DNA of 64,000 bases. It comes from a virus. Where the stretch lies: positions 1 to 64,000 of IMG/VR virus record IMGVR_UViG_3300027287_000002. The stretch is one strand, 5' to 3'. Of this stretch, positions 1-64,000 are shown in pieces. A program made the translations under genes and the position numbers. The stretch's first letter is position 1. Each line of letters opens with the position of its first letter. Below the pieces are notes generated by a model. That model ran no database searches and was not told where the DNA came from. It worked only from the letters and a program-made list of their open reading frames with translations.

Positions 1-2
1 CT

Positions 3-185
3 ATTCAATTCATCAATGATGAAATGATCATGGTAAATCATAAGTACATGGTGATTGGCAAACAAGATTTGTTTCATACACCTTTAACAATCATCCAAAT
101 CAATAGAGATGGTTCAACAGAACAAAAGTTTTGCAGTTCAAGACCACATCACTTATGTTTTATGATCGAACTTATGTTTAAGTGA
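3..185 (+). CDS. 3' end of an unidentified CDS, cut by the window edge
   Basis: Reading frame 3 is open from the first base of the window to a TGA at 183-185 and encodes about 60 residues ending IELMFK. Only the C-terminal part is visible, so no family can be assigned. It has the Lys/Ile/His-rich composition of the other small proteins here. Its last codons run into the promoter that serves the next gene, so the two genes are probably separate transcription units. Confidence 0.6.
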   Translation: MQFINDEMIMVNHKYMVIGKQDLFHTPLTIIQINRDGSTEQKFCSSRPHHLCFMIELMFK

Positions 186-217
186 ACTTGCAATAATAAA
201 CAAAGATAAAGTGTTTT
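185..217 (+). promoter_or_regulatory. Class A promoter
   Basis: AACTTGCAAT (TTGCAA 188-193) is followed by GTGTTT at 211-216, a 23-nt start-to-start distance. The same two boxes recur about 20 times in the window at 22-23 nt. The start codon of the next gene lies 37 nt past GTGTTT. Confidence 0.7.
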
Positions 218-247
218 ATTTATGTAATCAAAAAAAGGAAAAACAAA

Positions 248-535
248 ATGATTTACATAAATGATACCTATGCAGATACTTTAATCACTAAACTTTCAAA
301 TGACTTGAAAGTTGCATCTGTTGAAATTGATTTTTTCACTTGTCATCTCAAATTTGATAGTCATATTTTGACAATCAGATTTAATGAAAACACAGATGCA
401 AGTGGTTGTAGTCAAAGATCAGAATTTTATCTTGATCACAAATTTTTAATCAATGGCATTAAAAATCCCTGTGATTTACAAGATGCAATGAATGATTCTT
501 ATGAGTGTCTTAAAGAAGTAAGATTTAGTCTTTAA
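248..535 (+). CDS. Small early-type protein of unknown function (95 aa)
   Basis: The ATG is preceded by AAAAAAGGAAAAACAAA, a good ribosome site, and by a class A promoter. The protein is small, acidic and predicted mixed alpha/beta, with no recognisable motif. Its length and pattern (helical start, central strands, short helical end) resemble the 93-98-aa proteins at 43.9-44.5 kb, which have the same promoter type, so it may belong to the same loose family. The 3' end overlaps by 11 bp a convergent small membrane-protein gene. Function unknown. Confidence 0.75.
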   Translation: MIYINDTYADTLITKLSNDLKVASVEIDFFTCHLKFDSHILTIRFNENTDASGCSQRSEFYLDHKFLINGIKNPCDLQDAMNDSYECLKEVRFSL

Positions 536-671
536 AGAAAGCAATATAACAAGTTGCATAAAGACTAATTGTTGCTAAGGGATAATTTAGCAATAACCAG
601 CCTGTTGCATAAAGAAAAATACTGCAAGCTGATAATAGGAAAAGAAAAAAGAGAAGTCGTTCAGAAAACAT
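525..671 (-). CDS. Small two-span membrane protein (48 aa)
   Basis: I chose the ATG at 671 because AATAGGTAGAAAA, at the end of the upstream gene, provides a ribosome site. An extended start at 710 would overlap that gene. The 48 residues contain two hydrophobic segments (LLFFLFLLSACSIFLYATGW and an LATISLYATCYIAFF stretch) separated by LLLNYP, which suggests a membrane hairpin. It directly follows the MazG-like gene and is probably co-transcribed with it. Function unknown; very short membrane proteins in phages include superinfection-exclusion and lysis proteins, but nothing here decides that. Confidence 0.5.
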   Translation of the reverse strand: MFSERLLFFLFLLSACSIFLYATGWLLLNYPLATISLYATCYIAFFKD

Positions 672-675
672 TTTT

Positions 676-999
676 CTACCTATTATCACCACTGCCTTGA
701 ATAACACCACGATTTAAACGATCTAGTAGCTTATTCATGTTATATGTAGCAATATCTTCAAGATTAATTCCAAGTTCATCTGCAAGTCTTGCTACATACC
801 ATAACACATCACCAATTTCTGCTTTCATATCTGCTTTGAAAGCATCATCCACAGGTCTGTTATCTCTAATAACTTTTTTAACTTTATTTGCGATTTCACC
901 TGCTTCACCTACTAAACCTAAAGTGCAGTAGTTCATCCCTTGTTCTTTTGGATACTTTGCAGTCAATGCTGTCTGTTGTTGGTATTCATTAAAGTTCAT
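676..999 (-). CDS. MazG-like nucleotide pyrophosphohydrolase
   Basis: The 107-residue protein carries the all-alpha NTP-pyrophosphohydrolase signature: GLVGEAGEIANKVKK supplies the ExxE metal-binding helix, and KAEIGDVLWYVARLADELG supplies the partner ExxD helix. Enzymes of this group hydrolyse (d)NTPs to monophosphates and pyrophosphate. Phages use them to adjust nucleotide pools or host alarmones. The ATG at 999 fits TGGAGTTTTTTAAG better than the ATG five codons upstream. The length matches single-domain phage MazG-like proteins. It precedes a small membrane-protein gene on the same strand. The exact substrate cannot be read from the sequence. Confidence 0.85.
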   Translation of the reverse strand: MNFNEYQQQTALTAKYPKEQGMNYCTLGLVGEAGEIANKVKKVIRDNRPVDDAFKADMKAEIGDVLWYVARLADELGINLEDIATYNMNKLLDRLNRGVIQGSGDNR

Positions 1000-1083
1000 C
1001 TTAAAAAACTCCATTTGTGAAAAAAACTTCGTAAACTTAATACAAGAAACTTATAAGATTCTTGCAACTGAAAGGCAAAAAAA

Positions 1084-1404
1084 ATGCAAAATGTTTTAAA
1101 TCTCTTACAAGACAATAACTTTGACTTCTTTGTAGATGATGAAAAAATCTACTCAAATACACATAGATCATTACTTGAAGATAGTTTTTCTTTTGAAATT
1201 CAAATCCTTGATGATGATGAACTGTCTGTAACAAAAACACATCACTTAAAACATGATGATAATCTTTACTTCGGATATTCACTTTGTCATATCGATACAA
1301 AAATTATTCCTGTTAGTGATCTGATCGCATACTTAAATGTTCTACAATTTGAAAATGATGAATACTATGTAGATGAGTTTAATTTTCATCTTACTTACCG
1401 ATGA
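1084..1404 (+). CDS. Small acidic protein of unknown function (106 aa)
   Basis: The start ATG follows AACTGAAAGGCAAAAAAA, a usable ribosome site. The protein is Asp/Glu-rich (a DDDE run, an NDEYYVDE run near the end) and predicted mixed alpha/beta. No family is recognised. The intergenic region just upstream contains CTTATAAG, a palindromic core also seen before the HTH-array genes, and a lone TTGCAA at 1061. The last 14 bp overlap the convergent ClpP-like gene. Confidence 0.65.
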   Translation: MQNVLNLLQDNNFDFFVDDEKIYSNTHRSLLEDSFSFEIQILDDDELSVTKTHHLKHDDNLYFGYSLCHIDTKIIPVSDLIAYLNVLQFENDEYYVDEFNFHLTYR

Positions 1405-2005
1405 TTTTATCCACCAATCCATTCTTTAAGCAATCTTCACTAGATAACCAAATATCTCTTTTCAAAATCTTCTTAATATCTTTCTTTTTCATCTTTGAAT
1501 ATTTCACATAAAAATCCGTCAATAATCCCATGAGTGTTTGTAGATTTTGTGTTTCATCTTTAATCTGTTCAAAACTACCTGTACTCCAACCACTGACTTG
1601 ATGAATAAGCATAAAAGACAAATCTGTAATATATCTCTTTTTACCTGCCATACTTAATAAAGTTCCTGCACTTGCAACACCACCTTCTACATAGGTATAT
1701 ACAGGTACTTTGCAATTGCTAATCGCAGATGCACCTGCTAAACCACTATAGACATCACCACCATAGGAATGGATATGTAAATGCACAGGTGGTGGTTGAT
1801 CTAAATCATATTCAATTTGAATTTCCCTGCTTAGTAAAGATGCAGATTGCAAACTTATATTTAAATCTTGAATGCTTTTCTGATCTACATTGCTGTAATA
1901 ATAGATATGCAGGTGTTTATGACTTACAGGACTTTGGTTTGTTTCACTATTAGTAGCATAAGATACAAAAACACGATCTTTAGATTTCTTGTTTTCAAAA
2001 TTCAT
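1391..2005 (-). CDS. clpP: ClpP-like serine protease
   Basis: The 204-residue protein shows the ClpP fold markers in order: the oxyanion-loop motif HSYGGDVYSGLA (80-90), the nucleophile in GGVASAGT (Ser112), the active-site histidine in FMLIHQVSG (His135), and a C-terminal WLSSEDCLKNGLVDKI segment typical of the acid/handle region. An N-terminal extension of about 30 residues precedes the core. Start 2005 is preferred because AAGGATATAAGCG precedes it. Phage ClpP-like enzymes often act as prohead maturation proteases; a regulatory protease is the alternative. No capsid gene is in view to decide. Confidence 0.88.
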   Translation of the reverse strand: MNFENKKSKDRVFVSYATNSETNQSPVSHKHLHIYYYSNVDQKSIQDLNISLQSASLLSREIQIEYDLDQPPPVHLHIHSYGGDVYSGLAGASAISNCKVPVYTYVEGGVASAGTLLSMAGKKRYITDLSFMLIHQVSGWSTGSFEQIKDETQNLQTLMGLLTDFYVKYSKMKKKDIKKILKRDIWLSSEDCLKNGLVDKIIGK

Positions 2006-2039
2006 TCGCTTATATCCTTTATAAGTTAAAGTCTTTTCA

Positions 2040-2342
2040 CTATACAAGACAATCCATTAAAGACAGATATGTTTTATTTTCACAGATGAAATGAAAAGAT
2101 TCTACTGCATACTCAAGATATGCAGGGTCAATTTGAAAATCTTCAATTCTAATAACTTTAATCACATCACAGATAACAGGTGGTCTAGCTTTAATAACAA
2201 TAGTGATCTTTTTAGAGGATTGCTTTTCCATATAGCTTGCCATAATGTCTATGCACACATCTTTGACGGATATGTAAAATGTAGATTTAGGATTTAAGAT
2301 GTCATTAATTTGTGTTTGGATATATAAATCTTGTATATTCAT
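2040..2342 (-). CDS. Unknown small protein upstream of the ClpP-like gene (100 aa)
   Basis: The start at 2342 is supported by CGAGGCTCTCAA. The protein has a strand-rich centre (KKITIVIKARPPVICDVIKV) and no recognised domain. It lies 34 bp before the ClpP-like gene on the same strand and is probably in one transcript with it. It diverges from the first methylase gene with only 32 bp between the two starts, so any promoters must overlap. Confidence 0.65.
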   Translation of the reverse strand: MNIQDLYIQTQINDILNPKSTFYISVKDVCIDIMASYMEKQSSKKITIVIKARPPVICDVIKVIRIEDFQIDPAYLEYAVESFHFICENKTYLSLMDCLV

Positions 2343-2374
2343 TTGAGAGCCTCGAAGTGATTTTGGAAGATACA

Positions 2375-3139
2375 ATGATATTAAAACCTTTTTTTAGTTA
2401 TTTTGGTAGCAAATATAGAATTTCTAAACATTATCCATCACCAAATAAAGATATTCTTATAGAACCTTTTGCAGGTAGTGCTTGCTACTCATTGCATTAT
2501 CCAGAAAAGAAAGTAAAACTATTTGATAAATATGATGTCATTTGTTCAATTTGGGAATATCTAATAAAAGTATCGGAATCTGAAATCTTATCTTTACCTA
2601 TTTTGAATGAAGATGACCATATAGATGATTTTAACATATCACAAGAGGCTAAAAATTTAATAGGTTTTTGGTTAGCTATTGGACACACAGTACCATCAAA
2701 AAAACTAGCAGGTTTTTCTCTAGTCCATTCTAAAGAAGGCAAATTATTATATAAAGATGGATATGAAAGAAAAACAATGCCACATAAATCTTGGACGGAA
2801 ACACAAAAACAAATTATCTCAAGTCAATTACAATATATAAGACATTGGAAGATTGAGCAAAAAAGTTATGAACAAGTAGAAAATGAAGATGCTTGTTGGT
2901 TTGTTGATCCACCATATCAACAAGCAGGTATTCTTTACCGAGAAAACTCAAAAGGTATTGATTTTAATCATTTGGGAAATTGGTGTAAAGAAAGACAAGG
3001 TGAACTTATTGTTTGTGAAAACAGTGGTGCAAATTGGCTACCTTTTAAAGATTTTAGATCTTTAAGAAGTACTATCGGCAAAGCTACTTATGAAGCTATT
3101 TATACTCAAGGCTTTCAAGAACAAATTACTTTATTTTAG
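2375..3139 (+). CDS. DNA adenine N6-methyltransferase, Dam/D12 class (copy 1)
   Basis: D12-class methylases transfer a methyl group from S-adenosylmethionine to adenine N6. The 254-residue protein shows the class order: N-terminal KPFFSYFGSKYRIS (motif X), IEPFAGSACYSLHY (motif I, AdoMet binding), and WFVDPPYQQAG (motif IV, DPPY). It ends QEQITLF, as does the next gene. Start 2375 has TTTTGGAAGATACA before it and begins at the conserved motif X, like the paralog. It is about 9 bp from its tandem paralog, which it matches closely throughout. Recognition sequence unknown. Confidence 0.93.
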   Translation: MILKPFFSYFGSKYRISKHYPSPNKDILIEPFAGSACYSLHYPEKKVKLFDKYDVICSIWEYLIKVSESEILSLPILNEDDHIDDFNISQEAKNLIGFWLAIGHTVPSKKLAGFSLVHSKEGKLLYKDGYERKTMPHKSWTETQKQIISSQLQYIRHWKIEQKSYEQVENEDACWFVDPPYQQAGILYRENSKGIDFNHLGNWCKERQGELIVCENSGANWLPFKDFRSLRSTIGKATYEAIYTQGFQEQITLF

Positions 3140-3148
3140 GTATTAATC

Positions 3149-3925
3149 ATGAGTAAAAAACCACTAAAACCTTTTTTTAGCTACTTTGGTAGTAAATATA
3201 ACTTATCAAAGAAATACAATCAACCCAATCAAAATACAATCATTGAACCTTTTGCAGGTAGTGCTTGCTACTCATTGCATTACCATTGGAAAAAGGTAAT
3301 GCTGTTTGATAAATATGATGTTGTTTGTGGAGTATGGGATTATCTTATCCACACAAAGCAATCTGAAATCTTAGCATTACCACTTATTGATTTTGACAAA
3401 ACTCTTGATGACTACAATCTTTGTCAAGAAGCTAAATGGCTTATTGGCTTTTGGCTTCACTTGTCTAATCCAAAGCCCGGAATCAAGCATACAAGTAGAG
3501 CAATCAAAGTAAGCACAGGATTCATAGACAAAAATGGAAAAAAAGAAAAACCTAGAAACTTTTGTAGCTGGACGATTGAGAATAAGAACAAAATCGCTAG
3601 TCAAGTTGAACACATTAGGCATTGGGAAATCAAGCAAGATAGCTATGAAAACATAAATAATGAACAAGCAACTTGGTTTATTGACCCACCTTATCAAATC
3701 GCAGGCAAAGGCTACAAGGAATCAAGCAAAAACATTGATTTTGATCATCTTGCCAATTGGTGTCAGAATCGACAAGGTGAGGTTGTTGTTTGTGAGAATC
3801 AAGGTGCTGATTGGTTACCTTTTGAACCTTTCTCATCTTTACGAAATGCAAGAAGGAGACAAACACAAGAAGTAGTTTACTATCAAGGCTTTGAAAACCA
3901 ATCAGAGCAAATTACTTTATTTTAA
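3149..3925 (+). CDS. DNA adenine N6-methyltransferase, Dam/D12 class (copy 2)
   Basis: This tandem paralog of the preceding gene has KPFFSYFGSKYNLS, IEPFAGSACYSLHY and WFIDPPYQIAG as motifs X, I and IV. The framework is strongly conserved, whereas the central target-recognition section (about residues 105-150) differs clearly from copy 1. The pair may therefore methylate different sites, or one copy may have drifted after duplication. The ATG follows TAGGTATTAATC, and spacing suggests co-transcription with copy 1. The 3' end overlaps by 9 bp the convergent next gene. Confidence 0.93.
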   Translation: MSKKPLKPFFSYFGSKYNLSKKYNQPNQNTIIEPFAGSACYSLHYHWKKVMLFDKYDVVCGVWDYLIHTKQSEILALPLIDFDKTLDDYNLCQEAKWLIGFWLHLSNPKPGIKHTSRAIKVSTGFIDKNGKKEKPRNFCSWTIENKNKIASQVEHIRHWEIKQDSYENINNEQATWFIDPPYQIAGKGYKESSKNIDFDHLANWCQNRQGEVVVCENQGADWLPFEPFSSLRNARRRQTQEVVYYQGFENQSEQITLF

Positions 3926-4162
3926 AATTCTTAAAATAAAGTATCCTTGACCTGTTGATACTTTTACTTCTGTTTTCTTTCCTGATTTTAAAATGTCTAA
4001 GGCTTCAATAACTTCTTCATCTTCTTCATTCACATCATAAAAAGATTTTAAAGTGTCTGTTGCTTCTACTTTACCTGTTTTAGCATCGCTCATTTCAATC
4101 ATAGTGTTATTGTTGATCTTTAAAGATGCAAGTCTAATTTTCAATGCTCTAAGGTTTGTCAT
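3917..4162 (-). CDS. Small protein with basic amphipathic N-terminus, possible virion protein (81 aa)
   Basis: AAGGATAAGAAAA precedes the ATG. The N-terminus, MTNLRALKIRLASLKINNN, is a basic leucine-spaced helix like those starting the proteins at 4881, 7641 and 60610 (xxRLxxLKK pattern). The rest is acidic (VNEEDEEVIEALDIL) with a strand-like end. The shared leader hints at a common fate such as packaging or proteolytic trimming, but this is inference. Function unknown. Confidence 0.65.
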   Translation of the reverse strand: MTNLRALKIRLASLKINNNTMIEMSDAKTGKVEATDTLKSFYDVNEEDEEVIEALDILKSGKKTEVKVSTGQGYFILRILK

Positions 4163-4229
4163 TTTTCTTATCCTTAATATTGATTAAATGTTATCACAAT
4201 TTGTGTGTCATTAAAAAGGATTTTAATAA

Positions 4230-4823
4230 ATGAAATATAACAATCCAAGAGATTATGTAGATTATATCACAGGACATTTCTTAAACAGTCTTGATTACAA
4301 TGTAGAACGAATAGAATCACTTATTGAGAAACAAAGTGAGAAATGGCTACATTGGAATCAGAATGTAGTAGGCAGTAAAGATCCTGTTGTATTACCTGAA
4401 GAGCAATATCAAGTGATGAAAGGTTTCTTTAATAAGGTAGGCAGAGAGCTTGCACGATTAGATAAAATGATGAGTACAACCTTAAAGCTACTTTTAGAGA
4501 TTGATATTGAAGAATACACAGAAGATTTAATTTTAGTAAAGACAGCACGGATTAAGAAAGCATTTCAAGAGAATGGCTGGCATTATGGTCGTACCTTATG
4601 GACGAATTTAAAGGCTTTGCTAGATTTATTAAAATTGCATTTGGCAAAGCTAAGGTCTAAATATAATGAGATTATAGATGATGCAGTAGATAAGAGTTTA
4701 GTTTTAGAATGGCAACTTGCATTAAAAACACATTGTCAATCTATGCAAGGCTTGATTAAGAATGTTTTATTTACATTAGATAGTAGATTAGAAGAAGTCA
4801 TCAAAGAGTTTAAAGATTTTTAA
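4230..4823 (+). CDS. Helical protein of unknown function (197 aa)
   Basis: The ATG follows AAAAAGGATTTTAATAA. The protein appears almost wholly alpha-helical, with heptad-like leucines in the middle (LKALLDLLKLHLAKL) and several aromatic residues near the start (WLHWNQN). There is no signal peptide or membrane span. No family recognised. The class B promoter-like sequence for the next gene begins in its stop codon. Confidence 0.7.
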   Translation: MKYNNPRDYVDYITGHFLNSLDYNVERIESLIEKQSEKWLHWNQNVVGSKDPVVLPEEQYQVMKGFFNKVGRELARLDKMMSTTLKLLLEIDIEEYTEDLILVKTARIKKAFQENGWHYGRTLWTNLKALLDLLKLHLAKLRSKYNEIIDDAVDKSLVLEWQLALKTHCQSMQGLIKNVLFTLDSRLEEVIKEFKDF

Positions 4824-4838
4824 TATTTTATTTATATC
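4821..4838 (+). promoter_or_regulatory. Class B (late-type) promoter
   Basis: TAATATTTTATTTATATC precedes the next start by about 45 nt. A 17-nt identical copy occurs at 22501-22517 before another gene of the same kind, and close variants occur before 7069, 7641, 15146 and 38039 on the minus strand. Confidence 0.5.
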
Positions 4839-4880
4839 TACTTTCTTTAATATTAATCTCTTAAAAGAAGGATAAACATT

Positions 4881-5261
4881 ATGTTTAATCATTTAGAAAG
4901 TCGTTTAAATCGTCTTCGTAAGGCATCTCACCTTGATGCTCAAATCTCTAAATTCTCATCTGTGCAAAAACCCGGGACTGAAAAGCAATTCGCTGAGTGG
5001 TGTGTCTATGTTTTTGAGGCTGTTGGAAAGTGTAAAATCGAAGATTTTAAAATGGTGGGTGACGATGCTTTTACTTTTGAAGGTACAGATAAAAAAGGAT
5101 TAGTCTTTAATGCAGGATTAGTTTATCATGGTCTTACTTTTGAATGGACTGTTAATGTAGGTAAGAGTAGTTATTCCGATAAACAAACTTTAAAAAGTCT
5201 TTTTAGTATGGCTCAAATCCCAATGGAAATGGTTCGTCCAATTCAAATGGGGAAATTTTAG
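4881..5261 (+). CDS. Possible virion protein with basic N-terminal leader (126 aa)
   Basis: The gene has a class B promoter and an AGAAGGATAAACATT ribosome site. The N-terminus MFNHLESRLNRLRKASHLD repeats the basic amphipathic pattern seen in MLSRLKNRLANLKKA at 7641. The remainder looks like a compact alpha/beta domain (GLVFNAGLVYHGLTFEWTVN). No family recognised. Association with the late-type promoter and the leader suggests a structural or packaged protein; this is inference. Confidence 0.7.
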   Translation: MFNHLESRLNRLRKASHLDAQISKFSSVQKPGTEKQFAEWCVYVFEAVGKCKIEDFKMVGDDAFTFEGTDKKGLVFNAGLVYHGLTFEWTVNVGKSSYSDKQTLKSLFSMAQIPMEMVRPIQMGKF

Positions 5262-5280
5262 ACAATCTCTTTTCCAATAT

Positions 5281-6513
5281 TTAAAATACTCTTTTAAATA
5301 TACCTTCTACATCTATATGCTGTTCTACATCATTTAGACCTAAGACATCTGATAACTTTCTATTTTCTTTATATGCCTCAAAACTTGCTGATTGCACAAG
5401 CTGATAAGCATAATCTCTTGAATATCCTTGATCTACATATCTTGTTAAGATCGTCTGTGATAAATATAAATCATTCGCCTCTTCTATATTTGCCAGCATC
5501 CTAGCTTTATCTACTTCAAGATTTAAAACCATCTCATTCAATCTCTTTAAAGCATAATCACATAAGCCTGTTGCATCTTCACTTATTACTCTTTCTACAC
5601 TAGAATGAGATATATCTCTTTCATGCCATAGAACTACATTCTCAAGAGCAGGTATGGTATATCCTCTTAATAGTCTTGCAATACCTGTTAGGTTTTCTGC
5701 ACTAATAGGATTTCTTTTATGTGGCATTGCACTAGATCCTTTTTGACCTTTGCTAAATCCTTCAAACACTTCACCAACAGATGATTGATGTAAATTTCTT
5801 ATCATCACTGCTATTCGTTCAATAGATGATCCTATTAAACCAATGATACTAAAAAACAAACCATGTCTATCTCTTGGAATGATTTGTGTAGATATAGGCT
5901 CAACCTTTAAACCTAATTTATCTGCTACGATCTGTTCAACTTCCATAGGTACAATACTATAATTGCCTACGGGTCCTGATATTTGCATATATGAGATTTC
6001 ATCTATTGCTTGTAAAAGTCTTTCTTTATTTCTTAACCATTCAGAATAGAAACTTAAAAGCACAAGACCAAAAGTAGTTTTCTCTGCATACATACCATGA
6101 GATCGTCCCATCATATAAGTGTATTTATGGTCAATCGCTTTCTGTTTAAGAGTTTCTAATAAAGCATCAATACGATTGACTAATTGATTGCCTGCCATTT
6201 TTAATTGTAAAGCAAAAGCTGTATCTAAAACATCACTGCTCGTCAATCCTCTATGGATATGTTTTTTAATGTTATCTGTTTTAGATACAGATGCAAGGAA
6301 AGCTAGAACTTCATGCTTTAAAGTTTTTTCATGTTCTTTAATAGCATTAGGATCAATATGGATTTGTTCTAGTTCGGTAGAAACACCTTTGGGAATAATG
6401 CCTAGATGTTCGTATGCTTTACAGACTTCAATTTCAATTAAAAGGAAAAGATTAAATTTATCTGTTTCATTCCAAATGGAAAGCATTTCATTAGTTTGGT
6501 ATCTTGTGATCAT
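5281..6513 (-). CDS. purB: Adenylosuccinate lyase
   Basis: PurB cleaves adenylosuccinate to AMP plus fumarate and SAICAR to AICAR in purine synthesis. The 410-residue protein carries the fumarase/aspartase-superfamily signature GSSAMPHKRNPISAENL with its catalytic serine loop, RSHGMYAEKTTFG with the catalytic histidine region, and LTSSDVLDTAFALQL. It is slightly shorter than typical bacterial PurB (about 430). AAGGAGATTCTTAT precedes the ATG. PurB is rare in phages. With a MazG-like enzyme and ThyX in the same window it points to active management of nucleotide pools, possibly of a modified purine if a PurZ-like synthetase exists elsewhere. Confidence 0.93.
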   Translation of the reverse strand: MITRYQTNEMLSIWNETDKFNLFLLIEIEVCKAYEHLGIIPKGVSTELEQIHIDPNAIKEHEKTLKHEVLAFLASVSKTDNIKKHIHRGLTSSDVLDTAFALQLKMAGNQLVNRIDALLETLKQKAIDHKYTYMMGRSHGMYAEKTTFGLVLLSFYSEWLRNKERLLQAIDEISYMQISGPVGNYSIVPMEVEQIVADKLGLKVEPISTQIIPRDRHGLFFSIIGLIGSSIERIAVMIRNLHQSSVGEVFEGFSKGQKGSSAMPHKRNPISAENLTGIARLLRGYTIPALENVVLWHERDISHSSVERVISEDATGLCDYALKRLNEMVLNLEVDKARMLANIEEANDLYLSQTILTRYVDQGYSRDYAYQLVQSASFEAYKENRKLSDVLGLNDVEQHIDVEGIFKRVF

Positions 6514-6544
6514 ATAAGAATCTCCTTATATGATATGATACAAA

Positions 6545-7069
6545 TCAAGATAATCTAATTCGATTAAGTCTTTGTTTAAGTTTGGCATATTTTGACAGTC
6601 TTTCAGGTGCAATTGCACCTGCCATGTCTTTATCATAAATAATACCTGTGCCAAATACTGCATTTTTTCCACCACCATAAGAAATCATCTCTACAAAATC
6701 AGCTGATTGCACAGGACTAGGTAGTAAAGGTATATTCCCAAAAGGTTCTTTTTGAATAAACTTTGTGTACATATATGGATTATATGTAATAGGAATTTTT
6801 TTGCCATGTAATACAGGATTAATTGGTTCATTACTATGATAAGCAACATAATCCACTAATGTACCACGAACACCAGCATGAACATTTTTAGCTTGTTCTT
6901 TAATAACTCTTTGCCTGCCACTTTCACTTACATAGAAAATACAATTTTTAAGCATGACATAATCACAATGTAAAATCACTTTACCTGAAGCAATAGATTT
7001 TACAGACCATGTATGTTTATGTAAATTAAAATAAACTTGTACTTTTTCGCCTATATGTTCTTTTAGCAT
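6545..7069 (-). CDS. Unknown protein with basic C-terminal helix, possible virion protein (174 aa)
   Basis: Start 7069 is chosen because AAAGAGAAGTAAA precedes it and a class B promoter lies at 7102-7121. Starting further upstream would translate the promoter. The protein begins MLKEHIGEKVQVYFN, with beta-rich segments that look like a small barrel, and a glycine-rich stretch (MISYGGGKNAVFGTG). It ends YAKLKQRLNRIRLS, resembling the basic leader found at the N-terminus of neighbouring proteins. No family recognised. Confidence 0.7.
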   Translation of the reverse strand: MLKEHIGEKVQVYFNLHKHTWSVKSIASGKVILHCDYVMLKNCIFYVSESGRQRVIKEQAKNVHAGVRGTLVDYVAYHSNEPINPVLHGKKIPITYNPYMYTKFIQKEPFGNIPLLPSPVQSADFVEMISYGGGKNAVFGTGIIYDKDMAGAIAPERLSKYAKLKQRLNRIRLS

Positions 7070-7101
7070 TTTACTTCTCTTTTCTTTTTTTAAAAATAGA
7101 A

Positions 7102-7121
7102 AAGCTATAAATATAATATTA
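7102..7121 (-). promoter_or_regulatory. Class B (late-type) promoter
   Basis: Read on the minus strand this is TAATATTATATTTATAGC, close to the copies at 4821 and 22501, about 40 nt before the start at 7069. Confidence 0.45.
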
Positions 7122-7149
7122 AAGACCAACTATTAGGATACAAATCAAA

Positions 7150-7641
7150 TTATCTCTTTGGAAAAGCTTCGTGTGGGTTTTCATTATAAAAGGCAATATC
7201 TTTAGCAAAAGACTGATATAGTTCTTTAGCAGATAAACCTACATAATGACCTTCCCTTTTCCAATCCAATGATGTTGCATCATCCTGAAGTCTACTAATC
7301 TCATAATTAGGTTCTGTATTATAATAAATACTCTCACCATCTGACTCTTCTATATATTCATAGTCATCGAAAGCACTAGCAGAAGTTGAATACTTTTTCT
7401 TTGTTACTAGATTATAGATGTGAAATTCGATATCAGCTTTAAGACCATTTGGATAACCACCTGATGTGTATGCTTCTATCTCGAAAGAGATATTTTCTAA
7501 TTTCTTTTCAAAAGAAGATGAATAACCTTCTTTAAATGCTTCTACAATCATTTGTTCAAATTTATCAAAAGATAAATTTGGGATAACATTTGGATTTGCT
7601 TTTTTAAGATTTGCTAATCTATTTTTTAATCTTGATAACAT
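7150..7641 (-). CDS. Possible virion protein with basic N-terminal leader (163 aa)
   Basis: Start 7641 follows AAAGAGAGTAGAAAA and yields the leader MLSRLKNRLANLKKANPN, the clearest example of the basic leader shared with 4881 and 4162. The upstream ATG at 7671 lies within the leader region of the transcript. The body is acidic and aromatic (a YEYIEESDGESIYYN stretch) with a likely beta-sandwich section. A class B promoter lies at 7681-7700. Unknown function; inferred late gene. Confidence 0.72.
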   Translation of the reverse strand: MLSRLKNRLANLKKANPNVIPNLSFDKFEQMIVEAFKEGYSSSFEKKLENISFEIEAYTSGGYPNGLKADIEFHIYNLVTKKKYSTSASAFDDYEYIEESDGESIYYNTEPNYEISRLQDDATSLDWKREGHYVGLSAKELYQSFAKDIAFYNENPHEAFPKR

Positions 7642-7680
7642 TTTTCTACTCTCTTTGTTTAAGAAATTCACAAAAAGAAA

Positions 7681-7700
7681 AATCTATAAATAAGATATTA
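7681..7700 (-). promoter_or_regulatory. Class B (late-type) promoter
   Basis: On the minus strand it reads TAATATCTTATTTATAGATT, matching the copy at 4821-4838 except at a few positions, about 40 nt before the start at 7641. Confidence 0.5.
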
Positions 7701-7703
7701 AAT

Positions 7704-8078
7704 TTAATCTTCTAAAACTTCTTGTCGTTCAAGTCTTTCTATACGATCTACAATCCAAGCATATAGTTTTTCAATATCACCAAGTACTAATTGGTTATCC
7801 CAATTAGTTGGTTGTGGATTCTTGAAATATGAATTACGAGTGACTGTAAAATGTGCTGTGTCAATATCCTGTGGATCAAAACCTAATTCATTTCTTGTTT
7901 CATTTGTGATTGTATAGTGGTGTTGTAGACCATCATTATCAGTAGTATGTAACAATCCACCATAGGTGGTGAGAGATAAATCATATGAAGTGTTATTATG
8001 TGGATTATGTTCTTTTAATTCAACACCTTTGATGTTTTGTTTCACAAAAATATTTCCTAATGCTAAACTTGTAAACAT
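7704..8078 (-). CDS. Unknown beta-rich protein (124 aa)
   Basis: CATAGGAAATAAAT precedes the ATG. The protein is rich in Thr, Asn and aromatic residues and appears mainly beta (DLSLTTYGGLLHTTDNDG, HHYTITNE), ending in a charged helix (YAWIVDRIERLERQEVLED). No family recognised. A sequence related to class B (TAATAATATAAGTGTAAT) precedes it on the minus strand. It sits among likely late genes. Confidence 0.65.
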   Translation of the reverse strand: MFTSLALGNIFVKQNIKGVELKEHNPHNNTSYDLSLTTYGGLLHTTDNDGLQHHYTITNETRNELGFDPQDIDTAHFTVTRNSYFKNPQPTNWDNQLVLGDIEKLYAWIVDRIERLERQEVLED

Positions 8079-8123
8079 ATTTATTTCCTATGTTATAAGT
8101 GGTTTGATATTACACTTATATTA

Positions 8124-8774
8124 TTAAAGACCAACCATCTTTAATGTTTCAGGAAAATGTTCTGCTGTGATTTTATAAATTGCTTGTGCATACTCTTGAA
8201 TTTCTAACTGTGCACCCTTCTCACTTCTTAATTGTAGAAAATGCAAAACTGCTTGCAAGCTGGCTGTCCATATACATTCACTATAACTTGCAACAGGTAA
8301 TAATACTCTTGCCTGTTCTCTACAGACACCTAGCTTTAATAAATCATTATATCCATTTTCACAGGTAGCATATACATGATCTAAAATCTCAAATGCTTTA
8401 ACAGGATCTAAGATTTCACCTGCACTTGATTGCTTATTTTTAGCATCCTGCATTCGCCATGTTTCAGGTCTAAAAAAACCATGTCTTAATTCCGTGTATC
8501 GTGCAGACTGTTCATTCCAAGCACAACCTACTTGATGTTTCATCCACTGTCTTAATACAAAGATAGGAACTCTTAATCTGAAAGTGATTTGTGGATGTCT
8601 AAATGGACTTGTATGTTCATGAATCCATAAATATTTTAATAGCTTTTCATCAGCCTCTGTCCATTCGTCAGATGTTTTATTATAAGATACTCTAGCAACA
8701 TTGACAACACGAAGATCATTTCCCATGTGATCTACATATTCAACAAAACCTTCATTTTGTACATTGATTTTCAT
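8124..8774 (-). CDS. thyX: Flavin-dependent thymidylate synthase ThyX
   Basis: ThyX methylates dUMP to dTMP using methylene-tetrahydrofolate and FAD/NADPH. The 216-residue length fits the family. Family hallmarks include SPFRHPQITFRLRVPIFVLRQW and the substrate-binding segment NEQSARYTELRHGFF. The usual RHR at the start of the signature reads Lys-His-Gln here (residues 79-81, in RQWMKHQVGCAWNEQSARY), a departure from the canonical motif in residues that contact dUMP/FAD. The rest, including the C-terminal SYSECIWTASLQAVLHFLQLR region, is well conserved, so I call it ThyX with a variant signature. AAAGGATAAGTC supports the start. Confidence 0.95.
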   Translation of the reverse strand: MKINVQNEGFVEYVDHMGNDLRVVNVARVSYNKTSDEWTEADEKLLKYLWIHEHTSPFRHPQITFRLRVPIFVLRQWMKHQVGCAWNEQSARYTELRHGFFRPETWRMQDAKNKQSSAGEILDPVKAFEILDHVYATCENGYNDLLKLGVCREQARVLLPVASYSECIWTASLQAVLHFLQLRSEKGAQLEIQEYAQAIYKITAEHFPETLKMVGL

Positions 8775-8834
8775 AATGACTTATCCTTTAAGTGATTTTA
8801 AAGATAGCATACAAAATCTATGTGTTTTAAATTC

Positions 8835-9239
8835 CTACTTGTTTAAACTTTTTTTGACTTGTTCACTAAGTGAAAGTGATTTAAAACCTGCTAAGATTTC
8901 TTCAAACACTTGATCTACATCTGTGTTATCTGCAATCTCAATTTTTTGAAACAAGTGAGACCAATAATTTAAAGTGTATCCTGAGTAAACACCTTTTAAA
9001 GTAGAGAGAAGGATTTTATTTTCAGGTGTATTATAGACTACACCTTTTTTAGTAAATTCCAAAAGGTAAGGAATACTCAAAGAGATTTCATTGTTGATGT
9101 TTATTCTCAACTTGCTACAACTTGATGTTGGTTTGTGAACACTGACTTTAAGTGTTTTGCGATCAAACATTTTTTCAAATCTTGTGCAGATTTCATAGAG
9201 TTTTTGGTTTTTTTCTTGAAGGTTTAAAAAGCGATCCAT
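8835..9239 (-). CDS. Unknown early-type protein (134 aa)
   Basis: I prefer the ATG at 9239 over the one two codons upstream, because AAAAAGGAAAATGATC gives it normal ribosome-site spacing. A class A promoter lies 40 nt upstream. The protein starts MDRFLNLQEKNQKLYEICTR, a helix, then shows beta-like segments. No domain recognised. It diverges from the membrane-anchored gene at 9369. Confidence 0.7.
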   Translation of the reverse strand: MDRFLNLQEKNQKLYEICTRFEKMFDRKTLKVSVHKPTSSCSKLRININNEISLSIPYLLEFTKKGVVYNTPENKILLSTLKGVYSGYTLNYWSHLFQKIEIADNTDVDQVFEEILAGFKSLSLSEQVKKSLNK

Positions 9240-9279
9240 GATCATTTTCCTTTTTTAGGTTTGTTTTGTTTGGTAATAG

Positions 9280-9313
9280 ATAAACACTTATGGTTTAAGT
9301 TTATTGCAAGTTC
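9280..9313 (-). promoter_or_regulatory. Class A promoter
   Basis: On the minus strand TTGCAA (9309-9304) and GTGTTT (9287-9282) are 22 nt apart, in the context AACTTGCAATAAA...TAAGTGTTTATC. It serves the gene starting at 9239. Confidence 0.75.
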
Positions 9314-9368
9314 GATAATAATTTTATTAAATTCTTTTATGTATAGACACTTATCATAGGAGTACAAA

Positions 9369-10388
9369 ATGTCTTGTGTAATTCCTGATGGTGCTAAGGT
9401 TAAACTTATTAATGGTAAAATCATTTGGCATGGTAAAGAATATAACCAAGCTGATTGTGCTATTGGTGAAGGTGTTACATTCACTACTGAAATCAAAGAA
9501 ATTGATGTAGATGGTGAAGAACAGCCTAAACCTAAGAAAAAGAAACCTGCACCTAAAACTGAACAGAAGTCAGTAGAACAAACTTCTGATAATATAGAGA
9601 TTGAAGATAATGCAAACCAAGACACTATAAAGGATATTGATATGGGATTACCTGTTCAAGCACCTCAAGATGCAAACCCCGGGCAAGGTCAAATGCAACC
9701 TGTTGCTCCACAGCAACAAATGCCTGTTCAACAAATGCCTATTGCACCACAACAACAGATGATGCCTGTTCAACAAATGGGTTTGCCACAAGGATTTACT
9801 GTACCACCACAATTCCAACAACAGTATCAACAATTCCAACAGCAATTCCAACCTCCACAACAAATGACTAATGAAATCCAACATCCTCAAGATGGTCTTA
9901 ATGTTAATATGATTAAGCAAATTATGGATTTGGCTCAAGGCAATGTTGCAGTCATGGCTGTTTTAATCGCAGGCTATCTAGGTTTCACTTGGATGAAAAA
10001 GATGGAAAAGATTAAAGAAAAAGAAGCTGAAAATGGTGGAAACCATGCAAGTGCCTGTGATAATGATCGTAAGCATTTATCCACTAAACTTTCAGATATT
10101 GACTTTAAAGTTCAAAAGGTAGAGATGCTAGAAAACAAAGTTAAGCAAATGGGTGATGTTAATGGTCGTCTAACTAAACTTGAAGAAAATAGCAATGGTC
10201 TTACCTTTAATGATACTTCTGAACTTGAAGAAACTTTAGCCAAAGTCACTAAGAAAATTGAATCACTAGATAAGAAAATTCAAGCATTAACAGTAGCTAA
10301 AGAAACCACTCTTAGTAAAGAACCTGCAAAGAAATCTAAAACACAAGCAGTTCAACCATTACTACCACCTGATGATGATGATGAATAA
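9369..10388 (+). CDS. Membrane-anchored protein with Gln/Pro-rich linker and coiled coil (339 aa)
   Basis: CATAGGAGTACAAA precedes the ATG. Order of parts: a small beta-rich head (1-55) and a Lys/Pro/Glu linker (56-75). A Q/P/M-rich low-complexity stretch with repeated QQMP units follows (about 105-175). After it come one transmembrane helix (MAVLIAGYLGFTWMKKM, about 197-213), a coiled-coil region (235-320) and an acidic tail ending DDDDE. The head has the look of a small phage tail or decoration domain, but no family is assigned. The gene ends overlapping the convergent gene at 10352. A single-pass Gln-rich protein with a coiled coil could be a virion or host-envelope component. Confidence 0.75.
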   Translation: MSCVIPDGAKVKLINGKIIWHGKEYNQADCAIGEGVTFTTEIKEIDVDGEEQPKPKKKKPAPKTEQKSVEQTSDNIEIEDNANQDTIKDIDMGLPVQAPQDANPGQGQMQPVAPQQQMPVQQMPIAPQQQMMPVQQMGLPQGFTVPPQFQQQYQQFQQQFQPPQQMTNEIQHPQDGLNVNMIKQIMDLAQGNVAVMAVLIAGYLGFTWMKKMEKIKEKEAENGGNHASACDNDRKHLSTKLSDIDFKVQKVEMLENKVKQMGDVNGRLTKLEENSNGLTFNDTSELEETLAKVTKKIESLDKKIQALTVAKETTLSKEPAKKSKTQAVQPLLPPDDDDE

Positions 10389-10633
10389 ACAATATTCACT
10401 AAAAATCCTAAATACCTTTTTTGATCTTCATTTAAAATTAAACTGTTCACTTTCTCTTCTACATAATTTAATCGTCTAGGATCTTCTTCCTTCTTTAAGC
10501 ATAAAGCTACATATAATCTTAAAATATGCTTTGGTGTCAAATATTGAAGTCTTTTCAAATGCAAATCTAATCGATTACTATCTCGCATTAAAAGAGCTTG
10601 GTGTTGTCTTTCTCTTTCTCTTGATAAATCCAT
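10352..10633 (-). CDS. Small basic helical protein (93 aa)
   Basis: TTAAAGGATTAGAGAA precedes the ATG. The protein is helical and basic at the N-terminus (MDLSRERERQHQALLMRDSN) and ends in a Ser/Gly-rich tail encoded within the overlap with the convergent gene upstream. The 37-bp overlap makes the tail composition partly a by-product of the opposite strand's Asp codons. Function unknown. Confidence 0.6.
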   Translation of the reverse strand: MDLSRERERQHQALLMRDSNRLDLHLKRLQYLTPKHILRLYVALCLKKEEDPRRLNYVEEKVNSLILNEDQKRYLGFLVNIVYSSSSSGGSNG

Positions 10634-10694
10634 TTCTCTAATCCTTTAATAAATTTCTTGTTTGTATATAGAAAAAACACAGGCAGGAACATAT

Positions 10695-12128
10695 ATGTTT
10701 TATTTACTCATACTTATACATTTTGTCATTTTCATTTCAACATCTTATGCACAGGATGTTCAAAATTTCTCTTTGGCGAATGATAAATTTAAATACTTTA
10801 GTGTAGATCATGCAGATGTCTTAGAAAAAGGCGAACTCAATCTTAACAACTCTTTAAGCTATGGAAAAAATCCTTTAATCCTAACCAATCCTAAAGAATA
10901 CCTTGTAGACCAAATCACAACTTACCAAATAGCAGGTGCTTATGGCATCTTGAATAATAAGTTTCAACTAAACTTTGATTTTGGTTATGGTTTTACTACA
11001 GGTAGAAAGCCTGCCTCTTTAGACAGTGGATCAGGTTTTAATAACTTTAAGATTGCATCTAAAGTGAAAATCTATGATCAAAATAAACTTAAAGTTTCTT
11101 TACTTATGCCTATTGCTATTCCTTTAAAAGATAGCAAATCACTTGGATCAAGTTCTTTTCTTATTTCATTTAAAGGTATCGCAAGCTATCAAATCACACC
11201 TGTCTTAAATGTTTCCCTTAATCTAGGTTATCGCTATCGTTTAAATAAATCTAATGACTACTCGCTGGATGATGCTATTCTTTATGGTCTAGGCTCTCAA
11301 TATAAAATACTAGATGATTTTAGTATTAAAGCTGAAGTCTTTGGCAGGTACTTTTTTGTTGATAGTATTAATCCTTTAGAGTTTTTACTTGGTGCGAAAA
11401 GAAATGAAAAAACATGGTTTGTAGAACTTGCTATTGGTAGAGGCATCACATCTGATTACTCATCTGTCAGTTTTAGATTTCTTTTTAACTTTGGTCTTAT
11501 TTATGGTTTAGATACAGATAAAGATGGTTTGCCTGATTCAGTAGACCAATGTCCAAATCACTCAGAAGATAAAGATGAACATTTAGATGAAGATGGTTGT
11601 CCTGATACAGATAATGATAAAGATGGCATTTTAGATAATGCAGATAAATGTCTAAATGATGCAGAAGATAAAGATAACTTTGAAGATCAAGATGGCTGTC
11701 CTGATTTAGATAATGACAAAGATAATTTAGCTGATGCTTTAGATCAATGTCCTTATTCATCTGAAATCATAAATGGTATAGAAGATCATGATGGTTGTCC
11801 TGATGGTGTAGCAAAGACAATAGAAACTTTAGAAATGAAGAATGAGATTTATTTTGAAAAAGGTACATCTGTGATTATGCCAATGAGTTATCCATTTGTA
11901 TATGATTTAGCACAAGTGATAAACAAAAACGAGGCAATTACTGAAATTGTTATAGAATCCACAAGTGAAAATATTCAAATGTCATTTGATCGTGGTGAAG
12001 CAGTAAAGAAAGCATTAAAGAGTTTAAATGTGAAAGCGAATATAGTAGTTAAAGGTGTTCAAGGTACAGAAGAGAAATTTGAATTTAAAGTAGTATTGGT
12101 TTCAAAGGTATTACTTCTTAGTCCCTAG
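10695..12128 (+). CDS. Secreted OmpA-like outer-membrane protein with TSP3 calcium repeats
   Basis: Start 10695 is supported by CAGGCAGGAACATAT and by a clean signal peptide, MFYLLILIHFVIFISTSYA, cleaved before QDVQ. Residues 20-270 alternate in the way of an outer-membrane beta-barrel. Four thrombospondin type 3 repeats follow (DTDKDGLPDSVDQCP, DNDKDGILDNADKC, DNDKDNLADALDQCP and a final EDHDGCPDG). The last 100 residues resemble a diverged OmpA peptidoglycan-associated domain. Such proteins belong to the outer membranes of Gram-negative bacteria. Finding one among phage-type genes suggests capture from the host and remodelling of the host surface, or that the element is not a phage. The 3' end overlaps the convergent topoisomerase gene by 18 bp. 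Confidence 0.85.
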   Translation: MFYLLILIHFVIFISTSYAQDVQNFSLANDKFKYFSVDHADVLEKGELNLNNSLSYGKNPLILTNPKEYLVDQITTYQIAGAYGILNNKFQLNFDFGYGFTTGRKPASLDSGSGFNNFKIASKVKIYDQNKLKVSLLMPIAIPLKDSKSLGSSSFLISFKGIASYQITPVLNVSLNLGYRYRLNKSNDYSLDDAILYGLGSQYKILDDFSIKAEVFGRYFFVDSINPLEFLLGAKRNEKTWFVELAIGRGITSDYSSVSFRFLFNFGLIYGLDTDKDGLPDSVDQCPNHSEDKDEHLDEDGCPDTDNDKDGILDNADKCLNDAEDKDNFEDQDGCPDLDNDKDNLADALDQCPYSSEIINGIEDHDGCPDGVAKTIETLEMKNEIYFEKGTSVIMPMSYPFVYDLAQVINKNEAITEIVIESTSENIQMSFDRGEAVKKALKSLNVKANIVVKGVQGTEEKFEFKVVLVSKVLLLSP

Positions 12129-13406
12129 TGCTTTTTCAATAAATACCATTGGATCAAATTTTAAAGTTTGCTTTTTATTTAAGACAATATCTTCTAGTTT
12201 ATCTGCCACTTCACCTGTCGCAAGGAATGACAATAAGACCTGTGGATTGATATAGGAATTGATAGTAGTGTTTTTACTTTCATGATTTAATGCTTTCTCT
12301 GATTCTTCAAATGCACCTTTAACCATAGATAAAACCTTATCTACAATTTCTTCTCTTGTGCTTTCTAATTCCAGATCTTCTAGCTTTTGTATTTCATCAT
12401 ATAGCTTATCTTCCCTTTTCTTTAAACTGTCTAGCAAGACTTGAGATGCTTTTAATTTTCTAAAGTCAGTTAGGTTTAAGATTTGACCAGATGCTTGTCT
12501 TAAATACTTGGATAAAACATCATTTGGGATAACAGAACCATCTTCTTTTAAAGTAGTACCACCAATCTCTTTAAGAACTTTAATAAGATTTGGATCATTG
12601 ACAACAGCTTTATTGATAGTGCCTTTCTTTCCTCTAAATTTAAGTTCTACTCTATTCCTGCTAAGAAACTTAATATGTCCTTCTTCTAAAGTAGATGCAC
12701 CATAGGTTTCCTCTAAATCTTTACTTTCAAGGTTGCCGGGACGGATGCCTGTTTCTAGCATTAAAGAAATAATGACAGCACATAGCTTTTTATCTTCATC
12801 TTTAGATTTAAGATCTTTGGATAATTGTTTTTTCAAATCGTCTATGCAGTTTAATAATTTCTTTTGTCTGTCCATCTTAGCTTTCATGTCATTGATTTGC
12901 TCTGCATAGACAGTTTTCATTTCTTTGATTTTGCCATTTTCACCAACATTAACAACAAGACTTTTAGGCAGGTATGTTAAGAAAGATTTAGGTATAATCT
13001 CTGTAAGTTCTTTTCTTTCCCTTTGTAAAACTTTCTTTTTCATGCCATTAATAACTTTATTCTTAATGTTATCTTCCCATACATCATCTACATCACTACC
13101 TTTAAGAACTTCAACAATACCATTGATTAAACTTTTAGGTGTCATGTTATGTCTATCTAGGAATAATTGAATGGCATCAGCTTTATCGTCTTTAAGTGCT
13201 TGTTTAATTTCTAGGTAAAATGATTCTTGATCTTGTTTAACTGCATTCCAAAGACCTTTTAAAGATCCTTTACCTTTGGTTAAACCTGTAGCAGATGAAA
13301 GTAATGCTTTAAAATCTTTTTTACCTTCTGTGCATTTTCTACTTTGTCTTCTTTTTTGTTTAAGAAGTTCTGCATCTTTATCTTCATCAGCATATCTTGA
13401 AAACAT
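12111..13406 (-). CDS. DNA topoisomerase IB-like protein, second copy (431 aa)
   Basis: Topoisomerase IB relaxes supercoils through a 3'-phosphotyrosyl intermediate. Family landmarks in order: MLETGIRPGN (first catalytic Arg), TYGASTLEEGHIKF, LKFRGKKGTIN (catalytic Lys), LTDFRKLKASQ (second Arg) and TTINSYINPQVL with the nucleophile Tyr385. A histidine precedes the tyrosine in ALNHES, near the position of the fifth catalytic residue. Compared with the copy just upstream it is 144 residues shorter, mostly in the N-terminal part. The two genes are 12 bp apart and probably form one transcript. Tyrosine recombinase is the alternative, but the SYINP and TYGASTL motifs are those of topoisomerases. 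Confidence 0.85.
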   Translation of the reverse strand: MFSRYADEDKDAELLKQKRRQSRKCTEGKKDFKALLSSATGLTKGKGSLKGLWNAVKQDQESFYLEIKQALKDDKADAIQLFLDRHNMTPKSLINGIVEVLKGSDVDDVWEDNIKNKVINGMKKKVLQRERKELTEIIPKSFLTYLPKSLVVNVGENGKIKEMKTVYAEQINDMKAKMDRQKKLLNCIDDLKKQLSKDLKSKDEDKKLCAVIISLMLETGIRPGNLESKDLEETYGASTLEEGHIKFLSRNRVELKFRGKKGTINKAVVNDPNLIKVLKEIGGTTLKEDGSVIPNDVLSKYLRQASGQILNLTDFRKLKASQVLLDSLKKREDKLYDEIQKLEDLELESTREEIVDKVLSMVKGAFEESEKALNHESKNTTINSYINPQVLLSFLATGEVADKLEDIVLNKKQTLKFDPMVFIEKALGTKK

Positions 13407-13418
13407 TTTTATTACCTT

Positions 13419-15146
13419 TTAACCATTAGCAATAGCTTGTTCTAATAAAATTTGTGGATCAAATCTTAAAGTAGTTTGACCACTAACAACAATATCATCT
13501 AGCTTATCTGCCATTTTACCTGTGGATAAGAAAGAAAGCAAGACTTGAGGATTGATATAAGAATTGATGGTAGTGTCTGCACTGCCATATAAATGTTGAT
13601 GGTTTAAAGCAATACTAGCATCCAAATATGCTTTACTTACAGCATCTAATGTTAAACTAATAATTTGATCTTTTACATCCGTGACTTTAGCTTTATGTAA
13701 TTCTACAATTTTCTTATATATTTCTTTTTGACTAGCTTTAAGACTATCTAAAACTGTTTGACTAGCTTTAAGTTTTCTAAAGTCAGTAAGTTTAATAGCA
13801 AAACCTGCAATGCCTACTAAATATTCTGTGAGTTTTGCTTGTGTAAATAAAGCACCACTATCATTTTCAAAAACATATTTATTTTCGCCTGTGCTTTCTA
13901 TAATCTTTTCAAGAATTTTCACAAGCTGTGGATTGGTAATCTGTGCGATATTTAAAGATCCTTTTTTCCCAATAAAATTTAATTCAAGACCACCATCTCT
14001 TAGTTTTTTAAAATGTTGCTTTAATAATGTAGATGCACCATAGGTTTGAACTTTCTCTAATTCATTTCCTTCTTCATCTATTTCATCAGTAGGCACACCC
14101 ATACCTTCATTGCCCGGGCGAATACCTGTTTCTAACATAATGGATATAATCAATCCCATAATTTTCTTATTATGGTTTGATCCTGCTATGTCTTTATCTA
14201 ATGCTGATCTAATTCTACTATATGCAAGTAATAACTTCTTTTGTCTTTCTATCTTTGCTTCCATATCATTCATTTTTTCAGCAAACATAGTCTTAATACC
14301 TGTGATCTTTTTATTGTTATCTACCTGCACAATCAGTGTATCAGGCAAAAACTTTAAAAAACTTTCAGGTATTGTTTCTATTAAAGTTTGTCTTTCTGTA
14401 TCTAGCTTTTGTACTTTATATGATGATTTTAAACCATTTTGAATCCTTGTCCATACATCATCTAAATTGGTTGAACTCACCATAAAGTAATCTCTAATTG
14501 CATAATAAAAAGCTACAGGTGCATCACCAGCAAAATACTTTTCTACAAATAGCTTTACTTGACTACTATTTTCACCTGCTAGGTCTTTTATTCTTTTCAC
14601 AAATAAAACTTTGTTTTTACCTACTGCATTCCATATATCTTCAAATTTACCTGCTTCACCATATACATTTCTAAACAAAGATCTAAAATCTTTTTTTCCT
14701 TGCTCTAAATGCTTCTCTTGTTGTTTCTTTTCCTGTTCTACTCTTTTTGCTTTATCTTCTCTTAAAGTATCTTTAATCGGTGGATATGATTCAAGATAGA
14801 GTACTTTTAATAAAGTTTCTTTCTCTGCCATCAATTGTTCTATATTGCCACCTGCAAAATACTTATCTCTTATCATATATGCAAAAGTATTCGTTCTTGA
14901 ATCCTTGTTATCTTTATTAGTGCCTGTGTATTTACTAATAAATGCTTTAAATGCTTTATTCGTCAATATCCGTGCTTTATATTCTCTTGCTGTTTCACTT
15001 TTTTTAGGTGGCAAACCATCTGCTACTGCTTTCAATTCATCTGTAGCATTACTCTTATATTCTGTTAAAGATATTGACGATGTACTACCTGTCTTGACAA
15101 ATGCTAATGCTTTCTTAAGCCAATAATTAAAATCTTTTCTTAACAT
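13419..15146 (-). CDS. DNA topoisomerase IB-like protein, first copy (575 aa)
   Basis: The landmarks are MLETGIRPGN, TYGASTLLKQHFKKL, LNFIGKKGSLN, LTDFRKLKASQTVLD and TTINSYINPQVLLSF, with the nucleophile Tyr530. The N-terminal 180 residues are a separate Lys/Glu-rich helical region, beginning MLRKDFNYWLKKALAFVKTG and including a KRVEQEKKQQEKHLEQGKK helix. ATAAGGAGCATATAAGG gives the ribosome site, and a class B promoter lies at 15181-15200. Family members from bacteria and poxviruses are 310-350 residues, so this form is unusually long. Two tandem copies that both keep the catalytic residues may be partners (hetero-oligomer) or specialised enzymes, one possibly virion-associated. Confidence 0.87.
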   Translation of the reverse strand: MLRKDFNYWLKKALAFVKTGSTSSISLTEYKSNATDELKAVADGLPPKKSETAREYKARILTNKAFKAFISKYTGTNKDNKDSRTNTFAYMIRDKYFAGGNIEQLMAEKETLLKVLYLESYPPIKDTLREDKAKRVEQEKKQQEKHLEQGKKDFRSLFRNVYGEAGKFEDIWNAVGKNKVLFVKRIKDLAGENSSQVKLFVEKYFAGDAPVAFYYAIRDYFMVSSTNLDDVWTRIQNGLKSSYKVQKLDTERQTLIETIPESFLKFLPDTLIVQVDNNKKITGIKTMFAEKMNDMEAKIERQKKLLLAYSRIRSALDKDIAGSNHNKKIMGLIISIMLETGIRPGNEGMGVPTDEIDEEGNELEKVQTYGASTLLKQHFKKLRDGGLELNFIGKKGSLNIAQITNPQLVKILEKIIESTGENKYVFENDSGALFTQAKLTEYLVGIAGFAIKLTDFRKLKASQTVLDSLKASQKEIYKKIVELHKAKVTDVKDQIISLTLDAVSKAYLDASIALNHQHLYGSADTTINSYINPQVLLSFLSTGKMADKLDDIVVSGQTTLRFDPQILLEQAIANG

Positions 15147-15180
15147 CCTTATATGCTCCTTATTCTTAATTTAAAGAAAG

Positions 15181-15200
15181 CATATAAATTATTTATTAAG
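15181..15200 (-). promoter_or_regulatory. Class B (late-type) promoter before the topoisomerase pair
   Basis: On the minus strand it reads TTAATAAATAATTTATATGC, which fits the TAAT..TTATTTATAtg pattern, about 35 nt before the start at 15146. Confidence 0.4.
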
Positions 15201-15483
15201 GCATCTTGCCTGTGTTTATATACCTAAGCACACCTTTACATTCACTATATTTACTAGCTGATTCAATTGCCTGCTCTATCATCCATTGATGAAAATCAGG
15301 ATCACTTTCCTGTCTTGCCTGTTCAATCCATTCTGCCATCCTGTCATTATGGTATTTCATTTCCATAATCAAGTGATGTAATTTCTCTTCTTTAATTTTA
15401 TCTTTGTCTACACTTTCCACTCTAAGGTAAATAAGATAACCAAGATTTAAGAAGAGTAAAAACGATAAAGTAAAATACTTCAT
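15196..15483 (-). CDS. Small signal-anchored protein (95 aa)
   Basis: GAAAGGTTTTTTAA precedes the ATG. MKYFTLSFLLFLNLGYLIYL is a signal peptide or membrane anchor. The remainder is a charged helical domain with HHLIMEMKYHNDRMAEWIEQ and a single Cys near the end (YSECKG). It is topologically similar to phage spanin-like or periplasmic accessory proteins, but nothing specific identifies it. The 5' region contains a 16-bp palindrome shared with the divergent HTH-array gene. Confidence 0.7.
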   Translation of the reverse strand: MKYFTLSFLLFLNLGYLIYLRVESVDKDKIKEEKLHHLIMEMKYHNDRMAEWIEQARQESDPDFHQWMIEQAIESASKYSECKGVLRYINTGKMP

Positions 15484-15507
15484 TTAAAAAACCTTTCTTT
15501 TGTATGC

Positions 15508-15523
15508 TATTCTTATAAGAATA
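15508..15523. promoter_or_regulatory. 16-bp perfect palindrome, candidate operator
   Basis: TATTCTTATAAGAATA lies between the divergent genes starting at 15483 and 15641. The core TCTTATAAGA also occurs in ATCTTATAAGAT at 21037 before another HTH-array gene, and a related 15-mer (ACTTATAATATAAGT) lies before the third at 18312. Binding by an HTH-array protein is a hypothesis. Confidence 0.45.
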
Positions 15524-15524
15524 G

Positions 15525-15632
15525 AAACCATAGTTTCATTTTCAAGGTCAATTTTTCAGTGCATTTTCAATATGGCTATTTTGACTGCAAAGAAACCTTT
15601 TGGAAATTTAATACAGCATTTCTAGGATAAAG
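15525..15632 (+). repeat. 108-bp dispersed non-coding element, copy A
   Basis: Blocks AAACCATAGTTTCATTTTCA (15525), TTTCAATATGGCTA (ending 15578) and GCATTTCTA (15616-15624) match copy B at 30256-30363 at exactly the same distances: 45 nt and then 46 nt between block starts. The sequence between blocks is largely different. It ends about 10 bp before the start codon at 15641, so here it could be a promoter/leader or a structured 5' region. Confidence 0.6.
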
Positions 15633-15640
15633 AACTTTTT

Positions 15641-16192
15641 ATGACAAAAGAAGATTTAATAAAATTATTAAATGAACATGGCAAAGCTAAAACCATATCT
15701 ACAATCACAGGCTTGTCTTTAACTCAAATTTATAAATACATGAAACGATATGACATCAAATTGCCAAGTAAACAAATACCTAAAGAAAAACTACTTGAGA
15801 TGTATCAAAATTTAAGTAGCAGGCAAATTGCTAAAGAACTTGATACATCTCATCAAACGATTGTGAATTGGCTGGATAAATACGAAATACAAAAAAAAGA
15901 TCGTGGAATGCCTGCACACAAAAACAAATATCAGATCAGTAAAGACTTATTAAGTGTTTATGTAAAAGAACACAGATCATTAAATCAGATCAGTAAACAT
16001 AGCAATATACCTTTAAGAGTAGTAAAGACTTTAATGCAGGAATATGGACTAAGTAAAATTGTAATCGATAAAGCATATTTAGAAAGAGAATTTATATGTA
16101 ATCAGAAATCAGTAAAGCAAATTGCAGATGAATGTAAAGTTTGTGATAAGACCATTTATTTCTATCTTAAGAAATTTGATGTAAAGAATTAA
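15641..16192 (+). CDS. Four-repeat helix-turn-helix array protein (183 aa)
   Basis: The protein is built from about four consecutive homeodomain-like HTH units of roughly 45 residues. Each follows the pattern L..ly....s...IA.....S..Ti...l..y.I, e.g. SSRQIAKELDTSHQTIVNWL and SVKQIADECKVCDKTIYFYL. No nuclease, recombinase or other catalytic domain is attached. It is the shortest of four such proteins in this window (4, 8, 8 and 5 units). It is preceded by non-coding element A and a 16-bp palindrome and diverges from a signal-anchored protein gene. Likely role: sequence-specific DNA binding over an extended site; the target is unknown. Confidence 0.8.
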   Translation: MTKEDLIKLLNEHGKAKTISTITGLSLTQIYKYMKRYDIKLPSKQIPKEKLLEMYQNLSSRQIAKELDTSHQTIVNWLDKYEIQKKDRGMPAHKNKYQISKDLLSVYVKEHRSLNQISKHSNIPLRVVKTLMQEYGLSKIVIDKAYLEREFICNQKSVKQIADECKVCDKTIYFYLKKFDVKN

Positions 16193-16767
16193 TCTAATGC
16201 AATTGGGATATAGGTATCAGTGAGTGCAAGATAACCATGTTTGTTTAAAAGATACTCTTCTAAAAGAAAGAAAATATCACTATCATCATTTGTATCACAA
16301 TCATAAACTTCATCATCATTTTCAGGATTGACTACTAATTTAATGGTATCTACAATGTTTTCTACCATGACAGGTGGAAGTTGGTTTTCTAAATCATGAA
16401 AAGGTAAAACTTCATGATTGACAAATGAATTTACATTTTTGATTTCTTTAAGAACATTCTTATGTGGATACTTATCCAACCAAAAAGTAGTTTTAATAGT
16501 TTTATCAATGGTATCATCAAAAGTTTTGAGTAGGTAAATATCTTCTGTATTGAAAGTCCATACAGTTTCTTTATTGCCTACTGAAAAATCACCATTAGAG
16601 TCTTGCTCAAAATTTTGCATGATGAAAGTGATGTCATCACCTTCAATAGATACAAGACTAAACAAATTGTTAAAAGTCAATGCTGTTAACATATCATCTT
16701 GATTAACAAGTACAAGTGCAGATCCTGCTAATAAACTTTCGAGAAAGTATTCTTTTTTACTTTGCAT
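16189..16767 (-). CDS. Unknown acidic protein (192 aa)
   Basis: The start ATG overlaps the stop of the upstream gene (TAATG), a sign of translational coupling, with AAAAGGAAAAAACTA before it. The protein is acidic, notably a DEVYDCDTNDDSDIFFLLEE stretch, and appears alpha/beta. No family recognised. It shares a class A promoter with its upstream partner. The 3' end overlaps the convergent HTH-array gene by 4 bp. Confidence 0.7.
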   Translation of the reverse strand: MQSKKEYFLESLLAGSALVLVNQDDMLTALTFNNLFSLVSIEGDDITFIMQNFEQDSNGDFSVGNKETVWTFNTEDIYLLKTFDDTIDKTIKTTFWLDKYPHKNVLKEIKNVNSFVNHEVLPFHDLENQLPPVMVENIVDTIKLVVNPENDDEVYDCDTNDDSDIFFLLEEYLLNKHGYLALTDTYIPIALD

Positions 16768-17237
16768 TAGTTTTTTCCTTTTCTAATTGCAGTGAAAAAT
16801 TGTTTGACATTGAAATCTAAACCTTTGATGTCTAATTTAGAACTGAAATCTAAATAGATCATCAACAAATCGCAATATGCTGGATGTTCTACATACTCAC
16901 TTGTTTGGTTGAAACTATAAAGTGAATCTCTAAAATTTGTTTTTTCTTCTGCATTTAAAGACAGTAGATGTGGTGCAACAAATTTATGAAATCCACTAAA
17001 AAAGAACACTACATCTTCTAAACGATCTGTTCCTTTTTCTACAAGTGTTGCTATTTCTTTTGGTGCTGTGTCTAAACACATTTTACCTTCAAAATAAAAA
17101 CAATACATTGCAGGGATTTGAATTGGTCGACCACCAAATGTTGTGTGAATGATGCCATTCTCATTTATTTCTAATGGTCTATCTGTTACAAGTCTTAAAA
17201 TGCCATATGGTGGCATATTGAAATAATAAAGGTTCAT
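16767..17237 (-). CDS. Unknown protein, first gene of a class A operon (156 aa)
   Basis: Start 17237 follows CAAAGGAAAAGCAA, which beats the in-frame ATG further upstream that would lie in the promoter leader. The sequence begins MNLYYFNMPPYGILRLVTDR and is mixed alpha/beta (GRPIQIPAMYCFYFEGKMC). No domain identified. It is translationally coupled to the next gene by a TAATG overlap. Confidence 0.72.
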   Translation of the reverse strand: MNLYYFNMPPYGILRLVTDRPLEINENGIIHTTFGGRPIQIPAMYCFYFEGKMCLDTAPKEIATLVEKGTDRLEDVVFFFSGFHKFVAPHLLSLNAEEKTNFRDSLYSFNQTSEYVEHPAYCDLLMIYLDFSSKLDIKGLDFNVKQFFTAIRKGKN

Positions 17238-17263
17238 TTGCTTTTCCTTTGTTGAAGTCATAA

Positions 17264-17298
17264 GCATAAACACTTTGATTTTAATTTTATTGCAAGTT
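17264..17298 (-). promoter_or_regulatory. Class A promoter
   Basis: Minus-strand TTGCAA (17295-17290) and GTGTTT (17273-17268) are 22 nt apart; the start codon at 17237 follows 31 nt later. Confidence 0.75.
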
Positions 17299-17303
17299 CA
17301 TAT

Positions 17304-17888
17304 TTATTTTTTTACAATTACACTAAAGGTATATTTCCCATCTTTGTGATTTAAAACAATCTCTTCTAATTCATTCGTTGAGATGATGTCCAATAACTGC
17401 ATTGTTACTGCATTAAACACTTTGTTTTTTAAAGTTGTATTTTCTTCCTGTAGCTTTTTAGCTTTCTCTACATTGATTTGGGATAACTTCTTAAAAACCT
17501 CAAATTCTTCTTCTTTATCTTTGAGCTTCTTTTCTAGTTCTTCTATCTTTGTTGTCAATGGCTTACTGATTTCTTTATTATAATCAGTAAACATACCATC
17601 CCACCTATGAAACAAATCACCTAACTTTGTCATAGGCATATATGCAGGTGTAGACACTTTCTTTACAATATTTTCATCAAATGAAAATCCCTGTCTTAAA
17701 AGTTCAATCACTTTCTTTTGACCTTCAGGATTATTTTCAAGAATAATCTTTTTAAGGTTGCCTGCACTATTATATAAGTATGCCACCTTGTTTGGCACTT
17801 TATATCCTGATTGTAATTTCGCAAGTATCTCTTGAGGCAATACTCTTTCTTTCATGCCTTTAAGATTTATTAAAGTTTTTCGTTGCAT
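17304..17888 (-). CDS. Coiled-coil protein, possible virion or scaffold protein (194 aa)
   Basis: I chose start 17888 because AAAAAAGGAAAAAGAG precedes it. The protein opens with a basic segment (MQRKTLINLKGMKERVLPQE). A long coiled coil follows at roughly residues 95-150 (EELEKKLKDKEEEFEVFKKL), and it closes with a small beta-like end (KDGKYTFSVIVKK). The basic N-terminus followed by an acidic coiled coil is typical of scaffold-like phage proteins, but no homology is recognised. Confidence 0.7.
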   Translation of the reverse strand: MQRKTLINLKGMKERVLPQEILAKLQSGYKVPNKVAYLYNSAGNLKKIILENNPEGQKKVIELLRQGFSFDENIVKKVSTPAYMPMTKLGDLFHRWDGMFTDYNKEISKPLTTKIEELEKKLKDKEEEFEVFKKLSQINVEKAKKLQEENTTLKNKVFNAVTMQLLDIISTNELEEIVLNHKDGKYTFSVIVKK

Positions 17889-17940
17889 CTCTTTTTCCTT
17901 TTTTGAGAAGTTCAAAACTCTTATATTTTTTTTCATCAAA

Positions 17941-17970
17941 CTTACAATCTTTTTTCATCCTTTAGTGTTT
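17941..17970 (+). promoter_or_regulatory. Class A promoter, degenerate upstream box
   Basis: TTACAA at 17941-17946 instead of TTGCAA, then GTGTTT at 17964-17969 (23 nt). The leader CTAAACACCAAACCAAAGG resembles other class A leaders. It precedes the gene at 18002. Confidence 0.5.
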
Positions 17971-18001
17971 CTATCTAAACACCAAACCAAAGGATTAAAA
18001 A

Positions 18002-18310
18002 ATGTTAAATATCATCTCTGCACTTCAAAACAAAGACTTAACCATCACCATGTCCACTGATGTAGAAAACACAGGCATCATTTCTTTTAAAGAGATTTAT
18101 CTTGATTTCTATCTTACACCTTCCCATTTTACTCTTGTTGAGTTCTTTTATGATCATTCTGTAGATTTCTATAATGAAGTAGAAATCTTATCTCTTGATA
18201 CTGCAATGGATATCGACCTTCTTTCTGAACAAGTGAAAAACATTTTTCTTATTAGAGATTATGAGAAAACTGCATTTAATATTTATATGAGTGATCTTAG
18301 GAATTATTAA
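18002..18310 (+). CDS. Small early-type protein (102 aa)
   Basis: CCAAAGGATTAAAAA precedes the ATG. It is an acidic, mostly alpha/beta protein with strand-like FKEIYLDFYLTPSHFTLVEF and an amphipathic end. No family recognised. It is separated by 39 bp from the HTH-array gene that follows, and that gap holds a palindrome and a hairpin. Confidence 0.7.
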   Translation: MLNIISALQNKDLTITMSTDVENTGIISFKEIYLDFYLTPSHFTLVEFFYDHSVDFYNEVEILSLDTAMDIDLLSEQVKNIFLIRDYEKTAFNIYMSDLRNY

Positions 18311-18311
18311 A

Positions 18312-18326
18312 ACTTATAATATAAGT
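18312..18326. promoter_or_regulatory. 15-bp palindrome, candidate operator or -10 region
   Basis: ACTTATA and TATAAGT flank a single A. It contains TATAAT, so it may be a promoter -10 with a superimposed operator. Related palindromes precede two other HTH-array genes. Confidence 0.4.
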
Positions 18327-18346
18327 CCTTTCAAAAAAAAGGACTT
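18323..18346 (+). promoter_or_regulatory. Hairpin that sequesters the ribosome-binding site
   Basis: AAGTCCTTT (18323-18331) pairs perfectly with AAAGGACTT (18338-18346) around a 6-nt loop. The right arm contains AAAGGA, the ribosome site for the ATG at 18350. A T-run typical of terminators is absent, so translational control is the simpler reading. Confidence 0.55.
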
Positions 18347-18349
18347 GAA

Positions 18350-19462
18350 ATGAATAAAACTCTACTCTTAAAACTCTATCTTGAAAAACCTGCCACTGAT
18401 ATTGCCAAAGAACATAATCTTAAACCTGTTCAAATTCAAAAACTCTTAAGACTTTATAATATACCTAAACCTTATCGTAATAAAGATGGCAAAGCACTTG
18501 ATGTAAATCACATCCTTGATCTCTACCATAACCAAAAGAAATCTATTAAAGAAATCAGCTCTATGCTCAACTCTACTTTAGATATGATCACTAATCTCTT
18601 ATATGACAGAACACCTACACCTAAACCTACCTGCGACCAGCTTAAAGCCTGCTTAAACCTTTCCAAAAGACAAATTGCTCTCAAATTCAATCTTAAAGAA
18701 TATGATGTGCATAGACTATTACTTGAATATAAACTTAGCTACAATCCTTTTAACCTGTCTAAAGAAGAATTACAGAAAGAATACCAATCACAAACCATTT
18801 CACAGATAGCTAAAAAATATCATGTAGATGCTATCTATGTTTCTGTTAAACTTAAAGAATATGGCATCCTTAATGAAATCAATATAGAAGAACTTAAAAG
18901 ACTTTATTGTGATGAAAGAAAAACCATTAAAGAAATCATTTATTTGTTAAATTCATCTGAAACTACTTTGTGGCGACTTATTAAAAAACATAAACTGCAA
19001 AGACCTTTCAATCCTAATCCACATGAATTTTTTAAGCTGTGGCATGACAAGACCAAAACAGTAGATGAGAATATACGATATATGGCAGAATATTATAAAG
19101 TGTCTATAGGTATTATTCGCTTGACTGCTAGAAAATTAAATATCAGTAAAAAGACCACACCTATCAAAATTAAATATACACAAGAGCAATTACAGGAACT
19201 TTATGACAAGCATGACTTATTTGGTTTATCTGTTATTCTTAAAATGAATGTTGCTAATGTAAAACGAGCATTAGTAAGACATGGCATCACTATTAAAAAG
19301 CCACCTGTTAAACCAATGGATTTAGATCGGATTACACAGCTATATAAGACAAAATATTTAGATTTAAAAAACTTGTATGCTATTCAAGAAATTGCAAAAG
19401 AACTAGATGTTGCACCTACAACACTTCACAGGTTTATTCGTTCACATAAAATTACAAGATAG
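18350..19462 (+). CDS. Eight-repeat helix-turn-helix array protein (370 aa)
   Basis: The whole protein divides into eight consecutive HTH-like units of 40-50 residues, for example ATDIAKEHNLKPVQIQKLLR (unit 1), TISQIAKKYHVDAIYVSVKL (unit 4) and TIKEIIYLLNSSETTLWRLI (unit 5). No extra catalytic domain is visible. Unit by unit it aligns with the protein at 21075. Both share a CDERKTIKEI/CVEHKSLQEI unit 5, a long unit 6 and a GL..ilkM..anvkRAL.R.GI unit 7. The ribosome site is buried in a hairpin and a palindrome lies upstream, which fits autoregulation. Expected role: binding of a long or composite DNA site. The 3' end overlaps the convergent gene by 21 bp. Confidence 0.85.
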   Translation: MNKTLLLKLYLEKPATDIAKEHNLKPVQIQKLLRLYNIPKPYRNKDGKALDVNHILDLYHNQKKSIKEISSMLNSTLDMITNLLYDRTPTPKPTCDQLKACLNLSKRQIALKFNLKEYDVHRLLLEYKLSYNPFNLSKEELQKEYQSQTISQIAKKYHVDAIYVSVKLKEYGILNEINIEELKRLYCDERKTIKEIIYLLNSSETTLWRLIKKHKLQRPFNPNPHEFFKLWHDKTKTVDENIRYMAEYYKVSIGIIRLTARKLNISKKTTPIKIKYTQEQLQELYDKHDLFGLSVILKMNVANVKRALVRHGITIKKPPVKPMDLDRITQLYKTKYLDLKNLYAIQEIAKELDVAPTTLHRFIRSHKITR

Positions 19463-19735
19463 TTCGTATGCTATTTTTTTCAAATCCTTTGGTTGCTGGT
19501 ATTTTTTGTTTTGCATGATTTGTTGATTATCTTTATACTGATAAAGACCAATTTCTGTATGACTATCAAATTTTTCCAAAACCAACTTATATTGACTACT
19601 ACCTTTTTCAAAGGCTACAAAAAAGAAGTCTTGTTTTGGATTAGTCCAAACATCATGTAATGCAATGCAGTGATTTACTGCTAAAATCTCAAGTGCAAGT
19701 TTACTCATTGGATGAGTTTTATTTAAGTATGCCAT
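19442..19735 (-). CDS. Small early-type protein (97 aa)
   Basis: A class A promoter lies about 40 nt upstream and AAAAAGGAAAAACGAAT precedes the ATG. The protein is basic and mixed alpha/beta (KQDFFFVAFEKGSSQYKLVL). Function unknown. It converges on the HTH-array gene with a 21-bp overlap. Confidence 0.7.
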   Translation of the reverse strand: MAYLNKTHPMSKLALEILAVNHCIALHDVWTNPKQDFFFVAFEKGSSQYKLVLEKFDSHTEIGLYQYKDNQQIMQNKKYQQPKDLKKIAYELSCNFM

Positions 19736-19772
19736 ATTCGTTTTTCCTTTTTCATCAGTATTGGCAAATGAT

Positions 19773-19832
19773 AAAACACATAAGATAAACTTTTATTGCA
19801 AGTTGCAATTTATTTTTATTGATAAATGTTTA
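19773..19832. promoter_or_regulatory. Back-to-back class A promoters with adjacent TTGCAA boxes
   Basis: Minus strand: TTGCAA 19801-19796 with GTGTTT 19779-19774 (22 nt). Plus strand: TTGCAA 19804-19809 with ATGTTT 19826-19831 (22 nt). The two TTGCAA boxes, each palindromic, are separated by 2 bp (TTGCAAGTTGCAA), so two divergent genes share one control point. Confidence 0.65.
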
Positions 19833-19875
19833 GCTAATATCTGTAATTTCAAACTCTTTAAAAAGGAAAAACATC

Positions 19876-20094
19876 ATGTTAGAAATGCTTATTGACTACA
19901 CAGACCACTTATCATTCATGGTAGATGAAACCTACTTAGATTTTCCCAACCACATGATTGCATTTGAAGAAGATCTTTATGGCAATCTTTATCTTATTCA
20001 AAAGGATTGGATCTTTAGCAAAACACCTGTAGAATTTGAAGAAGCAGTAGAAATTGTTAAGAACTTGCCTGAACCTATTTATTATCTAGATTAG
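19876..20094 (+). CDS. Small acidic protein (72 aa)
   Basis: AAAAAGGAAAAACATC precedes the ATG, and a class A promoter with ATGTTT as second box lies 50 nt upstream. It is a short acidic protein (FEEAVEIVKNLPEPIYYLD). No family recognised. Its end overlaps the first small-protein array by 20 bp. Confidence 0.65.
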   Translation: MLEMLIDYTDHLSFMVDETYLDFPNHMIAFEEDLYGNLYLIQKDWIFSKTPVEFEEAVEIVKNLPEPIYYLD

Positions 20095-20311
20095 GTGCAA
20101 GGTAAAGATCACTTGAATTCTGCCACTCTGATTTATGTAAAGATTTAGCTATACTTAAAGATAGTGAACATCTAAAATATTCAGGATATACATAAAAACC
20201 TCTTGTACCACCATCTAATCTACAAGACCTTGAACTTATAGAAGACAAAGCAAATTTAAAAGTCTTAGAATTTAAAACTTCATCTGATGATATTTCTAAC
20301 CAATAGATCAT
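20075..20311 (-). CDS. Array small protein A4 (family S12)
   Basis: Member of the twelve-copy small-protein family. I chose start 20311 (MIYWLEISSDEVLN) because it aligns with MICWFE and MVYWFE of relatives. It keeps YPEYFR at the NxR position and the ending DLYLAP. The usual SSTS block reads SSISSRS. It is the last gene of the first cassette. This subgroup (YWLE/CWFE/YWFE start, LAP or LAL end) also includes the members at 22997 and 23647. Confidence 0.75.
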   Translation of the reverse strand: MIYWLEISSDEVLNSKTFKFALSSISSRSCRLDGGTRGFYVYPEYFRCSLSLSIAKSLHKSEWQNSSDLYLAPNLDNK

Positions 20312-20312
20312 T

Positions 20313-20552
20313 TTATATTTCACCACACTTTCCTATATACCTATCTGAATTATTTATCCAAGTAGGTTTAGACAACACTCTAGCACCAAATAAAGCAATT
20401 GCTAGTCTAAAGTTATCTGTGTATAGGTAATGTCCTATTCCTTTTATTGCCAGCTGTTTTGTTGGTGAGGTGGATGATGTTATATAAACACCTTGTAATG
20501 TATGACATACATCATTACTGTCATTGCTAAAGAAACCATAATGACTACTCAT
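20313..20552 (-). CDS. Array small protein A3 (family S12)
   Basis: The protein is 79 residues. It shows the family frame clearly: SHYGFFSNDSNDV at the start, VYITSSTSPT in the middle, HYLYTDNFRLAIALFGARVL, then TWINNSDRYIGK at the end. Its start overlaps the end of the gene upstream by 4 bp. No signal peptide or membrane helix. Function unknown. Confidence 0.8.
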   Translation of the reverse strand: MSSHYGFFSNDSNDVCHTLQGVYITSSTSPTKQLAIKGIGHYLYTDNFRLAIALFGARVLSKPTWINNSDRYIGKCGEI

Positions 20553-20782
20553 TTATCTTTTCCTATATACCTATCTTGATCGTTTATCCAATTATGTTTG
20601 GATAAAACCCTTGCACTATATAAAGCAATACAATGCCTTATGTTGCTTTGGTGTATATATGTTCCCATTCCTTTAATATCTCTGATAGTACCTGCTGTTG
20701 TAGATGATGCTAGATAAACAAGTTGACCAGAAAACTGTACATTATTTCCATATGATGCAAGGAAGCCATAGTGATTACTCAT
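20549..20782 (-). CDS. Array small protein A2 (family S12)
   Basis: The protein is 77 residues with SNHYGFLASYGNNV, YLASSTTAG, TYIHQSNIRHCIALYSARVL and WINDQDRYIGK. At DNA level it is strikingly similar to the member at 24158, in the other cassette (both encode TYIHQSNIR and WINDQDRY), indicating exchange or recent duplication between cassettes. Confidence 0.82.
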   Translation of the reverse strand: MSNHYGFLASYGNNVQFSGQLVYLASSTTAGTIRDIKGMGTYIHQSNIRHCIALYSARVLSKHNWINDQDRYIGKDK

Positions 20783-21019
20783 TTATATTTCTTTTCCTAT
20801 GTAAACATCATTGTTATTTAACCCTGATCTCTTAATAAGAGATCTTGCACCAAACAGTCCTATGGACAACCTAAAGTTATCTTTATACATATATGTACCA
20901 AAACCTTTAATATCTTTAGTAGTGGCTGGTGAAGTAGATGATGTTAGATACGCCCCAGATGCAGAATGACATACATCATTACATCCATTGTGAAAAAAAC
21001 CATAAGGTGTTTTAGTCAT
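20783..21019 (-). CDS. Array small protein A1 (family S12), first gene of cassette 1
   Basis: The protein is 78 residues; AAAAGGAATTAAC precedes the ATG. It contains YGFFHNGCNDV, AYLTSSTSPAT, TYMYKDNFRLSIGLFGARSL and NNNDVYIGK. Its start lies 55 bp from the divergent HTH-array gene at 21075, with a 12-bp palindrome in that gap that could regulate both. Confidence 0.82.
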   Translation of the reverse strand: MTKTPYGFFHNGCNDVCHSASGAYLTSSTSPATTKDIKGFGTYMYKDNFRLSIGLFGARSLIKRSGLNNNDVYIGKEI

Positions 21020-21036
21020 GTTAATTCCTTTTCAAT

Positions 21037-21048
21037 ATCTTATAAGAT
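21037..21048. promoter_or_regulatory. 12-bp palindrome between array cassette 1 and an HTH-array gene
   Basis: ATCTTATAAGAT shares its TCTTATAAGA core with the palindrome at 15508 and lies between divergent starts at 21019 and 21075. Candidate operator. Confidence 0.45.
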
Positions 21049-21074
21049 TTCTACAAGAAAGGACTGCAAAAAAA

Positions 21075-22217
21075 ATGACAAAAGAATTATTAAATGATCT
21101 TATCCAAACCATGTCACATACTGAAATGGCATCTCATCTTAATATCTCGCTTAACCATTTAAGAAGACTATTAAGAGTTCACAATATCAAAAAACCTTTA
21201 AAAGATAAAGCAGGCAATCCTATTAATCTTAAATATGTTGAAACCTTGTATGATGCAGGACATCCTGTTTCTAAAATCCATATTATGGTTAATGCTTCTT
21301 TTGATGCCATCTCTAACTACCTCAACCTAAATAAAATTCGTATTAGTAAAAAACTACTACAACACTACTTTATTGATGAAAAACTTTCCCTTACACAAAT
21401 AGCTGATCGTTTTGGATCATCTCTTTCTACTATTAAAAAATACCTACTACTCTATGAAATCATAAAACCTGATATTCATATTGAGAAACACGATTTAGAA
21501 TCACATCCTAATATACTTGTTTCCGAACTAGCTATTCTCTTTAACACAGATAAAGAAACGATTAGCTACTTTCTTAAAAAATATGACTTGTCTAAAAAAG
21601 GCAAAGTCAATCAAGAAAAACTACAACAGCTTTATTGTGTTGAACATAAATCACTACAAGAGATTGCAGACCATTTTAAAATCTCACATATAACTCTTTG
21701 GCGAAGGATTAGACAATATAAACTCACTAGAGAATTTAATCCTGATATAGACCTCTTTGAGCAAAAACTCTCTGAATATAGAGACCTACCTATGCACAAG
21801 GCTAAACAAAACCTTGCGAAATATTATAATGTTTCTGTTGGTGAAATTGAAATCTTTTTTAAAAAGCACAATCTACTTAAAAAAAGAAAAAGAAGAAAGG
21901 TTACCTACACAAATGACCAGCTAAGAAAGATGTATGAAAGACTTGGGATTAAAGGTCTTATGAAGAAACTAGATATGACTGAATATAATGTTAAAAGAGC
22001 ATTAAAGAGAAATGGTATCTTGCCATATAGCAAACCAAATAAAAGACTTGTCTTATCTATTCCTAAAGACCATATCAAATATCTCTACCATAAGAAATAT
22101 GAACATTATAATGCACCTAGTGCAAGACAAGCAATGGCAGATGAATTAGGTTTATCTTTATATGCAGTTACAAGGTATATTCAAATGTATAATCTAAACA
22201 GACCAAGAATTTTCTAA
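21075..22217 (+). CDS. Eight-repeat helix-turn-helix array protein, second copy (380 aa)
   Basis: Start 21075 gives MTKELLNDLIQ, matching the first unit of the relative at 15641 (MTKEDLIKLL). GAAAGGACTGCAAAAAAA precedes it. Eight HTH units are visible, e.g. SHTEMASHLNISLNHLRRLL (unit 1), SLTQIADRFGSSLSTIKKYL (unit 3) and SLQEIADHFKISHITLWRRI (unit 5), and it is collinear with the protein at 18350. A basic KKRKRRK patch separates units 6 and 7. No catalytic domain is seen. It sits between the two small-protein cassettes and diverges from the first, so it is a candidate regulator of them. GroES follows 13 bp downstream. Confidence 0.85.
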   Translation: MTKELLNDLIQTMSHTEMASHLNISLNHLRRLLRVHNIKKPLKDKAGNPINLKYVETLYDAGHPVSKIHIMVNASFDAISNYLNLNKIRISKKLLQHYFIDEKLSLTQIADRFGSSLSTIKKYLLLYEIIKPDIHIEKHDLESHPNILVSELAILFNTDKETISYFLKKYDLSKKGKVNQEKLQQLYCVEHKSLQEIADHFKISHITLWRRIRQYKLTREFNPDIDLFEQKLSEYRDLPMHKAKQNLAKYYNVSVGEIEIFFKKHNLLKKRKRRKVTYTNDQLRKMYERLGIKGLMKKLDMTEYNVKRALKRNGILPYSKPNKRLVLSIPKDHIKYLYHKKYEHYNAPSARQAMADELGLSLYAVTRYIQMYNLNRPRIF

Positions 22218-22230
22218 AAGGACACTTCTT

Positions 22231-22503
22231 ATGAAACCATTAAATCAAAATGTGATTATCAAACCATCACCTGTAGAACCACAATCCCAATCAGGTTTAT
22301 TTATTCCAGATACTGCTAAACAAGACCAATCTATTGCTACTGTGATTGCAATAGGCACAGGTTATCCAAATGGCAAACCTTTAACAGTAAAGGTTGGCGA
22401 TAAGGTAGTTTATTCCAAGTATGCAGGTGTAGAACTTAATTATGAAGATCAAGAGTATTTGGTCTTATCTGAATCGGATCTTTTGGCTGTGATTAAAAAT
22501 TAA
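22231..22503 (+). CDS. groES: Co-chaperonin GroES
   Basis: The 90-residue protein fits Cpn10: MKPLNQNVIIKPSP at the start, the mobile-loop region QSQSGLFIPDTAKQDQ (normally the GroEL-binding loop with a hydrophobic tripeptide), ATVIAIGTGY, and VKVGDKVVYSKYAG followed by EYLVLSESDLLAVI. GroES caps the GroEL chamber. Phage versions (for example T4 Gp31) adapt host GroEL for capsid protein folding. AAAAGGACACTTCTT precedes the ATG. It lies 13 bp after the HTH-array gene. No GroEL gene is in the window. Confidence 0.93.
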   Translation: MKPLNQNVIIKPSPVEPQSQSGLFIPDTAKQDQSIATVIAIGTGYPNGKPLTVKVGDKVVYSKYAGVELNYEDQEYLVLSESDLLAVIKN

Positions 22504-22518
22504 TATTTTATTTATATG
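22501..22518 (+). promoter_or_regulatory. Class B (late-type) promoter
   Basis: TAATATTTTATTTATATG; its first 17 nt are identical to the copy at 4821. It overlaps the GroES stop codon and lies about 40 nt before the start at 22558. Confidence 0.5.
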
Positions 22519-22557
22519 CAAGTCTTTATAAAACAACTTTGAAAAGGTAAAGATAAA

Positions 22558-22821
22558 ATGAGAAGATTTGCAAATACAGAATCATCAGAAATGCAAGCTA
22601 AAGTAATCCAAAAAATTCTTGAAAACCAAATTGCAGATAACTTTTATATAAATGATGAAATGAAAAAAAAAGTTAAACAGCTTTTAGCAACTATGGATAT
22701 GGAAGCTATCGATGAAGATCTTATGGATGATATTGATTATGCTTTTGATGCTTATGCTAAAGCCATGCAGAATTTCTTTTATTATGCAGAGAAATTAGAA
22801 GATCTTATTAAACTTGTTTAA
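22558..22821 (+). CDS. Small helical, possible virion protein (87 aa)
   Basis: GAAAAGGTAAAGATAAA precedes the ATG and a class B promoter lies upstream. It begins MRRFANTESSEMQAKVIQK, basic then helical, and is all-alpha with an acidic middle (MEAIDEDLMDDIDYAFDAY). The late-type promoter suggests a structural or packaged protein. No homology recognised. Confidence 0.7.
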   Translation: MRRFANTESSEMQAKVIQKILENQIADNFYINDEMKKKVKQLLATMDMEAIDEDLMDDIDYAFDAYAKAMQNFFYYAEKLEDLIKLV

Positions 22822-23000
22822 AAAACCATTTTAGAAAAGAATGGTTTAAACCAAGTTAGCATTATTGTACTTCCTATTCCACAACCTAATGCAGTTCCTA
22901 TAAAGCACAGACAAAAAGTTAAGATTGCTTTATTTCTTATCTTATTATCACTCGCATCTACATATCCTGTTCTCTTTAAGAAAAACTCTAACTCATTCAT
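22818..23000 (-). CDS. Small membrane protein at the end of array cassette 2 (60 aa)
   Basis: The start overlaps the stop of the array gene upstream by 4 bp, so it is in the same operon. After a charged N-terminal half (MNELEFFLKRTGYVDASDNK) there is one long hydrophobic segment (ILTFCLCFIGTALGCGIGST). It is not a member of the S12 family. Its position as the last gene of the cassette makes a functional link with the small proteins possible. Confidence 0.65.
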   Translation of the reverse strand: MNELEFFLKRTGYVDASDNKIRNKAILTFCLCFIGTALGCGIGSTIMLTWFKPFFSKMVF

Positions 23001-23221
23001 TTATCTTCCTTACATGGTGCTAAATACCTATTAGGATTTAATATCCAATTTCCTCGTCCAATAACTTCTCTATTTCTTGCAGTGGACAAGGCTACAAACA
23101 CTCTAAAATTAATAGGAAAGATTTCAATACCTGATTTACTTGATGCTATGCTAGATAAGGTAAAAACACTATGCTCGTTTCTAGTAACTTCATTACTACT
23201 TGTTTCAAACCAACAGATCAT
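22997..23221 (-). CDS. Array small protein B8 (family S12)
   Basis: The protein is 74 residues with MICWFETSSNEV at the start, TLSSIASSKSG, FPINFRVFVALSTAR and NWILNPNRYLAP. It is one of the more divergent members: the WIN..D.Y end reads WILNPNRY. It overlaps its neighbours by about 4 bp on each side, indicating translational coupling through the cassette. Confidence 0.75.
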   Translation of the reverse strand: MICWFETSSNEVTRNEHSVFTLSSIASSKSGIEIFPINFRVFVALSTARNREVIGRGNWILNPNRYLAPCKEDK

Positions 23222-23427
23222 TTTTCTTCATCCTTATTAGGTGCTAGATACACATTTTCATATTTTATCCAATCATCTTGTATAATTCTTTTTGCCACAA
23301 ATAAAGATATTCTTTTCTTATCATATCCATTTAAAAAAGCACTATGTCCTATTTTAGGTATGCTACTTAATACAGTAGTGCCTTGTGCATACAAATGCAC
23401 AATATTACTATCAAATACAAAATACAC
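23218..23427 (-). CDS. Array small protein B7 (family S12)
   Basis: The protein is 69 residues. MYFVFDSNIVHLY, SSIPKIGHSAFLNGYDKKRISLFVAKR and NVYLAPNKDEE mark it as the closest relative of the member at 24639, which has the same MYFVFDSNIV start and YDRKRISLFV. This subgroup lacks the SSTS block. Confidence 0.75.
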   Translation of the reverse strand: MYFVFDSNIVHLYAQGTTVLSSIPKIGHSAFLNGYDKKRISLFVAKRIIQDDWIKYENVYLAPNKDEEK

Positions 23428-23429
23428 TT

Positions 23430-23645
23430 TTAGTTATCCTTATTAGGTTTTAAAAACCTGTCTTGATCATTTATCCTAGTATGTTTAGGTAAAATTCGAG
23501 CATTAAATAATCCTACACTTTCTCTAAAATTACTGTCCTGTACATATAAGCCTCCACTATGAGAATAAAATTTACAGGATTGCAAATAAACAAGTTGCTG
23601 TCCTTGCCATACATTATTTGAATCACTTATGAAATAAAATCTCAT
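23430..23645 (-). CDS. Array small protein B6 (family S12)
   Basis: The protein is 71 residues with MRFYFISDSNNV, LVYLQSCKFYSHSGG, YVQDSNFRESVGLFNARIL and HTRINDQDRFLKP. It combines features of the YGFF and MYFVF subgroups, which suggests mosaic exchange among members. Confidence 0.75.
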   Translation of the reverse strand: MRFYFISDSNNVWQGQQLVYLQSCKFYSHSGGLYVQDSNFRESVGLFNARILPKHTRINDQDRFLKPNKDN

Positions 23646-23646
23646 A

Positions 23647-23859
23647 TCATTTCTTTCTTAAAGCTAGATAAACATCATCTCTATTTATAAAGCTGGCTGT
23701 ACTCACTAACCTTCTACTCATATATAAACAGACAGATCTTCTTATATTAAAAGGCTCTACATATAGACCATGATTTACAGATGATACACCACTTAATAAA
23801 AATACATCCTGTATGTTTTTTCCTATGTTGTTATTATTGTTCTCAAACCAATAAACCAT
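23647..23859 (-). CDS. Array small protein B5 (family S12)
   Basis: The protein is 70 residues with MVYWFENNNNNIG, VFLLSGVSS, YVEPFNIRRSVCLYMSRRLV and FINRDDVYLAL. A hairpin at 23892-23924 lies upstream and separates it from the first four members of cassette 2, so it may begin a separate transcript or be expressed by read-through. Confidence 0.75.
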   Translation of the reverse strand: MVYWFENNNNNIGKNIQDVFLLSGVSSVNHGLYVEPFNIRRSVCLYMSRRLVSTASFINRDDVYLALRKK

Positions 23860-23891
23860 AAGCTATCTTCCTTATATATAGAAATCGTGAT

Positions 23892-23924
23892 TTTTTACCT
23901 ATATTGTAAAAACATAGGTAAAAA
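23892..23924 (-). terminator. AT-rich hairpin inside array cassette 2
   Basis: TTTTTACCTAT (23892-23902) pairs with ATAGGTAAAAA (23914-23924): an 11-bp stem and 11-nt loop just after the stop of the gene at 23926. It may be a weak terminator dividing the cassette; operator is the alternative. Confidence 0.45.
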
Positions 23925-23925
23925 C

Positions 23926-24165
23926 TTATATTGTTTTACCTATATAGACATCGTTACTGTTTATCCAATTTGATTTTATTAATGATCTAACACTATATAA
24001 AGTAATACATCTTCTCATATTATTCTTATACATATATAAACCATTTCCCTGTACCTCTCCCCTATTCATATGACCCGGGGATGTGAAAGATGTCATATAA
24101 GCACCTTGAGTAGCTCCTGTAATGTTATTTTCTTTAGATGTGAAAAAACCATAGTGATTACTCAT
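23926..24165 (-). CDS. Array small protein B4 (family S12)
   Basis: The protein is 79 residues with SNHYGFFTSKENNI, AYMTSFTSPGH, YMYKNNMRRCITLYSVRSLI and WINSNDVYIGK. It overlaps the upstream gene by 8 bp. A short insertion (MNRGEVQGN) lengthens the central loop, the most variable part of the family. Confidence 0.8.
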   Translation of the reverse strand: MSNHYGFFTSKENNITGATQGAYMTSFTSPGHMNRGEVQGNGLYMYKNNMRRCITLYSVRSLIKSNWINSNDVYIGKTI

Positions 24166-24403
24166 TTATCTTATCCTCTCTTCCCATGTACCTATCTTGG
24201 TCGTTTATCCATGTGTGTTTTGATAACACCCTTGCACCATATAAAGCAATGACTTGCCGTATGTTACTTTGGTGTATATATGTTCCAAATCCTTTTAAGT
24301 GATGTTTTCCACCATCGGATGTTGAGGACATTAAATAAGCACCTTGAACAGACCACTGTACATTATTACCTTCACTGATAAAGAAACCATAGTGATTACT
24401 CAT
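24158..24403 (-). CDS. Array small protein B3 (family S12)
   Basis: The protein is 81 residues with SNHYGFFISEGNNV, AYLMSSTSDGG, TYIHQSNIRQVIALYGARVL and WINDQDRYMG. It is very close in DNA sequence to A2 at 20549 despite lying 3.6 kb away, the best evidence for duplication or gene conversion between cassettes. Confidence 0.82.
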   Translation of the reverse strand: MSNHYGFFISEGNNVQWSVQGAYLMSSTSDGGKHHLKGFGTYIHQSNIRQVIALYGARVLSKHTWINDQDRYMGREDKINE

Positions 24404-24636
24404 CTTATCTTATCCTTACCTATATAGGCATCATTACTGTTTATCCATTGTGATTTTATAAGTGTCTTTACTACAAATAAACTCACTGTCTGTCTTATAT
24501 TATTTTTCTCTACATAATAACCAGCTTGCCCCATTAAACCTATACCACATCTAGGATAAGACCTTGTACTTAATAAATAACAATCCTGCATACCATGCTG
24601 TATGTCATTCCCATTACTATTAAAATAACAAATCAT
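24400..24636 (-). CDS. Array small protein B2 (family S12)
   Basis: The protein is 78 residues with MICYFNSNGNDIQ, CYLLSTRSYPR, YYVEKNNIRQTVSLFVVKTLI and WINSNDAYIGK. Two extra cysteines are present near the start and middle. Start and stop overlap or abut its neighbours, so it lies in the same operon. Confidence 0.8.
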   Translation of the reverse strand: MICYFNSNGNDIQHGMQDCYLLSTRSYPRCGIGLMGQAGYYVEKNNIRQTVSLFVVKTLIKSQWINSNDAYIGKDKIR

Positions 24637-24638
24637 TC

Positions 24639-24836
24639 TTATCTCTTTGGTGCTAAATAAACATCATCATGCTTTTCCCATGATGATTTAATAACTGATC
24701 TACATACAAATAAAGATATTCTTTTTCTGTCATATCCTCTTAAATATGCACAGTGTCCTATCTTTGGCTCACCACTAAAAAGTAAAACCCAAGAAGTATT
24801 CGTCCTCACTATATTACTATCAAATACAAAATACAT
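24639..24836 (-). CDS. Array small protein B1 (family S12), first after the methyltransferase
   Basis: Start 24836 (MYFVFDSNIVRTN) is chosen by alignment with the member at 23218. An earlier start at 24854 would overlap the methyltransferase. It keeps YDRKRISLFVCRSVI and HDDVYLAP. It begins 15 bp after the methyltransferase stop, linking the array to the modification gene in one likely transcript. Confidence 0.75.
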   Translation of the reverse strand: MYFVFDSNIVRTNTSWVLLFSGEPKIGHCAYLRGYDRKRISLFVCRSVIKSSWEKHDDVYLAPKR

Positions 24837-24850
24837 TCTATTACTTCGGA

Positions 24851-26413
24851 TCATTCTTTTAAAAATCCATATTCATATACACCCGGTCTTAACTTATCAC
24901 CTAAAACCTTATGCAATTCTTTTAACTTCTTAAAATCTGCATTATACTCTTTTTCCCAAAATCCCTTTAACTGATACCACCCACAATCCCAACATAATAA
25001 CTGCAACTCAGGATTCGCTTTAGCATATGCCTCTCTTGTTGCCAATGACTTTAACCATAATTCTGTAGCATGAACTAATAATGCCACTGCCTCTTCACTT
25101 AATGTCAATTCTGCTATTAATGTAGACACATAAGATTCTTCATAATACTTCTCATAATCTGCTAACATCAATGCACTATGCTCTTCTATTGCACCACGAA
25201 TGCCATATCTCTCTAACCAAAAGAAATGATTCTTAATTTGCCAAATCTCACCACCCCATGATACATCTCTCATAGATGTACAATTATTCTTCGTTTCAAA
25301 AATAGAATAAATATGTCCATCATCCACCCACTGCTCATAGCCTGTCTTTACTTCACTTGATGTATGCTTATATTTATTCCCTTCGTCTAACCACCTCTGT
25401 GTAAATGGTATCGATGGATATGCAATATATTCAATTTCTTTTTCAGGTGCTTTTTTAATTGGACCCGTCTTTTCCCTTTCCTTGATTTTAAGACCACTTG
25501 TCATAATTGGATATTCATAGGTTTCCATATCTTTAATAGGTTCTCTAACCCACTCACTTGCTGGCATATGATTATCGCAATTATAAATCTGTTTCCATCC
25601 ATAATGACTTGCATCAAGATTTTTAATTTCTAACTTTGGATCTGTCTTAGTTTTCCCTTCACTCCAAATCGTAAAGCCTACTCCCCATTCAGATGAAACA
25701 CCTGCAAATGCACTCGCATTAAAGAAAAATCCTGCTTTAAATTCAAAGGCATTGTAATACCATTCTCTAAATTTCTTTGCTGTTTCCTGAATCATAAACT
25801 TGATTGGTGAAAAGAAACATAAACTGACTTTCTTATATCCAAAATACTTTGCCTGTCTTGCACATTCAAAAATAAATTGAAAATATAAATTAGAACGACA
25901 AGCACCTAAATGCAACATCTTTTCTTTAACAAGTGTATTACTCACACCTTCTTTATTTTCTTCATCATCTGCAAGTGTACCTGCCGCCGCATATGGTGGA
26001 TTAATAAAGAACACAAGTCTTTTACCTGCCTTTGCTCCTGCATATAACTGATCTTGCACTGCATCTGGAATAACATTGCTTTCATCACCTAAGCTAAACA
26101 AACATCCATCTGTATCTGTTGGATTTAAGAAATCATACTTAAAAGCATTTTTAAATCCTTGCTTATGTAGTAAATCCACTTCAGGTTGCTCTAATGTAGA
26201 TAAGATTAAATTCTTAAAATCATATTCTCTAATCAAATTGCCTGAGCCTGAACAACAATCCCATACAAGACTTTCTTCTTTCCAAGTTTCACCTAAGACA
26301 TTACTTGTTAAGGTATGTGCTTGATCCACCCATAAAGCTGGTGTAAAAAATGCACCTTGTCTTGTTCGGATTTCATTCTCTAAGGTTTCATCATATCTGT
26401 GATGTTCACTCAT
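24851..26413 (-). CDS. DNA adenine methyltransferase (N6-type, NPPY motif), 520 aa
   Basis: AdoMet-dependent N6-adenine methylase. Early residues RTRQGAFFTPALWVDQ match the motif X region of type I/IIG methylases. VWDCCSGSGNL (around Asp52) is motif I and FFINPPYAAAG (about residue 138) is motif IV. The remaining 300 residues probably contain target recognition. Unlike type IIG enzymes there is no N-terminal nuclease. The start overlaps the upstream coiled-coil gene by 4 bp (ATGA), so the two are co-translated and may form a complex. The small-protein array follows at once. Could be protective modification or part of an unusual defence or anti-defence locus. Confidence 0.88.
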   Translation of the reverse strand: MSEHHRYDETLENEIRTRQGAFFTPALWVDQAHTLTSNVLGETWKEESLVWDCCSGSGNLIREYDFKNLILSTLEQPEVDLLHKQGFKNAFKYDFLNPTDTDGCLFSLGDESNVIPDAVQDQLYAGAKAGKRLVFFINPPYAAAGTLADDEENKEGVSNTLVKEKMLHLGACRSNLYFQFIFECARQAKYFGYKKVSLCFFSPIKFMIQETAKKFREWYYNAFEFKAGFFFNASAFAGVSSEWGVGFTIWSEGKTKTDPKLEIKNLDASHYGWKQIYNCDNHMPASEWVREPIKDMETYEYPIMTSGLKIKEREKTGPIKKAPEKEIEYIAYPSIPFTQRWLDEGNKYKHTSSEVKTGYEQWVDDGHIYSIFETKNNCTSMRDVSWGGEIWQIKNHFFWLERYGIRGAIEEHSALMLADYEKYYEESYVSTLIAELTLSEEAVALLVHATELWLKSLATREAYAKANPELQLLCWDCGWYQLKGFWEKEYNADFKKLKELHKVLGDKLRPGVYEYGFLKE

Positions 26414-27216
26414 TTTTTTTCTTTCACATGGTCTAAATGGTTAAAAAAAGTTTTCACTAAATCTGCTCTTGAAATTTTATCTTCCAACTCTTTTCTTAAA
26501 AAGAAACACTTGATCTTTGAATCATATTTATGTGTTTCCACTGATGCAAACTCTGCATCATCTTTTAAGATATATGTTGTCTTTAACTTCCCTGCAAAAT
26601 CCAATACTATTAAATACAAACTCTGATCTTTAAATCCTAAAGAAAATACTTTGCTCGCTTTTCTTGATGCACCTTCTGCAATCTGATGCCACATCAAATT
26701 GCCTATTAATTCTACACCTAAATCTTTGGCATCAAAATTTGAGATATTTGCATATCTATTTGTACGAAAGACTGCTCTCTTATCATCTAATGTTAGTCCT
26801 CTTAATTCTTGATTGCTCGCATCTACATGATAAGTATTATAGATATTAATCATATCACTTAAAATCCCTGCCTTTTTCATCAGCTCAATCTTATTTTGCA
26901 AAATCCTTTTTGAACCATATTCCAAATCAAATTTTTGCCTGTATAAAACATCTCTTTGCTTTTCTAGTTCTAACATTTCTTTTTCTAATGTTGAATTAAT
27001 TGCAACTGCCTCTTCTGTATGTTTTTCATATATATGACTATAATCATTCGGATATGATGTCATTTGCTTTAATGGCTTTAATACTGCTCTACTCGCAAGC
27101 ACTGCTTTATGCACACCATCATATTTATTTGATGCCTCTCGATATTCTTTATCAAGAGTTTCATATCTTTTTTGTATAGATGCTAAAAATATCTCACACT
27201 GCTCTAAATATGTCAT
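26410..27216 (-). CDS. Coiled-coil protein coupled to the methyltransferase (268 aa)
   Basis: Start 27216 is supported by AAAGGAGAAAGCAGAA. The N-terminal 130 residues are a long helical hairpin (LEKEMLELEKQRDVLYRQKF). The C-terminal half is a compact alpha/beta domain with VFSLGFKDQSLYLIVLDFAG. The stop overlaps the methyltransferase start. A dedicated partner, specificity or inhibitor subunit is possible, but no family is recognised. Confidence 0.75.
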   Translation of the reverse strand: MTYLEQCEIFLASIQKRYETLDKEYREASNKYDGVHKAVLASRAVLKPLKQMTSYPNDYSHIYEKHTEEAVAINSTLEKEMLELEKQRDVLYRQKFDLEYGSKRILQNKIELMKKAGILSDMINIYNTYHVDASNQELRGLTLDDKRAVFRTNRYANISNFDAKDLGVELIGNLMWHQIAEGASRKASKVFSLGFKDQSLYLIVLDFAGKLKTTYILKDDAEFASVETHKYDSKIKCFFLRKELEDKISRADLVKTFFNHLDHVKEKK

Positions 27217-27255
27217 TTCTGCTTTCTCCTTTGTAAGCAAGCTACTTATATTTTT

Positions 27256-27540
27256 TCACTTAAAGGTTTCCACTATTTCTTCTACTAAAGCACCTAAATT
27301 TTTCCTTAACACTTCTACTTTTACCAACCTGCCTGTGTTTAAACATATATATATCCGATCTGTTAACTCATCTGACTTGTCTAACACAACCTCTGCTTTC
27401 TCATTCACTATATATATTTCCTGCCCATTATCCACTACCATTGCTAATCTTGTCTTTATAAAATAATCTCTTATCCTATTATATAATATCCGTCTCGGTG
27501 TTTCAAATGCAGGAAATACTCTATCCCTCTCATTATACAT
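27256..27540 (-). CDS. Unknown small protein (94 aa)
   Basis: Its start overlaps the stop of the gene upstream by 8 bp. The protein has strand-rich segments (EIYIVNEKAEVVLDKSDEL) and is basic at the N-terminus. No domain recognised. It lies 39 bp upstream of the coiled-coil gene on the same strand, so probably in the same operon. Confidence 0.7.
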   Translation of the reverse strand: MYNERDRVFPAFETPRRILYNRIRDYFIKTRLAMVVDNGQEIYIVNEKAEVVLDKSDELTDRIYICLNTGRLVKVEVLRKNLGALVEEIVETFK

Positions 27541-28138
27541 TTTTACAAAAACTCCTCAATACACATGGTTTTAATACCTTTCCCTTATATAATCCACCTT
27601 CACATATCACCATTGGTATTTTACCATATCCACCATAACATCCACCTTCTGCTTCGCAATAATATCCACCCATGTCTTTAATCGCTTGTGCTAACACTGA
27701 CATCCCTTTTAAAGACACTTGATTTAATAAATGCTTTTCTTCCACTGTTAACACACTCTCACCTGCTGTCTTAACTTCTTCTTTAATCACTTCCTCTACT
27801 ACCACTTCCTCTTCTATCACTTCCTCTACTTCTTCTACTAATTCTTCTACAAATAAACTTTCTTGTCTTGCAGGTCTTGACCAATGTAATGGTTTCGGTA
27901 CTACCAATACTCCTTTTTTCTTTAACTCAAATACCACTGATGATAAATTATTCGTAAATACTGATACACCTCTATCATACACGCCCCAATGATTCTCATC
28001 TACTACTCCTAACTTCGATAAAACTAATGCTTTACCTTCTTTACCTGAATGTATCATTGCTCCTTCAGGTAACTCTAAAATCACCTGCTGAACTACTACC
28101 TTTAATGTCTTTCTTAAATCTTTTGCACTGCAAATCAT
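27533..28138 (-). CDS. Unknown protein with acidic valine-glutamate linker and Cys-rich end (201 aa)
   Basis: GACAGGAGAAAAGAAA precedes the ATG and a class A promoter lies 40 nt upstream. N-terminal alpha/beta domain (1-95); then a low-complexity linker of E and V (LVEEVEEVIEEEVVVEEVIK). A C-terminal domain follows with four or more cysteines (GGYYCEAEGGCYGGYG, VICEGG, KPCVLRSFC) that could bind a metal. No family recognised. It appears to be the first gene of a transcript running through the methyltransferase and array. Confidence 0.72.
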   Translation of the reverse strand: MICSAKDLRKTLKVVVQQVILELPEGAMIHSGKEGKALVLSKLGVVDENHWGVYDRGVSVFTNNLSSVVFELKKKGVLVVPKPLHWSRPARQESLFVEELVEEVEEVIEEEVVVEEVIKEEVKTAGESVLTVEEKHLLNQVSLKGMSVLAQAIKDMGGYYCEAEGGCYGGYGKIPMVICEGGLYKGKVLKPCVLRSFCKNV

Positions 28139-28171
28139 TTTCTTTTCTCCTGTCTGTTGGTTTGTTTACTT

Positions 28172-28205
28172 AATAACACTTGCTCTAAACCTTTATTGCA
28201 AGTTC
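28172..28205 (-). promoter_or_regulatory. Class A promoter for the methyltransferase/array transcript
   Basis: Minus-strand TTGCAA (28201-28196) and GTGTTA (28179-28174) are 22 nt apart. No other promoter-like box is seen before 23924 on this strand, so the whole block 28138-23926 could depend on it. Confidence 0.65.
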
Positions 28206-28815
28206 ATTCAAATTTTACAAAATTCTGTAATGGTAGCTTTTTCACTTTCCCTTCAGAATTTTCCACTACTACTATATAACACACATACTGCTTATATACA
28301 CTCTGTACTGATACCAACCTTAATAACTCTTCCTGCTTTACATCTTTTATATCAAAACCATACTCATCTACACCTATATCTAATCCCATACCATAATACT
28401 CTTCTTCATATATCCTGCTATTCTCTAATAGTCCTTTAAATAACCTGTCATACTCACCTACCTTTGCTACTCTTGATTTTATGATATTCTCATTCCCTTT
28501 CGTTATCGTATATAACTTGTACTCACCTGTCATTATATAATGCACTTCAGATACTCCTAATAAATTGTCTTTCTCTAAATAATACCCATCTCCTATGCCT
28601 ATCATCTGCACAGGTGATAAAAATCTCAAATCACCTATATCCACTAAATACTTCTTTCTCAACCTCTCATTAAATACCTTCTTCAACTCTAAATACTTTT
28701 CTTTGCCTATATACTGCTCTACTTCATTCTCTTTTACCTTAAATAAATTATCCGATGAATAATCCATCTTCACATTTAATGTCTTTAATAATGCAAAATA
28801 CATCTGCTCTATCAT
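28204..28815 (-). CDS. Unknown protein, paralog pair member 1 (203 aa)
   Basis: Overlaps the next gene's stop by 4 bp (ATGA). It shares with the gene upstream a recognisable frame: VEQYIGKEKYLELKKVF / ISEYVGREKAQEIMG, then RLRKKYL / EMEKKYL, then RFLSPVQMIGI / EYLQPIYIKGK, so the two arose by tandem duplication. The region is unusually purine-biased on the coding strand (many Glu, Lys, Gly). Function unknown. Confidence 0.75.
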   Translation of the reverse strand: MIEQMYFALLKTLNVKMDYSSDNLFKVKENEVEQYIGKEKYLELKKVFNERLRKKYLVDIGDLRFLSPVQMIGIGDGYYLEKDNLLGVSEVHYIMTGEYKLYTITKGNENIIKSRVAKVGEYDRLFKGLLENSRIYEEEYYGMGLDIGVDEYGFDIKDVKQEELLRLVSVQSVYKQYVCYIVVVENSEGKVKKLPLQNFVKFE

Positions 28816-29390
28816 TCACTATCTCCTATTAACTTCTTTAAATCCCTTCCATTATAATACACAATTTCACCTGTCCTTTTTTTTCTTAATACTACTTTTT
28901 TGTACTCACCTGTCATTTTTCCTATTCTCTCTATTCCCATATACTCATACTCTTTATATATGCTTTTCCTTTTCCTTATCCCTTCTTCATTTTCCTCTAT
29001 AAACTTTCTGTAGTCATCTATTTCTCCTGCTACTGCTATTCGCTTTATACATTCCTTTTCCATTACCATCTCTAAATCATAATTCTTTCCCATTAATACC
29101 ATTAAATACCTGTGTTCACTTATCGTGTACATATATCCTTTTTCTTCTAATACTAATCCTGCTTTCCCTTTTATATATATTGGCTGTAAATATTCCCAGC
29201 TACCTTCTCTTAAATATTTCTTTTCCATTTCCCTTTTATGATTTCCCATTATTTCCTGTGCTTTTTCCCTGCCTACATACTCACTTATCTCTTCTTCTGT
29301 TAATCTTCCACATATTCCATCTGATGCAGGTAAGATCTCTTCTAATCCTATTTGCTTTCTGATGCTGTTTATATAATTCAAAATTTCCAT
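28812..29390 (-). CDS. Unknown protein, paralog pair member 2 (192 aa)
   Basis: Homologous to the gene downstream (see EEEISEYVGREKAQEI). Very rich in Glu, Lys, Arg and Tyr (KRKSIYKEYEYMGIERIGK). Predicted alpha/beta. It is separated by 4 bp from the gene upstream and is in the same operon, under the class A promoter at 29964-29997. Confidence 0.75.
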   Translation of the reverse strand: MEILNYINSIRKQIGLEEILPASDGICGRLTEEEISEYVGREKAQEIMGNHKREMEKKYLREGSWEYLQPIYIKGKAGLVLEEKGYMYTISEHRYLMVLMGKNYDLEMVMEKECIKRIAVAGEIDDYRKFIEENEEGIRKRKSIYKEYEYMGIERIGKMTGEYKKVVLRKKRTGEIVYYNGRDLKKLIGDSE

Positions 29391-29394
29391 TTTC

Positions 29395-29922
29395 TTAAAT
29401 CGTCTTCACAAGACCATTCTCTAAAATCTCTACTACATAATCATCTGTGCATACTCTAACCCATTTGCTACACTCTAATCCTAATTTACTCTTCATCAAA
29501 TCCTTTACTCGATTTACTATTCCTTTTGGTGTAAATCCTAAATCCATTCTGCCACTTTCTAATTTACCATTAATGTAAATTTTGCCTGTGTTCTTATCTC
29601 TTAATAATCCGTGTAATTCTAAGTACTCAATATGATCTTCTGCAATCTTATCTTTGTTTTCACCTAGTGAACTTTGCATTAAAGAAACTCGTAATCCTTT
29701 TCTGCCAAATGATTCACCAAAGATCGCATCATTCACATCTGTTGAACTTGCTTTAATCCCTTCCTTGTTTACCAACTTCACTGCTACATCTAAAGATACT
29801 TTTTCTAAAAAGGTATCTAGTCTTTTCAAGTCTGCTACACAATCACTCTTATAGTCATTGTCTAATCTTACTACCAAAACTTCGTTTGCATTCTTCTTGC
29901 TTGTTAATCTTGCTACGATCAT
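29395..29922 (-). CDS. Unknown protein related to the one at 30611 (175 aa)
   Basis: AGGAGTAAAAAAATG context at the start; class A promoter upstream. Shared block with the gene at 30611: FGRKGLRVSLMQSSLGENKD / HGRTGLITSLQNSLTDDPTK, followed by DKNTGKIYINGKL / STKTGDLYCTGLI. The family seems to have a short beta domain after a conserved GR.GL..SLQ.SL helix. No named family recognised. Confidence 0.75.
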   Translation of the reverse strand: MIVARLTSKKNANEVLVVRLDNDYKSDCVADLKRLDTFLEKVSLDVAVKLVNKEGIKASSTDVNDAIFGESFGRKGLRVSLMQSSLGENKDKIAEDHIEYLELHGLLRDKNTGKIYINGKLESGRMDLGFTPKGIVNRVKDLMKSKLGLECSKWVRVCTDDYVVEILENGLVKTI

Positions 29923-29963
29923 TTTTTTACTCCTAAAAAGGTTTTTGTCTTTATTGACACTAT

Positions 29964-29997
29964 ATAAACACTCACCATTCAGATTAATTGCAAGTTC
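29964..29997 (-). promoter_or_regulatory. Class A promoter
   Basis: Minus-strand TTGCAA (29993-29988) and GTGTTT (29971-29966), 22 nt apart, ahead of the three-gene operon 29922-28204. Confidence 0.75.
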
Positions 29998-30182
29998 ACT
30001 TAAAAAATCTCATCTCATTTTTTAAAATAAATTATAGTTTCATTTTCAGTTCTATTTTTTCCCATACCAAAAAATACTGCAAATCACTTTTTAGCTTTCC
30101 TAAATAGATTTTACCTTTTTATTTCTCATCTCTTTTTTGACCTTAACCTTATATAGACATATAGACAGGCATATACACATTA

Positions 30183-30235
30183 AGACAGATATGGATAAAT
30201 AAAGACAGGTATGGATTAAAACAGGTATGGATAAA
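30183..30235 (+). repeat. Iteron-like repeats (three copies)
   Basis: AGACAGATATGGATAAA (30183), AGACAGGTATGGATTAAA (30203) and AACAGGTATGGATAAAA (30219) lie 20 and 16 nt apart, with weaker relatives (AGACATATAGACAGGCATAT) just before. The arrangement resembles binding-site arrays. Confidence 0.55.
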
Positions 30236-30245
30236 ATAATACAAC

Positions 30246-30262
30246 ATGGTTTGCCAAACCAT
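30246..30262. repeat. 17-bp palindrome
   Basis: ATGGTTTGCCAAACCAT is perfectly symmetrical around C30254 and overlaps the first block of element B, where copy A instead has a TATTCTTATAAGAATA palindrome just upstream. Confidence 0.6.
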
Positions 30263-30365
30263 AGTTTCATTTTCAGGATGCCATTTTCAATACACTTTCA
30301 ATATGGCTAATTTGGTCAAGTACCTTTAAAGGCAATGTTTTAATGAGCATTTCTATAATAGAGAA
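30256..30365 (+). repeat. 108-bp dispersed non-coding element, copy B
   Basis: AAACCATAGTTTCATTTTCA (30256), TTTCAATATGGCTA (ending 30309) and GCATTTCTA (30347-30355) are spaced exactly as in copy A at 15525. It is not followed by an obvious gene on the plus strand; the nearest gene is convergent. Confidence 0.6.
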
Positions 30366-30373
30366 ATCTAAAC

Positions 30374-30595
30374 CTATGATTGATCTAGGTATGTATTGAT
30401 AAATTGTATAAGGTATGCTTTTTGTTTATGGTTAGTATTAGGCAGGGAATTAAGAAAGTCAGTGAAAGCCATTTGGTTAGAGATAACATTCTTAATGCTA
30501 GTATTTAAAGCTATTAAATCAGGATCATGCTTAAAGGTAAAAAAACTAGAGCATTGTTTATTAGTATATGTCATACCAGCAAGATAAATAAGCAT
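30374..30595 (-). CDS. Unknown small protein (73 aa)
   Basis: CTAAAGGTTCTTTTCCCAT precedes the ATG. The protein is predicted helical with a Phe/Asn-rich middle (MAFTDFLNSLPNTNHKQKAY). It lies 15 bp after the gene upstream on the same strand. No family recognised; reality supported by spacing and ribosome site only. Confidence 0.55.
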   Translation of the reverse strand: MLIYLAGMTYTNKQCSSFFTFKHDPDLIALNTSIKNVISNQMAFTDFLNSLPNTNHKQKAYLIQFINTYLDQS

Positions 30596-30610
30596 ATGGG
30601 AAAAGAACCT

Positions 30611-31135
30611 TTAGATGATTTGGTAGGTGTCAAGATTTTCAAGTTTATAGGTTCTGATTTTATCTTTTTCAAATTTTGCAATTTTAGAAATCATATTCTT
30701 TAATTGCACAACAATGGTAGAGTTCACAGGTTTTTTGATTTCAGGATTAGGATCTTTTTCTAAAACGATTTCTTCAAGGATTAAACCTGTGCAGTAGAGA
30801 TCACCTGTCTTGGTAGAAATCTTAACACCTGCAATGGTAGGATGATCATTATAAACTTGAGTTTTAGTAGGATCATCAGTTAAAGAATTTTGAAGAGAAG
30901 TAATAAGACCTGTTCTGCCATGCTTTACACCTGTTAAAGTATCTTCGCAATCTTGCATATTGCAGGTAATGCCATGTTCTACTGCAAGTTGGAAAACTTG
31001 ATCAGGTGTAAATGCTTGTGCTTTTGCAAGATCATTTAGGATAATGGTTTTGTAGTCAAATGCAAATTGAAGTTTAACTTGAACTTTATCTTTGCAAGTG
31101 CCTGTCTTTGTAGTAATGAATAATGCTGTATCCAT
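30611..31135 (-). CDS. Unknown protein related to the one at 29395 (174 aa)
   Basis: Class A promoter upstream. It shares the GRTGLITSLQNSL block and the following KTGDLY beta section with the protein at 29395. Several cysteines are spread through the middle (ITCNMQDCEDTL). Function unknown. Confidence 0.75.
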   Translation of the reverse strand: MDTALFITTKTGTCKDKVQVKLQFAFDYKTIILNDLAKAQAFTPDQVFQLAVEHGITCNMQDCEDTLTGVKHGRTGLITSLQNSLTDDPTKTQVYNDHPTIAGVKISTKTGDLYCTGLILEEIVLEKDPNPEIKKPVNSTIVVQLKNMISKIAKFEKDKIRTYKLENLDTYQII

Positions 31136-31175
31136 TTTAGAAGTCCTTTGTTTAGGTAGTCATTATTGACAATAT

Positions 31176-31210
31176 AAAAACACTAAGTAGCATAAGCATA
31201 TTGCAAGTTA
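31176..31210 (-). promoter_or_regulatory. Class A promoter
   Basis: Minus-strand TTGCAA (31206-31201) and GTGTTT (31183-31178), 23 nt apart. Confidence 0.65.
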
Positions 31211-31236
31211 AAATAAAATTTATAATGAAGATGCTT

Positions 31237-31296
31237 AATGCCTGTGTAGAAGATGGTTAGAATGCCTGTGTAGAAGATGTTTAATGCCTATGCTGT
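31237..31296 (+). repeat. Short tandem repeat between operons
   Basis: AATGCCTGTGTAGAAGATG occurs at 31237 and 31261 (24-nt period), with a partial third copy AATGCCTATG at 31283. It lies downstream of the gene ending at 31330 on the minus strand, in otherwise featureless DNA. Confidence 0.6.
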
Positions 31297-31329
31297 ATAT
31301 AAATAAATGCCTTATCCCTGCCTTAAATC

Positions 31330-32877
31330 CTATTCATTTAAATCTTTAATCTTTAAACCATTTGAGATATATGGTCTAAATTCTAAATTCTTAATCATTT
31401 TATCAAATTGTTTTTGAAATGCTTTCGCAATATCGTTCGGATCAATTTGATCTTCAAGGTTGAGTTCTGCATTTTTATCAAAACTTTGATTATTGCCTGC
31501 ACTACTTTCATTTGAACTTTCAGATTGATCATCATCTGTGATTTGATCATCATCATCACCATCATCAATTTGATCATCATCAATTTGATCATCATCAATT
31601 TGATCATTACCATCAGTTTGATCATCACCATCAGTTTGATCATCATCAGATTGATCATCATCAGATTGATCATTACCATCAGATTGATCTTCCTTGCTGT
31701 CATCATCATCAGAAGGATTTTGATCATCACCATCAGTAGTTTGATCTTCTTTATCAGATTGGTCTTGATCATCCTTATCTTGATCATCCTTATCTTGATC
31801 ATCCTTATCTTGATCATCCTTATCAGATTGATCATCATCATTCTTATCGGATTGGTCTTGATCATCATCATTATCATCATCACCACCTTGACCACCATCA
31901 CAATCATCATCCTGATCATCATTAGGTTGGTCTTGATCATCATTAGGATCATTAGGTTGTGGATTTTTCTGTTGTGGTGGTTGTGGTTGTTGATCTTCTT
32001 TAGGTAACTGCAATGCCATAAGGATTTCCATTGCAATGGTTAAAGGTAAATGAACAGTTTTTTCAATTTCCTTTTCCATATCTGTTTTCTTTTTGAAAGT
32101 AGTATATTCATCAATACTTACTTGTAATTGTTGCCAAAGATGTTTAACAGATAATGCTACTTGCCAAAGTTTAGGATAAAGAGTTGCATACTCTTTAAAA
32201 ACTCTTTGTTGAGATTTTGATTTGTGGTCTTTACCTAAATCTCTAATCATAAGAGAAATGCAATTAGAAGGATTTTTTGCCATTTCACCAGATGTTCTTG
32301 CTTTACTTTCTAAGTCATTCCAAATCCATTCTTGAATAGAATGAAATCTAACTTCACTTTCAGGATAAAGTTTAGACATCATTTTTTCTAAACGAATATC
32401 TGCACAGACATTAGACCATCTGCCTAGAACTTTTAAAAGATTGAATTTCTTATCCACAAATTCTTTAAACACAGGAATGATTTTTTGTTGAGTAGTAGAA
32501 GATAAATCACTACCTGCCATATCACAAAGGATATGTCCAACTTCATGACTGCCACCACCTAAACCTATTGCACGATCAATAGAAACTAATTTACTTGCTT
32601 CAACACTAGGTAAAATCAATTTCACTTTACTAGAGTATTGCATTCTCATAGATGCTACATATTCAGATACAACCTTATTAAGATCAGTAGTATCTTTACT
32701 GAAATTTACTCTTGAACCAATATGTGCAATGGATAACACAGGGAAAAATGCACCTACTGCAAAAGTAGTACCTGAACGAACGATTTCAACACCCTTTGAA
32801 TCACACAATGCTTGGAATGCACCACGACCCATTTCAAGAGTATCTGCCTTATATAAAGAATTTTGACTAGCAACCAT
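31330..32877 (-). CDS. HEXXH metallopeptidase-like protein with long acidic repeat tail (515 aa)
   Basis: The N-terminal 300 residues carry GLGGGSHEVGHILCDM with His111-Glu112 and His115, a zinc-peptidase-type HEXXH site. WSNVCADIRLEKMMSKLYP, a second conserved-looking helix, follows and may supply the third ligand. A region of about 150 residues follows, dominated by Asp, Gln, Ser and Lys (repeats of DDQDK and DDQSD), then a short C-terminal domain. The architecture resembles the peptidase half of proteins that elsewhere are fused to a VWA domain and act with MoxR ATPases. Here the ATPase and VWA genes lie just beyond the divergent promoter at 34.0-36.0 kb. Catalytic activity is not proven. 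Confidence 0.75.
   Translation of the reverse strand: MVASQNSLYKADTLEMGRGAFQALCDSKGVEIVRSGTTFAVGAFFPVLSIAHIGSRVNFSKDTTDLNKVVSEYVASMRMQYSSKVKLILPSVEASKLVSIDRAIGLGGGSHEVGHILCDMAGSDLSSTTQQKIIPVFKEFVDKKFNLLKVLGRWSNVCADIRLEKMMSKLYPESEVRFHSIQEWIWNDLESKARTSGEMAKNPSNCISLMIRDLGKDHKSKSQQRVFKEYATLYPKLWQVALSVKHLWQQLQVSIDEYTTFKKKTDMEKEIEKTVHLPLTIAMEILMALQLPKEDQQPQPPQQKNPQPNDPNDDQDQPNDDQDDDCDGGQGGDDDNDDDQDQSDKNDDDQSDKDDQDKDDQDKDDQDKDDQDQSDKEDQTTDGDDQNPSDDDDSKEDQSDGNDQSDDDQSDDDQTDGDDQTDGNDQIDDDQIDDDQIDDGDDDDQITDDDQSESSNESSAGNNQSFDKNAELNLEDQIDPNDIAKAFQKQFDKMIKNLEFRPYISNGLKIKDLNE
31504..31960 (-). repeat. Intragenic Asp-codon tandem repeats
   Basis: Degenerate GATCATCA repeats, with a regular 15-bp TGATCATCCTTATCT unit repeated four times at about 31768-31825. 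They encode the acidic DQ/DK tail of the metallopeptidase-like protein. Replication slippage would make this region length-variable. Confidence 0.8.
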
Positions 32878-32921
32878 TTGGCTACACCTTTCAAAAAAAG
32901 AGATTGACGATATGTCATAAG

Positions 32922-32956
32922 CATAAACACTTTGGACTAAGATTTATTGCAAGTTC
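32922..32956 (-). promoter_or_regulatory. Class A promoter of the metallopeptidase-like gene
   Basis: Minus-strand TTGCAA (32952-32947) and GTGTTT (32930-32925), 22 nt apart. Confidence 0.75.
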
Positions 32957-32980
32957 ACTTATAATTAATTTTTTTTATTT

Positions 32981-33012
32981 TTTTCTGCATTTCTCTAGAG
33001 AAAAGCAGAAAA
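32981..33012. repeat. 32-bp inverted repeat between divergent class A promoters
   Basis: TTTTCTGC-A-TTTCTC-TA-GAGAAA-A-GCAGAAAA is symmetrical except for one A/A position per arm. It lies in the middle of the 283-bp divergent region, followed by repeated AAGTTATTA words (about 33050-33075). Candidate operator or bidirectional insulating hairpin. Confidence 0.6.
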
Positions 33013-33083
33013 TTTAGAAAATTTTTAGCCAGCGAAAAAAAGTATTAAAAAAGTTATTAGGAAAGTTATTAAAAAATATAAGT

Positions 33084-33117
33084 GAACTTGCAATAAAAGA
33101 AAAGCTCAAGTGTTTCT
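33084..33117 (+). promoter_or_regulatory. Class A promoter
   Basis: TTGCAA 33088-33093 and GTGTTT 33110-33115, 22 nt apart, before the gene at 33161. The leader contains ACACAAACAAACCAAACC, similar to leaders of other class A genes. Confidence 0.75.
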
Positions 33118-33160
33118 GACTACACAAACAAACCAAACCTAAAAAAAGGATGTAATCCAA

Positions 33161-33958
33161 ATGGATATTACAGCACAAATTCGCAATACAGTTCGCACAG
33201 CATTACCTGCATTTTTAGATGCAAATGCACCTATCAGAAACATTGAAGCAAAAGCAGGTCTTTTAAAGCAACTTGGTTTTACAAGTGATCAATTTGGTTT
33301 CACTGACTCAGGTGTTAGCAAGATTGAAATTCTCATCGGTAATGAATTTTTCAGATTAAAGAAGATGGGTCAAGTTGAACAAGATGGTTGGATTTGGAAA
33401 GTATGTAAAGATCAATCTGTTCAACCTGTCATTGAAGAAGTAGAACCTGTGATTGAAACTCAACCTGTGATTGAAACAATGGTAGTAGACATACAAGAAG
33501 AAACACAACCATCAAATGATGAGTTAGTAAATCCTGCATTAAGCAATCCTTTATTGAGATGTGATGGATTTAGAAACTCATTGATAGAAAGTATGCAGTG
33601 TTATGGCAACTATGACAAAAAAGAATGTAATGGTTGTTTACTAGCATTTTGGTGTAATTCATTTACCAATTTCAGAAAAGAAGAAAAGAAAGCAGATAGA
33701 CAGGCAAAAAAACAAGCAAAGAGTGCAAAAGAAGCATTACTAGAAAAGTATGCAGATAAAAGTGTTTCTTTGACAAACCTATTAAACTTGATAGGCAATG
33801 CAGTAGAAGTAACAAATACAAGTGGTGGTCAAACCTATTGTATGTTTAACACCACAATAGAAATTGCAAAAGATGCACCTTGTTTTTTTGTTAAGAACTT
33901 TGGTCTTATTTCAGTAGAAATCTACAATGAGATGAAACAAGTAGTAGTACAAAAATAA
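33161..33958 (+). CDS. Unknown protein with cysteine cluster, next to the MoxR/VWA genes (265 aa)
   Basis: AAAAAAGGATGTAATCCAA precedes the ATG. The N-terminal 85 residues look like a small helical/winged domain. A linker follows with repeated PVIE units (PVIEEVEPVIETQPVIET). A cysteine-rich section comes next (LLRCDGF, ESMQCYGNYDKKECNGCLLAFWC) that could bind zinc, and then a Lys/Ala-rich helix. It sits between the metallopeptidase-like and MoxR genes, each with its own class A promoter, so it may be the fourth member of that set. No family recognised. Confidence 0.75.
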   Translation: MDITAQIRNTVRTALPAFLDANAPIRNIEAKAGLLKQLGFTSDQFGFTDSGVSKIEILIGNEFFRLKKMGQVEQDGWIWKVCKDQSVQPVIEEVEPVIETQPVIETMVVDIQEETQPSNDELVNPALSNPLLRCDGFRNSLIESMQCYGNYDKKECNGCLLAFWCNSFTNFRKEEKKADRQAKKQAKSAKEALLEKYADKSVSLTNLLNLIGNAVEVTNTSGGQTYCMFNTTIEIAKDAPCFFVKNFGLISVEIYNEMKQVVVQK

Positions 33959-33963
33959 ATACC

Positions 33964-33996
33964 AACTTGCAATAAACCTAAATCCTAAGTGTTATA
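33964..33996 (+). promoter_or_regulatory. Class A promoter of the MoxR-type gene
   Basis: TTGCAA 33967-33972 and GTGTTA 33989-33994, 22 nt apart. Confidence 0.75.
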
Positions 33997-34035
33997 GCTT
34001 ATAACCAATCCAATCCTAACAAAAGGAAAATCCAA

Positions 34036-35061
34036 ATGGCAGTAGTAAGAACTCCAATTTTAAATCTCAATAATGGTTTCACCAAGTCTTTCTCAGGCAT
34101 CAATGCAAAGGTCAATCCTTTAACAGATGCAGATTTAAAGAAAGCAAATTGTTTTGCACCATCTGTTAAGCATTATGTACCTACAACAGATAGATGGGTT
34201 CAACTTGCAGTCATGACAGCATTGAAATCCAAAAAACATTTATATGTACACGGTAAAGCAGGTTCAGGTAAAGATGCACTTTTCCAACAAGTAGCAAATC
34301 AATACAGAATTCCATTCATCAATCTTTCTTTTAAAGAAGGTGTAGATGTGAATGAATGGATTATCAGAAGAGAAATCAAGGCAGAACAAGGTGGTTTTTC
34401 TACCAAGATTGAAGAAGGTGTATTACTCAAGGCAATAAAAGGTTTTGAATGTGAAGATGGCAGTAGAATACCATATATGATTTTGATTTCAGATATGGAT
34501 AGAGCATTACCATCACAACTTGAAGTATTAAGACAAGCATTGCAAGAAGGTACATCTGCATACTTGATCAATCCTATTGATGGTGAACCTATCAATGTAT
34601 TAGAAGGTACATTGTTTGCATTAACAGGCAATAGTGCATTAGATGGTGATTTAAGAGGCAATATGGTTAGCAATAGACTAGATGCAAGTATCTTGAATAG
34701 ACTTGTCTGTGTTCGTGCAAACAATCCAACTGATGAATTTTATATCAAGATACTTGCAAATGAGTTTCCTACCTTGACAAAAGATCAATGTCAATTGTTA
34801 ATCACTTGCATGAATGCAACCAGCAAAATGGCAGAAGATTTAGCATTACCTATTGAGATCAGTATCAGAACTACTAAGGCATGGGCAAGACTTGCAATAG
34901 ATGCACTAGAATGTGGACTAGCAAAGAACTTTAAACAAGCAATCCAATTTGGATTTGATGGTGTTATAGATGGTTTCTTTAGTAATCCTGTGCAAGCAGA
35001 ATCAATTAGAGGTGCAATTGATAATTTAGTAGGTGGCAGTGCAGAAGCAATTTTATATTAA
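34036..35061 (+). CDS. MoxR/CobS-type AAA+ ATPase (341 aa)
   Basis: AAA+ ATPase with Walker A HGKAGSGKDALF (about residues 72-83), Walker B MILISDMDRA, a sensor-1-like ALTGNSALDGD, and the arginine-bearing LNRLVCVRANNP strand that follows in MoxR-group enzymes. MoxR ATPases remodel or insert cofactors into client proteins, working with VWA-domain partners. Residue choice at Walker B (SDMD rather than the more usual DEID) is somewhat divergent. AAAAGGAAAATCCAA precedes the ATG. The VWA protein gene follows after its own promoter, and a HEXXH protein is divergent upstream. Confidence 0.87.
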   Translation: MAVVRTPILNLNNGFTKSFSGINAKVNPLTDADLKKANCFAPSVKHYVPTTDRWVQLAVMTALKSKKHLYVHGKAGSGKDALFQQVANQYRIPFINLSFKEGVDVNEWIIRREIKAEQGGFSTKIEEGVLLKAIKGFECEDGSRIPYMILISDMDRALPSQLEVLRQALQEGTSAYLINPIDGEPINVLEGTLFALTGNSALDGDLRGNMVSNRLDASILNRLVCVRANNPTDEFYIKILANEFPTLTKDQCQLLITCMNATSKMAEDLALPIEISIRTTKAWARLAIDALECGLAKNFKQAIQFGFDGVIDGFFSNPVQAESIRGAIDNLVGGSAEAILY

Positions 35062-35068
35062 TCGGATC

Positions 35069-35101
35069 TACTTGCAATAAATTTAAATTCTAAGTGTTTA
35101 G
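35069..35101 (+). promoter_or_regulatory. Class A promoter of the VWA gene
   Basis: TTGCAA 35072-35077 and GTGTTT 35094-35099, 22 nt apart; the context CTACTTGCAATAAA...TAAGTGTTTA is close to consensus. Confidence 0.78.
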
Positions 35102-35132
35102 CTAATATCTCTAATCCAAAGGATAAAAACTC

Positions 35133-35969
35133 ATGTATCTAAATCATTTTAAAAATGTTCAAGAAGAATTAAGAAAATATGCAGTCGTTAAGACAAACGA
35201 ACTTCGCAGGATTTTACTTGATGACCAAAATAAGAAATCATTTACAAAGAATGGTTTAAGTTTAAATGGTCGTGGCATTGTCAATACAGCAATTGCAATT
35301 GCAAATGGCAGGGAAAATTTAGATAGGTATAAGACCTTCCAGCAAAAGCAAACTACTCTTGCAGGATTTTCATTTGCATTTGATTTCTCAGGCAGTATGG
35401 CAAATGGTGGCATCACAGGCAGTTGTTCTTTTTTACCTAGATACCATGCACTTGTTTTAGCAATGGAAAGTTTATTAAATGTCATTACTCCATTTGGCAT
35501 AAAATCTTATATTGGTGGTGTCTTATTTGAACATAGTAGAAGAGATCAACACCAATTCCAAACAAGTACTGATAACTTGCAAATCTCTTTAAAGGTTATT
35601 AAAAAAGATACTGAAAGATTTGATATCAATCGTGCATTTACAGGTACTCAACCTAAATCAAGTACATACCTTTGTGCATATGCACAAGGTGCAATTGAAA
35701 TGGCAAAAAGAATAAAAGGTGTAGATAAGCGAATAGCAATCTATATGACAGATGGTGAAGATTGGACTTCTTTACCTTATCTCAAATCAATTCAAGAACA
35801 AGCAAAATCTGAAGGCATTGATTTGATCTGTGCAGTTTTAGACCTTGATTTAGATCAAAGAATGATTTCAGAATTGAAAGCAAAAGAAATAAATTTAGCA
35901 GTGTTTAAAACACCTCAAGAATTTATATCATCATTAACAGAAGTATTAAAAAACATCTACATAGGATAA
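35133..35969 (+). CDS. VWA-domain protein with intact MIDAS (278 aa)
   Basis: The N-terminal 75 residues are helical. The VWA domain starts at GFSFAFDFSGSMANGG, where Asp84-x-Ser86-x-Ser88 forms the metal-ion-dependent adhesion site; a threonine position (GTQPKSSTYL) and IAIYMTDGEDWTS complete it. Such proteins bind a metal and a partner, commonly a MoxR ATPase, and often act as the client-recognition half of the machine. TCCAAAGGATAAAAACTC precedes the ATG. It directly follows the MoxR-type gene, and the HTH-array gene starts 2 bp after its stop. Confidence 0.85.
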   Translation: MYLNHFKNVQEELRKYAVVKTNELRRILLDDQNKKSFTKNGLSLNGRGIVNTAIAIANGRENLDRYKTFQQKQTTLAGFSFAFDFSGSMANGGITGSCSFLPRYHALVLAMESLLNVITPFGIKSYIGGVLFEHSRRDQHQFQTSTDNLQISLKVIKKDTERFDINRAFTGTQPKSSTYLCAYAQGAIEMAKRIKGVDKRIAIYMTDGEDWTSLPYLKSIQEQAKSEGIDLICAVLDLDLDQRMISELKAKEINLAVFKTPQEFISSLTEVLKNIYIG

Positions 35970-35971
35970 AA

Positions 35972-36823
35972 ATGACTTCCTTCTCATTCAAAACTTTATT
36001 GAAAGTTGTTAGCAAAGAAGAACTACAGGCTATTGCTACTTCTTCTTTGAATATCGATGATCTATGCACAAAACTTAATCTCAATAAAATGCAGATTAGA
36101 TACCTTTACTCTAAAGCAGGCATTGAACTGTCTTTATTTAAATCCAAAAAACTTATTCCTAATCCAGCACAGATATTCTCTAAAGAAGATCTCATTGTGC
36201 ATATAGGCAAACCTTTACAGGTTGTCTGTAAAGAACTTAATCTGAAACCTAAAAAAGTTATTAAACTCTTTACTGAAAACAATTTACCTGTTCCTGTTCG
36301 TTCTAATAACTTTGCATCTAAATGTCCTGTTAGTAAACAAGACCTAGAACATGATTATATCACTTTAAAGAAGTCTTTAAGTTTTATAGGTGAAAAATAT
36401 GATGTCAGTAAACAGCAAGTTTCTAATTGGCTGTATTTCTATCAAATACCTGTAAGGTCAAGAGGCACTATACCTGAAATTCCTAGAAAGACTAGAAAAC
36501 ATCCCATGTGGTCTTGGACAGATGAAGAGTTCTTAAATAAAGTTAAGAGTTCTATCAGTTCGCAGGACTTCTGTAAAAAAGAAAATATCTCTTATGCACT
36601 CTTTAATAATTTCATTAAAGAAAGAGGTCTTAAACCACCTTTCCCAAAGCAAAAATTTCTTTTTACCAAAGAATATATAATAGATCTGTATCTGGTCAAG
36701 AGCATGACTATTAAAGAAATAGCAGAACAGGAAGGCTGTCATTGGCAAACCATTAATAGATGTTTAAAAGCATTTGGTCTTACAGGCAGTAAACCTAAAA
36801 GAAAAAGAAAGAACTTGCAATAA
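35972..36823 (+). CDS. Five-repeat helix-turn-helix array protein (283 aa)
   Basis: The protein splits into about five HTH-like units with longer linkers than its relatives; clear ones are SLSFIGEKYDVSKQQVSNWL (unit 3) and TIKEIAEQEGCHWQTINRCL (unit 5). A tryptophan-containing basic linker (TRKHPMWSWTDEEF) separates units 3 and 4, and the end is very basic (SKPKRKRKNLQ). It starts 2 bp after the VWA gene, so it is probably co-expressed with the MoxR/VWA set. No catalytic domain. The next class A promoter overlaps its last codons. Confidence 0.8.
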   Translation: MTSFSFKTLLKVVSKEELQAIATSSLNIDDLCTKLNLNKMQIRYLYSKAGIELSLFKSKKLIPNPAQIFSKEDLIVHIGKPLQVVCKELNLKPKKVIKLFTENNLPVPVRSNNFASKCPVSKQDLEHDYITLKKSLSFIGEKYDVSKQQVSNWLYFYQIPVRSRGTIPEIPRKTRKHPMWSWTDEEFLNKVKSSISSQDFCKKENISYALFNNFIKERGLKPPFPKQKFLFTKEYIIDLYLVKSMTIKEIAEQEGCHWQTINRCLKAFGLTGSKPKRKRKNLQ

Positions 36824-36845
36824 ATTTATATGGTTTAGTGTTTTA
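36812..36845 (+). promoter_or_regulatory. Class A promoter inside the end of the HTH-array gene
   Basis: TTGCAA 36815-36820 encodes the last residues (Leu-Gln) of the upstream protein; GTGTTT at 36838-36843 is 23 nt away. It drives the SWIM gene at 36869. Confidence 0.7.
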
Positions 36846-36868
36846 GATAGTGAAAGGAAAGATGAAAA

Positions 36869-37213
36869 ATGAAAAATATTCTCACTATCAAAGATTATAC
36901 CTGCACTAGAACAGTTAGTGCAAATGGCAATGCAACCTACCTTTGTACCTGTCCTGCATGGGATATGGCAATGAAAAGAGGTGTACCTTGTAAGCATATC
37001 TTATCAATCTTGTTTACAGGTTGTGATGTAACAAAATGGGAAACCATTCGTACAGCATTCGCAAAACAATTTAATATGTTACCTAGTAAAGCAGAAGTCA
37101 TTTTAGGTAAAGGATTGAGATATAATGAACCTTCTGTTATTGAATGGTATGCAGATTATCAAAAATCACAAATCAAAAACATACCTAAAGAATTTGTTAT
37201 TGGCGACATTTAG
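36869..37213 (+). CDS. SWIM zinc-finger protein (114 aa)
   Basis: The CxCxnCxH pattern of SWIM domains is visible: CTCPAWDMAMKRGVPCKH at about residues 26-43 with flanking YLCTCPAW. SWIM domains bind DNA or proteins and occur with MuDR transposases, SNF2 helicases and Sws1-type recombination proteins. Here the domain stands almost alone, followed by 60 residues of helix. It is the last gene of the MoxR/VWA/HTH neighbourhood on this strand. The 3' end overlaps the convergent gene by 17 bp. Confidence 0.8.
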   Translation: MKNILTIKDYTCTRTVSANGNATYLCTCPAWDMAMKRGVPCKHILSILFTGCDVTKWETIRTAFAKQFNMLPSKAEVILGKGLRYNEPSVIEWYADYQKSQIKNIPKEFVIGDI

Positions 37214-38039
37214 ATAAAATATATAAATAAGCAACTCTTTGAATACTGCTTCTTCGTAGACTAGCTACTCTACCTGTTGTATAATTACAGACACCTACAT
37301 CTAAAATATGCTTTCCATCAGGATAAGCAGTAATAACTTTTAAAGTATTAAACCTGCTCAAATATGGTTTTTTCTTTTTTTCTTGCTCTAATGTTTTAAT
37401 ATCATCTTCTTCTTGTTTCTTCTTATCTTCTTTTTCTTTTTCTGTTAATGGTTTCTTATCGTCTTCATCAAAATGTTCTTTCGACACTTCTACATTAGAT
37501 TGGTTTTCTGCTAAAAACACATACCAATAACCACTAATTTTCATTTCAAAAGGTTCTGTGCCTGCAGGATAATTTTTACCACTTGCTTTAGCCATACCTG
37601 TTGGATACCAAGTATCACCACTTCTCTTGAATCCCTTTTTATAGTTATTTTCCATATACCTTTCATAATTATTTAAAAATTTCCTAACAGCAGATTGAAC
37701 AAAACTTAATGGCATTCCTCTGTAATCTAACATCATTTGACAATGTGGTTCAATAAAGATTTGTTTAAAAAATCTTTTTTCATTAAGATCTAAGGTACAC
37801 ACTTTTCGTGGATAGATATGCCACTCCCAACCTTTATCAGTATTTATCTTTGGTAAATTTGCTAAAGCATCTTCAAGTTTGTTATTCTGATTTGCCATCT
37901 CATCTTGAAATTCTTTAAACTTAGCTTGATTGAAGTCCAAAACTCTCTTATGTGTTAAACACCAGCCTGCTCCTCTGCCTACACTACCATAAGGTGGATT
38001 TAAATCCTTCAGTCTAAATGCTCTTTTTCTTAATCTCAT
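37197..38039 (-). CDS. Unknown late-type protein with charged insert (280 aa)
   Basis: ATTACAGGAGTATAAGAAA precedes the ATG, and a class B-like promoter lies at 38083-38103. The N-terminus is strongly basic (MRLRKRAFRLKDLNPPYGS). The middle has GWEWHIYPRKVCTLDLN and a beta-rich section. A lysine/glutamate-rich low-complexity insert follows (TEKEKEDKKKQEEDDIKTL) and then a conserved-looking end. It is probably a virion or packaged DNA-binding protein given its promoter and basic start; no homology recognised. Confidence 0.7.
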   Translation of the reverse strand: MRLRKRAFRLKDLNPPYGSVGRGAGWCLTHKRVLDFNQAKFKEFQDEMANQNNKLEDALANLPKINTDKGWEWHIYPRKVCTLDLNEKRFFKQIFIEPHCQMMLDYRGMPLSFVQSAVRKFLNNYERYMENNYKKGFKRSGDTWYPTGMAKASGKNYPAGTEPFEMKISGYWYVFLAENQSNVEVSKEHFDEDDKKPLTEKEKEDKKKQEEDDIKTLEQEKKKKPYLSRFNTLKVITAYPDGKHILDVGVCNYTTGRVASLRRSSIQRVAYLYILSKCRQ

Positions 38040-38076
38040 TTTCTTATACTCCTGTAATCCTTTAATCAGATGTTTC

Positions 38077-38400
38077 CTATGTTCTTAAAATAAATAAAGT
38101 ATTAAATTCTTCTTTTAATATATCTAGTTCTTCACTGCTTAACTCTAAAACATCCGTGTGCTTTATATACTTCTGGTCAAAACAAACACCTATTGTTTTA
38201 ATAAGCATATTGCCTAATACTTTCCTGTGATGAATGCCTACAGGTACTAATAAAGCATAATGCACTTCTCTATTACTACCTGTACTGATTAAAACTTCTA
38301 CTATAATGCCTAAACTCTCAATCCATATAAAATTTGGATCATAATAAGCTACTCTTTTATCTACCAAAAGGTAATCAAATAAATCTTTTAAGGTAATCAT
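38077..38400 (-). CDS. Unknown small protein (107 aa)
   Basis: The start is uncertain: ATG at 38400 (MITLKDLFDYLL) or a TTG at 38415 giving five more residues; neither has a strong ribosome site. The protein appears alpha/beta (GIIVEVLISTGSNREVHYAL). No family recognised. It diverges from the gene at 38481 across a class A promoter. Confidence 0.6.
   Translation of the reverse strand: MITLKDLFDYLLVDKRVAYYDPNFIWIESLGIIVEVLISTGSNREVHYALLVPVGIHHRKVLGNMLIKTIGVCFDQKYIKHTDVLELSSEELDILKEEFNTLFILRT
38083..38103 (-). promoter_or_regulatory. Class B-like (late-type) promoter
   Basis: On the minus strand TAATACTTTATTTATTTTAAG, matching the TAATAYTTTATTTAT part of class B, about 45 nt before the start at 38039 and overlapping the end of the upstream gene. 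Confidence 0.4.
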
Positions 38401-38413
38401 CTTTTTTTTACTC

Positions 38414-38446
38414 AACTTGCAAGAATTTTAAATCTTAAGTGTTTAT
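38414..38446 (+). promoter_or_regulatory. Class A promoter
   Basis: TTGCAA 38417-38422 and GTGTTT 38439-38444, 22 nt apart, before 38481. Confidence 0.75.
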
Positions 38447-38480
38447 GTCTTACATATACAAACTGAAAGGTTAAAATCTT

Positions 38481-39065
38481 ATGTCATCTAAAAATACTGA
38501 CATCAAATTCCAAACAGATAAACAAAATGCACCATCTTGGACAGTCAAGATGGAATTTATGGAAGGTGTTTCTCTAGAAAGAAACCATTCTTTCTTAGGT
38601 GTATATCCTAAATTGGCAGTTCAAAATGATAACCATTCTGTTATCTCTTTTAACTGTTTTGGTTTAAGATACAAACATATGGATAAATTCTCTATCTCTA
38701 TCTCTAATGGTAGTGCAGAAATTGAAAAGTTTAAACTACCTGTAGGTATGTCCTTTGGCAGTGAAAAATTTCTACAATTTAATCTATATCCTACAAGTAA
38801 CACAGGCAGTATTACTGTCACTGATACTTTTAAATCATATGTCTTAACTTGGGAAGAAAAAGATGATCATGTCAGTTTAAAATGCAAAGACTTCCAAGTA
38901 GCAATCAATTATGTACATGGTGTTATTGATATTCCTAACATCACTGAAAATCAAATGATGTTAGATTTCTTTCTTCAATGTAAAGAAAAAAGCAATGATG
39001 CAGAAAATGACAAGTTTTTAGAAAAAATGATTGATAAATATTATAAGAATACAAACCTACAATAA
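38481..39065 (+). CDS. Beta-rich early-type protein, paralog of 40124 (194 aa)
   Basis: ACTGAAAGGTTAAAATCTT precedes the ATG. It shares with the protein at 40124 FGLRYKHMDKFSISIS, TGSITVTDTFKSY..TWEE and HGVIDIPN. The pattern suggests a beta-sandwich or lipocalin-like domain (a repeated fluorescent hydrophobic strand pattern), but no family is recognised. It is the first of four closely packed genes (38481, 39077, 39486, 39712). Confidence 0.78.
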   Translation: MSSKNTDIKFQTDKQNAPSWTVKMEFMEGVSLERNHSFLGVYPKLAVQNDNHSVISFNCFGLRYKHMDKFSISISNGSAEIEKFKLPVGMSFGSEKFLQFNLYPTSNTGSITVTDTFKSYVLTWEEKDDHVSLKCKDFQVAINYVHGVIDIPNITENQMMLDFFLQCKEKSNDAENDKFLEKMIDKYYKNTNLQ

Positions 39066-39076
39066 AGGAACTCGTT

Positions 39077-39484
39077 TTGAAAACTCAAATCTTAAACACT
39101 ATGCGATTAGCTTTTGCTTTAAAACTCTTAACCAAAAATGAGTTTTTTACTTTAGCACCTTTACCTGACTTCATTAAAACTAAAGATACCAATGGTCAAT
39201 TAGACCTTGATATTGAAAAATCTGCACCTAAAGACTACACATATAAGTTCTTTATCTCTAAAAACTCTACTGAACTTAGATTAGGTAACTTTTATGCAGT
39301 TGAAGTACTTCAAAATACTAATCGTATTCTCATTACTCAACACCTGTCTTATGAAGATAAAGATCCTGTTCTCTTAAATGATGAGTGTTGCATCTCTTCT
39401 TCTGTTAATGGTTTTGGCTGTTCTAAAGATCTTATTGACTACCTTGTCTTTCTTTTCTCTACAGATGAAAACAAAATACAGTAA
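39077..39484 (+). CDS. Unknown early-type protein, TTG start (135 aa)
   Basis: The likely start is a TTG (MKTQILNTMRLAFALKLL) with AATAAAGGAACTCGTT in front; the first in-frame ATG is 24 nt further. The protein has strand-rich sections (NRILITQHLSYEDKDPVLL) like other small proteins of this block. It ends one base before the next ATG. Confidence 0.7.
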   Translation: MKTQILNTMRLAFALKLLTKNEFFTLAPLPDFIKTKDTNGQLDLDIEKSAPKDYTYKFFISKNSTELRLGNFYAVEVLQNTNRILITQHLSYEDKDPVLLNDECCISSSVNGFGCSKDLIDYLVFLFSTDENKIQ

Positions 39485-39485
39485 A

Positions 39486-39722
39486 ATGTTAGATCAATAC
39501 TCTTTCTACCAACACCTACAAAGTGGTACTCTTAACCACTATGTTTTAGACAGCCATCTTTGTAGCCATAACCTTTTTTCTTTTTCTCTTAAAAATAACT
39601 CTTTCTTTATTTTTTGCTTTCGTTTACCTAATGGTCAATGGTTTTTTACCAATGGCTTTAACAAAGCTAAAAAAATCCGAAACATCCACTCTTTTCTTTC
39701 AGGACTTACTCATGGATCTTGA
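39486..39722 (+). CDS. Small protein related to that at 59090 (78 aa)
   Basis: Start 39486 lies 1 bp after the previous stop, so translation is probably coupled. It shares LQSGTLNHYVLDSHLCSHNLFSFSL with VQSGTLNEFLCTKFYDHFFFLSL of the protein at 59090. Aromatic and beta-rich; cell role unknown. Its stop overlaps the next start (ATGGATCTTGA). Confidence 0.7.
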   Translation: MLDQYSFYQHLQSGTLNHYVLDSHLCSHNLFSFSLKNNSFFIFCFRLPNGQWFFTNGFNKAKKIRNIHSFLSGLTHGS

Positions 39723-40038
39723 TATTTTTAATGCTGTGAAAAACAGCATCTCTACCTGCAAGCAACATCTCTTAAATAATGATGTCCAATCCATTCAACA
39801 ATGGTGGATTATTGATCAAGGATATGACAGTTTTGAAAACATCTGTTATGCAAGTTCAGGTCCCCATTTCTATATTTATGATTTTGGTTTCCTCTCAAGA
39901 GATGAAGTTGAGATCATCTATGAACTCGATAGACAAAATGCACAAATCATTTCCCTTGCTTTAAATACAGGTGATCTTTCTCAATTGCCTACTGCTCTTG
40001 ATAATCTCAATAAAATCACTGAACTTTATCAAATTTAA
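39712..40038 (+). CDS. Unknown acidic small protein (108 aa)
   Basis: Start 39712 follows TTTCAGGACTTACTC and overlaps the previous stop by 11 bp. The protein (MDLDIFNAVKNSISTCKQHL) is acidic with a double-tryptophan (IQQWWIIDQGYDSF) and helical C-terminus. No family recognised. Confidence 0.68.
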   Translation: MDLDIFNAVKNSISTCKQHLLNNDVQSIQQWWIIDQGYDSFENICYASSGPHFYIYDFGFLSRDEVEIIYELDRQNAQIISLALNTGDLSQLPTALDNLNKITELYQI

Positions 40039-40048
40039 TTTTTTTCTC

Positions 40049-40081
40049 TACTTGCAATTTTTTTCTTTCTTAAGTGTTTAT
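40049..40081 (+). promoter_or_regulatory. Class A promoter
   Basis: TTGCAA 40052-40057 and GTGTTT 40074-40079, 22 nt apart, before 40124. Confidence 0.75.
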
Positions 40082-40123
40082 CTATTACAAATCCACTCCA
40101 CTCCAATATAAAGGTAGTTCTTT

Positions 40124-40669
40124 ATGTTTAAGTTTATCAATGATAAAGAAAATGCACCTTCTTTCAATAGTGCATCCTGTGACTTTGACCACGATGTTGA
40201 TTATGAAAAAGATTTTTGTCTCACTTCATATGTCAATCTTGCACTCACTGAAGATAACACTCCTGTCATTTATCTCAACTCCTTTGGTTTAAGATATAAA
40301 CACAGCGATAAGTTTTCTATCTCTATCTCTGAAGGTCGTATTTCCCAACATAAGACCATTCACAATAAAGAAGATGATAGTCAATCCGATTTCATTTACC
40401 TTAACAGTCCTACAGGTAAAATTACTCTTTCCGATTCCTTTAAATCTTTTTCTATCTCTTGGAAAAAAGATAACCAACAAGTTCAAATCACTACCAGCGA
40501 TTTGGATTCTGTTATCATCGATTTTGACAAAGGTGTTATTGATCCCAATATCCAAAGATATGTTGAGTTTATGATCGATATTTATGAAAATGCACCTGCA
40601 ACAGTTAAACCTTCTCTTTGGAAAAAGATTTCTAATATTCGTAACAAATTCGGTATCCTCACTCAATAA
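40124..40669 (+). CDS. Beta-rich early-type protein, paralog of 38481 (181 aa)
   Basis: AAAGGTAGTTCTTT precedes the ATG. FGLRYKHSDKFSISIS and TGKITLSDSFKSF match the protein at 38481 closely, whereas the N-terminal 55 residues differ. Function unknown. It is alone on its transcript. Confidence 0.78.
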   Translation: MFKFINDKENAPSFNSASCDFDHDVDYEKDFCLTSYVNLALTEDNTPVIYLNSFGLRYKHSDKFSISISEGRISQHKTIHNKEDDSQSDFIYLNSPTGKITLSDSFKSFSISWKKDNQQVQITTSDLDSVIIDFDKGVIDPNIQRYVEFMIDIYENAPATVKPSLWKKISNIRNKFGILTQ

Positions 40670-40862
40670 ATAAACTAATTTATCACCTTATCTGTTTTTC
40701 CAAGTGAGGTGCAGTCCATAGGCAGATACAATCTAAGTGTTTGATTTTATTCATTTCATCAAAAATCGTTTTTATTCAAGTAAATAAACTGCTAGACCAA
40801 TTTTAAAGATCATTTTTCTATCTATATTTTCTATATATTTGCATAAAAAGGAAAATGAAACC
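40670..40862 (+). other. 193-bp gap before the cyclase pair
   Basis: No gene seen. It contains a class A second box alone (AATCTAAGTGTTTG, GTGTTT at 40737) with no TTGCAA at 22-23 nt, and a long AT-rich stretch with TATATTTTCTATATATTTG just before the ribosome site AAAAAGGAAAATGAAACC. The cyclase pair may therefore be controlled differently from its neighbours. Confidence 0.5.
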
Positions 40863-41156
40863 ATGATAGAAAAACAAATAGACCATAATGAAATTATATC
40901 TATCTGTGCAGGTGCAGGCTATATAGCTACTCATATCGCACAGCATTACCAATTCTATTATCCTAAACTCTTTTCTTCCTGCATTGCTTTATTTGTATTA
41001 TGGCTTATATATGATCCTATAATACCAACCACAAACGAATGGTTATTGGCAGGTATTACAGGTTTCTTTAGTAATCTTATTATAGACCTATTCCACAAAC
41101 CTAATAATGTGATATTATCCAAACTAGATGCTATCTTAATGGAAATAAAAAAATGA
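40863..41156 (+). CDS. Small membrane protein coupled to the nucleotidyl cyclase (97 aa)
   Basis: Start 40863 (MIEKQIDHNEII) is supported by AAAAAGGAAAATGAAACC. Two to three hydrophobic segments are present (an IISICAGAGYIATHIA stretch, LFSSCIALFVLWLIYDPI, LLAGITGFFSNLIIDLF), then a short cytoplasmic-type tail. The stop codon overlaps the cyclase start (ATGA), so the two are made together. Arrangement resembles membrane-effector plus cyclase pairs, but the order and size differ from described Pycsar loci; a membrane anchor or regulator of the cyclase is equally plausible. Confidence 0.75.
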   Translation: MIEKQIDHNEIISICAGAGYIATHIAQHYQFYYPKLFSSCIALFVLWLIYDPIIPTTNEWLLAGITGFFSNLIIDLFHKPNNVILSKLDAILMEIKK

Positions 41157-41938
41157 GATTTGAAGAGAAAACACTAGCAATCGTATTACTTGATATTATA
41201 GGTAGCACTAAATTCGTTCAAATCGCAGGTGATCTCAAAGCCACTATGCTATTTCAAGTTCATGACAAAATGGTTAGAGATTTAATCATTAGGTTCAGTG
41301 GTCAAGAAATTGACAGATCAGATGGCTTTCTTATTTATTTTGAAACCATTCAGGATGCTGTCAACTTTGGTCTGTATTACCAAATGAATGTGCCTGATAA
41401 AACTAAACTTGCCTGCAGGATTGGTATCCATTGGTCTAATATTATTATTGTGCATCAAGATGCCAAATATGTACAAGGTGGTGCTAAACGAATGGAACTT
41501 GAAGGTGTTGGTAAAAACATCACAGCTAGAACTATGTCTATATGTGGCAAAGGTCAAGTCCTGCTCACTAAAGATGCTATGGATGAATTTAAAAAACAAG
41601 GCATTAATAGCTTTACTCCAAAATCCACTAAACAAACCTTTGTAGGTGCATATAAATTTAAAGGATTGAAACAATATATAGGCATCTATGCACTTGGTTT
41701 AGATAAAGACAGCTTGCGAATACCTGCTGATAGTGAAAAAGCTAAACGAATGGGTGGCTTAAATGTCTTATCTATGAATGAAAAAGATGTTGCTTTCTAT
41801 AATTACATCATTCAGATACTTGGCTGGATATTTATCCTTAGCTTTACTGTGATTTTCCTATTGCTCTTTTATTTATTCTTTGATCCTGTGCTTAGAGAAC
41901 AGATTTTATTAAGTTTAGGTATCATTTATCAAAAGTAA
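41153..41938 (+). CDS. Class III nucleotidyl cyclase with C-terminal membrane anchor (261 aa)
   Basis: Class III adenylyl/guanylyl cyclase domain: VLLDIIGSTKF (metal Asp14), EIDRSDGFLIYF (second metal Asp57), CRIGIHWSNIII, and GVGKNITARTMS, where Asn122 and Arg126 match the transition-state NxxxR pair. GKGQVLLTKDAMDEF is the end of the domain. All catalytic residues that I can place are present, so it is probably active; cAMP, cGMP or a pyrimidine cyclic nucleotide cannot be decided. One transmembrane helix near the end (ILGWIFILSFTVIFLLLFY) anchors it. Class III cyclases are uncommon in phages; signalling to, or interference with, host cyclic-nucleotide systems is the likely role. Confidence 0.87.
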   Translation: MRFEEKTLAIVLLDIIGSTKFVQIAGDLKATMLFQVHDKMVRDLIIRFSGQEIDRSDGFLIYFETIQDAVNFGLYYQMNVPDKTKLACRIGIHWSNIIIVHQDAKYVQGGAKRMELEGVGKNITARTMSICGKGQVLLTKDAMDEFKKQGINSFTPKSTKQTFVGAYKFKGLKQYIGIYALGLDKDSLRIPADSEKAKRMGGLNVLSMNEKDVAFYNYIIQILGWIFILSFTVIFLLLFYLFFDPVLREQILLSLGIIYQK

Positions 41939-42008
41939 CTGTTCAGAATACCCATTTTTTGAACACATAGCACAGGTAACTGTTCAAAATATCTACTTTT
42001 TGAACACT
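41935..42008. terminator. Two tandem hairpins (41-bp direct repeat) between convergent genes
   Basis: GTAACTGTTCA...TTTTTGAACAC occurs at 41935-41967 and again at 41976-42008. Each copy folds: TGTTCA/TGAACA (41940-41945 with 41960-41965) and TGTTCAAAA/TTTTGAACA (41981-41989 with 41998-42006). The first copy begins at the cyclase stop codon and the second ends at the stop of the opposite gene, as expected for a bidirectional terminator. Confidence 0.6.
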
Positions 42009-42232
42009 CAATATTGGTTTGATGGTATGGATAACTTTAAACCTGCGATTAAATGTTCTAATGGTAGGTCTTTAATATTAAGATATAACATATAGTTATG
42101 TCCTACAAGTTCTACATCACTTAATTCATTGATGTCTAAATCAAGTATATCAGGTACAATTTCATATAAGACTGTCTTATATGTAAAATTGCCACCTGCT
42201 AATAACTCATTTGCTTTTTCAAGTTTATTCAT
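42008..42232 (-). CDS. Unknown small acidic protein (74 aa)
   Basis: Start overlaps the upstream stop by 4 bp (ATGA). Sequence MNKLEKANELLAGGNFTYKT then acidic (PDILDLDINELSDVELVGHN). Third gene of a class A operon (42720, 42468, 42232). No family recognised. Confidence 0.7.
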   Translation of the reverse strand: MNKLEKANELLAGGNFTYKTVLYEIVPDILDLDINELSDVELVGHNYMLYLNIKDLPLEHLIAGLKLSIPSNQY

Positions 42233-42468
42233 AACTGCCTCACATAGACTTGGTGTGCCATTGAAAAAAAATCTGCATCTGTTTCATCTTCTACTTCTAC
42301 ATATATCTCAATATCATTATATTGATTCCATCCATATGGTTTTTCACTGCCATGTGGATAAAAATATGGATTGTTTAGATCAGATGGATTTTCTATAACT
42401 GTGTTATAACTCGCATATCCTTCTAAAGTATGTAGTTCATGCGATACTTTATGTATGAGATTTCTCAT
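42229..42468 (-). CDS. Unknown small acidic protein (79 aa)
   Basis: AAAAGGAAATGA precedes the ATG. The protein is mixed alpha/beta with EIYVEVEDETDADFFSMAHQ. Middle gene of the operon. Function unknown. Confidence 0.7.
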   Translation of the reverse strand: MRNLIHKVSHELHTLEGYASYNTVIENPSDLNNPYFYPHGSEKPYGWNQYNDIEIYVEVEDETDADFFSMAHQVYVRQL

Positions 42469-42483
42469 TTCATTTCCTTTTCT

Positions 42484-42720
42484 TTAATAGATTTCTGCTA
42501 TTCTTTTTTCTTCTCTTTTGATGTCTGTGAGTATATGATTACATAACTCAATATTAGTTATGGTCTTCTCTACTCTACCTCTGCCTTTGATTTGTTTATT
42601 GTCATGTGAAAATAAATACTCAATGCAATCCTTTTTAGGAATCACTGCAAAGGAATATCTTTTTCCTACTACATCAAACAATCTACCTAACATTGGGATT
42701 AAGTCTTTTTCTTCAATCAT
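42484..42720 (-). CDS. Unknown small protein (78 aa)
   Basis: CAGAAAGGAAAAAAGAA precedes the ATG and a class A promoter lies 30-60 nt upstream. Basic, mixed alpha/beta (RYSFAVIPKKDCIEYLFSHD). First gene of the operon. Confidence 0.7.
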   Translation of the reverse strand: MIEEKDLIPMLGRLFDVVGKRYSFAVIPKKDCIEYLFSHDNKQIKGRGRVEKTITNIELCNHILTDIKREEKRIAEIY

Positions 42721-42749
42721 TTCTTTTTTCCTTTCTGATTTACTTAATA

Positions 42750-42782
42750 GATAAACACTAAAGATAAATTTTTATTGCAAGT
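42750..42782 (-). promoter_or_regulatory. Class A promoter
   Basis: Minus-strand TTGCAA (42779-42774) and GTGTTT (42757-42752), 22 nt apart. Confidence 0.75.
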
Positions 42783-42786
42783 TCAT

Positions 42787-43242
42787 TTAAATTTTATAAA
42801 GTCTAAGAAAAGGTAGTAACAAGTCTGTAGATGCAAGTGCAGAATTAAAAAGAGAATTTAAGGATGACATTTTATGTAACATAAGATTATCGGAAACAAT
42901 AATTTCATCGGAAAGAATACCAAGAACATAAAGATTTTGATCTTTATCAAAAAAATGTGCAGGTAGTGAAGGATGTGGTGTGAAAGAATTTAAGATAACT
43001 TGATAGTATTCAAATTTCTGATGGATAAGAGAAAGAAAAAGATGTGCAACTTGTTCTGCTTGTTGAAAAGAGAAAGAGTATTTTCTTTGCAAGAAAGGTT
43101 TAAGAAGAAGTTTATGTGGTGAATCAAGAAATTCTTGAATGGTTTGTAAATCATGATCAAGAAGAACATGAAGATCAGAGACAGGTTGGATGTCAACCTG
43201 TGCAGAAGAGTTATCGAGTGCAAAATGGATATTGTAAAGCAT
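42787..43242 (-). CDS. Unknown protein, paralog of 44767 (151 aa)
   Basis: Clear homolog of the protein at 44767 on the other strand: EFLDSPHKLLLKPFLQRKYSFSFQQA / EFLDTPAKALLYPFFRNENFSFDDA, DKDQNLYVLGILSDE / DHDQNLHVLGLISSE, and the end LLPFLRLYKI / YLPFVRLYKI. Mostly helical. Two copies about 1.5 kb apart on opposite strands mean an inverted duplication. A class A promoter lies directly upstream. Function unknown. Confidence 0.78.
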   Translation of the reverse strand: MLYNIHFALDNSSAQVDIQPVSDLHVLLDHDLQTIQEFLDSPHKLLLKPFLQRKYSFSFQQAEQVAHLFLSLIHQKFEYYQVILNSFTPHPSLPAHFFDKDQNLYVLGILSDEIIVSDNLMLHKMSSLNSLFNSALASTDLLLPFLRLYKI

Positions 43243-43270
43243 AAGTGTTATCCTTTGTTAGAGTCAAAAG

Positions 43271-43303
43271 GATAACACTTATAAAAAAGAAAAATTGCAA
43301 GTT
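43271..43303 (-). promoter_or_regulatory. Class A promoter
   Basis: Minus-strand TTGCAA (43300-43295) and GTGTTA (43278-43273), 22 nt apart, just after the stop of the membrane-protein gene. Confidence 0.7.
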
Positions 43304-43304
43304 C

Positions 43305-43754
43305 TTATTTATCTTGATCAGGTTTAGGCATCCAATTTTCAATATTCTTATCAAGGACAACATTTTTATCATCTTTGGTTTTAACCAGAGGCTCACCATT
43401 AGCAAAAACACTTAACTTTTCTATTAAAGCATTCTGTATCTCAAATAGCTGATCTGATTTCATCTGTAAATGTATCTGTGCATCTCTTAACCTGCTTATT
43501 AAAGCAACACGATCCGCATTCGCTTGAGATAGCTTATCTTTAAGTTCGTTTATCTCTTCAGGTGATCTTCCTGAAGCAATCGTAAGCATACTTGGTATTT
43601 GACCTGTTAAGATACCTAAAGCACCTATCAATAATTCTCTATTGCTGTCTACGATTTGAAAGAAAGAGAGGAAAACAATAAGACCTAGAATTAAGACCAT
43701 GAATAAAACAGAAAACCACCAGCCTTTAGTTTTTTCATCATGCTGTTCGATCAT
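43305..43754 (-). CDS. Two-span membrane protein with coiled coil (149 aa)
   Basis: AAAAAAGGAGTCTT precedes the ATG. A charged start (MIEQHDEKTKGWW) is followed by a hydrophobic segment (FSVLFMVLILGLIVFLSFF), a second weaker one (LLIGALGILTGQIPSMLTIA), then a coiled coil (INELKDKLSQANADRVALIS) and a polar tail. Topology resembles phage holins or membrane-attached accessory proteins, but no family can be named. No clear class A or B promoter is visible. Confidence 0.72.
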   Translation of the reverse strand: MIEQHDEKTKGWWFSVLFMVLILGLIVFLSFFQIVDSNRELLIGALGILTGQIPSMLTIASGRSPEEINELKDKLSQANADRVALISRLRDAQIHLQMKSDQLFEIQNALIEKLSVFANGEPLVKTKDDKNVVLDKNIENWMPKPDQDK

Positions 43755-43809
43755 AAGACTCCTTTTTTTTGAGATGTTTAAGAATAAGAAAAAAATAAAA
43801 GATTAAATG

Positions 43810-43842
43810 AACTTGCAATAATTCTTAATCGCAAGTGTTTCT
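43810..43842 (+). promoter_or_regulatory. Class A promoter
   Basis: TTGCAA 43813-43818 and GTGTTT 43835-43840, 22 nt apart, before the group 43873-45219. Confidence 0.75.
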
Positions 43843-43872
43843 ACATATAACTAAACCATAAAGGATAAAAAA

Positions 43873-44169
43873 ATGATCCACTTTCAAGACCTACTAGAAA
43901 CCTTAATTTCTAAATACAGCAACCTCGAAATCACATCCGTGTGTAGTTTCGATGGTTATATCTTTACCTGTCAGTACACAGGTAAAGACCTCAAAAAACA
44001 AACAAGATTTACTCTTGTTTATAGAACACCTGTCAATAAAGCAATCTGTTCTTTCCTTTTGTCTATACAAGACAAAAATGGTGTTCAAATCGAAGATAGA
44101 TTTGAATCCTGTTCTTCACAAGACTGCCAAAAGGTAGTCAAAACCTTCTTACCAAAATCCATTAAATAA
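43873..44169 (+). CDS. Small early-type protein (98 aa)
   Basis: CATAAAGGATAAAAAA precedes the ATG. MIHFQDLLETLISKYSNLEI leads into beta strands (CSFDGYIFTCQYTGKDL). It resembles the next protein in length and pattern (helix, hairpin, charged end), and loosely the protein at 248. Function unknown. Confidence 0.72.
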   Translation: MIHFQDLLETLISKYSNLEITSVCSFDGYIFTCQYTGKDLKKQTRFTLVYRTPVNKAICSFLLSIQDKNGVQIEDRFESCSSQDCQKVVKTFLPKSIK

Positions 44170-44183
44170 TAAAGGACTTCATT

Positions 44184-44462
44184 ATGTTAAATCAAGCTAT
44201 CATCTCTACTCTTTCTTCTGTATATGCAAATCTCAATACTGATATTTGGCAAAATGGCAGTATTGATATCCATTTGGATGGCATTACTAAAATCCACATA
44301 CATGGTTTAAAACAAATCCAACAAGGTAAAACCTATATCTTAGTTCAAGTCCTTAAATGCACAGGTGAGTTTACAAAGTCTAGGTCTTTCTATATCGATG
44401 AAACTAAACCTGCATCTATCATTCCTAAACTTAAATTCTTATTGAACAAAAAAGAATGGTAA
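44184..44462 (+). CDS. Small early-type protein (92 aa)
   Basis: AAAGGACTTCATT precedes the ATG. MLNQAIISTLSSVYANLNTD then HLDGITKIHIHGLKQIQ and KTYILVQVLKC; likely the same fold as the preceding protein. It is 14 bp downstream of it, co-transcribed. Confidence 0.72.
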   Translation: MLNQAIISTLSSVYANLNTDIWQNGSIDIHLDGITKIHIHGLKQIQQGKTYILVQVLKCTGEFTKSRSFYIDETKPASIIPKLKFLLNKKEW

Positions 44463-44524
44463 CTTGCAATGAAACACCATCCTTATTACAATAACACTCT
44501 TTCTCAAAAAAAAGGATATGCTCT

Positions 44525-44767
44525 ATGAAAGCTACTCTTTTCTCTACCAATGGTACTAAATCAGAAATCGAACTCACTTCTTTTTCTCATGCACAATCTA
44601 TTGTTGATGGTCTTGTTGAAATCATTCCTATGAAGAATGATCTCATCCTTGTTAATGAAGAAGGTTTGGGATTAGAACTACCTTCTAATCCTTTCTTTCC
44701 TAACCTTAAAGGCAATATCCTTGTTGTCAATACCAAACTCTTTAACAACATTCCTTATAAAGACTAA
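44525..44767 (+). CDS. Small early-type protein (80 aa)
   Basis: AAAAAAAGGATATGCTCT precedes the ATG. The TTGCAA at 44464 lacks a clear GTGTTT at 22 nt, so this gene may share the promoter at 43810 or use a degenerate one. The protein is acidic and beta-rich (FSHAQSIVDGLVEIIPMKND). Its stop overlaps the next ATG. Confidence 0.7.
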   Translation: MKATLFSTNGTKSEIELTSFSHAQSIVDGLVEIIPMKNDLILVNEEGLGLELPSNPFFPNLKGNILVVNTKLFNNIPYKD

Positions 44768-45219
44768 TGTTTAGAACTCTACACAAACCTTTTCTTAATT
44801 CTTATGGCATTATTGAAATCTTGCCTATCTCTATCCAAACTCTCAACCAGCTTTATCAACAAGATCTTTCTCTTCTTTCTGAATTTTTAGATACTCCTGC
44901 TAAAGCACTCCTTTATCCTTTCTTTAGAAATGAAAACTTTTCTTTTGATGATGCACATAAAGCTGTTCATGCTTTATCTCATGCCATCACTCTCAAATAT
45001 CAGTTCTACATTTCTACTCTTAACTCTCTACAACCTACTCACTCTCTTTCTCTGTTCTCTGATCATGATCAAAACCTTCATGTGCTTGGTCTTATCTCAT
45101 CTGAAGAACACTCAGATGATGGTCTCCTACATAAAATGTCTACTACCAATTCTCTTTTTATGCACATCCTTCCTAATATCCAGCTCTATTTACCTTTTGT
45201 CAGACTCTATAAAATCTGA
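44767..45219 (+). CDS. Unknown protein, paralog of 42787 (150 aa)
   Basis: The start overlaps the previous stop (TAATG). Strong similarity to the protein at 42787 (EFLDTPAKALLYPF, DHDQNLHVLGLIS, YLPFVRLYKI). Mostly helical, with many Leu and His. Function unknown. Confidence 0.75.
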   Translation: MFRTLHKPFLNSYGIIEILPISIQTLNQLYQQDLSLLSEFLDTPAKALLYPFFRNENFSFDDAHKAVHALSHAITLKYQFYISTLNSLQPTHSLSLFSDHDQNLHVLGLISSEEHSDDGLLHKMSTTNSLFMHILPNIQLYLPFVRLYKI

Positions 45220-45517
45220 TTGCCTTTTTATTTACTTTAGTTATCTTAAAAAATCCCATTTCAATCTTTTCAACTACTTAGATAAAATTTTTCCCATATA
45301 GATATATTTTTGAAAAATCGAATAACCTATTTATATACTTTATTTTCCCAAAACTATTTTCCGTTTGGATTTTTTATTTTTATTTTTCAATGCGGGTTTA
45401 GTCTTTTCTGCATACAGGACACCTACACACACACTTGAAAGTGTTTTGTGTGTGTCTTTTATCGTCCTTAAAGGAACTTAAAAAGAGTTTTAGCTGAGAA
45501 ATAAAAGAATATGGAAA
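45220..45517. other. 298-bp gap between convergent genes
   Basis: AT-rich DNA without a convincing gene. The only structure seen is the hairpin at 45425-45460. Confidence 0.6.
45425..45460. terminator. Bidirectional terminator between convergent operons
   Basis: ACACAC-ACACTT (45425-45436) pairs with AAGTGT (45439-45444) and, past a TTT bulge, GTGTGT (45448-45453), followed by CTTTT. It is located between the end of the plus-strand group (45219) and the end of the 8.6-kb minus-strand gene (45518). Confidence 0.55.
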
Positions 45518-48500
45518 CTACTTTAAAGTGCCATTAACTTTATTTGCACGGATATTTAACCAATAGTATCTACTAGATCGTAAATCAAAACTATCAATAG
45601 TATCTTCAAGGAAAGACTTTAAAGCACTAGGTAGAGAATTGAGATAGCCATCTAAAATTAAGAAAGGATCTTCAATATAATATCTTCGATCAAGGATGCT
45701 GAGTCTTTGATTAGTAGGTGTATAAGGATATATATCTACATTGCCTATAATGTCTATGAATTGAGGATTAGTAATAGTAGTAGTATCATCTAAACCTAAA
45801 ATATCAAGATCAGATGAAGTGGCATAACCAGCATAGAAGAAATCTTGCCATGTAGATAAATAAGGTTGAGAGGCATATAAAGAAGAAAGATTATAGACAT
45901 AAGATAATAATCTTTCATAAAGCAGGTATGCAATGCAAGGCAAAGGAAGATCATTAGATTGAGAACTTAGTTCTACAATAGACCATTGAGCAATAGGAAT
46001 ATCAACAGTAGGAATAAGACTAAAAGGATAATCAGTAGGGTAAGGATTATCATAAGAAAGATAATCAGTACCTATTACAGGATCAAGAGTTAAAATTCTA
46101 GTGTTCGTATCTATTTCAACAATGTGATAAAGACCACGATTATCATCAAGAGTAGGATGATAAGAATTAGATCTAGCTTCTGCTTGTGGATTAGGATAAA
46201 TGAAAAGGTATTGACCTGTCTTTAGAATAGAAATATCTTCGGATAAAGGGAAAGGGAATTGGTTAGTATTTGTTATAGATACAGTAGTGTTAGAAGATAG
46301 GATAAGATTTTGAGTGATGAGATCATTATTGATAAGCTGGATAAGAGATTGTTCTATAGGTCGAGAGGATTGTTTATAGGCATAGTAAAGAGTGTTGCTA
46401 GTAGGAACTACAGATTGGTCGAAAATAAGACAGGTAAAATTAGATGGATAATTAATATTAGTGATACGAGCGAAAGGAGTAGAGGATTGGTAAAGAATAT
46501 CACCAATAGAAAGAGCAGTGATATTAGTAGGATAATTAAAGGTTTTTAAGTATGGATTGAGAGTAGTGATGGATGTAGCTTTGGTTTGGATTCTTAGGTA
46601 GAAGTTTTTAATGTAGTCAGCTTGAAAGGAAGAGAATTTTTTATCAAATCGTCTAGTTCGTCTAATAGAGAAAGTGACAGGTAGAGTAAGGTCATTAGGT
46701 AAAGGATTGTTATTAGGTAAAGGATTTGGGAAAAGGTATGTATTGATGTCATTTAAATAAGTGCTGTAGGTGGTGTTTGGATTAGCAAGATTAGCATTAA
46801 GCAAGCTAGGTGCAGTAGAGTTTAGTTTAATGGCAGGTGTTGTTATTGAGTATGTAAGTGTAGCAGTGGTTATATATGCTCTTAAGAAGAGAGTAGGAGA
46901 TGAGAAAGTGATTTTGTTATTAGATGTAGTGTTTGTATTAAAGAATTTGGTATGGTTGTTAACAGTGGCATTGGCATTAAAAGGGAAGGTAGAAGAAAAG
47001 TTATCAAAGTCTACGATGGTTTGACCTGTGACATATCCTGATGTTAGGTTGATGGGTGTTAAGATAGGAGTAGTGGTGTTTGTAGCATAGTCATATTGAA
47101 CAATAGTACCAATAGAGATAATTTTAGTGGTTGGATTGTAGCTAGTGCCTGTGCATTTATAGATAGTTTGATCTGAATCGATTTGGATAAAGATAGTTGT
47201 GTTAGTGAAAGTAGAAGTATCGAAATCATCTGTCATTTGGATTTGAGTATTATTAGCAGAAGAGAATTTAGGAAAGGATGGATTGAGATTGATGGAAATA
47301 GTAGGTGTTAATGCAGTTTCTTGAACGATACCTATAAGAGAAATACCTTTAAAGAAAACAAGATCATTAGGCAGGACATTAGTGATGGTGGATGAGATAT
47401 TAAAGAGAGTGAGATAATAAGCAGGATTAGATGAGTGATGAAAATAGGCTGTGTAATTAGTAGGTAGGTTGGATGAAGTGTCTACTTTAGCAGAGGTAAA
47501 GAGATTACCTTTAATATTACTGTATGGTAGAGTGGTGTTGCCTTTGCCAAAGAAAGAAGGGATTTTAAGAGTGTGTGTGGAAGGTTGGGAATAGAAAGTG
47601 TATGGTTGAGTAGCATTAGCAGAAAAAGAAGAATTAGATGCAATAGATTGGATAGATGTAGAAGAAGTATTTAAGTCATAATAAGAAATATCAGTGATAC
47701 CGATAATGAGTTCAGTTTGAACATTAACAGAGTCAATGGTTGAATTATGAGGTGCAAAATAAGAGAAGTTTAGATATTGGTGTGAGATAGAGCAACGATC
47801 TTCATTAATAGAAAGGTTATTATCATTATGGAAGGCATTATTGGAATGGTTATTAAGAGAGCAGGTGAAAGGGATCATGGTATTAAGAGGAATATCAGGA
47901 GTAAGACCATAAATAGAAGATAAGATGCCAACAGTTTGAAATTTAATTTCATTAATAGTGGATAGGTCGAGATTAGAGATATTATAGCTTGTGGGGGATG
48001 AGATGGATGTGATGACAGACCATTGCGATGTACCAGCATTATATGTGAATTGGATGCAAGTGTCTGTGAATGATTGAGATTGGATAAATTTAAAGATGAT
48101 AGGAGTTTGTTGAGTATTAAAAAGAGAAGTGAAATCGTAATTAGATGCAGATGGTACAAATTTTAATCTGTATTGATAAACTATAAATGGGAAAGCAGAA
48201 ATCTGGACAGGCGAGTAGACAATAAATTCATTGCCTGTGATGAAGTTAGAGATTTTGTATTCTACATTATTGTTATTAGAGTAGATATTCATTCTAGGAA
48301 TAATGAGTTCTGATTCGCTAGAAGATTGGAAGTAGCCTTGTTCTTTAATGATGGTAAGGTCGTTTTTATCTGTTGGATTAATATTATCAATAAGAGTACC
48401 TGTAGTCGTGTCGATATTTAAATCAAAGCGAATTTCATCTGGGTAGACAGGATTTGACGAGTAGGTTTTATAGAGGATGTCTTTAATATCTCTAGTAAGT

Positions 48501-51500
48501 CTATTAAGGAGTTCTCTTTCTTTGCCATTGAGATTATTGTAAGGGATAGTCATAAGACCTGAATCATTTTTATTAAGACCATTAAGAGCAGGCAAATCTT
48601 CAAAAGGTTTAGTATCTGTGTAGTTAAAGAAAACATCACCTTCAAGACATTCATTAGGACTAGGTGGATTTTGATTAACAAATTCTTTAATAGGCAAGTT
48701 TGGATCATTTAGAGAAGGATAGCTATTATCAATGATGCTACCTGTTTTATAATTTACTTTAACATCAAATCCGATACGATATTCAAAGAGAGTAGGTGTT
48801 TGGTTATCGATATCACCACCAGATAAATTTTGGATGATGGTTTGACCAAAGGTAGCAGATAAAGGAATATTATCAATAATAGGATTAGTAGTATTTAAGA
48901 CAACATAGCAACCTTGTTTAATATCGCTGACAGTCGCATTACGATAGTCAAAAGTAAAATCAACAACCACAGGATTATTTCTATCTTTAATAGAAGTGAA
49001 AGTGTTATTGTCATTGCTAAGAGCAAGCAGGTTGCCTATAGATAAAGGTGGAATAACAAGATCAGGATTACCTGATTGGACAGAATATGTAGAACCATTA
49101 GGAATAAGTTCATTGGTATTTGGCAGACCTGTATCTGGATCAATAGGAAATTCACTTAAAGGCACGGAAGATAAGATAAAAGTAGGATTGGTAGAGATAC
49201 TTGCATAGCCTGTTTTAGAGTAGTCATAAACAAAATAAGCACCTGCTCTTTTTCTAAGAGTGACAGAAGAGATATTAGTGATAGGATTAAGAAGAGGATT
49301 AGAAATAGAACCTATTCGCTTGCCATAGGTATCAAGAAAGTTAAAATCACCATCACCTAAGAAATAAGCAGATTGCATTTTTTCAGGATAAAGTCTTGAA
49401 AAGACACTATCTTTGCACATGGCTTTCCAAATGAAATACAGAGTGGAATTGATACCTAAGAAATAATAAGTAGAAACAGATTTAGTGTCTGTTAAAACAA
49501 TATCATCAATATCATTATAGATCATAGATTTTTGTTTATTGATAATCGTATCGATTTGAGATGCACTAGGTGTAGATCCACCTGTTAAACCACCTGTCAA
49601 AGAAGAAAAAGATGCACCTATTTTAATAGGATCAGTAGGTAAAAGATAGGTGCTAGGATTTTCTGTATTAAGGATTTCCAAAGCAACATATCTAGGATTT
49701 AATTGTCTAGTGAGAGGATCTTCTAAACCTGTGCCAAAATAATCAGAAGTTGCTTGAATGATTTCAAATTTAAAAGCACCATCTTGATCACCAACAGAGC
49801 GATCAAGGTCAAGAGTTTCAAGATTAGTGATTACTTGATTATAATCAGATAAATTTTTACGAGCAATCACATCTTTAGCTAGATCATCATAAATACCTAA
49901 ACCTACACCTTTTGGTGTATCGCCAAAGGACTTTGATCTACCATTAGTTTGTGGACTGTTAAAATTGATTTCAGTTTCATATTCAGATTGTTCTACTACT
50001 CTTAAATAGAATTGGTCTTGTGCATTGACCACACATTTGGCAAAAAGTTTTTTACCTGTATATGGTGATTCGATATATTGATTGAAGTTTGCTTTATATG
50101 TAGGATAAATCAATCTGCCATTAGAAAGAAAAGGACTTAAACTTTGAGGTCTAGTGTGAAAGAAATAGTAAGCAACATTAGGTTGGACAGAGTGATTAAG
50201 ATTTAATTGGATTTCACCTGTGGCATCATTAATAGAATAGTCATAGTTCACTACCAATTCACTGCCTATGCCATATTCCATATCATATTTAATAAGTTTG
50301 TAGTCTTGATCAGATAAGAAAGATTTCGCATAGATTTTAGTATCGTTTTGGTTATATACAGGTCTTGCACTAACTGTGATCACAGGTTCACTGCTAACAT
50401 TAATGCTTAAAACACTTGTGAAAGTGATAATCGTTTTTGTTAGATCATCAGATAAGCGAATGGATTTTACTTGGTAGCAATCTGTATCTAAAAACATCAA
50501 AGTGTTTACTTGAATATATGCAGTAATATCTTCACTAATGGTAAGATTGCTGGATAAAGGTTTGGCATTAATCACATGGTTATTATTGCCTGTGAGAGAA
50601 CTTAAAGCAATAAAGATATTTTCATTAGATAAGACAAAGATTTTAGGATCATCACTAGGTGATCTAGCACCACTATCAAATTTAGCTGGTGTATCAAAAG
50701 TGACATTAGTTTTACCATTCGCATAGGTAGCAGTATCTACAACAAAAAATTCAGTAGTGGATTTGATTACAGAGTTTGCTTTAATGATATTTGTGTAGTC
50801 GCCATAAATATCAAATCCTGTACTGCCTTTAGTGATTTGCATTAAAGGCAACCAAATAGGATTAACAACTTTAATTGTGTATTCACCACCTATTGCTTGT
50901 TTAACAGAATAAGAAATTTTGACTGTGTAGTCTTCTGTGTTTTCACTAGGTAAGGTTAAGATATTTGTTGTGTAGTCGAAAGTAGGAATTTTAGTGTTAT
51001 CAAAGATACCTACAATTTCAGCACCTACATAAACTTGTGGACTAACTGTCTGTTCTATTGTGTAGGCATTAGGATTAAAGCTGTATTTAGATGAAGTGAT
51101 TTTAGTGGTCGTTTCATTTTGAATAGTGAAAAGAATAGGCTCAACAATTTGAGTGTTTTCATCCGTGTAATATTCAACTTCAATACCAACACCTGCATCC
51201 AAAGGACTTAAGAAAGAAATATTGCCACCTGTGGTTTCTACAACATAATCATCAGTAGAGATTTCTTCAATGATGTATGCAGGTTTATTAAGACCATAAA
51301 ATTCACTTGTTGTTTCAGATGAGATCAATACTTCAATATTTTGATATGCTAATGGAATAAAGACAACATCACCTGTAATAGAAGATAGGATATTAGATAA
51401 AGTGATTTCACCTGTGATACTGTCAATAGAAACATCAGATGATGGTGTGTCAAAGACAGGTGTGTATAAAGTAGCATCACTACCTACACGGATTTTAAAT

Positions 51501-54097
51501 TCTAAAGCTAAAACTCTTGGATCAGTAATATCAACAAAGCATTGGTCGGTAGATAAACCTAAAGCAATATCTTTAAGGACAGTAATAGGCTGTTCTGTAT
51601 TGTCATTATATCTAGCAATCAGATTATCTAGAGTAGAGCATTTAGCAGTGATGATTTGTTTAAGAGTGTTTGTTGTAGTCGCATGAACTTTCTTAACCTT
51701 TAAGAATGATCTTACATTATTAAGAGAAATAAAACATTCGGAAGTTAAGAGTGTTGGATCAGGTTCTGAATATCCTTTATATGCTTTCCAAGTAGTATCG
51801 GAAGGCATACTAGATAAAGTGAGTGTAACACCATCTACTTCATTTACTTTAAAGAAGTTTGAGTTCGTTTGAATCCAATCATTCGGATTAATATCATAGG
51901 TGTTATCTAAGACATATAGGTTATCATTGATAATGGCATTATAGCCTTGTTCAATTTGTTTAGAGTATCTAGTGAAGTATCTAGCAAAACCTGAAATATT
52001 TGTATCAAAGGTTTCATTCTCAATAAGATTAGCTGTGTATTTATCTTTGGTTAAAGTGATAGAAGTGGATTGATCAACAACACCGGGCTCAAGATCAAGA
52101 ATGGTAGTAGGTGTATCTATTCTTCTAGTTCGTGTAATATTCCTAATCCAAGCAAATTTGCTTTCATTAAAAAGGTGTTGGATTTCTACATCAGCTGTTA
52201 AAGTATTCTTACCTACTTTAAAGAAAGTATTCGCATCATAGCCATCATAATCTTCTCTTGGGATAAAATCTAAAAAGGCATAAGTGGATTGAATGATTTC
52301 TTTACTGACTTGAATATCATTATAGAGAATGTTGCTAGTGAAATCATAATCTGCATTGTCATTATTTCTTTTTTGTAGATCTAAATAAAGACCTGTGGTT
52401 AAATACCAATCAGTAAGAATTTGATGTGCAACAAAACCTAATGCCTGTAGGATTTCTAAATCAGAAGTGTTTAAGATTTGAATAGATGAACTAGCTTTAA
52501 GCACAAGGTATCTATTTTCGGATTTAATAGGATTATTAGAAGATCCTAATAGATTGTCAAAATGGTCTTGAATTTCCCATGCTTGTTTACTGCCAGCTAA
52601 ACCACTAAAATTAAGATTTCTAGTGATACCATTGATAACTAATCTAAGTACACCACCTGTGATTGTGTATTTGTCTTGTTTAGCTGAGTAAATTCTGAAA
52701 TCACTACCTTCATTATATTTGGTGTAGGATTTAAGAGGAATAGCACTTTGCACAAAATAAAGATATCTACCCTGTTGAAAGGATAAGAATGTAGATTTAA
52801 ATTCAATATTGATAGTGAAGTCGATAGCATTTTTAACAAGTGTCAAATATGCTTTAGACCATTTAAGTTCATTTGGTACATCTTCATAGGTAGGATAAAT
52901 ATTGACATCAATCATATCACCCACATTATTGGCAACATAATTATATTTATTTAAGACTGCAATCTTTAAACCACTGCCATCAGGTCTTGAACTTGTAGGA
53001 TCATCACCTGTTGGTAAAATACCTGTACCATCTGCAATAACATCAAAGCCTGCTGTGAAGTTTGTTTTAGGATTAACTTTGCCATTCTCAATTAAGACAG
53101 GTTCAACAAAAGAAATAGGTTTAGAACTTAAGACAAGACCATCATAATAAAGAGTGTAGTTATTAGGATTGAGTAAAGAAACCTTGCTTGTTTGTTTACT
53201 GATATATGCAATCCCTTTTTCTAAAGATAAGGGAAAAAGATTTTCATCATCATAATATTGAACTGAAAGATATTCTCTATTGCCTAATCTTAATAAAGGT
53301 GTTTCAAATCCTTGTGGTTTAGGTGAAAGGTAATAAGCATCATATACAGGATGGACGATACCATCTGACATATCTAGTGATTCATTAAAAAACCAAATCT
53401 CTTTACCTGCATTCGCTTGGATAAAGCTATCTTTAAATTGAACTTTATTTTGATCAACAAAGATAACAGCATCAAAAGTACCATCGAAAGTAAAAGGATC
53501 AGGTTTAACAGAGAACTTTTTAGTTTCAGTTTGGATAAGGTCTTGACCAACATAAATAAGACTAACAAAGACATTATCTTCATCAATAATACCTTTAGGT
53601 AAAGTGTATTCAGATGTGTCTGGTGTTAAGATACCTAAGCTAACAGGTGACCCACCTTTTAAGAGTTTCCAATTTTGACCATCCCATTCAAATCTTTGTT
53701 TAGATGTATCATTTCTAGTCCAGTGAAATAAAGGTTCTTCGAGATAGAAATTTGCATCAGTGAGATTATTAACAAGAGAGTAGAAAAGATTAGGTTTAAG
53801 GAATTTGGTGGAAGTGGCAACAGGACTTTTAATAGCATCATAGGTTTGGATTTTGTATTCATAATAGTTGCCATCCATATTACCTGTTGCAGTGATAGAG
53901 TAATTGCGAACAGGATTTAAAGACCATGCGATTTTAGAGTTATTAGTTGAGATGAGAAGATATTCAACTTGACCTTGATCAAAGCATAAAGTACCTTGAC
54001 GATAGGCATCACGATTACCAATAAATCTAGTCGCAAGGCTTGTAGTAGATTGGTTAGTGTTAGCATTTTTTGTATCTAAAATGATTTTACTAGACAT
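45518..54097 (-). CDS. Giant structural-type protein (2859 aa), probable tail or baseplate component
   Basis: One uninterrupted frame of 8580 bp. AATAGGATAATCAAAAT precedes the ATG. There is no signal peptide or membrane span. It is beta-strand-rich throughout, with many Asn, Thr, Ser, Asp, Tyr and Pro and few Cys. The first two thirds contain repeated strand-turn-strand units in the style of bacteriophage baseplate or tail proteins (e.g. FEYRIGFDVKVNYKTGS; VKISYSVKQAIGGEYTIKV). Residues roughly 2000-2550 are low in charge and very rich in Asn/Thr/Ser/Pro. The C-terminal 150 residues become globular again (DRRYYIEDPFLILDGYLNS). No catalytic motif, receptor-binding signature or intein found by eye. 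A large surface adhesin is the alternative; lack of a secretion signal argues against it. Confidence 0.72.
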   Translation of the reverse strand: MSSKIILDTKNANTNQSTTSLATRFIGNRDAYRQGTLCFDQGQVEYLLISTNNSKIAWSLNPVRNYSITATGNMDGNYYEYKIQTYDAIKSPVATSTKFLKPNLFYSLVNNLTDANFYLEEPLFHWTRNDTSKQRFEWDGQNWKLLKGGSPVSLGILTPDTSEYTLPKGIIDEDNVFVSLIYVGQDLIQTETKKFSVKPDPFTFDGTFDAVIFVDQNKVQFKDSFIQANAGKEIWFFNESLDMSDGIVHPVYDAYYLSPKPQGFETPLLRLGNREYLSVQYYDDENLFPLSLEKGIAYISKQTSKVSLLNPNNYTLYYDGLVLSSKPISFVEPVLIENGKVNPKTNFTAGFDVIADGTGILPTGDDPTSSRPDGSGLKIAVLNKYNYVANNVGDMIDVNIYPTYEDVPNELKWSKAYLTLVKNAIDFTINIEFKSTFLSFQQGRYLYFVQSAIPLKSYTKYNEGSDFRIYSAKQDKYTITGGVLRLVINGITRNLNFSGLAGSKQAWEIQDHFDNLLGSSNNPIKSENRYLVLKASSSIQILNTSDLEILQALGFVAHQILTDWYLTTGLYLDLQKRNNDNADYDFTSNILYNDIQVSKEIIQSTYAFLDFIPREDYDGYDANTFFKVGKNTLTADVEIQHLFNESKFAWIRNITRTRRIDTPTTILDLEPGVVDQSTSITLTKDKYTANLIENETFDTNISGFARYFTRYSKQIEQGYNAIINDNLYVLDNTYDINPNDWIQTNSNFFKVNEVDGVTLTLSSMPSDTTWKAYKGYSEPDPTLLTSECFISLNNVRSFLKVKKVHATTTNTLKQIITAKCSTLDNLIARYNDNTEQPITVLKDIALGLSTDQCFVDITDPRVLALEFKIRVGSDATLYTPVFDTPSSDVSIDSITGEITLSNILSSITGDVVFIPLAYQNIEVLISSETTSEFYGLNKPAYIIEEISTDDYVVETTGGNISFLSPLDAGVGIEVEYYTDENTQIVEPILFTIQNETTTKITSSKYSFNPNAYTIEQTVSPQVYVGAEIVGIFDNTKIPTFDYTTNILTLPSENTEDYTVKISYSVKQAIGGEYTIKVVNPIWLPLMQITKGSTGFDIYGDYTNIIKANSVIKSTTEFFVVDTATYANGKTNVTFDTPAKFDSGARSPSDDPKIFVLSNENIFIALSSLTGNNNHVINAKPLSSNLTISEDITAYIQVNTLMFLDTDCYQVKSIRLSDDLTKTIITFTSVLSINVSSEPVITVSARPVYNQNDTKIYAKSFLSDQDYKLIKYDMEYGIGSELVVNYDYSINDATGEIQLNLNHSVQPNVAYYFFHTRPQSLSPFLSNGRLIYPTYKANFNQYIESPYTGKKLFAKCVVNAQDQFYLRVVEQSEYETEINFNSPQTNGRSKSFGDTPKGVGLGIYDDLAKDVIARKNLSDYNQVITNLETLDLDRSVGDQDGAFKFEIIQATSDYFGTGLEDPLTRQLNPRYVALEILNTENPSTYLLPTDPIKIGASFSSLTGGLTGGSTPSASQIDTIINKQKSMIYNDIDDIVLTDTKSVSTYYFLGINSTLYFIWKAMCKDSVFSRLYPEKMQSAYFLGDGDFNFLDTYGKRIGSISNPLLNPITNISSVTLRKRAGAYFVYDYSKTGYASISTNPTFILSSVPLSEFPIDPDTGLPNTNELIPNGSTYSVQSGNPDLVIPPLSIGNLLALSNDNNTFTSIKDRNNPVVVDFTFDYRNATVSDIKQGCYVVLNTTNPIIDNIPLSATFGQTIIQNLSGGDIDNQTPTLFEYRIGFDVKVNYKTGSIIDNSYPSLNDPNLPIKEFVNQNPPSPNECLEGDVFFNYTDTKPFEDLPALNGLNKNDSGLMTIPYNNLNGKERELLNRLTRDIKDILYKTYSSNPVYPDEIRFDLNIDTTTGTLIDNINPTDKNDLTIIKEQGYFQSSSESELIIPRMNIYSNNNNVEYKISNFITGNEFIVYSPVQISAFPFIVYQYRLKFVPSASNYDFTSLFNTQQTPIIFKFIQSQSFTDTCIQFTYNAGTSQWSVITSISSPTSYNISNLDLSTINEIKFQTVGILSSIYGLTPDIPLNTMIPFTCSLNNHSNNAFHNDNNLSINEDRCSISHQYLNFSYFAPHNSTIDSVNVQTELIIGITDISYYDLNTSSTSIQSIASNSSFSANATQPYTFYSQPSTHTLKIPSFFGKGNTTLPYSNIKGNLFTSAKVDTSSNLPTNYTAYFHHSSNPAYYLTLFNISSTITNVLPNDLVFFKGISLIGIVQETALTPTISINLNPSFPKFSSANNTQIQMTDDFDTSTFTNTTIFIQIDSDQTIYKCTGTSYNPTTKIISIGTIVQYDYATNTTTPILTPINLTSGYVTGQTIVDFDNFSSTFPFNANATVNNHTKFFNTNTTSNNKITFSSPTLFLRAYITTATLTYSITTPAIKLNSTAPSLLNANLANPNTTYSTYLNDINTYLFPNPLPNNNPLPNDLTLPVTFSIRRTRRFDKKFSSFQADYIKNFYLRIQTKATSITTLNPYLKTFNYPTNITALSIGDILYQSSTPFARITNINYPSNFTCLIFDQSVVPTSNTLYYAYKQSSRPIEQSLIQLINNDLITQNLILSSNTTVSITNTNQFPFPLSEDISILKTGQYLFIYPNPQAEARSNSYHPTLDDNRGLYHIVEIDTNTRILTLDPVIGTDYLSYDNPYPTDYPFSLIPTVDIPIAQWSIVELSSQSNDLPLPCIAYLLYERLLSYVYNLSSLYASQPYLSTWQDFFYAGYATSSDLDILGLDDTTTITNPQFIDIIGNVDIYPYTPTNQRLSILDRRYYIEDPFLILDGYLNSLPSALKSFLEDTIDSFDLRSSRYYWLNIRANKVNGTLK

Positions 54098-54104
54098 ATT
54101 TTGA

Positions 54105-54665
54105 TTATCCTATTTTACAGATGATTGGTGAAACAGAAGGTACTACACTAGCAGATCCGATGACTGCACCAATACCTGTACCTGTGAGAAATAAGTTGCT
54201 TATACTAAGAGCAAAGGCATTTAAAAGCAAAGGATTTGGATTAGGTATTCCACTAGCAGGGAAAGCAGATTGTAAACTTGCTAGTAGAGTTGGATAAGGT
54301 GCAATGATATTAACAATAGCACAAGCACCTGTGCCCACAATAGGACTAATACCTGTAAATTGCATAGGTAGAGTGCTTAAGCAAGTAGCAATCGCTTGAG
54401 CCATAGCAGTGGTGTTGGAGCTAACAAGACCATTAGCAATAAAACCTGTTAATGCTAATGGTGTATTAGGAATGATAATAACTTTACCATTAGCAGTGCC
54501 TACACCTAAAGTACCTGTGCAAGTGGCATTAGCGAAAACAGAAGAATTAATCCAATTAAAGATACCTAGACCAAGAGCATTAGTGGATAAGATCCAGCTT
54601 TGACCTTTAAGAGCAGGATTACTTGCAAGTAATGTAGATGCAATTAAAGGTGGTGAAATTGCCAT
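54105..54665 (-). CDS. Hydrophobic Ala/Leu/Pro-rich protein upstream of the giant gene (186 aa)
   Basis: The stop is 8 bp from the start of the giant gene, so the two are an operon. The protein is small-residue rich with repeated hydrophobic stretches (NSSVFANATCTGTLGVGTAN, ALSISNLFLTGTGIGAVIG) and few charges: it looks like a compact virion protein, not a classic membrane protein. Four Cys are visible. No family recognised. Its start overlaps the upstream end of the divergent transcript of 54745. Confidence 0.7.
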   Translation of the reverse strand: MAISPPLIASTLLASNPALKGQSWILSTNALGLGIFNWINSSVFANATCTGTLGVGTANGKVIIIPNTPLALTGFIANGLVSSNTTAMAQAIATCLSTLPMQFTGISPIVGTGACAIVNIIAPYPTLLASLQSAFPASGIPNPNPLLLNAFALSISNLFLTGTGIGAVIGSASVVPSVSPIICKIG

Positions 54666-54744
54666 GAGTGTAAAAATCCTTTGTATTATATTTATATATT
54701 ATATGTATTGTATAGAAAGCATACACAAACAAAGGTGGAAAAAA

Positions 54745-56019
54745 ATGAAATTTGCAAGTGATGAAAAAGCACAAATCCAAAAGGCATTATGGGAAGTAGT
54801 AAGAACAGCATCAATGGCATTGATGAAATTAAATGAAATTGAAGGTGAAGAGGAAAAATTAGAGGAAGAAGAAAAACCACAACGAACAGCGAAAAAGGTA
54901 GAAGCGATGCCTATTAATCCAACACAAAAAACAGTATCAATGGCAGAAAGAATTGCATCATTAAGAAGTGGAAATAGGCAACAAAGCACAATGCCAGCTA
55001 ATAATCAAAGACCTGAAGTAATTAGAAAAGCAAGTTTAACAGATGATAAGATTAAGTCATTTGCAGTAAGAATAGGTAATGAGATTTTGCCTAAAGTAAA
55101 AGATGAGGATTATGATTTAAGAGTATTATTTAAGCATTCAAGTACTTGGAATGAGATTAAAGACAGTGTAGATAGTAATTCTATTAAATCTGTGGTATCA
55201 TCTGTAAATGAACTTATTCAAGACAGGTTAGATCAAAAGTTTGCACAAGAGCAGGCTCAATTAAAAAAACAAGCATTATTAAAACAAAAGCAGGATTTAT
55301 TAAAGCAAGCAGAAGAGCAAAAGCAATTAGAAATGGTTGAGGCTAGAAAGCAAAAGTTAGCCAAAGCACAAAAGAACATGGTGATGGCATCTATTATTAA
55401 AGAGATGAAACCATTTGTCAAAGCAGGCAATATGAATACGATTAATGTAGCATTACAGAAATCAGCAACATGGCAAAATATTAAATCAAATTTAAGTAGT
55501 CAAAATGAACGAAATGCTTTTGTTAGTGAAATGATTCAAGCATCAGGATTTTTAAATACAAAGAATGCAGATTTTCAAAGAGATGTAATTCCACCTAATA
55601 GAGATAGCTTTTCCACAGGTGTGCAGACAAATCGTGGTGTAGATAATTTTAAAGGCAAAGAAAGTTTACCTAAAGGATATTCAGATGACATAGGCAGTAC
55701 AGCACCTGATTCACCTGTAAATAAGACTTTGAATTTAGATAGATCAGATAGTCATGGTAGAACACCAGCAGTAGCATTAAATAACATTACTGAAGTTGTG
55801 CAAAGTGGTGGATCAGCTAAAGTCATCCCTGATAATAAAGGATATGCAAATAATTCTAGTCCATTAAGAACATCATCCGAAGATGAAGAATTAGAAAACC
55901 TTTGGAATACAGAGCCAAGTGAGGATGATGTAGAGCAGGATGAATTTGCATCAGAAGAATATGATGATGGCATTAGTGAAGATATGGATGATGATGATTT
56001 CTTTGGCGATGAAGAATAA
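54745..56019 (+). CDS. Acidic, coiled-coil virion or scaffold-type protein (424 aa)
   Basis: Start 54745 (MKFASDEKAQIQKALWEVVR) has AAAGGTGGAAAAAA in front. An upstream in-frame ATG at 54664 would run through a promoter-like TATATTTATATATTATATG. Parts: helical start, acidic linker (EGEEEKLEEEEKPQ), a helical domain (about 95-160). A Lys/Gln coiled coil follows (about 170-225), a second copy of a similar helical domain (KPFVKAGNMNTINVAL compared with LPKVKDEDYDLRVLFK), a polar linker and an acidic tail (about 380-424, ending DDDFFGDEE). Duplicate helical domains around a coiled coil suggest a scaffold or packaged protein. No family recognised. Confidence 0.72.
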   Translation: MKFASDEKAQIQKALWEVVRTASMALMKLNEIEGEEEKLEEEEKPQRTAKKVEAMPINPTQKTVSMAERIASLRSGNRQQSTMPANNQRPEVIRKASLTDDKIKSFAVRIGNEILPKVKDEDYDLRVLFKHSSTWNEIKDSVDSNSIKSVVSSVNELIQDRLDQKFAQEQAQLKKQALLKQKQDLLKQAEEQKQLEMVEARKQKLAKAQKNMVMASIIKEMKPFVKAGNMNTINVALQKSATWQNIKSNLSSQNERNAFVSEMIQASGFLNTKNADFQRDVIPPNRDSFSTGVQTNRGVDNFKGKESLPKGYSDDIGSTAPDSPVNKTLNLDRSDSHGRTPAVALNNITEVVQSGGSAKVIPDNKGYANNSSPLRTSSEDEELENLWNTEPSEDDVEQDEFASEEYDDGISEDMDDDDFFGDEE

Positions 56020-56074
56020 TAGATTTAGATAAGAATGTTTAAATTGTAATTGTTTTAGATAAGAAATAATAGTT

Positions 56075-59000
56075 TTAGCAAGAATGTCTAACTTTATAAA
56101 TGACATTTAAATATTGTTCAATCATGGTTTGGTCAAAGGTATCATCTTTTCTACTTTCCAACCAATTTTTAAGTGGCTGTGAAGCACCTATTTTAAAGTC
56201 GAACATGGCTTGAGAGATATTATCAAAATAGCTAGTCTTATTGAAATACACTTTATCTGTATCAAAGAAGATTTTCTCAATCTTATTATTGGTTGTGGCA
56301 TTGTATGTAGATGTAGTATCTTGAGTAGTATCATCTAGGTGGATGACTCTTAACTTACTACCTGCATCTTTATATTGGATGAAAGTAGCAATAGATTGTG
56401 GATAAGGTACTCTTGGATAATTTGATTTAAGGAATTGGTTATATTTAGTAGTGTATGCTTTATCGTTAAGGACACCATAGATATAATCCATAGTATCGAG
56501 AGAAGAGAAGGTTTGGTCTGTAGCTAGTGTGGGTTCATCTTGGTGAGATTTAGAGATTGCTTTCCCAAATTCGTTTAGAAAGTCAGTTGTGAAGTTAGAT
56601 GATTGAGATGCAGGCATAATGCTACTGCCTTCATTATAGAGAAATAAAGGTGTAGAGTGAACACCTCTGTCACCTTTAAAGAATTTAATATCAGGAATTG
56701 TTTTTGTGTATTGTATATGTGCAAAATTATCTTCAAAACAGGTTCGAGAATAAATTAAAAATATTTGCTCTTTCGCTTGCTCATGTTTTTTGATTTCTTC
56801 TCTTCTACGAGCTGTCAATTTACTATCAAAGTAATGTCTAGTGTCAAAAACTCTATATGTTAAGGTAGAGAAAATACCATCCTCTTTCTTATTTATAGAC
56901 TGCTGAATTTTCCTAGTGTTTACTGTTTCTGAACAGTCTAAAGGTAAGATACTATTTTTTAAATAATTTTCTATTTTCATAGAAAGTCTATCTGAATTAG
57001 TATCTAAAAGTAAATTATCACAACCTGTTGTGATACCAATACTGCTTTCTTTAAAGCAATGTTCTAAAGAAAAACTATTTTGGTCGTATTCACTTTTAAT
57101 AGAACTTTCTTGATAATATAAGTAATATTCAGGCTTGAATATCTCTATTTTTATAAAATTATTTTCCGAAATTGAATTTGTTTCCAAATATTTAAATTTA
57201 CCTTCCTTTGAGCCTTTAATTTCATGATAGTGTACACTAGCCAAATTACCTACTACTTTCTTATTAGTCTTAACGAAGAATGAGATGCACACAGGTGTCT
57301 TGATGTTAAAAACATTTTCATCTTTAAAATTAAGAATGTAAATCTCATCAAAACTTTCTAATAAAGACTTTCTCATATTTGTCATACCAATAGAAGATAA
57401 GAAACTACTGTTGGAAATATAAGCTACTACACCACTGCCATTTTGATCAATAAGATTCTGTGCATACCTAATAAACTTAATGTAGTCATCATTTAAAGCA
57501 CCACTGCTACCTTTCATAGCATAATCACCCATGAGATCATTAATAAACTTGCCATTATTCTTACTCCTACCATTATAAGGTGGATTGCCAAGAACTACCA
57601 TCACAGGCTGTTCTTGTCTTACTCTATTTGCTCCTATTGCCTCTTCATTTAATTGATAAACCAAATCACTCACACTCAATAAATGCTCTTCTACATCCAC
57701 TGCACCATTTAAGGTGTTTGTTAAGTAAATGTTAAATCTTTCTGTATCTTCACTTAAACTGTCTTTTAATAACTCATACATCTTCATGTGTGCCATCACA
57801 TAAGAAGGCATCATCAATTCAAAACCATTTAATCTAGGTATCAAATCTTTATTCACATAATCATTCCATAAAGAAGGATACTTGTAATTACTCTTGATAT
57901 ATGAAACTACTGAATTTAAAAAATTGCCTGTGCCTGTCGCAGGATCTAAAATCTGTACCTTATGCACATTTTCTTTATTTACCATTTCTGTTTTATATGA
58001 GTTTTCACCTACCTTTACTTTTTTATTGTAGGTATAGGATTGCTTTTCACTAGATGAAATACCATCTTTAATAGCAAACTTAGTCTTTAAGATTTCATCT
58101 ACACCTTTTACAATATAGTCCACTACTTCTACAGGTGTGTACCAAACACCCATTTGCTTTCTTAATTCAGGATCATATTGCTCTAAAAAATTCTCATAAA
58201 AGTGAATAACTATATCATTGTTAGCCAGCTTTAAAGATGAAATGATTTTACTCATATCCGTGTTAGCTAAAATGGTTGTGATTGCATCTATCAAATTATT
58301 GATGCTTTGGGATAACTCATTCTTATCATTGCTAATGGTATCAAAGAATTGCTTTAATAAAGGATTGGTATTTGGGATAAGATTTGAAGCATCTGATCTA
58401 GTAAAGATAGCATTTGGATCTTTTTGGAAAGCATAATACCTTGATGCAAATAAACCATAACTTAAAGTTTGTGCATAAAGGTCTGCAAATTGACTGTTAT
58501 CAATATCTTCAATAAGCATCTTTTTAAATTCATTTCTATATGCCACCAGCTTGTATTTCTTTTTGGTTTTAATCTTTTGCTCAATTTCAAGATCATCAGT
58601 ATTTAAAGTAGATAAGATGTCTGCTTTAAGTAGCTTAGTTTTATCTGCAAGTTTTTTAGCTAATGCCAAAGGATTATTAAAATGGATAGTGCTTGCCATG
58701 AAGTTATCTAGCAAGGTATTAAACTTATCAAAGCTGGCAGGATTGGTTTCATCTAGTTTGCATTTATCTAATAGGATGCCATCTTGGTAAAATTCAAAGT
58801 CAATAAAGTTAGTGATAAGCAATTTAGGAAATGCCTGCTTATATCTATTGAATTGGTCTTGATGTTTTTTATGAGATAAATCTTCATTAAGGTTTTTAGT
58901 TTCAATATAGAAAGCTACCAAAGAGTTTTGAGTATAGACTTCCATATCAATTTTATTTTTACCTTTGCCTGTTGGTTCATCAGTAAAGACAAGACCTTTA

Positions 59001-59089
59001 AGAATAGATTTAAGAGCAGGACGATAAGAGTATTCAGAACCATTACGAGATTCGATATCTTTAAGTTGGTTTAGGTATGTAGTAAGCAT
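56075..59089 (-). CDS. Single-chain restriction-modification enzyme, type IIG-like (1004 aa)
   Basis: Order of parts: N-terminal PD-(D/E)xK-like nuclease with Asp48 in KNKIDMEVY and Glu63-x-Lys65 in AFYIETKNL. A helical linker to about residue 310 follows. The adenine methylase has MGVWYTPVEVVDYIV (motif X region), LDPATGTGNFLNSVV (motif I, about residue 378) and VVLGNPPYNGRS (motif IV, about residue 502). From about 600 to 1000 there is a target-recognition region with the type ISP/IIG-style YRVFDTRHYFD block. No helicase domain, so type IIG fits better than type ISP. Probably cuts and modifies competing or host DNA. It lies at the end of a class A operon and starts next to the stop of the upstream gene. 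Confidence 0.88.
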   Translation of the reverse strand: MLTTYLNQLKDIESRNGSEYSYRPALKSILKGLVFTDEPTGKGKNKIDMEVYTQNSLVAFYIETKNLNEDLSHKKHQDQFNRYKQAFPKLLITNFIDFEFYQDGILLDKCKLDETNPASFDKFNTLLDNFMASTIHFNNPLALAKKLADKTKLLKADILSTLNTDDLEIEQKIKTKKKYKLVAYRNEFKKMLIEDIDNSQFADLYAQTLSYGLFASRYYAFQKDPNAIFTRSDASNLIPNTNPLLKQFFDTISNDKNELSQSINNLIDAITTILANTDMSKIISSLKLANNDIVIHFYENFLEQYDPELRKQMGVWYTPVEVVDYIVKGVDEILKTKFAIKDGISSSEKQSYTYNKKVKVGENSYKTEMVNKENVHKVQILDPATGTGNFLNSVVSYIKSNYKYPSLWNDYVNKDLIPRLNGFELMMPSYVMAHMKMYELLKDSLSEDTERFNIYLTNTLNGAVDVEEHLLSVSDLVYQLNEEAIGANRVRQEQPVMVVLGNPPYNGRSKNNGKFINDLMGDYAMKGSSGALNDDYIKFIRYAQNLIDQNGSGVVAYISNSSFLSSIGMTNMRKSLLESFDEIYILNFKDENVFNIKTPVCISFFVKTNKKVVGNLASVHYHEIKGSKEGKFKYLETNSISENNFIKIEIFKPEYYLYYQESSIKSEYDQNSFSLEHCFKESSIGITTGCDNLLLDTNSDRLSMKIENYLKNSILPLDCSETVNTRKIQQSINKKEDGIFSTLTYRVFDTRHYFDSKLTARRREEIKKHEQAKEQIFLIYSRTCFEDNFAHIQYTKTIPDIKFFKGDRGVHSTPLFLYNEGSSIMPASQSSNFTTDFLNEFGKAISKSHQDEPTLATDQTFSSLDTMDYIYGVLNDKAYTTKYNQFLKSNYPRVPYPQSIATFIQYKDAGSKLRVIHLDDTTQDTTSTYNATTNNKIEKIFFDTDKVYFNKTSYFDNISQAMFDFKIGASQPLKNWLESRKDDTFDQTMIEQYLNVIYKVRHSC

Positions 59090-59371
59090 TTATATTTCAT
59101 GTCTTTTTTTGAGAACAAAAGAGTAAAGATCTGAGTCAATCTTTAGATATTTAGGTTGTGCAAAGAGATAAGTATCTTTGTATGAGTACAGCCATTCTTT
59201 TCCATCATGGTAAACATGATGGATTGTGTTGGTGTTTGTAACCAAAAGAAAACTATTAACATCAAGACTTTTAAGAGAGAGAAAAAAGAAATGATCATAG
59301 AACTTTGTGCAAAGAAATTCATTTAAAGTTCCACTTTGTACTTTAAGGTATAAATCTTCTTCTTTTAACAT
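59090..59371 (-). CDS. Small protein related to that at 39486, next to the type IIG gene (93 aa)
   Basis: The gene lies 9 bp past 59381 and its stop abuts the type IIG start. It shares VQSGTLNEFL and FFFLSL with the protein at 39486. Predicted beta-rich with an aromatic end (YSYKDTYLFAQPKYL). A role linked to the restriction enzyme, for example control or protection, is possible but unproven. Confidence 0.7.
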   Translation of the reverse strand: MLKEEDLYLKVQSGTLNEFLCTKFYDHFFFLSLKSLDVNSFLLVTNTNTIHHVYHDGKEWLYSYKDTYLFAQPKYLKIDSDLYSFVLKKRHEI

Positions 59372-59380
59372 TTTTGTGGA

Positions 59381-59662
59381 TTACTTAGACTTTCTATATG
59401 CTTCACAGATTTCTTTAAATCTTGCTTGACCATCTTTCCATTCTTGACTGTTATAGTCAGTGGTGTCTTCTTCCATAGGATATTCATCTTGTTTTTCAAC
59501 AGGATCACACCATTCACTTGGATCAATATCTGCTAAAGACCATTCATCAGTGGATTTAGGTAAGGTACTCATTTGACCCCATGCAGGTGGTGCAGGATGT
59601 TCAGAAATGTTAGTCCAATTGAATTTAGGTTGGTTAGTAGACCATGTTTTTTGATTTGTCAT
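59381..59662 (-). CDS. Small acidic Trp/Pro-rich protein (93 aa)
   Basis: AAAGGATTAGTCAAA precedes the ATG and a class A promoter lies 40 nt upstream. Very acidic and tryptophan-rich (EWSLADIDPSEWCDPVEKQD; SQEWKDG). Acidic small proteins of phages sometimes mimic DNA to inhibit nucleases; here this is only a possibility suggested by composition and position before the type IIG gene. Confidence 0.7.
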   Translation of the reverse strand: MTNQKTWSTNQPKFNWTNISEHPAPPAWGQMSTLPKSTDEWSLADIDPSEWCDPVEKQDEYPMEEDTTDYNSQEWKDGQARFKEICEAYRKSK

Positions 59663-59699
59663 TTTGACTAATCCTTTGTGTTTTTGTTATTGATACTAC

Positions 59700-59732
59700 A
59701 TAAACACTTAGGATTAAGATTTATTGCAAGTT
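59700..59732 (-). promoter_or_regulatory. Class A promoter of the type IIG operon
   Basis: Minus-strand TTGCAA (59729-59724) and GTGTTT (59707-59702), 22 nt apart. The next three genes (59662, 59371, 59089) follow without another promoter-like sequence. Confidence 0.75.
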
Positions 59733-60475
59733 CAATAAGAAAAATATTTTTTCATAAAATAATGTAATGGCTTTCTCTTATATTGGTAATGCAATCCATA
59801 TTGCTCTTGGAAAGGATACATCTCATTCAAATCTCTAAGTTTTGATCCATATTTATTGACCATGAGATCATGTAAATCATCAAGATCAGGGATATGTTTT
59901 AAAGAAGCAAGATCAGCCTCTACTTGCAGAGCAACAGATAATTGTTGAAAAATCCATTGCTGTGCAGGATGATCTAATAAGACATTTTGAAGAGTACTTA
60001 AAAGAACATCACCAAGAGAAAGGTAATAGAAAGTGAAGTAATAAGGATCATGTGATTCAAGGTATTTAGAAATACAGTAATCAAGAGTAGAGAAAGTAGT
60101 TTTATCTTTAATGCGAGTATGCAAAGTAGTTGGACACAAAATACCATCTTGATCTTTAAAAGAATAGACACTATCTTCAGCCAAAGGCACTGATCCAATT
60201 TCTTTACCTAAGATGGTAGTAGTATCTTTACCAGCTTGACGAGTATCTGTTAAAGTGGTGGCATCTGCTTGATAAAGCATGAAAGCATACAAAGAGATAT
60301 TTTCATTAGTGTTAAGTTCAAAACAAGTATGGTGTTGTAAAACATTTAACCATAATTCGGATTGAGAGTAAAAATTAGGATCAAGAGCCTGTAGGAAGTC
60401 TTTAACATCTTGATCATTTTCTTCAATTCGTTTTAAGACGATTTGTTCAAATTTTTGAAACAGTAGGTTAGACAT
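59732..60475 (-). CDS. Unknown mostly helical protein (247 aa)
   Basis: AAAAAGGTAAACACT precedes the ATG. Alpha-rich with aromatic motifs (SQSELWLNVLQHHTCFELN; YYFTFYYLSLGDVLLSTL). No domain recognised. It ends at the class A promoter region of the next operon. A TTATAAG-containing sequence precedes it, without the class A spacing. Confidence 0.7.
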   Translation of the reverse strand: MSNLLFQKFEQIVLKRIEENDQDVKDFLQALDPNFYSQSELWLNVLQHHTCFELNTNENISLYAFMLYQADATTLTDTRQAGKDTTTILGKEIGSVPLAEDSVYSFKDQDGILCPTTLHTRIKDKTTFSTLDYCISKYLESHDPYYFTFYYLSLGDVLLSTLQNVLLDHPAQQWIFQQLSVALQVEADLASLKHIPDLDDLHDLMVNKYGSKLRDLNEMYPFQEQYGLHYQYKRKPLHYFMKKYFSY

Positions 60476-60541
60476 AGTGTTTACCTTTTTATTTAGATGT
60501 GGATGGTAAACAGACTTATAATAAAGTGTAGAGGATTTCTG

Positions 60542-60571
60542 TTTTTAATAATGAATTTATTTTATATGTTT
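60542..60571 (+). promoter_or_regulatory. Class B-like (late-type) promoter
   Basis: TTTTTAATAATGAATTTATTTTATATG, about 40 nt before the start at 60610; almost identical to 61420-61446, before the next gene of similar type. Confidence 0.45.
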
Positions 60572-60609
60572 TTAAGAATGTTCATTTACTTTTTCAAAAA
60601 GGACAAAAA

Positions 60610-61374
60610 ATGTTTAGAAGATTAAACTCTTTAGCTAAAAAAATAGCAGTAGCATCTCAAAGAACACAATCTAGTATTCCAGCTACTCGTAGTCGTTTTG
60701 CATCTCGTTCTCGTTTCGCTATGGAAGATCAAGGTGTGAGCCTTAGCGAACTTTCACCACAAATGCAAGATACAGCACACTCATTATGGCTTGGTGGTGA
60801 CAATCCCGAATATGAGATCGCACAAGATATTATTCATGATGAGATCAATCTATTAAATTCTACTGTATTTCCAGAAATTACTATGGAAAAATACGGTTTA
60901 GAATATGATTACTATCATGGTGAATTTTCTGTTGAAATTGCTAGAATCGATTTTACCGATCTTTTGATGACACCACGATTTGCAAAGTATAAAAGTCTTG
61001 GTAAATTCCTAAGAAGCATTATCTCAGATTTTGATGATTCTAGTACCACAGTCAGTACAGGATTTCATGGTGGCTACAAGTTGAAAGGAAATCAAGACTA
61101 TGCTGAAGGCACAACAAGTTTCTTATTATATCGCATTCAAGACGAAATTGGTCAATATTATGGCTCTGATCCTAAAAAGGGATTTGCTGGTTTAAAGAAT
61201 TTGGTTGAAGATTTTGTAGATGAGGTTAGAGAATATGTAACAGATTTCTTACATGAAATTACACAGATCATTCGTAACGAATTTGAAAATATTGAAAGTT
61301 TTGAATATTTTAAAGACCGAGCAGAAGATAATGATTATAAATTTGACCCGAGGACAGGTAAAATTGTTTCCTAA
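60610..61374 (+). CDS. Possible virion protein with basic N-terminal leader (254 aa)
   Basis: CAAAAAGGACAAAAA precedes the ATG. The leader MFRRLNSLAKKIAVASQRT is basic and amphipathic, and the next 20 residues are Ser/Arg-rich (RSRFASRSRFAME). The acidic body follows (DDSSTTVSTGFHGGYKL; VEDFVDEVREYVTDFLHEI). The leader ending shortly before AMEDQG could be a cleaved propeptide. No family recognised. Class B promoter upstream. Confidence 0.7.
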   Translation: MFRRLNSLAKKIAVASQRTQSSIPATRSRFASRSRFAMEDQGVSLSELSPQMQDTAHSLWLGGDNPEYEIAQDIIHDEINLLNSTVFPEITMEKYGLEYDYYHGEFSVEIARIDFTDLLMTPRFAKYKSLGKFLRSIISDFDDSSTTVSTGFHGGYKLKGNQDYAEGTTSFLLYRIQDEIGQYYGSDPKKGFAGLKNLVEDFVDEVREYVTDFLHEITQIIRNEFENIESFEYFKDRAEDNDYKFDPRTGKIVS

Positions 61375-61420
61375 TTACTTTTTTTAATAAAAACTACCTA
61401 ACATATTAGATCACTTCTTT

Positions 61421-61450
61421 TTTAATAATGTATTTATTTTATATGTTTTA
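61421..61450 (+). promoter_or_regulatory. Class B-like (late-type) promoter
   Basis: TTTAATAATGTATTTATTTTATATG, a near copy of the sequence at 60542, about 40 nt before the start at 61485. Confidence 0.45.
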
Positions 61451-61484
61451 TTTAAACTATAAAGATCAAAAAGGAAGTGATGCT

Positions 61485-61982
61485 ATGAATAAGCACAATG
61501 CTATTAAAAAAGCAATGCTACAAAGATTATCTGCTGATAATCAAAGAGATATTCCAAAATATGTACAAGACAAAGCAGAGTTTTTTGAAAAAGAAAAAGG
61601 ATATGATACAGGATATGCTTTTAGTACAGCTTGGAGCATTTATTGTAAATATAAAAATCCCAACGATAAAGCACATTGCACAAAAGATCCAAGTGAATAT
61701 TTTACAGGTAAAACAGCAAGTTTCAAATATGCAGGTGCTGTAAAAGAAATGCTTATGGATGCTATTGATGAAAGCATTAAATATCTTGAACAAATCACTA
61801 AACTTGATTTACTAGATGATGATGTTTTATTTGATCTTACACAGGAATATGTAATGAGTTCTTTTAATCCTAGAACAGAAATGCAGATTGAAAAGCTATT
61901 ATTTTCAAAAGGTGTTAATAAATTTTTGATTGGTAAGTTTTTTAATAAAGTTCAATTTGAAACACAAGAAGTTCCATTTTAA
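61485..61982 (+). CDS. Phage-type protein with YCKYK/HC motif (165 aa)
   Basis: Start 61485 (MNKHNAIKKAMLQRLSADN) follows AAAAAGGAAGTGATGCT. Residues 25-70 contain YVQDKAEFFEKEKGYDTGYA, TAWSIYCKYKN and HCTKDPSEYF. This arrangement of a K-rich helix, AWSIYCKY and a Cys/His pair is, to my knowledge, a recurring small domain in phage virion and associated proteins. The rest is helical. A role in the virion is inferred. Confidence 0.75.
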   Translation: MNKHNAIKKAMLQRLSADNQRDIPKYVQDKAEFFEKEKGYDTGYAFSTAWSIYCKYKNPNDKAHCTKDPSEYFTGKTASFKYAGAVKEMLMDAIDESIKYLEQITKLDLLDDDVLFDLTQEYVMSSFNPRTEMQIEKLLFSKGVNKFLIGKFFNKVQFETQEVPF

Positions 61983-63317
61983 TTAAAAGGTAATCTTCAT
62001 TTCACCTACTTGATTTCCATTTACATTTTTAATGACTACTTGACTGCATTCCTTTAAATCTAAATCATTGATTTGGATATTTTCAATGATTAAGGTTGCA
62101 CCTTCTGTCATTTGGAATTTCATTCCATTGATGCCTGCACTCTTAAACACTTTGGTTTCTGTTTTAATAGTATCTGTTTTCATAACAGGTATATCCTTTT
62201 CTATAGGTGGTTGCTCTACTATAGGTTGCTCTATAATGGTTGGTTGTTCTATAATGGTTGGTTGTTCTATAATGGTTGGTTGTTCTACAATGGTTGCAGG
62301 TTGCTCTACAATGGTAGGTTGGTTATCTAAAAGATGTTTAAAATCATCTTGGTATTTCATTTCCATCATGTCTTTTACTTCTGTTTTAAGTACAGATGGA
62401 ATGCCACAACCAAAAATGCCTTTAAATGCTTGATCAATCTTATGGAAGTTTTTAGTCCATTCTTTATCAAGAACAGGATCAGTAACCATATCAATCAGCC
62501 ATTGTCTTTTGATTTCAAGATACTGTTCTTTGCTGTATCGTTCTGATTTACCTTGTATTACAGATAAAACATGATCTGTTAATAAGATCGCACCTTGTTC
62601 ATACCAAGATTCTACTCTTGGTGGTAAAGGTGTGCTTGTAGTCATATCCAAAGGATTTTCAAGACCATTTAAGAAATTGTTAATGTTTTCTCTGATACAT
62701 TTTCTGTAAAAATCTACAGGATTTTCATTATGCACATTCACAGGTAGTAAACGATATGGTTTATCCATACAGTTTTTTTCAATCACTAACCAATCTTCTT
62801 TTTGAATGATTGTTTTAATAAAATTTTCAACTGTGAACACAAAAAAGTCACTTTCTTGTTTGCAGTCCTCTGCTGGTAATAGAGATCTTAACATTTTAAA
62901 CCTTTGTGATATTTCCCAAAAGTTTGGATAGTGTTTTTGAATGGTTTCAATCGTAGGTTTGATTTTTTGCACAATCTCAATAAATGGTATGCCTAAATCA
63001 TCTGCTTCTTTTTTTGCCCATTCTCTTATAGGATGTCCTGACATATCTTTTAAATGAAAGACAAGCATTGTAGTAAATGGAATGATTGGAAAAGACTTTT
63101 TGGTTGGATCTTTATGTCCACCAAACATAAAATTCATGCCTAGTTCTTTTCTCAATGCAGGTAAAATCACATCTTTAATGTTTTCCAACCTGCCACCTAC
63201 AAAGTAGCATTGAAATGGAAAATTGAGATTGTCATTAGTGATTTGAAAGCTATTTGGATTATCAAATAATGCTTTAATTTTTTTGCCATCTGTTGGTAAT
63301 GGTATGCTTGTTGTCAT
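61983..63317 (-). CDS. Unknown protein, DUF2325-like N-terminal region and EQPTII repeats (444 aa)
   Basis: CAACAAAGGAAAACTTTAA precedes the ATG. Residues about 35-125 (FQCYFVGGRLENIKDVIL, NFMFGGHKDP, MLVFHLKDMSGHPIREWAKK, GIPFIEI) have the order of a DUF2325-type domain: VGG.. at the start, GGH in the middle, D.sgH..r..ak...ipf at the end. This is a tentative resemblance. A helical middle, five or six tandem EQPTII-type repeats (about 345-370) and a small beta C-terminal domain (EGATLIIENIQINDLDLK) follow. No function known. Confidence 0.65.
   Translation of the reverse strand: MTTSIPLPTDGKKIKALFDNPNSFQITNDNLNFPFQCYFVGGRLENIKDVILPALRKELGMNFMFGGHKDPTKKSFPIIPFTTMLVFHLKDMSGHPIREWAKKEADDLGIPFIEIVQKIKPTIETIQKHYPNFWEISQRFKMLRSLLPAEDCKQESDFFVFTVENFIKTIIQKEDWLVIEKNCMDKPYRLLPVNVHNENPVDFYRKCIRENINNFLNGLENPLDMTTSTPLPPRVESWYEQGAILLTDHVLSVIQGKSERYSKEQYLEIKRQWLIDMVTDPVLDKEWTKNFHKIDQAFKGIFGCGIPSVLKTEVKDMMEMKYQDDFKHLLDNQPTIVEQPATIVEQPTIIEQPTIIEQPTIIEQPIVEQPPIEKDIPVMKTDTIKTETKVFKSAGINGMKFQMTEGATLIIENIQINDLDLKECSQVVIKNVNGNQVGEMKITF
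62196..62316 (-). repeat. Intragenic 18-21-bp tandem repeats
   Basis: GGTTGTTCTATAATGGTT units repeat several times and encode the EQPTII(V) repeats of the protein. Likely a flexible linker whose length can change by slippage. Confidence 0.75.
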
Positions 63318-63414
63318 TTAAAGTTTTCCTTTGTTGACTGTTTGGTTTTTATTCTTAAAGTATTTAAAATTAAATTTTACATTTTTAGATCACTTTTTTT
63401 GTGATCACCTGCAT

Positions 63415-63966
63415 TTAGAACATTATCTTTTCTAAGACTTCTCTTAAATCACTTAATGTTCTATGACTGCCTGTATCTTCAAAACCTTTTTCTTTTTGCT
63501 CTTCATAACTTTCATAGATACCGAAAAGTTCACCTGTCAAATCTGACATATCGGAATATTCGTTATGTTCTACTATGAGTTCAAATGGTTCTGTCAAAGT
63601 ACCAAGTGTATTGAATATCTTTGATCTCATTGTCTTTTCAAGACTGTGAAATTCAGTTTCTGTTGCCACTTCTTCAAGTAAACCTCTTAACTTGCTAACT
63701 GTCTTTTCACAAATCTTAAAGTTTGCATAGACTTCACTTGCATCTTCTGCATCTCTCATGATGCTACAAATCACTTCTTCAATCTCATCATTCGCTTGAT
63801 AGAGATCATGCTGTTTAGACAATGTACTATCTGTATAGTTAACTGCTACTGCTTTGACAACGAATGCCTTGAAATCTGCCTCAAGACCTGCAAAGTCATT
63901 GTCATGTTTACTGTGTAGGTCTTGAAGACCTTTGAAAATATTTAGGATTAAAGATGACTTCTTCAA
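63415..63966 (-). CDS. Unknown helical protein, probable TTG start (183 aa)
   Basis: The likely start is TTG at 63966 with CAAAAGGATCAAAA before it. The upstream leader, ACCAAACAAACCAACC, resembles the leaders of class A genes, which supports initiation here; the promoter would lie beyond the window. The protein begins KKSSLILNIFKGLQDLHSKH and is acidic and helical with coiled-coil-like stretches (CEKTVSKLRGLLEEVATETE). No family recognised. Confidence 0.65.
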   Translation of the reverse strand: MKKSSLILNIFKGLQDLHSKHDNDFAGLEADFKAFVVKAVAVNYTDSTLSKQHDLYQANDEIEEVICSIMRDAEDASEVYANFKICEKTVSKLRGLLEEVATETEFHSLEKTMRSKIFNTLGTLTEPFELIVEHNEYSDMSDLTGELFGIYESYEEQKEKGFEDTGSHRTLSDLREVLEKIMF

Positions 63967-64000
63967 TTTTGATCCTTTTGAGTGGTTGGTTTGTTTGGTA

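Follow-up and report, generated by a model that had tools for sequence, protein, structure and literature searches.

Several arrangements are known in which a DNA methyltransferase (MTase) is assembled from parts or serves more than one recognition module. Temperate phages of Bacillus encode multispecific C5-methyltransferases, in which the recognition modules are arrayed in one polypeptide (PMC12707154, citing Trautner et al. 1996). Type 1 1/2 MTases employ separate single-domain S subunits (PMC3874165). Furthermore, fragments of M.SssI that are inactive alone regain activity together by trans-complementation (PMC3404938). Exchange of specificity is known to involve either whole HsdS subunits or in-chain arrays of recognition domains.

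Here, we analyzed a window of 64,000 nucleotides, the first part of a 146,708-base metagenomic virus record, in which numerous tiny genes lie beside a shortened MTase gene. We propose that the small proteins probably complete this MTase in trans, each with a different specificity, and thereby protect the phage from restriction.

Cassettes of small genes

The window contains twelve minus-strand ORFs of about 69–81 aa each, mostly abutting or overlapping by 4 bases (Table 1). The twelve proteins align as one family with the shared blocks N-x-V/I, SS(T/S), N-x-R, and W-I-N-x-x-D-x-Y, in agreement with a preliminary description of twelve tandem paralogs in two cassettes. Cassette A comprises four genes (20075–21019) and cassette B eight (22997–24854), both on the minus strand; the end of cassette B had been placed at 24836. 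The gene reported at 20075 is present, with its start most likely at 20311, based on the alignment with the other members. The pair at 20549 and 24158, previously called nearly alike at the DNA level, is close, with 84% DNA and 71% protein identity. A search for the family elsewhere in the genome had been suggested, and a profile from the twelve proteins detected seven further members outside the window (cassette C, 67773–69349), directly 3′ of the DNA polymerase gene. The record thus carries 19 copies over three cassettes, a lower bound, since these metagenomic records are likely to be incomplete. Since baseplate, ligase, helicase, and primase genes are encoded, the source virus is, judged by its gene content, a tailed phage.

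Several other genes in the window were recorded. Two plus-strand proteins composed of repeated helix-turn-helix units (18350–19462 and 21018–22217; PHROG D5-like regulator) flank cassette A, and the former is kept in a related record (G001, 68%), beside a cassette there. A phage-encoded GroES-like co-chaperonin is located at 22231–22503 (PF00166, E = 5.7e-26). Two adjoining proteins (12111–15146) both match the catalytic core of eukaryotic-type topoisomerase I (PF01028), and the protein at 5281–6513 resembles adenylosuccinate lyase (PF00206, phrog_1703). An ORF of 2,859 aa spans 45518–54097, and two proteins of ~150 aa on opposite strands (42787–43242 and 44767–45219) appear paralogue-like by eye.

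Relationship of the small proteins to a methyltransferase

The small proteins gave only chance-level matches in Pfam and PHROGs, nothing of note in a sequence search of the PDB, and no HsdS-type match in the family library scans; Foldseek of a small-protein model against the PDB and viral predicted structures returned nothing significant. The pattern NF..s..LF.AR....tW.N..D.Yl.P presumably resembles part of a DNA methyltransferase. Plasmid proteins from Ligilactobacillus, Virgibacillus, Fluviibacter, Acinetobacter, and others align over the whole length of the 520-aa MTase encoded next to cassette B, and additionally hold a ~65-residue segment resembling the small proteins. The hhalign comparison between the small proteins and the segment site in the MTases yielded a probability of 98.6 (E = 1e-15).

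We also constructed an HMM from 139 embedded segments, taken from MTases of other phages, plasmids, and bacteria, with this lineage excluded. This HMM recovered exactly the 19 small ORFs among the 1,011 in the genome (E = 3e-20 to 1.1e-8), while the best non-member ORF scored E = 0.28. As the HMM holds no sequence of the lineage, the family is not a chance pattern. Based on hhalign and the HMM of embedded segments only, we assigned the small proteins as free-standing copies of a stretch of ~65 residues that lies inside an adenine-N6 DNA methyltransferase. The family, previously described as unrecognised and left unnamed by annotation pipelines, thereby gains a name.

No free-standing copies outside this phage lineage were found among the loci fetched. 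Annotated phage records contained no relative of the small-gene region, B6, or the MTase, and the family is absent from the 485-kb phage with the nearest DNA polymerase in the annotated collection.

The phage methyltransferase and its missing segment

The motifs DCCSGSGN and NPPY of the 520-aa protein are conserved with its homologues, and its identity to the plasmid-family MTases is 25–28% over the whole length. The motifs, their order, and the predicted fold of a homologue indicate a gamma-class N6-adenine DNA methyltransferase. The segment is missing in only two of 134 full-length MTases, those of this phage and of G001, in which 25 of the 64 segment columns are filled, versus at least 59 of 64 in the 132 others. 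Along the phage gene, the HMM match breaks off at 25421 and continues from 25420, while the profile jumps from 345 to 382. The segment has been precisely lost from the phage MTase. No complete target-recognition region was found within the 520-aa chain, and neither this record nor G001 contains an intact, segment-bearing MTase. The MTase stop codon overlaps the start of B8 (ATGA). The G001 enzyme, 82% identical to the phage MTase, is likewise followed immediately by a cassette. The dN/dS of the MTase is 0.12, and the catalytic motifs are kept.

Other assignments were considered and rejected. Three further candidates for segment-less MTases (L126, L128, and L165) contain diverged versions of the segment. 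A Type IIG enzyme does not fit, since no N-terminal nuclease is fused and the 520-aa protein starts at the MTase domain. An upstream 276-aa ORF, considered as a lost N-terminal domain, showed no NCBIfam match at E ≤ 1 and no Pfam match at E ≤ 0.001, and does not adjoin the MTase in G001.

Table 1. Small genes and MTase gene in the window. E-values in the small-gene rows refer to the match to the HMM of MTase-embedded segments.
Feature	Position	Strand	Evidence
A1, putative free-standing MTase segment, 78 aa, cassette A	20075..20311	-	E 9.7e-9
A2, putative free-standing MTase segment, 79 aa	20313..20552	-	E 1.7e-17
A3, putative free-standing MTase segment, 77 aa; nearest in-genome relative B6	20549..20782	-	E 1.3e-17
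A4, putative free-standing MTase segment, 78 aa	20783..21019	-	E 5.2e-12
B1, putative free-standing MTase segment, 74 aa, cassette B	22997..23221	-	E 1.4e-11
B2, putative free-standing MTase segment, 69 aa, GTG start	23218..23427	-	E 2e-9
B3, putative free-standing MTase segment, 71 aa	23430..23645	-	E 3e-19
B4, putative free-standing MTase segment, 70 aa	23647..23859	-	E 1e-15
B5, putative free-standing MTase segment, 79 aa	23926..24165	-	E 1.4e-15
B6, putative free-standing MTase segment, 81 aa; structure predicted	24158..24403	-	E 6.1e-18
B7, putative free-standing MTase segment, 78 aa	24400..24636	-	E 9.7e-18
B8, putative free-standing MTase segment, 71 aa; ATG overlaps MTase stop (ATGA)	24639..24854	-	E 6e-9
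Predicted adenine-N6 DNA methyltransferase, 520 aa, without N-terminal nuclease-like part and internal segment	24851..26413	-	plasmid MTase homology; DCCSGSGN, NPPY
Short linker in MTase gene at missing-segment site, KEIEYIAYPSIPFTQRWLDEGNKYK..., similar in G001 MTase	25360..25435	-	

Position and predicted structure of the segment

In pairs of close MTases, the catalytic part is mostly about 75–100% identical, residues 250–370 roughly 45–65%, and the C-terminal part higher again; the detached segment corresponds to residues 327–391 in this comparison. For the L161/L164 pair, the identities were 0.86 (catalytic), 0.53 (preceding), 0.58 (segment), and 0.99 (following). The segment thus sits in the variable, apparently specificity-type region of the MTase. 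As this region varies between otherwise close enzymes, as target-recognition domains do, the segment may contact DNA bases and determine which motif is methylated.

The model of an intact homologue from a virus (pLDDT 89, pTM 0.88) matched the DNA-bound N6-adenine MTases M.BseCI, MmeI, CamA, and M.TaqI over about 300 aligned columns (TM 0.24–0.31), mostly in the catalytic domain. B6 was predicted with moderate confidence (pLDDT 79, pTM 0.61), and the order of secondary-structure elements is alike in the B6 model and the embedded segment of the intact-enzyme model. Free and embedded copies also tend to vary at the same positions (Spearman 0.64 for per-position variability).

Related phages and turnover of the repertoire

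Five related records were obtained via DNA polymerase relatives in IMG/VR, all of which carry the small-gene family, and a sixth (G008) was reached through the small-gene family itself. The site adjacent to the polymerase gene contains seven copies both in this phage and in three almost identical records, eleven in G004 (polymerase 98% identical), two in the 316-kb record G001 (polymerase 90%), and one in G008 (polymerase 71%). G001 has three copies between helicase and primase, a place at which this phage has none. One fragment contains a single copy between SbcC- and SbcD-like genes, and another the same copy after SbcC, cut by the contig end. A family member in G001 (L012, 11044–11340) contains two partial domain copies, an apparent fusion or mosaic.

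Orthologues of at least 83% identity in this phage were found for four of the eleven G004 copies. None of the G001 copies is more than 54% identical to those of this phage, at 96% identity of the helicase, 90% of the polymerase, and 82% of the MTase. The small-gene set therefore turns over largely or completely between phages with 90–98% identical replication proteins. The remaining orthologue pairs showed dN/dS values of 0.06–0.14 (polymerase, 0.04), indicating that the small genes are under purifying selection and translated. The strong selection for variety proposed previously is borne out as turnover of the repertoire; residue-level positive selection was not found by dN/dS in the orthologous small genes. 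Variety appears to arise by gain, loss, and long divergence rather than by visible positive selection.

Many other phages split an MTase of this family into a catalytic ORF and a specificity ORF of ~300–305 aa (L137, L172–L179, L184, and L194). In one separate specificity ORF (L209, 3413–4708 of IMGVR_UViG_3300009504_000092), the first half of the segment occurs as three tandem repeats with a unit of about 58 aa, which may represent an equivalent of the bank within a single chain.

Proposed mechanism and alternative explanations

The small proteins would represent detached, diversified copies of a ~65-residue piece of the MTase target-recognition region. The phage MTase itself retains the catalytic domain, the initial portion of the variable region, and the C-terminal domain. 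Docking of one small protein into the gap would complete the enzyme, and each variant may alter the recognition sequence or its tuning. Early in infection, a single core with 19 or more pieces could then methylate many motifs on the phage DNA, which would shield it from many host restriction systems. The overlap between B8 and the MTase gene, the location of cassette C after the polymerase gene, and the placement of cassettes among replication genes are what early protection of the replicating DNA would predict.

Completion in trans is favored by the position of both segment-less MTases directly upstream of a cassette, by the hhalign score and the selectivity of the segment-only HMM, and by the location of the segment in a region that varies between close MTases, together with the correlated variability of free and embedded copies. 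The element order shared by the B6 model and the embedded segment, the constraint on the catalytic motifs, the separately encoded specificity halves of other phages, and the partial repeat in L209 point in the same direction. On the other side, only two deletion MTases are known, from related phages; free copies also occur at sites away from the MTase, so the linkage is not universal; and the orthologous small genes are without positive selection. The M.SssI fragments, Type 1 1/2 S subunits, and Bacillus phage domain arrays render the individual steps plausible. On balance, the full scheme, in which one MTase core is served in trans by at least 19 exchangeable half-recognition subunits of ~75 aa, conferring many specificities and renewed by gain and loss of genes and cassettes, appears somewhat favored.

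The free segments might instead serve as dominant-negative decoys. By entering host restriction-modification enzymes of this family at the corresponding position, or by displacing the resident part, they would inactivate these enzymes, and their diversity would track host variants. Intact family enzymes, which the small proteins resemble in their segment, are common in bacteria and plasmids, and our scans detected over 500 MTase relatives in bacterial genomes and 85 in viral contigs. However, decoys leave unexplained why the co-operonic phage MTase is without exactly that segment, and in a tree of free and embedded copies the free ones cluster separately from the bacterial segments, unlike direct host mimicry. 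We consider this explanation unlikely. The tree is compatible with a single detachment.

Alternatively, after losing the segment, the MTase might have shifted or loosened its own specificity, and the free segments were then exapted, for example as DNA-binding regulators or nucleic-acid-binding replication factors. The cassettes among replication genes far from the MTase and the calculated isoelectric point of ~8–10 of most free copies would suit such roles, but scaffold positions conserved in embedded segments are also kept in the free copies, two MTases keep a cassette directly downstream, the MTase is still constrained, and the matching deletion in the co-operonic enzyme would be unexplained. 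Exaptation is therefore improbable. A structural, receptor-diversity, or other unrelated bank, for which the small size, multiple copies, and diversification would speak, is very improbable, given the clear homology to the MTase segment and the location of cassettes beside MTase, polymerase, helicase/primase, and SbcC/D-like genes, with none seen beside structural genes. Among the roles suggested previously for a diversified bank, the anti-defence option fits the evidence, whereas the homology to an MTase speaks against virion decoration and receptor diversity.

If the small proteins work in trans with the MTase, they would allow plug-in reprogramming of adenine methylation, and less than 5 kb of DNA would suffice for a large phage to forestall many restriction systems. 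DNA reading by this MTase family becomes testable with parts of ~75 aa.

Comparison with known systems

The plasmid single-chain MTases and restriction-modification proteins (Fluviibacter WP_187405719.1 and L. salivarius WP_011476642.1) belong to the same family along the whole 520 aa. They hold one copy of the segment inside the chain, whereas in the phage it is detached, and they possess an extra N-terminal part of ~250–350 aa that is missing from the phage protein. The phages with split ORFs likewise encode the specificity part of this MTase family separately, but there the whole C-terminal half is detached, in a single copy.

The C5-MTases of Bacillus phages (PMC12707154) similarly use one phage catalytic core to serve several recognition modules against many restriction systems. 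Those enzymes are cytosine-C5 MTases with in-chain modules; in contrast, this phage combines an adenine-type core with about 20 separately encoded copies of an internal half-domain. An in-chain multispecific MTase was rejected for this locus, since each copy is a separate ORF and only L209 repeats a portion of the segment within one chain.

In Type I HsdS and Type 1 1/2 S subunits, too, the recognition module is encoded apart from a gamma-MTase and is exchangeable; they comprise whole recognition domains with helical dimerization parts, usually one or few per genome (PMC3874165). The phage bank instead consists of a ~75-aa piece from the middle of an MTase, in 19 or more copies per genome. Assignment of the small proteins to these subunits was rejected, as they are only ~70–81 aa, match an internal segment, and lack an HsdS-type family match. 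The M.SssI fragments share with the proposed mechanism the trans-complementation between pieces of a monomeric DNA MTase, but they are artificial, derive from a C5-MTase, and involve neither a bank nor specificity exchange (PMC3404938).

We found no precedent in the open-licence literature searched for a bank of excised internal MTase pieces in the form of tiny proteins. Multispecific MTases and exchangeable S subunits are known; what is new is that the half-domain is internal and detached, and that the bank is so large.
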